From a virus: a stretch of DNA of 21,490 bases. Position numbers and translations under genes: made by a program. The stretch is taken from the IMG/VR virus record IMGVR_UViG_3300012925_000020, positions 1 to 21,490 of that record. The stretch is one strand, 5' to 3'. Numbering within the stretch: position 1 is the first letter of the stretch; every line of letters starts with the position of its first letter. Positions 1 to 21,490 of the stretch are shown piece by piece. The notes under the pieces are model-generated. The model saw only the letters and a list, made by a program, of their open reading frames with translations, was not told the origin of the DNA and ran no database searches.

Positions 1-492
1 TCGATTGGCTCAATGGCCCAATACAACAACCGTGATGCCTTTGTGAAAAAGGGGTGTTCAACGGTTGACAAGGTAACGGACCGATATATTGTTCAGGATT
101 TCGTGACCACTTACCACCCGGTTGGAGAAACACCGCCACAGTTCAGATATTGCCGCAACATCATGTTGGATATGAATGTTCGGTACGGCTATTTCCTTTT
201 GGAACAAATCAATGTGGTCGATCATTCGATTGCCAACGACAACGATATTGTGTTGGTTGACAAGGTGGTTAAGCCGAAACAGTGGAAGCAAATTTTGAAT
301 ACTTACGCTGATGGCCTGGCCGGCCGGTCGCTGGTTGTGGATCCCACGTTCATGAAAAATTCCATCGTCGTCAATATCAGCACAGTGAACCCCGACAGGC
401 TGGAAACATTTTTCAAATACAAGCGCAGCGGGTTCACCAGAATAGCCAGCACGACAGCGCAGGCCGGTTTTAATTTTGGTACTTTAAATTAA
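1..492 (+). CDS. Contractile tail sheath protein, C-terminal part (partial)
   Basis: This is the 3' end of a longer gene. The frame is open from base 1, giving S-I-G-S before the first in-window ATG at 13, so that Met is probably internal. The roughly 160 visible residues resemble the C-terminal domain of subtilisin-like tail sheath proteins (Mu gpL type): a mixed alpha/beta stretch around residues 20-110 and a closing strand segment with a 'VVNIS' core. Sheath subunits surround the tube and contract to drive it through the envelope. The call rests partly on position, because a tube-like gene follows after 6 bases and then chaperones and a tape measure, the usual myovirus order. The N-terminal domain is outside the window and was not checked. 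Confidence 0.72.
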   Translation, partial: SIGSMAQYNNRDAFVKKGCSTVDKVTDRYIVQDFVTTYHPVGETPPQFRYCRNIMLDMNVRYGYFLLEQINVVDHSIANDNDIVLVDKVVKPKQWKQILNTYADGLAGRSLVVDPTFMKNSIVVNISTVNPDRLETFFKYKRSGFTRIASTTAQAGFNFGTLN

Positions 493-498
493 AAATAC

Positions 499-915
499 AT
501 GGCACAAGCAACGGGCGGTGATGTTTTAGAGATCACCTACAACCACCCTATAATTGGAACAGGCAAACTTTTCCCGAAGTCGGCAGAAGATTGTACGCTC
601 GATCCGGGTGGCATTCGAACGACTGACGACAAGAATATGGCCGATGGTGCCGGCCGTCAGATCAAACAAATGAACCGCGTATTGTGGTCTTTTGCCGGCC
701 CGGTTTCATGGGATGCCAATATTGCAAACGAGTTGGCGCAGCTTCAAAAGCTGGCGGCCAGCCCGATCAATGCCGATTATACCATTTCATGGATTAACGG
801 AACCGTATGGGGCGGAACGGGTTCGGTAGTCGGTGATCTTGAAGGTAATACGAACGCGGCCACGGTAGACATTAAGCTATCGGGCGGCGGGGAATTGTCC
901 AAAATCGTGGGTTAA
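499..915 (+). CDS. Tail tube protein
   Basis: This 138-residue protein is the probable subunit of the inner tail tube, which lies under the sheath and carries DNA. It is short, rich in Gly and beta-prone segments, and lacks membrane segments, as expected for Mu gpM-like tube proteins. The stretch around residues 50-80 (K-Q-M-N-R then W-S-F-A-G-P-V-S-W-D) and the later strands with T-I-S-W and V-D-I-K-L suggest the beta-sandwich typical of the family. Its place between sheath and chaperone genes is the strongest evidence. It starts 6 bases after the sheath stop with an A-rich leader and no Shine-Dalgarno sequence, so the two are probably co-transcribed. Confidence 0.72.
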   Translation: MAQATGGDVLEITYNHPIIGTGKLFPKSAEDCTLDPGGIRTTDDKNMADGAGRQIKQMNRVLWSFAGPVSWDANIANELAQLQKLAASPINADYTISWINGTVWGGTGSVVGDLEGNTNAATVDIKLSGGGELSKIVG

Positions 916-939
916 CACGTCAATTTTTAAATAAATTTT

Positions 940-1344
940 ATGGGGAAAGTAAATGAAGAAACCGCGTTAGGTGAGGTCACCGCGTGGTTGGACAAAAAGA
1001 AAATTTTTGAGTCATCACGGGATTCGCAAAAAGAATCTGTGGACATCCTGGTGGAAGCTGTGATGAACGGCACATTGGAATACCACGCGGATGAAAACGA
1101 ATGGACGCAAAACATTCTCGTTCCCAATGCGGAAGCAAATACCCCGGTACTTCAATTGAGATACCGGAGCCGGTTGAACGACAATATTTTACGTCCCTAC
1201 CTTAAAGGGGTGGATTCAAAAGATGGGGATGCGAGATTGACGGCGATACTCGCCGCGCTCACGAGCACACCCAAAGGGATTATTTCAGCGCTGGATAGCA
1301 TAGACAAAAAAATAGGGATGTCGATAGCCATTTTTTTTCTATAG
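940..1344 (+). CDS. Tail assembly chaperone, short form (lambda gpG / Mu gp41 role)
   Basis: This 134-residue, mostly alpha-helical protein lies between the tail tube and the tape measure, exactly where tail assembly chaperones sit. Such proteins coat the tape measure before tube polymerisation and are absent from finished virions. An acidic/basic helical N-terminal region ends in the sequence A-I-F-F-L just before TAG at 1342-1344. The codons before the stop are ATT TTT TTT CTA, so the gene ends on a run of eight T (1331-1338). This is a classic setting for programmed -1 frameshifting into the next frame (1338-1559). The short form would be the main product. The function is inferred from position and the overlapping-frame arrangement rather than from a recognised motif. 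Confidence 0.75.
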   Translation: MGKVNEETALGEVTAWLDKKKIFESSRDSQKESVDILVEAVMNGTLEYHADENEWTQNILVPNAEANTPVLQLRYRSRLNDNILRPYLKGVDSKDGDARLTAILAALTSTPKGIISALDSIDKKIGMSIAIFFL

Positions 1345-1375
1345 ACCACCCCGAAGGTACTGTGGGCGGCTTCGG
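1332..1375 (+). promoter_or_regulatory. Programmed -1 frameshift signal with possible pseudoknot
   Basis: The heptamer T TTT TTT (1332-1338) lies in the X XXY YYZ register of the upstream frame, so both P- and A-site tRNAs can re-pair after a -1 slip. The zero-frame stop TAG follows at 1342-1344. Downstream, CCAC (1346-1349) can pair with GTGG (1362-1365) and CCGAAG (1351-1356) with CTTCGG (1370-1375). These pairings interleave, so they form an H-type pseudoknot that begins 7 bases after the heptamer, within the usual 5-9 base spacing. The 5-base loop between the stems is longer than in many known examples. The pairing was found by eye and no energy was computed. Confidence 0.6.
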
Positions 1376-1559
1376 ATTCTCGCCCGGAACGGACGAATTG
1401 AGCATACTAAATATGTTCAGAAGCATCGCAAGGGAATTCCATTGGGCACCTGAAATATTGGGTGCCCTTTATTTTGATAGGGAAGACCACTATGGGTTGG
1501 TTTTTTGGATTGATGACATAAAAGAATCCCACGAAGATTTGAAAACGAAGAAAAAGTAA
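1338..1559 (+). CDS. Tail assembly chaperone extension reached by -1 frameshift (lambda gpT role)
   Basis: This frame is -1 relative to the upstream chaperone and contributes about 73 residues, giving a fusion of about 206 residues. It reads S-I-D-H-P-E-G-T-V-G-G-F-G-F and ends in a lysine-rich tail just before the tape measure ATG. There is no ATG; the only plausible independent start is GTG at 1362, preceded by GAAGG. Because the coding-like sequence continues upstream of that GTG to the slippery site, a frameshift fusion is the better model. In lambda the gpGT fusion bridges the tape measure and the tube protein, and many contractile-tail phages use a similar device. The stop at 1557-1559 directly abuts the next ATG at 1560. 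Confidence 0.68.
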   Translation, partial: SIDHPEGTVGGFGFSPGTDELSILNMFRSIAREFHWAPEILGALYFDREDHYGLVFWIDDIKESHEDLKTKKK

Positions 1560-3500
1560 ATGGGGACAACCTTCAAAATACCTACCATTTTCACGGCTAT
1601 CGACAAGTTCAGCGCGCCGGTGAAAAAGATGGGTATGGTTGTTCAGGCTTTTGCCTCGAAGGCTGAAGCCGGCATTGCGCGAGGTGAGCGCCTTTTCAGA
1701 AAACTTACCCCGGTCCTGGGGGAAACACAAAAGCAACTTTTATCAGCGGCAAAAGCCGCAGCCATAGCGGGCGCGATCATTGGAGGGATCACGTTTTCCG
1801 TGGATGCCTTAATGGATTATGAGACGGCGGTACAATCATTTCGTACTATCGTTTCAGATCTGAGTGATAAGGATTTTGCTAAATATCAGGACAAGATAAA
1901 TGAAGTCGCCAACGCCACCCGGAAAAGTTCGGTGGACACGGCCGCCGCTTTTGAGAAAATTGCCGGATTGAATGCGAAGTTTGCCGAAACAGCCGATGGC
2001 ATTGGCCAGGTGGCGCAGGCTGCCATAATTCTTTCGAAGGCTTCAGGTGATGAATTGGGCCCATCGGCGGAAAGCCTGGTGGGGATCATGAACCAATTTA
2101 GTTTGGCGGCGGATCAGGCCAACAGAACTATCGACGTATTGGCAGCGGGCACCGCGGTGGGAGCATCTTCCATAACGCAAACCGCGGATGCGTTCGTGAA
2201 TTTCGGTTCTGTGGCGTCATCGGCAAACATCACCTTGGAAGAGTCCACGGCCCTGGTGCAAACCCTGGCCAAATATTCCATCTTCGGTTCGGAAGCTGGT
2301 AACAAATTGAAGGGATCTATTCTGCGGATTCAAAAAGCCGGCATCGGTTATAAAAGCGGATTGTTCAATATCAACGATGCGTTGGCCGAAGCAAAAGCGA
2401 AACTGGATAAACTCAGCACGGCAAAGGCAAAAGATGCCTATTTGAACAAATTGTTTGGGGCAGAAAATATATCCACCGGCCGCACCTTGCTTTCAAATAT
2501 TGATCTGTACAAAGAATTTACGCTAGGCGTTCAGAAGACAGGAGCCGCCCAGCAGGCCGCGGAAATAAATTCCAACACCCTGCGCGTGCGCCTGGACGAA
2601 CTGAAAAATACATGGGTGAACCTGATCACCGGCAGCGATAAGGCCGGGCAATCGTTGACCTTCGCGAAAGATGCGGTGAGATTTTTAAGCGACAATTTGG
2701 GTACAATAGTAGCGGTGGCGCTTAAATTTTTATTCGTTCTGGGGGTTATAAAGGTGGCGCTGATCGCCGCGCGCGTGGCAATGATCGCGTATAACCTGGT
2801 GTTGGGGATTAGCGCAGCCTTTCAAGGTTCGGTAAGTATAGCCGTCGGTCAAAGCGCGGTAGCCCTGGGGGCCTATAAAATAGTGCTGGCAGTGGTCACC
2901 GCAGCGCAATGGTTGTGGAATGCCGCAATGACGGCCAATCCAATCGGGCTTATCATTGTGGGAATTGCTGCCCTGATCGCCCTGGTGGTGGTTATTGTTC
3001 GGAAGTGGAATGAATGGGGTGCGGCTTTATCCATCTTGCTTGGACCTTTGGGTTTAGTGATTTCCTTAATTCAATCTTTCCGAAGAAATTGGGACATGAT
3101 TGTGGAGGCGTTCAACAATGGCGGAATTCTGGGGGCCCTAAAGGCAATCGGAAAAGTATTGCTGGATGCCGTGTTGATGCCGATACAGCAAGTTGTTTCC
3201 CTTATCGCGAAGATCACCGGCGCGCAGTGGGCGGAAAATGCTGCGAAAGGGATAGAGGCGTTCCGTAAAGATTTGGGGGTTAACGTAACCACCGATGAAA
3301 GCGGCAATCCGCTGGCGCCAACTGCACCGGTATTGAATCCTAAGAAGGCTGAACAGGACGCCTTAATTCAACGGACCGAAAGCACGCAACAACAAAATGT
3401 AGCGATCGACATAAACGATAATACTGGTCGGGCTTCAATGAAAACATCCGGCGATCCGGTCACAAAGCCGCGAATAACTTCGACAATGAAACAGTTCTAA
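1560..3500 (+). CDS. Tail tape measure protein (TP901 type)
   Basis: This 646-residue protein is the largest of the tail block and sets tail length; it also helps pass DNA through the envelope. An N-terminal helical segment (residues 1-80) is followed by a region resembling the phage-related minor tail domain (TP901 family), about residues 85-330, with D-Y-E-T-A-V near 86 and repeated Ala/Ser-rich helices. Strongly hydrophobic helices lie at about 381-418, 438-452 and 460-481, the last beginning A-N-P-I-G-L-I, a common feature of these proteins. A polar tail rich in Gln, Asn and Thr ends the protein. It is short for a tape measure. The start follows the chaperone stop with no gap. Confidence 0.9.
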   Translation: MGTTFKIPTIFTAIDKFSAPVKKMGMVVQAFASKAEAGIARGERLFRKLTPVLGETQKQLLSAAKAAAIAGAIIGGITFSVDALMDYETAVQSFRTIVSDLSDKDFAKYQDKINEVANATRKSSVDTAAAFEKIAGLNAKFAETADGIGQVAQAAIILSKASGDELGPSAESLVGIMNQFSLAADQANRTIDVLAAGTAVGASSITQTADAFVNFGSVASSANITLEESTALVQTLAKYSIFGSEAGNKLKGSILRIQKAGIGYKSGLFNINDALAEAKAKLDKLSTAKAKDAYLNKLFGAENISTGRTLLSNIDLYKEFTLGVQKTGAAQQAAEINSNTLRVRLDELKNTWVNLITGSDKAGQSLTFAKDAVRFLSDNLGTIVAVALKFLFVLGVIKVALIAARVAMIAYNLVLGISAAFQGSVSIAVGQSAVALGAYKIVLAVVTAAQWLWNAAMTANPIGLIIVGIAALIALVVVIVRKWNEWGAALSILLGPLGLVISLIQSFRRNWDMIVEAFNNGGILGALKAIGKVLLDAVLMPIQQVVSLIAKITGAQWAENAAKGIEAFRKDLGVNVTTDESGNPLAPTAPVLNPKKAEQDALIQRTESTQQQNVAIDINDNTGRASMKTSGDPVTKPRITSTMKQF

Positions 3501-3501
3501 A

Positions 3502-4038
3502 ATGGACTTGCAAATAGTAGAAACCGGAAACGGTGGGGACCTGGTTAAAAAAACGAAAGATCTGTTAACCATTGAAGGGTTTCAGAACATGCCGTATTTG
3601 GCCATGTTTGGCGGCAATGTTCGGGAAGATACCCCCACGCGGCGCATTGCCACACAACAGAATTTTGATTGGTGGGGAAACGGTTTGTTAATGCCGAACG
3701 ACCAAAGTTTGCAATTCAATTCCCAGACTGAAAGGGCATTAAACACCATCGCCCTAACAAGTTCAGGTCGGGCATTGATCGAACAAGCGGTAGCCGCTGA
3801 CCTGAAGTTCATGAAAGCCTTTGCGCAAGTGGCGGTGGCTGTTTCAATTGTGGCCACTGATAAATTGGTGATTGGCGTACGTCTGCAAAAGCCCGACAAC
3901 CTGGAACAGAGGGATTTTATTTACATCTGGGATGCGACGTTAAAGGAATTAACTTTACCGTATAGCGCCGGAAACGCTCCGGGCGTGCCCCCAGGAAATA
4001 CGGGTTTTGATTACAATTTAGACTTCAATTTTATATGA
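3502..4038 (+). CDS. Baseplate wedge protein, Mu gp46-like
   Basis: The 178-residue protein resembles the GP46 family of Mu-like phages, small baseplate wedge components related in role to T4 gp25. The visible clue is N-F-D-W-W-G-N (about residues 53-59), followed by a helical middle with a Gly-R-A-L-I-E-Q turn and a Val-rich strand segment. The position directly before a gp47-like baseplate gene matches Mu, where 46, 47 and 48 are consecutive. It begins one base after the tape measure stop and overlaps the next gene by ATGA (4035-4038), suggesting translational coupling. The C-terminus ends in an aromatic-rich segment with F-D-Y-N-L-D-F-N-F-I. Confidence 0.75.
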   Translation: MDLQIVETGNGGDLVKKTKDLLTIEGFQNMPYLAMFGGNVREDTPTRRIATQQNFDWWGNGLLMPNDQSLQFNSQTERALNTIALTSSGRALIEQAVAADLKFMKAFAQVAVAVSIVATDKLVIGVRLQKPDNLEQRDFIYIWDATLKELTLPYSAGNAPGVPPGNTGFDYNLDFNFI

Positions 4039-5213
4039 TCACGATTCCGACGATAACCCAACTTTACAACGACATTTTGGCGGACCTTCAGGCGGAATAC
4101 GGAACAGCTATACCAACTTTCGGGAAGAATTTTTTGCGGGTATTGGCCGCGGTTCAAGCTGCAAAGCTTAAACTTTATTATCTGGCCATAGGATTGCTAC
4201 AAAAGAACATTTTTGTGGACACCGCCGACCCGCAAAGTAGGGGTGGCACACTTGAAAGATTCGGCTTTGTGAAGCTGGGACGTTATCCTTTTACTGCGCT
4301 CGTTGGACAATACACAGTAACGGTAAACGGGACGGTTGGTGCCATCATTAAAGCATCCACCACCTTTAAAAGCAACGACGATTCTTTAAGCCCTGGGAAA
4401 TTGTTTATCCTGGATCAGGCCCACACGATGGTAAGTACAACGGATTCCATAACGCTGCGCGCGCTGGATGCCGGGATTGGCAGTAAATTGTTGGTGGCCG
4501 ATCAGCTTACGGCAACATCACCGATCGAAAACGCGAATAGATTGGCGACGGTAACGGTTCAGTTAATTGAACCTTTGGATGCTGAAGACATTGAAGCCTA
4601 TCGCCAAAAGACCATTGACGCTTATCGTTTGGAACCGAATGGTGGCGCAGCTTCAGATTATAGATTATGGGCCGCCGATGTTCAGGGAGTAAAACAGGCT
4701 TATCCGTATGCGAAAACCGGTGCGGCAAATGAGATAAATTTATTCATCGAAGCGACCATTGCGGATTCAATTGATGGCATGGGCACGCCTTCGGCATCGA
4801 TGTTGACCGATGTGGAAGCCGTGGTGGAGCTCGACCCGGACACCACGAAGCCAATAAATGAACGCGGCCGCCGGCCGCTGGGCATCTTCCAAGTGCATTA
4901 CCTTCCGGTGACAATCAGGCAAGTGGACATAGAGATTCCCGGATTTGTTGGGCTCACGCCTGCGATTCAAAATGCGATCCTGGCGGCAATCACTTCGCTG
5001 GTAAATGGGATACGACCGTTTGTAGCTGGTGCGGATGTTCTGGAAAGCAAAAATGACATCCTGGACACGAACCGGATTGCTTCCACAATCCTGGTGGTGC
5101 GTCCGGGCAGCACCTTCGGAACGCCTATTCTTTTGATTGATTCCGTGCCGGTTCTGACGTTTACGTTTATCAATGGGGACATTCCTTTTCTGAATTCTGT
5201 CACGTACACATGA
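4035..5213 (+). CDS. Baseplate J-like protein, Mu gp47-like
   Basis: This 392-residue protein fits the Baseplate_J family (P2 gpJ, Mu gp47, T4 gp6), which forms the wedge ring that holds the baseplate together and connects to the fibres. After a helical N-terminus there is a characteristic stretch about residues 70-140: R-G-G-T-L-E-R-F-G, a beta-rich G-T-V-G-A-I-I-K-A-S-T-T-F core, then repeated short strands. The segment around D-I-E-A-Y-R-Q-K-T-I-D-A-Y-R (near residue 185) and Y-P-Y-A-K also match the family pattern. The length is typical. The gene overlaps both neighbours by ATGA, placing it in a tightly coupled 46-47-48 set. Confidence 0.87.
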   Translation: MITIPTITQLYNDILADLQAEYGTAIPTFGKNFLRVLAAVQAAKLKLYYLAIGLLQKNIFVDTADPQSRGGTLERFGFVKLGRYPFTALVGQYTVTVNGTVGAIIKASTTFKSNDDSLSPGKLFILDQAHTMVSTTDSITLRALDAGIGSKLLVADQLTATSPIENANRLATVTVQLIEPLDAEDIEAYRQKTIDAYRLEPNGGAASDYRLWAADVQGVKQAYPYAKTGAANEINLFIEATIADSIDGMGTPSASMLTDVEAVVELDPDTTKPINERGRRPLGIFQVHYLPVTIRQVDIEIPGFVGLTPAIQNAILAAITSLVNGIRPFVAGADVLESKNDILDTNRIASTILVVRPGSTFGTPILLIDSVPVLTFTFINGDIPFLNSVTYT

Positions 5214-5914
5214 GCATAAAGGACAAAATTTTAGCGATCACTCGCCAGATGTATCCCAGCGGGCGGGCCTTTAAAATGCCCGAAGACAGTGAATTTGAAA
5301 AGATGCATAACGGCCTGGCCGCATCGGAGGAACGCGCCTATCAGGATGCCACCGCGATACTTTACAGCATTTTGCCGGATAACAACAATTTCACGGTGGA
5401 CGATGCCACCGATTGGGAACATAGGTTGGGGTTGATCACCAATCCGTTGGTGCCCCTGGCGGACCGTAAATTGGCCATCCTTAGAAAGATGAATCACCCG
5501 GGCACGGTGCCCGCGCGCGAGAACTTTCGGTTTCTGGAAAAGCAATTGCAGGATGCGGGGTTTGCTGTGTTCGTCTATGAAAATAGATTCCCTGACGGGA
5601 TGGGTGGATACATCACGATGACGGCGGAAGACGTTAGCGGCACCTCGCCGGTGAGCGTTCAGCATGGGGATATTCAACATGGGGATGCGCAACATGGTGG
5701 TGGAAATTTTGAACTTGTGGTAAATTATATCGATCCGGCATTGGATGCCGTGTTCAACATCGGCACAAATTTGCGAAGCACGTTCTTTATTGGCGGTGAT
5801 CCTTTGGGTACATTTGCCGACGTAGACGCCCAGCGGCGGGATGAATTCAGACAAATAATTTTGAAAACGAAGCCCGTTCAAACCGTGGCGATCTTGTTTA
5901 TAAACTACGTATAA
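5210..5914 (+). CDS. Baseplate protein, Mu gp48-like
   Basis: The 234-residue product resembles Mu gp48 / YmfQ-type (DUF2313) proteins, which sit at the baseplate edge near the fibres. The N-terminus (residues 1-120) has the usual pattern: an early P-S-G-R-A-F segment, an acidic helix, then D-D-A-T-D-W-E-H-R-L-G-L and R-K-L-A-I-L-R-K-M. The later part has F-L-E-K-Q-L-Q-D-A-G-F and ends with P-V-Q-T-V-A-I-L-F. An insert at residues 151-164 contains three pentapeptide units based on Q-H-G-D. The overlap ATGA with gp47-like and a 2-base gap to the following fibre-like gene suit one operon. Confidence 0.85.
   Translation: MSIKDKILAITRQMYPSGRAFKMPEDSEFEKMHNGLAASEERAYQDATAILYSILPDNNNFTVDDATDWEHRLGLITNPLVPLADRKLAILRKMNHPGTVPARENFRFLEKQLQDAGFAVFVYENRFPDGMGGYITMTAEDVSGTSPVSVQHGDIQHGDAQHGGGNFELVVNYIDPALDAVFNIGTNLRSTFFIGGDPLGTFADVDAQRRDEFRQIILKTKPVQTVAILFINYV
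5660..5700 (+). repeat. 15-base tandem repeat inside the gp48-like gene
   Basis: Two full units begin at 5660 and 5675 and a partial third at 5690. The unit has the form CARCATGGGGAT followed by three variable bases. In frame this encodes Q-H-G-D-x pentapeptides, in the order QHGDI, QHGDA, QHGGG. The unit is a multiple of three, so copy number could change without breaking the reading frame. Confidence 0.8.
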
Positions 5915-5916
5915 TC

Positions 5917-6639
5917 ATGGCTATCCCAATTACAGCAAAGCCCAATACCGTCGCACCTGGTGGGGCTTATCCTTACGGTAACATCCGCGACAATGATGGG
6001 TCCGGTAACGGCACGCCGGTGAACGCCCTGGTTTATGCTGACTTCCATCAATTCTTCGCGAAGCTTTTGGACGTCGGTGGTGTGGCGGCGAATGGACTGC
6101 CGGAAAATGCCACCAACACTTTCCAGTATGTCACGGCTTTAAACAACCTGATCACCATTTTTATAAACGTGGAGATTGCCGCCAGAAACGCGGCAATAGC
6201 CGTGGAGACAGGGAACCGAGTGGCTGCGGATGCTGGTTTGCAAACTCAAATAAACGACATCAATACAGCATTGGCGGCCATCCGCCATTTCGACGTTACG
6301 GCCAATACGAACAGCGGGGGAACGGCAACTACCATTATCACTATCCCCAGGACAGCGAATAAGACCATGCGCATCGACGCAAAATTAGTGTCGGTAGTTG
6401 TATCCGGGGGTGATCCGGCGGGTTCAGGATCTTCGGCATATTTGACGGCAAAATATAAAGATGTAGCTGGGACCGGAACCATTATTGGAGCGATTACTAC
6501 GGTTGATAGCGACATATCGGCCGCCGCCGCCGCTGTTCTTTCCTTTTCTGTGAGCGGATCGAATCTATTGGTGACAGCCCAGGCGGGCAGCGGGTCCGTT
6601 TACAAATGTCGGATTGTTGCGGATGTTATTGAAATTTAA
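5917..6639 (+). CDS. Short tail fibre-like protein
   Basis: This 240-residue protein has a tail-fibre style attachment region: residues 20-80 contain N-I-R-D-N-D-G, G-T-P-V-N-A-L-V-Y-A-D-F-H-Q-F-F-A-K-L and N-G-L-P-E-N, a pattern often found at the N-terminus of phage fibre or baseplate-distal proteins. An Ala-rich helix (82-122) leads to a beta-rich C-terminal domain (126-240) rich in Gly, Ser, Thr and Val that looks like a small jelly-roll or head domain. It follows the gp48-like gene by 2 bases, where Mu has its fibre genes. Its last 14 bases overlap the convergent metzincin gene. Receptor binding is an inference; it could instead be a structural baseplate extension. Confidence 0.6.
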   Translation: MAIPITAKPNTVAPGGAYPYGNIRDNDGSGNGTPVNALVYADFHQFFAKLLDVGGVAANGLPENATNTFQYVTALNNLITIFINVEIAARNAAIAVETGNRVAADAGLQTQINDINTALAAIRHFDVTANTNSGGTATTIITIPRTANKTMRIDAKLVSVVVSGGDPAGSGSSAYLTAKYKDVAGTGTIIGAITTVDSDISAAAAAVLSFSVSGSNLLVTAQAGSGSVYKCRIVADVIEI

Positions 6640-7063
6640 ACAGTTCATCAATGAGGGCTTCGCGCTGGGCTGCATCATTGTGATAGACCCCGGCATATGT
6701 GTTGGGGTTCATGATTGAAAAACTATCGTTGTGCTCACGGCCCATATAGTGGCCAAATTCGTGGTAAACCATATACTGAAGGGCGATAGGATCAGGCGAC
6801 CCGCTTCTAAAAAACGACTCGTTGATTGTGATTTTTGCGGTGTTGTTGGTTTTCTCACAACGGCCGGAAGTAGAGCAGGGGCCAATGACAACGGAAAGCA
6901 TATCCTTTTGAACCGGAATTCCGCGGTTTTCAGCTTCTTTAAAAAAGGCTGTTACGGCTTCCGAAAGGCGGGGATCAACATAAAAGTGTTCCTGATCAGC
7001 AAAATCTGAACAGCCTAAAAGACAGGTGGCGAGGAAAAGGAATGCGATGGTTTTCATGGACAT
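6626..7063 (-). CDS. Lipoprotein with metzincin zinc-protease motif (probable moron)
   Basis: This is the only reverse-strand gene. The 145-residue product starts with a lipoprotein signal: a basic start, hydrophobic residues 5-16 and lipobox L-L-G-C with Cys18 as the lipidated residue. The motif H-E-F-G-H-Y-M-G-R-E-H (101-111) matches HExxHxxGxxH, with three zinc-binding His and catalytic Glu102, and S-I-M-N-P (116-120) supplies the Met-turn. This combination defines metzincins and resembles matrixin-like proteases. The protein is small, with about 70 residues between signal and active site, and Cys63 and Cys69 could pair. Met3 (at 7057) is an equally good start. The opposite strand, its own leader and convergence with the fibre gene suggest a moron expressed in the lysogen. 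The substrate is unknown. Confidence 0.82.
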   Translation of the reverse strand: MSMKTIAFLFLATCLLGCSDFADQEHFYVDPRLSEAVTAFFKEAENRGIPVQKDMLSVVIGPCSTSGRCEKTNNTAKITINESFFRSGSPDPIALQYMVYHEFGHYMGREHNDSFSIMNPNTYAGVYHNDAAQREALIDELFKFQ

Positions 7064-7070
7064 ATATCTG

Positions 7071-7101
7071 ATTGACAGGATAAAGGTAAGTATTATATTT
7101 T
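7071..7101 (+). promoter_or_regulatory. Promoter candidate for the second tail operon
   Basis: TTGACA at 7072-7077 is followed after 16 bases by TATATT at 7094-7099. The same site also fits the Bacteroidota pattern, with ATTG at 7071-7074, 19 bases, then TATATTTT at 7094-7101, one base away from TAnnTTTG. The start of transcription would be about 7106-7108, roughly 10 bases before the ATG at 7117. Upstream forward transcription must cross an antisense gene to reach here, so a fresh promoter makes sense. On the reverse strand a perfect TATAAT (7097-7092) and TACCTTTA (7088-7081) are weak candidates for the metzincin promoter. Confidence 0.45.
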
Positions 7102-7114
7102 TAAAAATCTAATA
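7091..7114. repeat. 24-bp near-perfect A/T palindrome in the divergent promoter region
   Basis: The left arm TATTATATTTTT (7091-7102) and the right arm AAAAATCTAATA (7103-7114) are reverse complements at 11 of 12 positions. The centre is at 7102/7103. The palindrome covers the forward -10/-7 candidate and the reverse TATAAT, and ends 2 bases before the ATG at 7117. It could be an operator for a dimeric regulator of both genes. With no G/C stem it is a poor candidate for a terminator. Confidence 0.6.
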
Positions 7115-7116
7115 CA

Positions 7117-7830
7117 ATGAAATTCAACATCAACACGGACGCGGCTGTAAAATTCACCAACACCCTGGAAAAGATGCACCGTTCAGCCCTTCCGTCGGCA
7201 ATCCGGGCCACCCTGAACAGTGCCGCTTTTGATGTGAAACAAAACACAATGCCCCAGCAGGCCCGCCAGGACTTCACAAACAGGGCCCCAAATTTCTTTC
7301 GAGCGAATAGCAAAGTGTCAAAAGCTGATGGCTGGGACGTGAACAATATGCAATCTGTGGTGGGGTTTACACCGGGCAGCGGCCGGGCGGTCGATAAAGC
7401 CGTGGGCGAATTGGAACAGCAGGAATACGGGGGAAGCATTGGTGGCCGTGGATTTATTGCCATGGATGCCGCACGCGGGGGCGCGGGCGCGAAGCCGGTC
7501 CGCCCAGGGAACAGGCTTTCCAGAATACAAAACCTGATAGATTCAAAGAAATTCCCCGGAACTGCCAAAGCGCAATTTATTGCAGCGGCTAAAAAGGCAG
7601 GAAAGGGGGGCTTTGTTTTGGGCAATACTGCCCGCGGGACGGTATGGCGGATCGATTCAATAGGCCGTAGTGGGATTAAAAAAACGGCCATGTATTCATT
7701 TCGGAAGGGGCGCACGGTGCGGGTTGGGGCCACTCATTTCATGCAAACGGCAAGCCTTGAAAGTGCGAATAAAATGGATGACATTTACGCAAAGGAGGCC
7801 GCCCGACAAATCGACCGGTTAAACAAATGA
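7117..7830 (+). CDS. Minor tail / tail-completion protein, gpZ-like architecture
   Basis: The 237-residue basic protein begins with a helical region (residues 8-60) of the form A-V-K-F-T-N-T-L-E-K-M then L-P-S-A-I-R-A-T-L-N-S-A-A-F-D-V. This resembles the start of lambda gpZ and related tail-completion proteins, in which a two-helix N-terminus is followed by an Arg/Lys-rich beta region. The middle is Gly-rich (109-128), and the C-terminal 100 residues are strongly basic with K-K-T-A-M-Y-S-F-R-K-G-R-T-V-R-V near 186-201 and a final helix. It is the first gene after the divergent promoter island and overlaps the next by ATGA. The family assignment is from overall pattern; another neck or minor tail protein is possible. 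Confidence 0.5.
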   Translation: MKFNINTDAAVKFTNTLEKMHRSALPSAIRATLNSAAFDVKQNTMPQQARQDFTNRAPNFFRANSKVSKADGWDVNNMQSVVGFTPGSGRAVDKAVGELEQQEYGGSIGGRGFIAMDAARGGAGAKPVRPGNRLSRIQNLIDSKKFPGTAKAQFIAAAKKAGKGGFVLGNTARGTVWRIDSIGRSGIKKTAMYSFRKGRTVRVGATHFMQTASLESANKMDDIYAKEAARQIDRLNK

Positions 7831-9053
7831 GTTGGATACAGAACATTGAACGTCCTTACATAATCAGAACAGGCGATGGGAAAGAATATCGCCCCCTTTG
7901 GAAAAATTCCAGCCGGTCCCAGGACTTCAATACCACATCGTTCGACTTTGTAGATCAGCCTGGCACCCTGGTGGATCGGCGCGAGGCCAGGGGTAGCGAG
8001 ATCCCTTTGGAAATTTACTTTGTGGGGGAAGATCATTTGGATGAAGCTGAAGCGTTCCGCATATCTGCAAACGACAAAAGGGCATGGACCATATCACACC
8101 CCCTTTACGGCACCCTGATCGTTCAGCCCACCGGCCTAAGTATCGATAACAATGAATTCAACGTATCGAGAATCACCGGCATGATGCTGGAAACCTTGAC
8201 GGAAGATTCCCCGAAAATGACCGTGGACCCGGTGAACAAAATCGGGCTCGATAAAGCTGACCTGGATGAAACGATGGCGGCAGCCTTTGCCACAAACGTG
8301 GAGCCCGATACGGCCGATGTTGTGAGCCTGGGCAACAACAACACCAGCCTTTACAAAGTCGGCGTAAAGAAGGTTAAATTGACCTTTGACGCGCAGGAGT
8401 ATTTTGATAGGTTCAACAAAGCAGATTCCGCCATTATCAACGCAACGTCCGAACCGCTGGCCGCGATCCGGGAATTGCAGGCGGTCATAACATACCCCGG
8501 GCTTTTTGCTGACAGCGTACAAAACAGACTGACCACGCTGGTGCAACAATTCAACACCCTTCGCCTGGGGCTGACCACTATTTTAAGTCCATCGGGAAAA
8601 AGGATCTATGAAAACAATGCCGGCACGCTCATTTCTTCGATGGCGTTGGCCACCTCCACCCCGCAGGCCGGTGATTATAAGAACCGCACCGATGTGGCGC
8701 AGGTCATGAACACGCTTTCCGGTTCGTACCGTCTTTATCTGAATGACCTGGACGGCATGCAAACCGACAATGGTGGCACGACGGAAAGCTATATTCCGGA
8801 TGCCGATTCGATGCGTGGGTTGGATGAGATCGTGAAATTCACATTGTCCAATCTCTTTAACATTGCCCTTGACGCGCGCCAGGAAAGGACTTTAATTTTG
8901 GAATATGATTCGAATGCGATTCTTTTAACGCATCGCCTGTATGGGCCAGACCCGACGGATACCACTTTGGATTCGTTTATCGAAAGCAATAAGATAGGAT
9001 TGAACCGGTTGTTGGAAATACCGAAGGGCACAATTCTGATTTACTACGTATGA
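7827..9053 (+). CDS. DNA circularisation-type tail protein, Mu gpN-like
   Basis: This 408-residue protein resembles Mu gpN, annotated in databases as 'DNA circularisation protein N-terminal' but in Mu a tail/baseplate component. The N-terminal 100 residues carry the family pattern: an early basic Y-R-P-L-W, a segment V-D-Q-P-G-T-L-V-D-R-R-E, then E-I-P-L-E-I-Y-F-V-G-E-D-H, and W-T-I-S-H-P-L-Y-G near 88. The last match is a typical baseplate/tail core signature. A long helical C-terminal region follows. The gpP-like gene comes next with an ATGA overlap, as in Mu. The name-implied DNA function should not be taken literally. Confidence 0.8.
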   Translation: MSWIQNIERPYIIRTGDGKEYRPLWKNSSRSQDFNTTSFDFVDQPGTLVDRREARGSEIPLEIYFVGEDHLDEAEAFRISANDKRAWTISHPLYGTLIVQPTGLSIDNNEFNVSRITGMMLETLTEDSPKMTVDPVNKIGLDKADLDETMAAAFATNVEPDTADVVSLGNNNTSLYKVGVKKVKLTFDAQEYFDRFNKADSAIINATSEPLAAIRELQAVITYPGLFADSVQNRLTTLVQQFNTLRLGLTTILSPSGKRIYENNAGTLISSMALATSTPQAGDYKNRTDVAQVMNTLSGSYRLYLNDLDGMQTDNGGTTESYIPDADSMRGLDEIVKFTLSNLFNIALDARQERTLILEYDSNAILLTHRLYGPDPTDTTLDSFIESNKIGLNRLLEIPKGTILIYYV

Positions 9054-10105
9054 TTTTAAAAATCAATGACCGCATCCGCACCCGGACGGTGAAATTTTTC
9101 AGTGACTTCGATTTAACGCTACGTTACGACGCGGTTGCGTCAGGCTTTGGTTTCAAAATGTACTTCGATCCGGACAACCTGGAACATAAGGAAATGTTGT
9201 GCATCGGTCACGATCACATAGCAACCCTTGAACATGAGGGGCAATTACTTTTGACCGGGTACATAATGAGCCAGGGATTTAATGATTCGAAGGAAACCGA
9301 ATTAGTGGGTATTTCGGGTTATTCTTTCCCGGGAATCCTGGAAGACTGCCAAATTCCGGTGGAGCTCTACCCGCTTCAATATGATGGGCTGACGCTGCGC
9401 GAGATTTCCCAAAAGTTGCTTTCTTATTTCCGGATCACCATGGTTGTGGATCCCAGCGTGTCGGCTGAAATGGACAAGGCCTATGAAAAGACCACGGCCG
9501 AACCTACGCAAACAATAAAAGAATACCTGGCGTCGCTGGCCGGTCAACGGAACATTGTGATAACCCACAATGAAAAAGGACACCTGGTATACACAAAGGC
9601 AAAGACCAACCGGAAACCAATTTTGGATTACAACGGGGAAATACCGTTCACCAACATGGCGTTGGACTTTGGTGGCCAGGATATGCACTCGACCATCACG
9701 GTGATAAAACAAGCTGATTCTAAAGGAGGCAATGCCGGCGAGGCAACGGTAACAAATCCTTTCGTGCCCTTTGTCAGGCGCCCGCGCGTGGCCACGCAAA
9801 GTTCGGGGGATGACAACGACACCTTGGAGGTCGCAAAAAACATCCTGGCGGATGAACTTCGCGGGTTAAAATTAACCATCACCTCGGATCGCTGGGACGT
9901 GAATGGCGTGATTGTAAAGCCCAATAACCTGATAACCGTGAAAAACCCACGGATATATCTTTACAAAAAGGCCACCTGGTTTATTGAGCAAGTGGACTAT
10001 AAAGGGGACGAGAAAAACCAAACCCTGACAATGACATGTTGTTTGCCGGAAGTGTATTCAGCAGCCGAGCCCACCTATCTTTTCAAAGGAATAAACATGC
10101 ACTAA
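9050..10105 (+). CDS. Baseplate hub protein, Mu gpP (gp44)-like
   Basis: The 351-residue protein matches the hub proteins of Mu-like and P2-like tails (related to T4 gp27), which form the ring joining tube and spike. Visible family features are the beta-rich N-terminus with L-L-L-T-G-Y-I-M and S-G-Y-S-F-P-G-I-L-E-D-C-Q-I-P (about residues 65-103), the short helical L-T-L-R-E-I-S-Q-K-L-L-S-Y-F-R-I segment, then P-T-Q-T-I-K-E-Y-L-A-S-L-A near 153. The C-terminal region returns to beta structure with W-F-I-E-Q-V-D-Y near 322. It lies between gpN-like and gp45-like genes, as in Mu, with a 1-base gap downstream. Confidence 0.85.
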   Translation: MILKINDRIRTRTVKFFSDFDLTLRYDAVASGFGFKMYFDPDNLEHKEMLCIGHDHIATLEHEGQLLLTGYIMSQGFNDSKETELVGISGYSFPGILEDCQIPVELYPLQYDGLTLREISQKLLSYFRITMVVDPSVSAEMDKAYEKTTAEPTQTIKEYLASLAGQRNIVITHNEKGHLVYTKAKTNRKPILDYNGEIPFTNMALDFGGQDMHSTITVIKQADSKGGNAGEATVTNPFVPFVRRPRVATQSSGDDNDTLEVAKNILADELRGLKLTITSDRWDVNGVIVKPNNLITVKNPRIYLYKKATWFIEQVDYKGDEKNQTLTMTCCLPEVYSAAEPTYLFKGINMH

Positions 10106-10106
10106 A

Positions 10107-10640
10107 ATGCTATCGATCACGAAAGTAATTTCAGCGGAAATAGACAATCTTAAAAGGCGTGTCGTTAAAATACTCCGGTTCGGCTTATCGGATGTACAAA
10201 CAGCATTGGAGGCCGGCCCGTTCGGCATAGACTCGAATCCTCCGAAAGGCATGGTTGCCATTTATGGGCCGACCAATGAGAAAGGGCAAACCGTGATTGT
10301 TGGGTATCTCAACAAAAACCAGTTGGCGGAACCTGGGGAGCACCGGGTTTATTCAGTAAAGGCCGACGGCACGGTGGCCATTTACATTTGGATGAAAGCC
10401 GACGGGACAATGGAAATAGGGGGTGCCGCTAAAAACCTGGCCAGGTTTCAGGAATTGAAATCCGGATTTGATGAACTGAAAAACAACTTCAATGATCACG
10501 TCCAAAAATGGAATCTGTTCGCGGCAGCTTACGTGCCTGGGGGACCGTCTTCACCGGGAACCCCGCCAACGGCTTCAACATCCACAGCTTCGACCGCCAG
10601 CGTGGACGGGGCAAAAATAGACGAACTGAAAACTTTATAA
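10107..10640 (+). CDS. Baseplate spike protein, Mu gp45 / P2 gpV-like
   Basis: This 177-residue protein fits the trimeric central spike that pierces the outer membrane. After an N-terminal helix (1-35) comes an OB-fold-like part, with P-P-K-G-M-V-A-I-Y-G (around 50) and G-Q-T-V-I-V-G-Y-L-N, then short strands with R-V-Y-S, D-G-T-V-A-I-Y-I-W and D-G-T-M-E-I-G-G, as in the family. A helix of about 112-138 and a Pro/Ser/Thr/Ala-rich tail (142-165) end the protein. In Mu and P2 spikes the tip binds iron through an HxH motif. I find no HxH here; His occurs only in E-H-R and D-H-V. Position after hub supports the call. Confidence 0.75.
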   Translation: MLSITKVISAEIDNLKRRVVKILRFGLSDVQTALEAGPFGIDSNPPKGMVAIYGPTNEKGQTVIVGYLNKNQLAEPGEHRVYSVKADGTVAIYIWMKADGTMEIGGAAKNLARFQELKSGFDELKNNFNDHVQKWNLFAAAYVPGGPSSPGTPPTASTSTASTASVDGAKIDELKTL

Positions 10641-10660
10641 AAAAAGGTTAGATTTGGATT

Positions 10661-10981
10661 ATGGTCGTATACAGTTCAGCCGCGGCGTATATCGAAAGCT
10701 GCAAAACCCTACGGGATAAGATAATTGCCATCGATGCGATCATTGCCGCGTTAATGACAACCGCGTTACTCGCGGCGACGAACGACAACATATCGCAATA
10801 TTCGCTTAATGATGGGCAGACCATTATAAACACGTCTTATCGTGGAGTTGCCGGCATCACCAAATCTATCATGGATATGGAGGCATTAAAGCAATTGTAC
10901 CTGAACCGGTTAAATGGACGGATGACGCGATTGGTGGATAGTAAAAACTTCCCTGGCCCTGGATATTACAATGGAAAATAA
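10661..10981 (+). CDS. Head-tail joining protein, gpW-like
   Basis: The 106-residue protein lies directly upstream of the portal, as lambda gpW does. The pattern also fits: N-terminal helices (residues 5-40), a beta-hairpin candidate S-Q-Y-S-L-N-D-G-Q-T-I-I-N-T-S-Y (45-60), then a helix with I-T-K-S-I-M-D-M-E-A-L-K-Q-L (66-79), ending in an R-rich segment and G-P-G-Y-Y. Lambda gpW likewise has helix, hairpin, a 'S-V-S-D-L-K-K-Y-I' type helix and a G-P-A-G-F-Y end. GpW plugs the portal after packaging and prepares it for the tail. It overlaps the portal gene by 11 bases. The protein is longer than lambda gpW (68 residues), mainly at the N-terminus. Confidence 0.65.
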   Translation: MVVYSSAAAYIESCKTLRDKIIAIDAIIAALMTTALLAATNDNISQYSLNDGQTIINTSYRGVAGITKSIMDMEALKQLYLNRLNGRMTRLVDSKNFPGPGYYNGK

Positions 10982-12725
10982 GTATCAGACAAAAGCCCAA
11001 AAACAGGCAAGCTTTAACGATCGTCTCCACGCGCACACGCGCGCGGGATCTTTCGGCGGCATGCCGGAAAAATCAATCGTTCCGACCATTGTGGCAGAAG
11101 CGGAACCGGTCCGCGAGAACGGGAACATGGCCCAGCCGAAAAGTGCGAACTTCTTTTGGGGGTCCACGGGGATGTCGCGTTTCATGTTTGCCACCGGATT
11201 CGATGGGGAGAAAAATTTGGGTGAACTAGGCCCGATAAAATCATATTTTCCGCTTTATGATTTCTTGCGCCTGCGCTCCTGGCAAGCCATGATGGAAAGC
11301 GAATTGGCGCAGATAGTTATGGGCCGTTACCTGACGTGGGTGGTTGGTAGTGGATTAAAGCTACAGGCCGAACCGTCAAAACGGGTGCTGAAGGATGAGG
11401 GCATAACGCTGGACGTAACCGATTTTTCCGAAACGGTAGAATCCCGCTTTTCGGTTTTCGCTGATCTAAAGGAAACGGATTATGCTCGAATGAATGACCT
11501 GAACACGCAGGCCAGTGACGCGTTGAAAAATGCCATCATTGGCGGGGACGTGCTGGTGGTGCTGCGTTATGAAAGTAAAAATATCACCCTTCAATTGATA
11601 GATGGTTGCCATGTTGTTTCACCACCGGGTCAGCCCGGAAATGATATTTTTGCCCCGGTCCTCCCCAATGGTAACCGCATTATAAACGGGATAGAGCTTT
11701 CCCCGAAGAATCAACACATTGCGTATTACGTCAGAAAATCAGCCCTGGAAGGGAATGAACAATTGAGTTTTGAAACGGTACGCATCGCCGCCAGGGGCAC
11801 GGGTAAAAACGACAACCTGGTGACGGCGTTCATGATATACGGTTCCAAATATCGCCTGGACAACCATCGCGGGTTGCCGCTTATCGGCGTGATGCTGGAA
11901 ACGATGAAGAAATTGGAGCGCTACAAGGAAGCCACTGTGGGCAGTGCCGAAGAGCGTGCGAAGGTGCCATGGACAATTGAACACGCTTTGGGGTCCACCG
12001 GAGAAAACCCCATGATGAAGCAAATCGCCACCGCCTGGGGAACACCTGACGAAGATATTCCGGCCACAATAGAAGGCCAACGACTGGCCGATAAAGTGGC
12101 AGCGACCACAAACAAATCGGTTTATAACCTGCCAATCGCTTCTAAAATGACGGCATTGGACAGTAAACAGGAAATCAATTTTCCGGGATTTTACGGCACC
12201 AACATTGACATTTTTTGTGCGGCCATAGAGATCCCGCCAAACGTGGCCATGCAAAAATATGATGCCAATTTTTCGGCCAGTCGCGCGGCGCTGAAGGATT
12301 GGGAGCACACTTTGCAGGTGAAGCGGAAAAATTTCCAACGCCAGTTCTATCAGAATGTTTACAACTTTTGGATGGACATTCAAATTATGATCGGCGTCAT
12401 CGTGGCCCCAGGATATTTACAGGCGAAGTTTTCGAGCAATTACATGGTGATGGGAGCATACCGGAAATGTCGATTTGTGGGCGCGAGCGTTCCCCACATC
12501 GATCCGGTAAAAGAGGTCACTGCCGAACGCATGAAGCTGGGCGTAACCGGCGCGGCGATCCCGTTGACGACTGCGGAAGCTGCCACGGAATCCCTGAATG
12601 GTGGGGATTTTAATGCGAATTTGGAGCAATACGAAGACGAATTGGCACGCACAACGGAAGCCGGAATAGAAGTGCCCGTACCCGCTGGGCCTGCTGAGAA
12701 AGCGCCGGCGAAGGTGGAGGCATAA
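10971..12725 (+). CDS. Portal protein, lambda gpB family
   Basis: This 584-residue protein matches lambda-type portals, the dodecameric ring through which DNA enters and leaves the capsid. Family features seen are the early helical core with R-S-W-Q-A-M-M-E-S (102-110), G-S-G-L-K-L-Q-A (126-133), N-F-S-A-S-R-A-A-L (433-441), equivalent to the conserved Y-S-S-x-R-A segment, and V-P-H-I-D-P-V-K-E (507-515), equivalent to the W-x-x-I-D-P-x-K segment. The length is typical. The C-terminal 30 residues are Pro/Ala/Glu-rich and probably disordered. It starts within the end of the gpW-like gene. No terminase gene precedes it, which is unusual. Confidence 0.95.
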   Translation: MENKYQTKAQKQASFNDRLHAHTRAGSFGGMPEKSIVPTIVAEAEPVRENGNMAQPKSANFFWGSTGMSRFMFATGFDGEKNLGELGPIKSYFPLYDFLRLRSWQAMMESELAQIVMGRYLTWVVGSGLKLQAEPSKRVLKDEGITLDVTDFSETVESRFSVFADLKETDYARMNDLNTQASDALKNAIIGGDVLVVLRYESKNITLQLIDGCHVVSPPGQPGNDIFAPVLPNGNRIINGIELSPKNQHIAYYVRKSALEGNEQLSFETVRIAARGTGKNDNLVTAFMIYGSKYRLDNHRGLPLIGVMLETMKKLERYKEATVGSAEERAKVPWTIEHALGSTGENPMMKQIATAWGTPDEDIPATIEGQRLADKVAATTNKSVYNLPIASKMTALDSKQEINFPGFYGTNIDIFCAAIEIPPNVAMQKYDANFSASRAALKDWEHTLQVKRKNFQRQFYQNVYNFWMDIQIMIGVIVAPGYLQAKFSSNYMVMGAYRKCRFVGASVPHIDPVKEVTAERMKLGVTGAAIPLTTAEAATESLNGGDFNANLEQYEDELARTTEAGIEVPVPAGPAEKAPAKVEA

Positions 12726-12751
12726 AATTTTTTGATTCGAAATTTGGAATA

Positions 12752-12769
12752 GTTCAGATTTATCAGAAC
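12752..12769 (+). other. Hairpin just upstream of the protease gene
   Basis: GTTC-A-GA (12752-12758) can pair with TC-A-GAAC (12763-12769), with one A-A mismatch and a TTTA loop. It ends 13 bases before the protease ATG at 12783, in the 57-base gap after the portal. It could affect translation or be an operator half-site pair. The gap shows no clear promoter match. The stem is short, so chance is possible. Confidence 0.3.
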
Positions 12770-12782
12770 ATTCGCAACCATA

Positions 12783-13862
12783 ATGGCTAAAGAAATCCTT
12801 TTATACGGTTATATCAGTGACTACAGTGCGCAGATTGCAATGCAGCAAATGATTGATTCCGACGATAAAGATTTCACTTTAAGAGTCAACACATCCGGCG
12901 GTGATCCCGAATCTATCGGTGGGTTGGTGGCCAAAATTCAGGAGGCCGGCATTAAAAGGATGAAGGTGGACGATAAAGCATATTCCGCGGGTGCCTGCGT
13001 TTTGCTGTTCGCTGACGATGTTGAATGCCTGGACACTTCCAACTTCATGATCCACCGCGCAGCCTTGTCGGAATATCAGGAAGAAAATGAGGTATATTTC
13101 ACCGGAGCAATTCGTGAAAATTTGGAGTCTGTGAACGCCAATTTGGATAAAGCCATGAAGGCGCGTATTGATGTTCAGGCTCTTCAAACGATCATGGATG
13201 AACGGGAATACCTGAAGGGCGCAAAAGTGAAGGACATTTTTTCCATGGATTCGCGTATAGAGATTACATTGAACGCGAAGGAAGCGAAGAAAATAAAATT
13301 GGTGGACCGGATCATTAGCATCACCCCGCAGAAACGTGCGGAAATTGCACAAAACCTGTCTGCCGTTTGGAGTCAAAAAGCCGCTTTCGCGCTGACGCCA
13401 GTAAAGAAAGCGGAAGTGCCGGACCCTGAAATTCCCATCGAAGAACCAAAAAACGACTATATGAAAGCCGAAGAATACAAAGCGAAACACCCCGCTGAAT
13501 ACGAAGCTATTCGCAAGGAAGCCGCCGCCGCCGAAAAAGAAAGAATCGACGCCATCATGGTGTTCATTGCAGTGGACCCCAAAGTTTGTTTGGCGGCCAT
13601 TGAATCCGGTAAAGCATTGACGCCGAAACAGATCAATGAAATGGTCTTGAAACAGGCAAGCAAATTGGCATTGGCCGGTTTGGAAAAAGAATCCGCCGAA
13701 GGGGTTACCACGGAGGAAGAAACCGAGGAAGAAAAAGCGGCCAAACTTCAGGGTGCGACCGTAATTAAAAAAGTCGCATCAAAGGGTGAATATCAAAACC
13801 CCAAAGAGGCTGCCACTTTTGAAAAGTTGATCCAAGCAAATTTGAAACAATACGCCAACTAA
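12783..13862 (+). CDS. ClpP-family prohead protease with scaffold-like C-terminal region
   Basis: This 359-residue protein combines an N-terminal serine protease domain (about 1-185) with a charged helical tail (about 220-359). The protease part has the ClpP-like marks: S-G-G-D-P (38-42) of the oxyanion region, nucleophile Ser68 in A-Y-S-A-G-A, and His91 in F-M-I-H-R-A. The third catalytic residue is not assigned. Such S49/ClpP proteases mature the prohead. The tail is rich in Glu, Lys and Ala, with A-A-A-A-E-K-E-R near 247-254 and an acidic run near 310-317, as expected of a scaffold. In lambda the same arrangement exists (gpC with nested scaffold Nu3), and Met227 at 13461 could start an equivalent 133-residue protein. 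The stop codon lies inside a terminator hairpin. Confidence 0.88.
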   Translation: MAKEILLYGYISDYSAQIAMQQMIDSDDKDFTLRVNTSGGDPESIGGLVAKIQEAGIKRMKVDDKAYSAGACVLLFADDVECLDTSNFMIHRAALSEYQEENEVYFTGAIRENLESVNANLDKAMKARIDVQALQTIMDEREYLKGAKVKDIFSMDSRIEITLNAKEAKKIKLVDRIISITPQKRAEIAQNLSAVWSQKAAFALTPVKKAEVPDPEIPIEEPKNDYMKAEEYKAKHPAEYEAIRKEAAAAEKERIDAIMVFIAVDPKVCLAAIESGKALTPKQINEMVLKQASKLALAGLEKESAEGVTTEEETEEEKAAKLQGATVIKKVASKGEYQNPKEAATFEKLIQANLKQYAN

Positions 13863-13877
13863 GGTTCGGCGTTTTTT
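13852..13877 (+). terminator. Rho-independent terminator at the end of the protease gene
   Basis: ACGCC (13852-13856) pairs with GGCGT (13868-13872), and AAC (13857-13859) with GTT (13864-13866), leaving C13867 as a bulge and TAAG as the loop. The last stem T starts a run of six T (13872-13877). The protease stop TAA (13860-13862) is in the loop. Partial termination here would lower expression of downstream capsid genes unless they have their own promoter. Confidence 0.6.
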
Positions 13878-13906
13878 ATAAACTCATTTTTTAAAGTAAC
13901 CCGCTT

Positions 13907-14344
13907 ATGAGCACCAACAACATTCCGTATCAAACGCCCAACATGTTGATCGTGAACACGGACACGTCAAAAATTGCGATCTGGAATCCCAGAAGCCAAA
14001 AGGGCATTTACAATAACGGTACGTATGACGCCAGCACGGTGCCGGCGGGTACGCTCCTGGGACGTGTGAGCGCAACCGGCAAGCTGAAGGCGCTAGTTTC
14101 CACCGCGGTGGATGGTAGCCAATTGCCGGTGGGTGTCGCAATGGATGATTACGCCATTGATGAAGGAACGGACGGAACGATTTTCTTTTACGACATGGGC
14201 GACATTGTGGAAGGTGCAATAAAATTGCAAGGTGGTGACACGTTGGATACAGTGGTTTCGGGTCGTCGCCTTCGCGATCACCTGGCCGCGCAGGGTATCA
14301 AACTGGTGTCGGAAGCCGAACAAAGCGCTTACGACAATTCGTAA
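13907..14344 (+). CDS. Head decoration protein, lambda gpD-like
   Basis: The 145-residue protein matches the gpD family of capsid-stabilising proteins, which form trimers on the outside of the head after expansion. Family-like features are a Pro-rich flexible start, then short strands with V-P-A-G-T-L-L-G-R-V (45-54), V-G-V-A-M-D-D-Y (75-82), and an alternating G/D-rich C-terminal part with R-R-L-R-D-H-L-A-A-Q-G-I. It lies between the protease/scaffold gene and the major capsid gene, as in lambda (C-Nu3-D-E). It follows a hairpin terminator, so its expression may depend on read-through or an unseen promoter. No Shine-Dalgarno sequence is visible. Confidence 0.88.
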   Translation: MSTNNIPYQTPNMLIVNTDTSKIAIWNPRSQKGIYNNGTYDASTVPAGTLLGRVSATGKLKALVSTAVDGSQLPVGVAMDDYAIDEGTDGTIFFYDMGDIVEGAIKLQGGDTLDTVVSGRRLRDHLAAQGIKLVSEAEQSAYDNS

Positions 14345-14410
14345 CAGGGGAAAAACGCAAGGGGGAAAACTTTTTCTAAAACACACTTTTTTAGCCAAAC
14401 ACGAAACAGT

Positions 14411-15457
14411 ATGAATATTAACACGGTAGACGCTCAGACCCTTTACACCAAAACCCTGGTGGGGACTTACAAAGAGCGAATCAGACCCAAAGCCTTTTTG
14501 CGTTCCTTTTTTAAGGACGTGCCCCCGGTCCCCTCTTTGGAAATTTCCATTGAAGTGCAACGCGGTTTTGAAAAAGTTGCCGTGGATGTCACGCGCGGAT
14601 CGGATGGTAATTTGAACGGGTTCAATCGTTCGACGGAAAAAATTATCATCCCTCCGTATTTCCGGGAATACTTCCCGCTGACCAGCTTGCAATTTTATGA
14701 TCGCCTTTATGGTGCCACGTCCATCACTGACGCCGCATTCACTGCGCTGATCAATGACACAACCATTAAGATGGGTCAATTGCAGGACAAGATTGAACGC
14801 GCTTACGAACTGTTTTGCGCGCAAGTCCTGACCACCGGCGTGGTGTTGCTGGACGCGGCTTCGGATATTGATTTTCGTCGCAAAGCGGCATCCCTTGTGG
14901 ATCCCGGCGCCGGCCAGTATTTCGCCAACGCCATCAACCCGTTCACGCTGTTCGAGAATGGCGCGAACTTCCTTCGCCAGGTCGGTAAATCCCAGGGCGG
15001 CGTATTCAATGCCATTTTAGGTTCCCAGGCGTTGACCGATCTTTTGGCCAACGTTCAATTCAATGATCGTCAGAATCGTTTCAACATGAAGTTGGACGAT
15101 GTGATTGCACCCCAACGGCAGGCCATTGGTTCGTCATTCCACGGCGCGATCACTGCGGGAACCTATACGATCTTGTTGTGGTCGTATCCCGAATTTTACG
15201 ATAACGCAAGTAGCGTATCGACACCATATGTTGATCCCAAAAAGGTCATCATGTTGCCACAGTCTCCGGATTTCGTGATGTCATACGCGGCATGCCCTCA
15301 GCTTTTGAGCCCCAACACCCCGCCTGTGACCGGTGCGTTTATCTTCAGTGATTACATTGATGAGCGCAAGCGTGCACACGAATATCATTGTGAATCGGCA
15401 GGCCTTCCCGTCCCCGTGGCGATCGATCAGATCTACACGTTCAAGGCGGTAGCTTAG
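14411..15457 (+). CDS. Major capsid protein, lambda gpE-like
   Basis: This 348-residue protein is the probable shell subunit (HK97 fold, Phage_cap_E family). Features matching the family are the N-terminal helix with L-Y-T-K-T-L, the beta-rich start with I-S-I-E-V-Q-R-G (around 45-52), V-T-R-G-S-D-G-N (60-67), the K-I-I-I-P-P-Y-F-R-E-Y segment near 77-87, a spine helix region (112-135), and the C-terminal Y-V-D-P-K-K-V-I-M-L-P with the final Y-I-D-E-R. The length is close to lambda gpE (341). It lies 66 bases after the decoration gene. Strong expression would be expected, but the leader has no clear promoter or Shine-Dalgarno sequence. Confidence 0.93.
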   Translation: MNINTVDAQTLYTKTLVGTYKERIRPKAFLRSFFKDVPPVPSLEISIEVQRGFEKVAVDVTRGSDGNLNGFNRSTEKIIIPPYFREYFPLTSLQFYDRLYGATSITDAAFTALINDTTIKMGQLQDKIERAYELFCAQVLTTGVVLLDAASDIDFRRKAASLVDPGAGQYFANAINPFTLFENGANFLRQVGKSQGGVFNAILGSQALTDLLANVQFNDRQNRFNMKLDDVIAPQRQAIGSSFHGAITAGTYTILLWSYPEFYDNASSVSTPYVDPKKVIMLPQSPDFVMSYAACPQLLSPNTPPVTGAFIFSDYIDERKRAHEYHCESAGLPVPVAIDQIYTFKAVA

Positions 15458-15482
15458 AAAACCTTTTAAAAGTACCTTACAT

Positions 15483-15920
15483 ATGCAAAAGTATCTTGTC
15501 ATTGCCCTGTCTGTATCAGGGAAAGCGCCGAAACGGATTTACGATTCCGGCGATGTAGTTGATCAAACATGCTTCACTCGTCCGGTAGAGGACATCGAAA
15601 AGGAGGGCAGCATAAAGGCGATTTCTGACGAAGAGGCGGAAAAGCGGATTGCTGAAAACGCAAGCAAGTCCCCGTCATCCCCCGGCGTTATGAACCAAGT
15701 CCCCCCGCTGCCGAATTATGGCAGCCAGGGCCAGGAAGGTGGAGGTAAGGAATTGACATCCGAAGAGCTCGCGGAACAATTGAAGGCATCACGCCAAAAG
15801 GATTTCGATAAATTGTCGAAAGCCAAAGTGGTGGAATCGCTGACCGCGGCCGATGTAGAATTTGATCCGAAGACCAACAAAGACGATCTGTTTGACCTTT
15901 GGGTAGCAACTTTGGGATAG
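15483..15920 (+). CDS. Head protein with C-terminal HeH/LEM-like domain (gpFI position)
   Basis: This 145-residue protein occupies the place of lambda gpFI, right after the capsid gene. Three parts are visible: a small N-terminal beta segment (1-45) with Y-D-S-G-D-V-V, a low-complexity Ser/Pro/Gly/Glu linker (55-90), and a C-terminal helical region (90-145). The last 35 residues, with L-S-K-A-K-V-V-E-S-L near 111 and D-P-K-T-N-K-D-D-L-F-D-L-W near 128, look like a HeH/LEM or SAP-type helix-extended-helix domain, which often binds DNA. LEM-like domains are common at the ends of phage head proteins in this position. A packaging or head role is inferred, not shown. Confidence 0.55.
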   Translation: MQKYLVIALSVSGKAPKRIYDSGDVVDQTCFTRPVEDIEKEGSIKAISDEEAEKRIAENASKSPSSPGVMNQVPPLPNYGSQGQEGGGKELTSEELAEQLKASRQKDFDKLSKAKVVESLTAADVEFDPKTNKDDLFDLWVATLG

Positions 15921-15942
15921 ATTTATTTTTCATTTTCTTTTG
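15911..15942 (+). promoter_or_regulatory. Weak Bacteroidota-type promoter candidate before the connector gene
   Basis: TTTG at 15911-15914 is followed after 20 bases by TTCTTTTG at 15935-15942, one base from TAnnTTTG. A start near 15949 would place the following hairpin at the 5' end of the transcript. The region is T-rich, so chance matches are likely. It is offered only because a terminator lies directly before the next gene. Confidence 0.25.
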
Positions 15943-15952
15943 AGGAGAAAAA

Positions 15953-15985
15953 GCCCATTCGTCTAACACGATGGGCCTTTTTTTT
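15953..15985 (+). terminator. Strong rho-independent terminator touching the next start codon
   Basis: GCCCAT-T-CGT (15953-15962) pairs with ACGATGGGC (15968-15976), with one bulged T and a CTAAC loop. Eight T follow (15978-15985), and five A precede the stem (15948-15952), so it may act on both strands. The ATG of the next gene begins immediately at 15986. This is either a true terminator with an unusual downstream gene or a 5' leader hairpin. Confidence 0.8.
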
Positions 15986-16363
15986 ATGAGCCTGATACTA
16001 CAAGCAAAAACGGACATAGAACAAATAACATCCGACCCACAGGGGTTTGGATGGCCTTTGAAGTTCACGGCGAGGGTCGGCGGCGAAGTGGCCGAAGTGC
16101 GTGGATTGTACACGAAACACCACATGGGGTTCAATACCGAAGGTTTGATGACCAACATCAAAAACGCCCATTGTTCGTGTTCCGAAAAATTCCTGACGGA
16201 TCTGGGATACCCGACGCGAAACGCTGCCGGGGAATTAAGTATGAAGGGGGACAAAGTGGAGGTTGTGGACGTTAATGGCCAGGCCTGGACGTACATAATC
16301 AACGAACAATATCCCGATGAAACTGTGGGCCTAAATGTCTTTATGCTGGGCGATTATGAGTAG
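15986..16363 (+). CDS. Head-tail connector / head-closure protein candidate
   Basis: This 125-residue protein lies between head proteins and a tail-terminator candidate, the usual place of a head-closure or stopper protein (lambda gpFII, SPP1 gp16). The sequence is beta-rich, with a core of F-T-A-R-V-G-G-E-V (about 28-36) and K-V-E-V-V-D-V-N (about 91-98), and contains two close Cys (C-S-C at 65-67) that are worth noting. An ATG 15 bases earlier (15971) is in frame but lies in the terminator stem and would add M-G-L-F-F, so the start at 15986 is preferred. It overlaps the next gene by 8 bases if that gene starts at 16356. The function is inferred from position; no diagnostic motif was recognised. 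Confidence 0.5.
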   Translation: MSLILQAKTDIEQITSDPQGFGWPLKFTARVGGEVAEVRGLYTKHHMGFNTEGLMTNIKNAHCSCSEKFLTDLGYPTRNAAGELSMKGDKVEVVDVNGQAWTYIINEQYPDETVGLNVFMLGDYE

Positions 16364-16976
16364 CGTGATTCCGGAACTTTTACCAACCTGCGCCTTTGAA
16401 TTTGTGCGCGATCGTATCGGCGCCATCCTGGTGGATGAGTTTGCCGCCCAGGCTGCGTTGATGCCGCCGGGCCCTGATCAGGATTTGATTTTGAAGTTTC
16501 AGATTTATGTAGAACGCTTTATCCGGGTGGATAAAGAAGAGAACATTGTGAATGTTGTGATGGCGCGCGGCGATTACGATGGCCGTATTTCGGTTCAGGA
16601 GAACGGGACCTATACGTTTTTCCTGGACGTGTTTACGTCGGCGAAAACGACGGCCGCGATAGGCGGGGATTCCCGTGCAATGCTGCGCCTTCAAAAGGTT
16701 TTGGGGTTGTGCTGGAATATCCTGATGCATTCGAGGTATAAGACATTGGGATTTGAGATGCCTTTCATTGCCTCGCGCGCGGCCGTGAGTATGGAAATAA
16801 AACAACCGGATACGCAAAACAGCGATGCGGACAACCTAGTGATGGGGCGTTTAACGATGTCAGTAAAGGTGCGCGAGAATTCGGGCACGGTGTTGCCGCG
16901 GGTGGCGCAGGGGTTCGATACTTCGGCAAAATTAGATCTGACCGACAAGGGATATTTGTACATTCGAAATGCTTAA
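16356..16976 (+). CDS. Tail terminator protein candidate (gpU-type position)
   Basis: This 206-residue protein (from Met 16356; an earlier in-frame ATG at 16335 lies deeper in the preceding gene) sits after the connector gene. Its pattern fits a compact alpha/beta tail terminator: an N-terminal helix with F-V-R-D-R-I-G-A-I-L-V-D-E-F (17-30), then paired strands with F-Q-I-Y-V-E-R-F and V-N-V-V-M-A-R-G-D-Y-D-G, Y-T-F-F-L-D-V-F (82-89), a helix with R-L-Q-K-V-L-G-L-C-W-N-I-L, and final strands with M-G-R-L-T-M-S-V-K-V. Tail terminators cap the tube and join it to the head. In most myoviruses the sheath gene follows; here a fibre gene does. Medium confidence only. Confidence 0.5.
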   Translation: MSSVIPELLPTCAFEFVRDRIGAILVDEFAAQAALMPPGPDQDLILKFQIYVERFIRVDKEENIVNVVMARGDYDGRISVQENGTYTFFLDVFTSAKTTAAIGGDSRAMLRLQKVLGLCWNILMHSRYKTLGFEMPFIASRAAVSMEIKQPDTQNSDADNLVMGRLTMSVKVRENSGTVLPRVAQGFDTSAKLDLTDKGYLYIRNA

Positions 16977-16985
16977 TTTTATCAC

Positions 16986-19436
16986 ATGCCTTCAATAACC
17001 TACCCAGACAAAAGCAAATTCGATCCGGAAGGAACCCCAGACCGGCAGTGGAGAGACGTGGACGCCAACGAAGTGAAATTGGTGGTCAACGCGAAGCAAG
17101 ATGATTCCACGAATCTCACGGCCATTGCTGCGATTTCTACCAATGGGTATTTGAAACGCACCGGCCCGGGCTCCTGGGCAGTGGACGCAGGACCGTGGCC
17201 ATCACTGGCCGGGTTCATTGACTTCGCTGGCAACCGCCTGGGGAACCTGACGGACCCGGTGGGTGCGCAGGATGCCGATACGAAGGCCGCCAGGGATGCC
17301 GCTATTGCCACGGCGCTGGCCGCCATAGACGCGTTCGTTTTCAAGGGCGGTATAGATGCTTCGACCGAACCGGATTATCCTGCGGCCGACGCTGGATGGA
17401 CCTACAAGTTCACAGCGGACGGGAAGATTGGCGGCGCTGCGGGTATCGCGGTGAAAAGTGGAGACTCGATAATTTGTACCGAAGACGGCACGCCATCGGG
17501 AGATCAGGCCACCGTTGGGGACAAATGGATTATCATTCGCTCGAACCTAGACGGCGTGGTGATAGGGCCCAATGTAGCGGTCGATGAAAGGATTGCGGTT
17601 TTTGATCTGACCACCGGCAAGCTGATCAAGGACGGCGGCATGACTATCGCAGATGTGCTTGGTTATGCTGATGCTGGGGATGCTTTTGTCCAACAATATG
17701 CCGAGCAGATTACATCGTATGTGCCTGTTAAACAAGCGATGGATTGTGCGACTACTTCAGCTTTGCCGGCATATACAGCTTTTGTTGGTACAACAACACA
17801 ACTATTTGCCGACGTAAACGGATATTTCCCTTCAACGGACAGTGTCCTAAATGACGCAACGCATACGATTAGTAGAGTTTTGGTTAAGAATGAAGTTGGC
17901 GCCAATGCTAAGTATAATGGGACCTGGATTTTGCTATCCAAAGGCTCACCGTCAACCAAATGGCAATTAGGCAGGACGCTTGATTCGCAGGCAAATGGCA
18001 CAGACGGTCACGGGCTTGAGTTTGCTGAGGTGACTATTATCGCCGGGACGGTTAATGGAGGTAAAAGATTCAGACAGGAGAATGTGCCTATAGTTCTTGA
18101 TACGACAGATATACTATGGGTTGACCGTACGCCGATTACTGGCGGAACGGTTCCGGTTAAGGCCACGGCCGCTGAATTAAATACGGGTATAGATGATGCT
18201 AAGTTTGCCACCGCGTTTGGGCTTGAAGGATCGAAATACATCACACAAAGAGGCGGAAAGGTATACGCGGCAACATCGGGCACGAATACATACACAGTTT
18301 CTTTGACGCCGGCAATTACTGCATACACGGCAGGTCTATCGCTTAAAATAAAATTCGGGAATACAAACACGGGAGCATCTACATTGAATGTTGACGGACT
18401 TGGAGCAATATCAATGAAGAAGAACGTAAGCCTTGCGCTTGAAGCTAATGATCTGGTTACGGGTGGTATATACGAATGCGTCTATGACGGAACAAATTTC
18501 CAAGTCATAGGCCTGGCGGCTACAAGCGTTCCGAGTGCAAGCGAATCCACACAGGGCATTGCTGAAATCGCTACACAGGCAGAAACAAATGCGGGGACTG
18601 ACGATGCGCGTATAGTTACGCCCCTGAAGATTCAAGTAAAGAATGGTTTAAGGGCAACAAAGACCGCAAACTACCCTATTGTTTCTGGCGATAATCAAAC
18701 ACAAATAACTGCTAATTCTGCAAGCGTAATTAATATAACCATAGATCAGATGAGTACTGATTATTGGGTATGCGTTGTAAATATTGGGGCGGGGCAGGTT
18801 AATTTTGTGGCCGGATCAGGAGTAACATTATCGGGAATCTCATCCATTCCAGGCGGAACCAAAGGAGGGGTTTTTATTTGGTTTTCATCAGCCACCACTG
18901 CGTATATTTTTGGTTCTGGGGATGTTTCTTTCACAGATGTCATAAATCGCCCGACAACTATTTCTGGGTACGGTATTTCTAATGGTGTATCTATTATTTT
19001 CAATACCGGAACTACAGTTGGAAATGTTGGCACTGGAGAAGATGACCTACACACGTTTAGTGTGCCGGCTGGGACTATGTCGAATGATGGGGAGACTCTT
19101 ATTTTTGAATCAGCCGGAAGATTTGCAACTTCAGTTAACAACAAAAGAGTTAGGGTTCGATTTGGAGCTACAGTTGTTTTTGACTCTGCATCAATTGCGG
19201 TCACCACACAAGCTGATTGGGCTGTGCGTGTTTCTGTTTACCGTACCGGGGCATCAACACAAAGATGTATCGCCACATTTACAAGTGGATCCGCCGTTCT
19301 TTCGGTAACAAGTCAGTACGCAACAGCGGCGGAGAACCTAAGCGGGGCGATAACATTTAAAGTTACTGGCGAGGCCACGTCTAATGATGATGTTCAGGCT
19401 TTCTTTACTAAAATTAGAAAGGAGGGTTACGCATGA
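16986..19436 (+). CDS. Large tail fibre protein, mosaic
   Basis: The 816-residue protein has typical fibre modules. Residues 1-120 form an attachment part with G-N-L-T-D-P-V-G-A-Q-D-A-D-T-K (86-100), the common hinge before fibre shafts. Residues 120-250 include a carbohydrate-fibre type strand region. Later modules are S-T-Q-G-I-A-E-I-A-T-Q-A-E-T-N-A-G-T-D (521-539), N-R-P-T-T-I-S-G-Y-G-I-S (654-665) and a C-terminal receptor-binding type domain (670-816) with T-G-E-D-D-L-H-T-F-S-V-P-A-G-T and N-N-K-R-V-R-V-R-F-G. Near base 17640 (residue about 220) the DNA becomes much more A/T-rich, indicating that the distal part came from elsewhere. It probably decides host range. The gene ends in an SD-like sequence and overlaps the SGNH gene by 4 bases. 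Confidence 0.85.
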   Translation: MPSITYPDKSKFDPEGTPDRQWRDVDANEVKLVVNAKQDDSTNLTAIAAISTNGYLKRTGPGSWAVDAGPWPSLAGFIDFAGNRLGNLTDPVGAQDADTKAARDAAIATALAAIDAFVFKGGIDASTEPDYPAADAGWTYKFTADGKIGGAAGIAVKSGDSIICTEDGTPSGDQATVGDKWIIIRSNLDGVVIGPNVAVDERIAVFDLTTGKLIKDGGMTIADVLGYADAGDAFVQQYAEQITSYVPVKQAMDCATTSALPAYTAFVGTTTQLFADVNGYFPSTDSVLNDATHTISRVLVKNEVGANAKYNGTWILLSKGSPSTKWQLGRTLDSQANGTDGHGLEFAEVTIIAGTVNGGKRFRQENVPIVLDTTDILWVDRTPITGGTVPVKATAAELNTGIDDAKFATAFGLEGSKYITQRGGKVYAATSGTNTYTVSLTPAITAYTAGLSLKIKFGNTNTGASTLNVDGLGAISMKKNVSLALEANDLVTGGIYECVYDGTNFQVIGLAATSVPSASESTQGIAEIATQAETNAGTDDARIVTPLKIQVKNGLRATKTANYPIVSGDNQTQITANSASVINITIDQMSTDYWVCVVNIGAGQVNFVAGSGVTLSGISSIPGGTKGGVFIWFSSATTAYIFGSGDVSFTDVINRPTTISGYGISNGVSIIFNTGTTVGNVGTGEDDLHTFSVPAGTMSNDGETLIFESAGRFATSVNNKRVRVRFGATVVFDSASIAVTTQADWAVRVSVYRTGASTQRCIATFTSGSAVLSVTSQYATAAENLSGAITFKVTGEATSNDDVQAFFTKIRKEGYA
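19418..19426 (+). promoter_or_regulatory. Strong Shine-Dalgarno sequence for the SGNH hydrolase gene
   Basis: AAAGGAGGG ends 6 bases before the ATG at 19433, a nearly ideal Shine-Dalgarno site. No other gene in the window has one of comparable strength. It lies inside the last codons of the fibre gene (K-E-G-Y-A). Bacteroidota generally use little Shine-Dalgarno pairing, so this stands out. Confidence 0.7.
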
Positions 19437-20635
19437 GACGTTTTTTTCCTGGTATATTTTCTCGCGGTCTTGATCTGCCCACGGTACCACTCGGGGTATT
19501 ACTAAACGATTCGTTCGATAGATTATCATTAGGCTCTGACTATACAGTTCTAGGCACGCCAACTATTAGTATGGATGGCGCTGATTTAATTGTTAGCGGT
19601 GGCACTGGTGGTGTATATACTAATAGAATAAATTGGAATAAGTACGCTCAGTGTCTTACTAAATTTAAAATCACACTCCCCTATCAACAAGTAGACAATA
19701 CTTCTACGAGTACTGGCCCTGCCATTGGTACAAAAACATTAAACACTGCGGAGTCATTGCGCAGATCATTTTTAGGTATTGCTCTTTCCACCACTGGTGC
19801 CAGTGAGGGCAAGATCACGTTACAGGCTGGTAATACTACGGCCGATGGATTTGTTGGTGCTGTAACTTCTGGCACAACCGCTGTTATAGTTGCTGGAGAT
19901 GAATTAGTATTTATCTTCGAAAGGAACGGAAACACGTATACGGGAACCCTTACAAACATTACACAATCTTATTCCAGGAATTTATCATACACTGCAATAC
20001 CGCCTAGCGGTCCATCGCAGAGTATTAATAACATGGGTAATTTTGCGATTTGGATATTGGGCGGTACGCAGAATATTCACAGTTTTAAGATAGAATCGGA
20101 TACCTTAAAAAACCCCAATGCTATATTTATTGGTGACTCAATAACATCTGGGTTCTTTGCGACTAGCTATACGGGAAAATTTGCAGATCAGGTAGCATTC
20201 AATAAAGGTTGGTCATTTGAAGTACTGGCAGGCCCTAGCGATTACGTAGTTGGGTACAACGATACTAAAGCCAGGGATTTTTTCGGCCTATTTACTCCCG
20301 GAAGATTCCTTGTAATGACTGGTGGGAATGACTTGTTTTTCGGATACTCTTTATCAACTGTGCAAAGCAATTACACAGTTTTTATAAATTATCTTAAATC
20401 ACGCGGTGCATCAGTTGTGCACTTGTTAGCTACGCCACGGAACAATATAGATTTGACCGCTTGGAATGCCTGGTTGGTTTCTAACTATGGTAGCACCGAT
20501 TTAGTCATAGACACATACACGCCTTTAAAGGGCGCGGGCACAGGCATTAGCCCCACATATGATAACGGTGATGGAGTCCATCCCAATCAAGCTGGCCATA
20601 ATCTGATAGCATCAACTATAATCTCGGCATTATGA
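19433..20635 (+). CDS. SGNH/GDSL-family esterase, fibre-associated
   Basis: This 400-residue protein has an N-terminal beta-rich domain (about 20-222), possibly a lectin-like or fibre-attachment sandwich, and a C-terminal SGNH hydrolase domain (about 228-400). Catalytic blocks are visible: F-I-G-D-S-I-T (232-238, nucleophile Ser236), a Gly in A-G-P-S-D (266-270, block II), T-G-G-N-D (296-300, Asn299), and D-G-V-H-P-N (380-385, with Asp380 and His383). SGNH enzymes often remove acetyl groups from polysaccharides or cut esters. As a fibre neighbour it may trim surface glycans during attachment, which is inference. There is no signal peptide. DNA is A/T-rich compared with neighbours. It overlaps the fibre gene by ATGA and the next gene by ATGA. 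Confidence 0.85.
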   Translation: MRRFFPGIFSRGLDLPTVPLGVLLNDSFDRLSLGSDYTVLGTPTISMDGADLIVSGGTGGVYTNRINWNKYAQCLTKFKITLPYQQVDNTSTSTGPAIGTKTLNTAESLRRSFLGIALSTTGASEGKITLQAGNTTADGFVGAVTSGTTAVIVAGDELVFIFERNGNTYTGTLTNITQSYSRNLSYTAIPPSGPSQSINNMGNFAIWILGGTQNIHSFKIESDTLKNPNAIFIGDSITSGFFATSYTGKFADQVAFNKGWSFEVLAGPSDYVVGYNDTKARDFFGLFTPGRFLVMTGGNDLFFGYSLSTVQSNYTVFINYLKSRGASVVHLLATPRNNIDLTAWNAWLVSNYGSTDLVIDTYTPLKGAGTGISPTYDNGDGVHPNQAGHNLIASTIISAL

Positions 20636-20982
20636 CTGATTACCAAAAAGTTGTTCTTTTGATGGGGGGGTTTACAAACCTTCAGTTTGCGACCGGGACG
20701 ATTTTGTTTATCCGGGCATTGTATCGGAATCCTAAGTTACAAGCCCACGCGGAACAATCGGTACAAGATGGGGACACGGTCACCCATTGGGCTGACGGCC
20801 GAAATGTCACGGCGTTAGCGATTGGTATTTGGATTGCCTGGTTTACGGTCAATAGCGGAATTATTATTCTTTTTGAAAAGCTGTTTGATTGGGGTCCGTT
20901 AACATTCGTCGCTGGCGCGGCGGGTTTTGCGGCGGCCCTGATAGGCGTGAAATGGAAAGCCCCGGAAGTACCAAGGCCATAA
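20632..20982 (+). CDS. Small membrane protein, holin candidate
   Basis: The 116-residue protein has three predicted membrane segments, around residues 7-29, 60-81 and 88-106, with a polar loop (31-58) between the first two and a short charged tail. Holins are small proteins with one to three membrane segments that make holes in the inner membrane at the end of infection. Its place after the fibre/esterase genes and before another membrane protein suits a lysis cassette. Base composition returns to that of the rest of the window. Start overlaps the SGNH stop as ATGA. No family motif was recognised, so holin is a position-based suggestion. Confidence 0.5.
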   Translation: MTDYQKVVLLMGGFTNLQFATGTILFIRALYRNPKLQAHAEQSVQDGDTVTHWADGRNVTALAIGIWIAWFTVNSGIIILFEKLFDWGPLTFVAGAAGFAAALIGVKWKAPEVPRP

Positions 20983-21004
20983 TTTTTTAACCACCCTATG
21001 AGAC

Positions 21005-21406
21005 GTGACAACACTTTTTTGGCTCATAATAATCGGATGCATCCTTTGCGTTGGCTGGATGTTGCATGTAGAGGTTTGCAAAGCTGCCTTAGAAGAACAG
21101 CGCAAAATATTGGAAAAAGAATCGCAAGAAAGGTTTGCGCTACTCATCAACCGATTCAACCACGAAGGGCCGATACCGCCGAACGCTTCAATGGTTGGGT
21201 TGACAAAAATTATTTCCTGGGACCTCGAACAACGTATCAACGAATACTGGAAGTTACTGGACTTGAAGGAATGGAATACAAGGGAGAACACGCAGCGTCT
21301 TAACGACTTGCTGAACGACATCATAATGTTGAACCGGGCGGCGAAGAATTTCGACGAGAGCCGCCGGAAGCTGATGAAAGAATTTGAAAACGATCAAGGT
21401 TTATGA
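21005..21406 (+). CDS. Single-pass membrane protein with coiled-coil, spanin-like candidate
   Basis: This 133-residue protein starts at GTG 21005; the in-frame TGA at 20999-21001 rules out any earlier start. Residues 3-20 form a strong N-terminal membrane segment, followed by charged helices (24-52 and 95-130) that may form a coiled coil. That is the general shape of inner-membrane spanins (lambda Rz type), which join the membranes during lysis. Position after a holin candidate supports this, but there is no outer-membrane partner in the window and the central W-rich part (72-90) is not diagnostic. An ATG at 20998 opens another frame to 21303 that looks like a shadow. It overlaps the next gene by ATGA. 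Confidence 0.5.
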   Translation: MTTLFWLIIIGCILCVGWMLHVEVCKAALEEQRKILEKESQERFALLINRFNHEGPIPPNASMVGLTKIISWDLEQRINEYWKLLDLKEWNTRENTQRLNDLLNDIIMLNRAAKNFDESRRKLMKEFENDQGL

Positions 21407-21490
21407 ATACAATCTTAAAATTGCTCACATGGCTGATCCCGATCGGGGTCAACGTTTACGTGGACCGGAATGGCCGCAAACCTGGGAAGA
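21403..21490 (+). CDS. Small hydrophobic protein, N-terminal part (partial)
   Basis: The gene begins with ATG at 21403, overlapping the preceding stop as ATGA, and runs off the window. The visible 29 residues start M-N-T-I-L-K-L-L-T-W-L-I-P-I-G-V and continue V-Y-V-D-R-N-G-R. The first 16 form a hydrophobic stretch that could be a membrane segment or a signal. Too little is present for a family call. The overlap makes it a likely co-translated member of the lysis-region operon. Confidence 0.6.
   Translation, partial: MNTILKLLTWLIPIGVNVYVDRNGRKPGK

Follow-up and report, generated by a model that had tools for sequence, protein, structure and literature searches.

Some phages encode a lipoprotein beside their receptor-binding gene and on the opposite strand. 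The llp gene of phage T5, which has an equivalent in BF23, lies on the plus strand next to pb5 on the minus strand, and infected cells produce the protein. Llp blocks FhuA, is small, and has no enzymatic activity (PMC9586334), and in T5 relatives the place of llp is filled by lipoprotein genes of unrelated sequence (PMC4728585). Similarly, the gene for Rtp45, an exclusion lipoprotein of phage Rtp, adjoins rtp44 and runs opposite to the tail genes (PMC12685063). Phage-encoded metallopeptidases have been described as well: Maribacter phage Molly, a flavobacterial phage, encodes Molly2_10 (199 aa), which is both a lipoprotein and a zinc metallopeptidase of the matrixin family (PMC8776804), and in Listeria a metzincin of phage origin, Mtz, acts at the cell envelope with its partner Tim (PMC8235301). 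A phage lipoprotein metallopeptidase and a phage-derived metzincin are thus already known, and the statement in the original prediction, made from the DNA letters, that no phage system of this form had been described was too strong. Here, we describe a protease family that differs from that of Molly and that, in part of its members, is encoded at the 3′ end of putative tail-fiber genes. In the open-licence papers searched, neither this family nor its fiber-linked cargo slot is described.

The DNA analyzed is an IMG/VR virus record of 21,490 bases (the window, meaning this whole stretch). Its structural proteins are ~25–55% identical to those of the Flavobacterium phages FCL-2, FCV-1, and FL-1 and the Cellulophaga phages phiSM and phi3ST:2, which makes Bacteroidota the most likely hosts; judging by its sheath, tube, and baseplate genes, the phage is most likely a myovirus. 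In the stretches searched, none of these five phages has a homolog of the protease described below. In the window, the tail block, from sheath to baseplate hubs, lies ahead of the portal-protease-capsid block, unlike the order in FCL-2 and phiSM, and this hub-to-portal order is common to most of the uncultured relatives, of which alignment of the portal protein gave 80. After a large fiber gene (16986–19436), the gene at 19433–20635 codes for a protein whose C-terminal domain is an SGNH/GDSL hydrolase (PF13472, E 2e-14) and which is probably a virion-borne esterase or depolymerase. The window has no integrase, yet a tyrosine integrase scored above the Pfam cut-off in six of the 20 records sampled, namely the window plus 19 relatives, including one protease carrier (L075; G418). 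Temperate members of the lineage probably exist, and the lysogen assumed in the original prediction is a guess.

The only large gap in the contiguous row of plus-strand genes is filled by the sole minus-strand gene of the window, a 145-aa ORF with an ATG start (Table 1); in a survey of the 21,490 bases, all other minus-strand ORFs overlie plus-strand genes. It converges with the putative tail-fiber gene, the two sharing 14 bases at their 3′ ends, and a minor tail gene follows on the other side. The protein starts with MSMKTIAFLFLATCLLGC, ends its signal peptide in the lipobox L15-L-G-C18, and carries the zinc motif H101EFGHYMGREH111, followed by S116IMNP. The HExxHxxGxxH site, Met-turn, lipobox, solitary orientation, and location within the structural genes are all present as originally predicted. 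By sequence, the protein would be a bacterial lipoprotein bearing the HExxHxxGxxH/D signature of metzincins. Surface lipoproteins of Bacteroidota carry an export signal (LES) in which a polar or basic residue is followed by acidic ones, such as K-(D/E)2, SDDDD, or SDDFE (PMC5080379). The residues after Cys18 of the window protein are acidic, yet without two consecutive acidic residues, and homologs look alike (CTDFTDE and CADFVDD); these residues resemble the export signals without matching them and appear to fit them only loosely. No convincing Bacteroidota promoter motif (TANNTTTG) was found upstream of the protease gene. At 7072–7099 (+), a sigma-70-like TTGACA-N16-TATATT faces the minor tail gene and points away from the protease gene; as it borders the insert, it might re-establish transcription of the genes downstream.

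Table 1. Features of the protease locus and its neighbors in the window.
Feature	Position	Strand	Remarks
Predicted metzincin-fold lipoprotein, 145 aa	6626..7063	-	lipobox Cys18; zinc site H101/E102/H105/H111; Met-turn M118
Predicted signal peptide and lipobox LLGC, residues 1-18	7010..7063	-	mature N-terminus C-SDFADQE
Putative zinc-binding helix motif HEFGHYMGREH, residues 101-111	6731..6763	-	from protein sequence and alignment
Putative tail-fiber gene, 240 aa	5917..6639	+	attachment domain at the conserved N-terminus; C-terminus highly variable; placed like Mu gpS
Minor tail protein gene (phrog_4688)	7117..7830	+	other slot boundary; divergent start, 53 bases from protease start codon
Mu Gp48-like baseplate gene	5210..5914	+	weak PF10076 match; conserved upstream neighbor
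Baseplate_J gene	4035..5213	+	PF04865

Profile databases say little about the window protein. Its match to the Pfam matrixin family (PF00413) reaches 20.8 bits, below the gathering cut-off of 24, and by this measure it is not a member of matrixin family M10; an NCBIfam scan gave nothing near the cut-offs, and a PHROGs scan gave a single weak match to a nameless family. Its AlphaFold2 model (pLDDT 89.7), re-aligned to PDB structures, resembles snapalysin (Z 9.5 over 105 residues) and matrix metalloproteinases (Z 8–9), and the best entries listed are metzincins. A Foldseek search of the PDB was weaker (best E 2e-3), and the best match among predicted viral structures, an uncharacterized protein, comes from an uncultured tailed phage. 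Alignment, model, and re-alignment together support a predicted metzincin fold, and the proposal that the protein is a conserved peptidase of this fold carrying a lipoprotein signal is supported.

Relatives of the protease were found only after related phages had been collected through their portal protein and a profile had been built. Scans of viral and bacterial contigs with the window protein by itself returned no relative, nor did tblastn against cultured phages and plasmids, which gave no homolog in 50,697 cultured-phage genomes. A scan with a six-member alignment matched 59 viral loci or contigs from many phage lineages. Most members have 140–190 residues and a lipobox, and the family is captured neither by Pfam gathering scores nor by named PHROGs at meaningful scores. 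Two divergent copies occur in single phages (L130:7968-8423 and 12167-12682; L144:7965-8501 and 9126-9683). One ORF (L089:3086-3739) has an N-terminal extension without an evident lipobox at the start used; this start may be mis-called, or the anchor may be of a different type.

Across 53 aligned homologs, H101, E102, G104, H105, H111, and M118 never vary, C18 of the lipobox is >90% conserved, and mean column identity is just 23%. Loss of the zinc ligands was looked for, and they are kept in all aligned homologs; the zinc site of the original prediction stands, and only its canonical spacing proves peculiar to the window member. The family motif is HExxHx6H in 55 of the 58 sequences compared, typically HELGHxxLxRxH, which makes the x5 spacing of the window (HExxHxxGxxH) the exception and leaves the family as a whole a loose fit to the canonical signature. 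Between close homolog pairs, dN/dS is 0.03–0.26, showing purifying selection at the level of the coding sequence. A chance ORF or antisense shadow was considered and is ruled out by this conservation and the dN/dS of the homologs; because the same ligands, lipobox, and length recur in the same slot of related phages, the gene is more than a product of chance. The protein could also be an inactive decoy, a metzincin-like lipoprotein with a structural or vestigial zinc site that blocks a receptor by binding, like T5 Llp. This would be in keeping with the known exclusion lipoproteins, which are not enzymes, but a catalytic Glu and three His that stay invariant in so divergent a family make it most unlikely.

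By profile search, seven of the portal-derived relatives carry the protease (L007, L010, L012, L020, L021, L074, and L075). It sits between homologs of the putative fiber gene and the minor tail gene, except in L010, which is truncated and has it immediately ahead of the minor tail gene. It is antisense in six of them and sense in one (L021). Both flanking genes were recognized in 36 uncultured relatives: in 23 the slot is empty and the flanks abut, and in 13 it holds an insert. The insert is the protease in six (L007, L012, L020, L021, L074, and L075), another exported protein in four (an antisense lipoprotein in L037, an antisense signal-peptide protein in L039, and a sense lipoprotein in L085 and L086), and a small non-exported ORF in three (L025, L028, and L033); L074/L075 and L085/L086 are near-duplicates within these counts. 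From the six protease and four other exported inserts among the 13, we read the slot as a cargo site mostly for exported proteins. The protease gene has the marks of a moron, i.e. it is an extra gene at a precise site, in its own orientation, and missing in relatives. The clustering of homologs at this location, which the original prediction had proposed to check, was found. Since the slot is empty in most relatives, the protein is not a constant virion part, in line with the view in that prediction that it is not an obvious one. The three exported proteins of other kinds that were scanned (L037:5461-5874, L039:5188-5778, and L085:5591-5980) had no Pfam or PHROG match and are candidates for surface-acting cargo in their own right.

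The assignment of the upstream flank as a tail fiber rests on position and architecture, as no Pfam or PHROG family labels it a fiber. It comes after the Baseplate_J and Mu Gp48-like genes, a position that in Mu belongs to the fiber gene. Its first ~80 residues are conserved in relatives and the remainder is hypervariable; the model has low confidence (pLDDT 62), with a helical stretch and then a β-rich C-terminus, and this uncertainty precludes searching for similar folds. Presumably, the receptor-binding tip is encoded at the 3′ end of the gene. In 21 of the 59 viral loci, the protease lies within -60 to +36 nt of a fiber gene 3′ end, convergent in 13 and co-directional in eight, and ~12 of the 21 are distinct loci outside the lineage of the window. 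Neighbors were collected from five genes on each side of the protease, and because they were drawn from this span, constant adjacency to the fiber is unlikely to arise by chance. Elsewhere, including on contigs >100 kb, the protease gene has other neighbors, among them genes for ribonucleotide reductase, endonuclease VII, and baseplate proteins.

Such strict adjacency might point to an enzyme of the virion or the fiber, which would be packaged with or mature the adjacent fiber, or digest capsule at adsorption. Fiber chaperones in other phages are also encoded at the 3′ end of the fiber gene. Nevertheless, the lipoprotein signal would take the protein out of the cytoplasm, where virions are assembled, and the gene is missing in most relatives, mostly antisense in the lineage, and away from fibers in other phages, all of which leaves this explanation very unlikely. 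Strict co-inheritance of fiber and protease was also considered. It was suggested by the C-terminus of the window fiber, which among 9,130 ORFs matches one, the fiber beside the protease of an otherwise unrelated phage (L097). In the general test, however, protease similarity showed no significant correlation with fiber-tip similarity (Mantel r 0.12, p 0.10). We rejected strict co-inheritance on this test; since protease type and fiber-tip type do not co-vary, a strict match between the two is unsupported. Protease similarity cuts across phage lineage (L021 is closest to L098, L074 to L099, and the window to L128).

A scan of bacterial genomes found ~15 homologs, nearly all in Bacteroidota (Saprospiraceae, Cyclobacteriaceae, and Salinimicrobium included), and beside them no phage structural genes of the kind found in the window were recognized. 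Most of them are a longer version with an added C-terminal domain (L146-L160, e.g. L148:4742-5947), and a genome can have up to five matches (G005). The protease might therefore be a lysogenic conversion gene that benefits the host through nutrient proteolysis, defense against predators or toxins, or remodeling of biofilm or matrix, unconnected with phage receptors and with the fiber end as a mere permissive site. Bacterial homologs that often occur several to a genome, unrelated exported proteins in the same slot, the absence of co-variation with the fiber tip, and integrases in at least some of the lineage would all fit. Against this, the bacterial homologs are rare (5 of 396 Flavobacteriales genomes), and the homologs on >100 kb contigs and next to ribonucleotide reductase or other nucleotide-metabolism genes are in settings that look lytic, where a benefit for the lysogen would not apply. 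We consider a host benefit rather unlikely.

Superinfection exclusion is the reading that we tentatively favor, at somewhat less than an even chance: an outer-membrane-anchored metallopeptidase made by the infected or lysogenic cell would modify the cell surface, most likely the receptor. While the fold and the position beside the fiber gene are supported, we infer the activity, surface location, expression timing, substrate, and exclusion that this reading involves. The protease gene would be horizontally exchanged cargo that settles at the 3′ ends of tail-fiber genes in phages like that of the window. Its product, a lipoprotein that probably resides in the outer membrane and bears a minimal zinc peptidase domain of metzincin fold, would be synthesized in the infected or lysogenic cell separately from the late structural operon, given its opposite strand in most of the lineage (operon structure was judged by strand alone). 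Exported, lipidated, and retained in the envelope, it might cleave or remodel surface proteins, the likeliest target being the receptor or co-receptor bound by the adjacent tail fiber or by rival phages, thereby excluding superinfection and keeping progeny from being lost on debris and cells already infected. We favor exclusion because the homologs cluster in a slot adjoining the tail-fiber gene, which sets host range, and receptor proteolysis is the leading reading because of the parallels with T5 Llp and Rtp45. The invariant zinc ligands and Met-turn, the predicted fold, the purifying selection in homologs, the exported proteins in the slot, the hypervariable fiber C-terminus, the protease relationships that cross phage lineages, and the integrase of one carrier also speak for this reading. 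Counting against it are the lack of co-variation between protease and fiber tip, the non-fiber gene neighborhoods, the missing promoter match, and the loose export-signal fit, as well as the known exclusion lipoproteins themselves, which bind receptors without proteolysis.

An antisense orientation also bears on the possibility that the protease helps release, weakening the envelope or clipping surface or matrix proteins late so that virions get out. Degradation of extracellular matrix has been proposed for the Molly lipoprotein metallopeptidase (PMC8776804), and Listeria Mtz with Tim raises sensitivity to phage lysis (PMC8235301). In most of the lineage of the window, however, the gene is antisense to the late operon, and neither endolysins nor spanins appear among the 25 PHROG families most frequent in its neighbors; a role in release thus seems improbable. 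Within the favored exclusion reading, one specific form is a receptor-destroying enzyme, in which the tethered cargo protease would shave the protein receptor of the fiber off the infected cell. This form of proteolytic exclusion is possible but less likely than not. If true, it would give phages an equivalent of the receptor-destroying enzymes known from animal viruses, and widespread lipid-anchored proteases at the receptor-binding end of fibers would amount to catalytic editing of the host surface by phages. It would also offer a practical handle, as a clipped protein detected by proteomics would identify the receptor used by phages not yet in culture.

Compared with known systems, the phage family shares its predicted fold, HExxH zinc site, and Met-turn with snapalysin (MEROPS M7) and the matrixins (M10), while most of its members have one additional residue between the second and third His. 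Listeria Mtz differs in being secreted, the lipoprotein there being its TIMP-like partner Tim, in its CI/Cro control, and in its Gram-positive host; no link to a fiber has been described for it, and no TIMP-like partner was noticed at the window locus. Molly2_10 resembles the window protein as a lipoprotein and zinc metallopeptidase from a flavobacterial phage, but its motif is HEIAHVLGLGH and its gene, in a 124-kb phage, is not directly beside a fiber gene. We rejected membership of the Molly protein in the family, as the alignment is limited to 24 columns around the zinc site; Colly_1 had no match to the family profile. Like llp and the Rtp45 gene, the window protease gene is a lipoprotein gene beside a receptor-binding or putative fiber gene and, judged by strand, outside the late operon. 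The arrangement differs in that llp diverges from the 5′ side of pb5 whereas the protease gene abuts the 3′ end of the fiber gene, and no sequence relation is claimed. Rtp45, at ~6 kDa, is unlike the predicted window protease in that it is not a protease and blocks LptD by binding; both exclusion lipoproteins compared are of enterobacterial phage origin and work through binding.

Follow-up and report, generated by a model that had tools for sequence, protein, structure and literature searches.

Probable replacement of a receptor-binding cassette behind a kept fibre anchor in a contractile-tailed Bacteroidota phage

Introduction

The fibres of T-even phages were reportedly treated by Tetart et al. 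in 1998, and to our knowledge the receptors of the Bacteroidota phage group considered here are poorly known. One study describes receptor-binding domains that are swapped while the N-terminal anchor stays conserved, and conserved motifs flank the swapped domain (PMC10408124). The present locus resembles that system in that the anchor is kept, the distal receptor-binding part appears to be exchanged and the sequence at the border is conserved. It differs in three respects: the border motifs in PMC10408124 are DNA sequences conserved across six genera of lytic phages, whereas the conserved element here is a protein module at loci of 28-74% G+C among the matches listed; the connector at our border was negative in a DNA-level hotspot test; and in our case the foreign codon style extends to a second gene, which encodes an enzyme. 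A second kind of system comprises the fibres with an SGNH esterase domain in Klebsiella prophages and coliphage G7C (gp63.1), which are reported to be active esterases, and SGNH domains that occur in proteins adjoining the receptor-binding protein (PMC13123978). The likeness is an SGNH enzyme tied to a receptor-binding protein; the differences are that the host groups are remote and that activity and substrate of our enzyme are predictions.

The DNA analysed here, hereafter the window, is an entire virus record of 21,490 bases. We conclude that a receptor-binding cassette was very probably replaced in a contractile-tailed phage of Bacteroidota. The window is a case of known mosaicism, a receptor-cassette exchange of a known kind seen at unusual resolution, with both borders of the fibre-and-enzyme exchange resolved, the first to within some ten codons and the second at the end of a gene.

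Results and Discussion

Phage group and gene order

From 5' to 3', the window encodes the end of the sheath, the tube, the tape measure, baseplate proteins, the hub and the spike, followed by the portal, protease, capsid, head-completion genes, fibre, esterase and two small membrane proteins (several of these names were assigned by synteny with annotated relatives). Sequence homology identifies it as part of the genome of a contractile-tailed phage like Flavobacterium phage FCL-2 and Cellulophaga phage phiSM: portal, capsid, sheath and baseplate genes are homologous and ordered within blocks as in these Bacteroidota myoviruses, and the portal and g21 matches are Flavobacterium and Cellulophaga phages. 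Identity to FCL-2 (Ficleduovirus) and phiSM is 38-40% for the portal, 34-35% for the capsid and 50-54% for the sheath end. Inside the head block and inside the tail block, all three phages have their genes in a common order. In the window, however, the tail block comes first and g21 is followed by the fibre cassette, whereas in FCL-2 and phiSM it is followed by the sheath. Six contigs are closer than these two phages, with capsids 47-53% identical to that of the window, and the major capsid protein of L010, a contig from a Bacteroidota MAG, is 58% identical. Block order varies within the group (window 1-492 and 16335-16976; L004, L006, L008 and L009 against L003 and L010).

The upstream neighbour of the fibre, g21 (16335..16976, + strand; phrog_4671), has core codon use, and its relatives are annotated as 'structural protein' or 'head closure Hc1'. 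An alignment scan found relatives of g21; a single-protein scan, which detects close relatives only, returned none.

A break in GC3 and codon usage

The original prediction of a sharp drop in G+C within the fibre gene, near codon 220 and through the esterase, drew on sampled 60-base lines whose values are exact (17161-17220, 71.7%; 18961-19020, 35.0%; 19621-19680, 30.0%). Alone, such lines are weak evidence, as 4.7% of the window's 60-base lines are no higher than 35%, several of these lying in other parts of it. Raw G+C is 49.2% in 1-16985, 57.9% in 16986-17640, 45.2% in 17641-19436, 41.8% in 19433-20635 and 47.1% after 20635; the fall starts at a local peak (the anchor) and ends somewhat below average, and segmentation of raw G+C gives a single break at 18626, not at 17640. 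The break is one in third-codon-position G+C (GC3) and codon usage more than in raw G+C.

Fibre codons 1-219 have a GC3 of 0.65, against 0.36 for the remaining fibre codons and 0.355 for the esterase, and at the next gene GC3 recovers. Segmentation across all genes gave exactly three segments, up to 17648 (0.569), 17649-20658 (0.359) and from 20659 (0.558). Within the fibre, the best break falls between codons 219 and 220 (17643, + strand), with support from 17634 to 17664 (31 bases) and a log-likelihood gain of 26.4 (maximum of 500 permutations, 8.8; largest gain among the 23 other genes of at least 100 codons, 5.03); GC3 is 0.67 in the 24 codons before it and 0.29 in the 24 codons after it. 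The lower border is the esterase stop, which the next gene overlaps. The drop near codon 220 and the recovery after about 20635, where the downstream genes are core-like, are thus both borne out in GC3, and the change is abrupt rather than gradual. A second fibre-like gene (5917-6639; phrog_5194), located after the baseplate genes, falls in GC3 from 0.60 to 0.43 towards its end (gain 3.1).

Synonymous codon use was compared with 5,389 core codons of the window. Both the distal fibre (G/df 4.94, p 3e-23) and the esterase (G/df 3.81, p 2.5e-15) differ from the core, whereas the anchor does not differ significantly (G/df 1.35, p 0.07) and the two downstream genes are indistinguishable from the core (G/df 1.30); capsid against portal, as a yardstick, gives G/df 1.31. 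Values of GC3s are 0.353 and 0.340 for the distal fibre and the esterase, 0.637 for the anchor and 0.551 for the core. A codon model trained on the esterase gave the distal fibre a positive score; its scores were negative for the anchor, for the genes downstream and for each of the 21 core genes. The unusual block therefore consists of the distal fibre and the esterase. The anchor had been said to share the G/C-rich style of the head genes, which holds for synonymous codon use but not for raw G+C (58% vs 49%).

The distal fibre and the esterase differ little from each other (G/df 1.50, p 0.021), although they are not perfectly identical in codon use, and this difference was counted against a cassette replacement, as was the raw G+C break at 18626. 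Their contiguity and similar codon use suggest that they were acquired together, so this part of the original prediction stands with that reservation. Should the fibre tip and the esterase move as a pair, they would lead straight to the host glycan.

The fibre slot in relatives

A relative of g21 was present at 80 loci. It is directly followed by the sheath at 23 of them and by another gene at 47, and ten loci are too short to tell; in the 47, the contents of the slot vary from locus to locus. For a comparison of GC3, 34 slot genes of at least 280 residues were taken from 29 loci chosen among these 47 (near-duplicates and short loci were left out, and a locus lacking a long slot gene contributed nothing). 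The slot genes track the GC3 of their own core (slope 0.99, offset -0.04, residual SD 0.041, n = 34). The counter-case named with the original prediction, relatives of the same composition across the whole fibre gene, did not occur: the 34 genes predict about 0.52 for the window, and its distal fibre and esterase have 0.36, which is 0.16 lower (about 3.9 residual SD).

These data bear on the possibility that nothing was imported and that distal fibres and their enzymes have a lower GC3 from relaxed codon selection or amino-acid make-up. The 34 slot genes do lie on average 0.046 below their core, which leaves room for an intrinsic share in the drop, and the slot genes of L299, L305 and L294 fall from the N-terminal to the distal part, that of L299 (9308-10876; core GC3 0.53) sharply from 0.55 to 0.31 (gain 14.9, weaker than in the window). 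However, the window lies far under the slot-gene trend, the difference sits in synonymous codons, and the border is confined to 31 bases, whereas relaxation would not stop at a codon. In relatives, mild lowering of GC3 is the rule and strong breaks are rare; no fibre-type gene with an internal break gain above 5 was detected in L003, L010, phiSM and FCL-2. We regard an origin without import as improbable, and a horizontal origin of the block as likely.

The esterase and the distal fibre

The gene at 19433..20635 (+ strand) encodes a predicted SGNH/GDSL esterase of 400 aa, with an N-terminal domain and an SGNH domain (residues 232-390). SGNH/GDSL enzymes are marked by a GDS serine, the asparagine of a GxND block and a histidine block near the C-terminus, and these catalytic blocks are present as GDSI (234-237), GGND (297-300) and GVHPN (381-385). 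Two profiles score above their curated cut-offs (PF13472, 54.8 bits against 32.9; PF00657, 29.2 bits against 23.6). The same slot in L010 holds a fibre anchor fused to an enzyme of equal two-domain layout (24% identity, pair E 1e-10), which keeps GDS, ND and HPN and has an SGNH profile score of 25.1 bits, below the curated cut-off of 32.9; when the window enzyme was searched against the whole L010 genome, no match reached E 0.001. An SGNH domain is also present in phiSM gp09. Given the L010 slot and gp09, this kind of gene, though perhaps not the present allele, may have long been part of the lineage. Elsewhere, phages gave three distant records (best 31.8% identity) and plasmids none, and the genomes of L010's class and order gave one weak match in 395 and none in 87, respectively; no donor was found in these searches, which counts against a replacement. 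No relatives were found in IMG/VR (single-protein scans), in genome_contigs or in a two-row alignment scan, where the pattern-based scans find close relatives only. The enzyme would remove ester-linked acyl (probably acetyl) groups from a surface glycan; our best inference is a glycan de-esterase that works with the fibre, and it is probably part of the virion.

The distal fibre (residues 220-816; 17643..19433, + strand), with its foreign codon use, contains module B (about residues 417-512), collar repeat C (residues 518-548) and a C-terminal tip. Domain matches to phrog_910 (tail collar fibre, 1.6e-9) and phrog_972 (8e-9) place it among phage tail fibres. Module B recurs in Bacteroidota genomes at 30-52% identity, in many of them with module A (see below) and the collar repeat in other orders, and a fibre-module match was present in 22 of the 395 and 7 of the 87 genomes searched. 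For the tip, only remote relatives were found (30.7%), and its single-sequence model (residues 556-816) has a pLDDT of 35. No relatives of the whole fibre were found in IMG/VR (single-protein scans) or genome_contigs, where pattern-based scans find close relatives only.

Module A, the connector and the position of the join

Upstream of the break lies module A (about residues 97-192; 17274..17561, + strand), a small beta module widespread in phage fibres, followed, just ahead of the break, by a likewise widespread fibre connector of about 25 residues, GPNVAVDERIAVFDLTTGKLIKDGG (residues 194-218; 17565..17639, + strand). Module A is common to the window and 30 other viruses (40-54% identity). 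In PHROGs, one tail-fibre family is hit in 19 of the 31, and the module A region matches phrog_28473 (tail fibre, 8.2e-4); Pfam and NCBIfam gave scattered weak matches and no convincing model. In the predicted structure, residues 116-186 or so have a pLDDT of about 95 and the connector, a low-confidence linker, about 60. With a confident module core followed by such a connector, the join in the window falls in linker sequence that separates two modules. The module A model had no PDB match at E <=0.001, where the best rows of a second look were two fibre or tailspike entries (Z about 3, not decisive), and 13 predicted viral proteins matched at E <=0.001, several of them named tail fibre.

Two sets of sequences were used, the first selected by the connector motif and the second by module A alone. 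The connector scan of IMG/VR returned at least 119 stretches, at loci with the range of G+C given above for the matches listed. The five best IMG/VR matches to module A of the window (37-52% identity) all stop at window residues 221-224; other matches run past the connector (L068 and L090 to residue 301, L014 to 280). Among 176 pairs with at least 60 shared upstream residues, which are mutually dependent and were selected so that their connectors are in register, homology stops no more than 15 residues past the connector in 90, a border at the module edge; the later ends number 8, 2, 7, 3, 2, 1, 0 and 0 per 15 residues, with a further peak at 135-165 residues. The second set comprised, among the matches listed, at least 121 matches, 84 real modules and 68 non-redundant ones, the last followed by the connector in 33 cases, by an 'AANNLSD' stretch in 11 and by other sequence in 24. 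The connector is therefore one of several followers, and two borders are seen in this set, of which the first follows module A and the second follows the connector.

The connector does not mark composition breaks or DNA borders in general. In 96 reading frames including the window, the others hold 20 strong breaks (gain >=6), of which one is no more than 15 codons away from the end of the connector, against 1.05 expected; as breaks elsewhere have no preference for the connector, the window does not illustrate any general rule of composition. At the DNA level, in a set made up largely of a single phage family, 3 of 102 internal blastn ends fell in the connector zone (5.9 expected), which gives no support to the connector as a recombination-hotspot motif. 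Near-identical distal DNA in L040/L125 and in L066/L067/L076 (with L110) starts about 23 codons before TGK, so the border in these families is at the upstream edge of the connector, whereas that of the window is at the downstream edge. What we claim is hence a join at a module edge, not a hotspot. No direct or inverted repeats of at least 16 bases were detected in 16900-21490, and an invertible segment or repeat-driven exchange was rejected on that ground. A literature text search with connector letter strings gave no match, which means only that they are not printed in the texts covered.

Since module A and the connector are common to many phages, a metagenomic contig could have been misjoined there from two phages. 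This would require two in-frame or abutting joins, with resident codon use resuming at the esterase stop; moreover, fibre-type genes occupy the slot in relatives too, and the connector DNA just upstream of the break still follows the GC3 pattern of the resident genome. We consider such an assembly chimera very unlikely.

A further idea, which we put forward as possible but doubtful, is that module A and the connector form an uncurated fibre joint that crosses lineages of about 30% to 70% G+C and accepts unrelated distal parts, the window being a freshly caught case. If this were true, receptor cassettes would move between very different phages. The pair would aid the parsing of fibre genes in many phages. 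In L132, module A and the connector occur in tandem copies, and in L133, L134 and L265-L284 (Bacteroidota genomes) module A and collar repeats alternate several times per fibre gene.

The anchor is kept in relatives

The N-terminal anchor of the fibre (about residues 1-45; 16986..17120, + strand) is kept in relatives in the same slot, as had been proposed. A profile built from the first 45 residues of L299, L290 and L313, with the window excluded, matched the N-terminus of the window fibre with E 1.5e-10, and among 9,802 reading frames its only other matches were the source loci and the duplicates L300 and L314. The link rests on these loci, in which the anchor is on a short separate protein with differing followers; in a profile comparison, the anchor of L010 and L003 did not match that of the window significantly (E 0.098). 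The best reading is that fibre codons 1-219 (anchor, module A and connector) belong to the resident genome. That the anchor rather than the distal part was imported, for which its raw G+C peak (58%) and its GC3s somewhat above the core could be cited, is scarcely credible, given that its codon use is not significantly different from the core and that the lineage itself has this N-terminus as its anchor at the corresponding slot.

A model for the replacement

Under the cassette replacement that we favour, the lineage would have kept the anchor while a cassette of about 3.0 kb (distal fibre and SGNH esterase, 17643-20635), from a source of lower GC3 (about 0.36 vs 0.57), replaced an older one. 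With the join in a flexible linker that directly follows a folded module, the chimeric fibre, presumably a trimer, could still fold and dock. The distal fibre would recognise a surface glycan, its likely target, and the SGNH enzyme would de-esterify the same glycan. Swapping fibre tip and enzyme could thus change host range and leave virion attachment intact.

Downstream and other genes

Core composition resumes in a gene for a small, probably holin-like membrane protein (20632..20982, + strand), which overlaps the esterase stop. The next gene (21005..21406, + strand) has core codon use and encodes a protein with an N-terminal membrane segment, possibly spanin-like. No convincing match to either protein was found in the loci (best E 0.038). 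On the opposite strand amid the tail genes (6626-7063, - strand), a lipoprotein-like gene of 145 aa matches the Matrixin profile at 3.8e-4, below the cut-off, and contains HEFGHYMGREHN, which we take to be a metzincin-type zinc motif.
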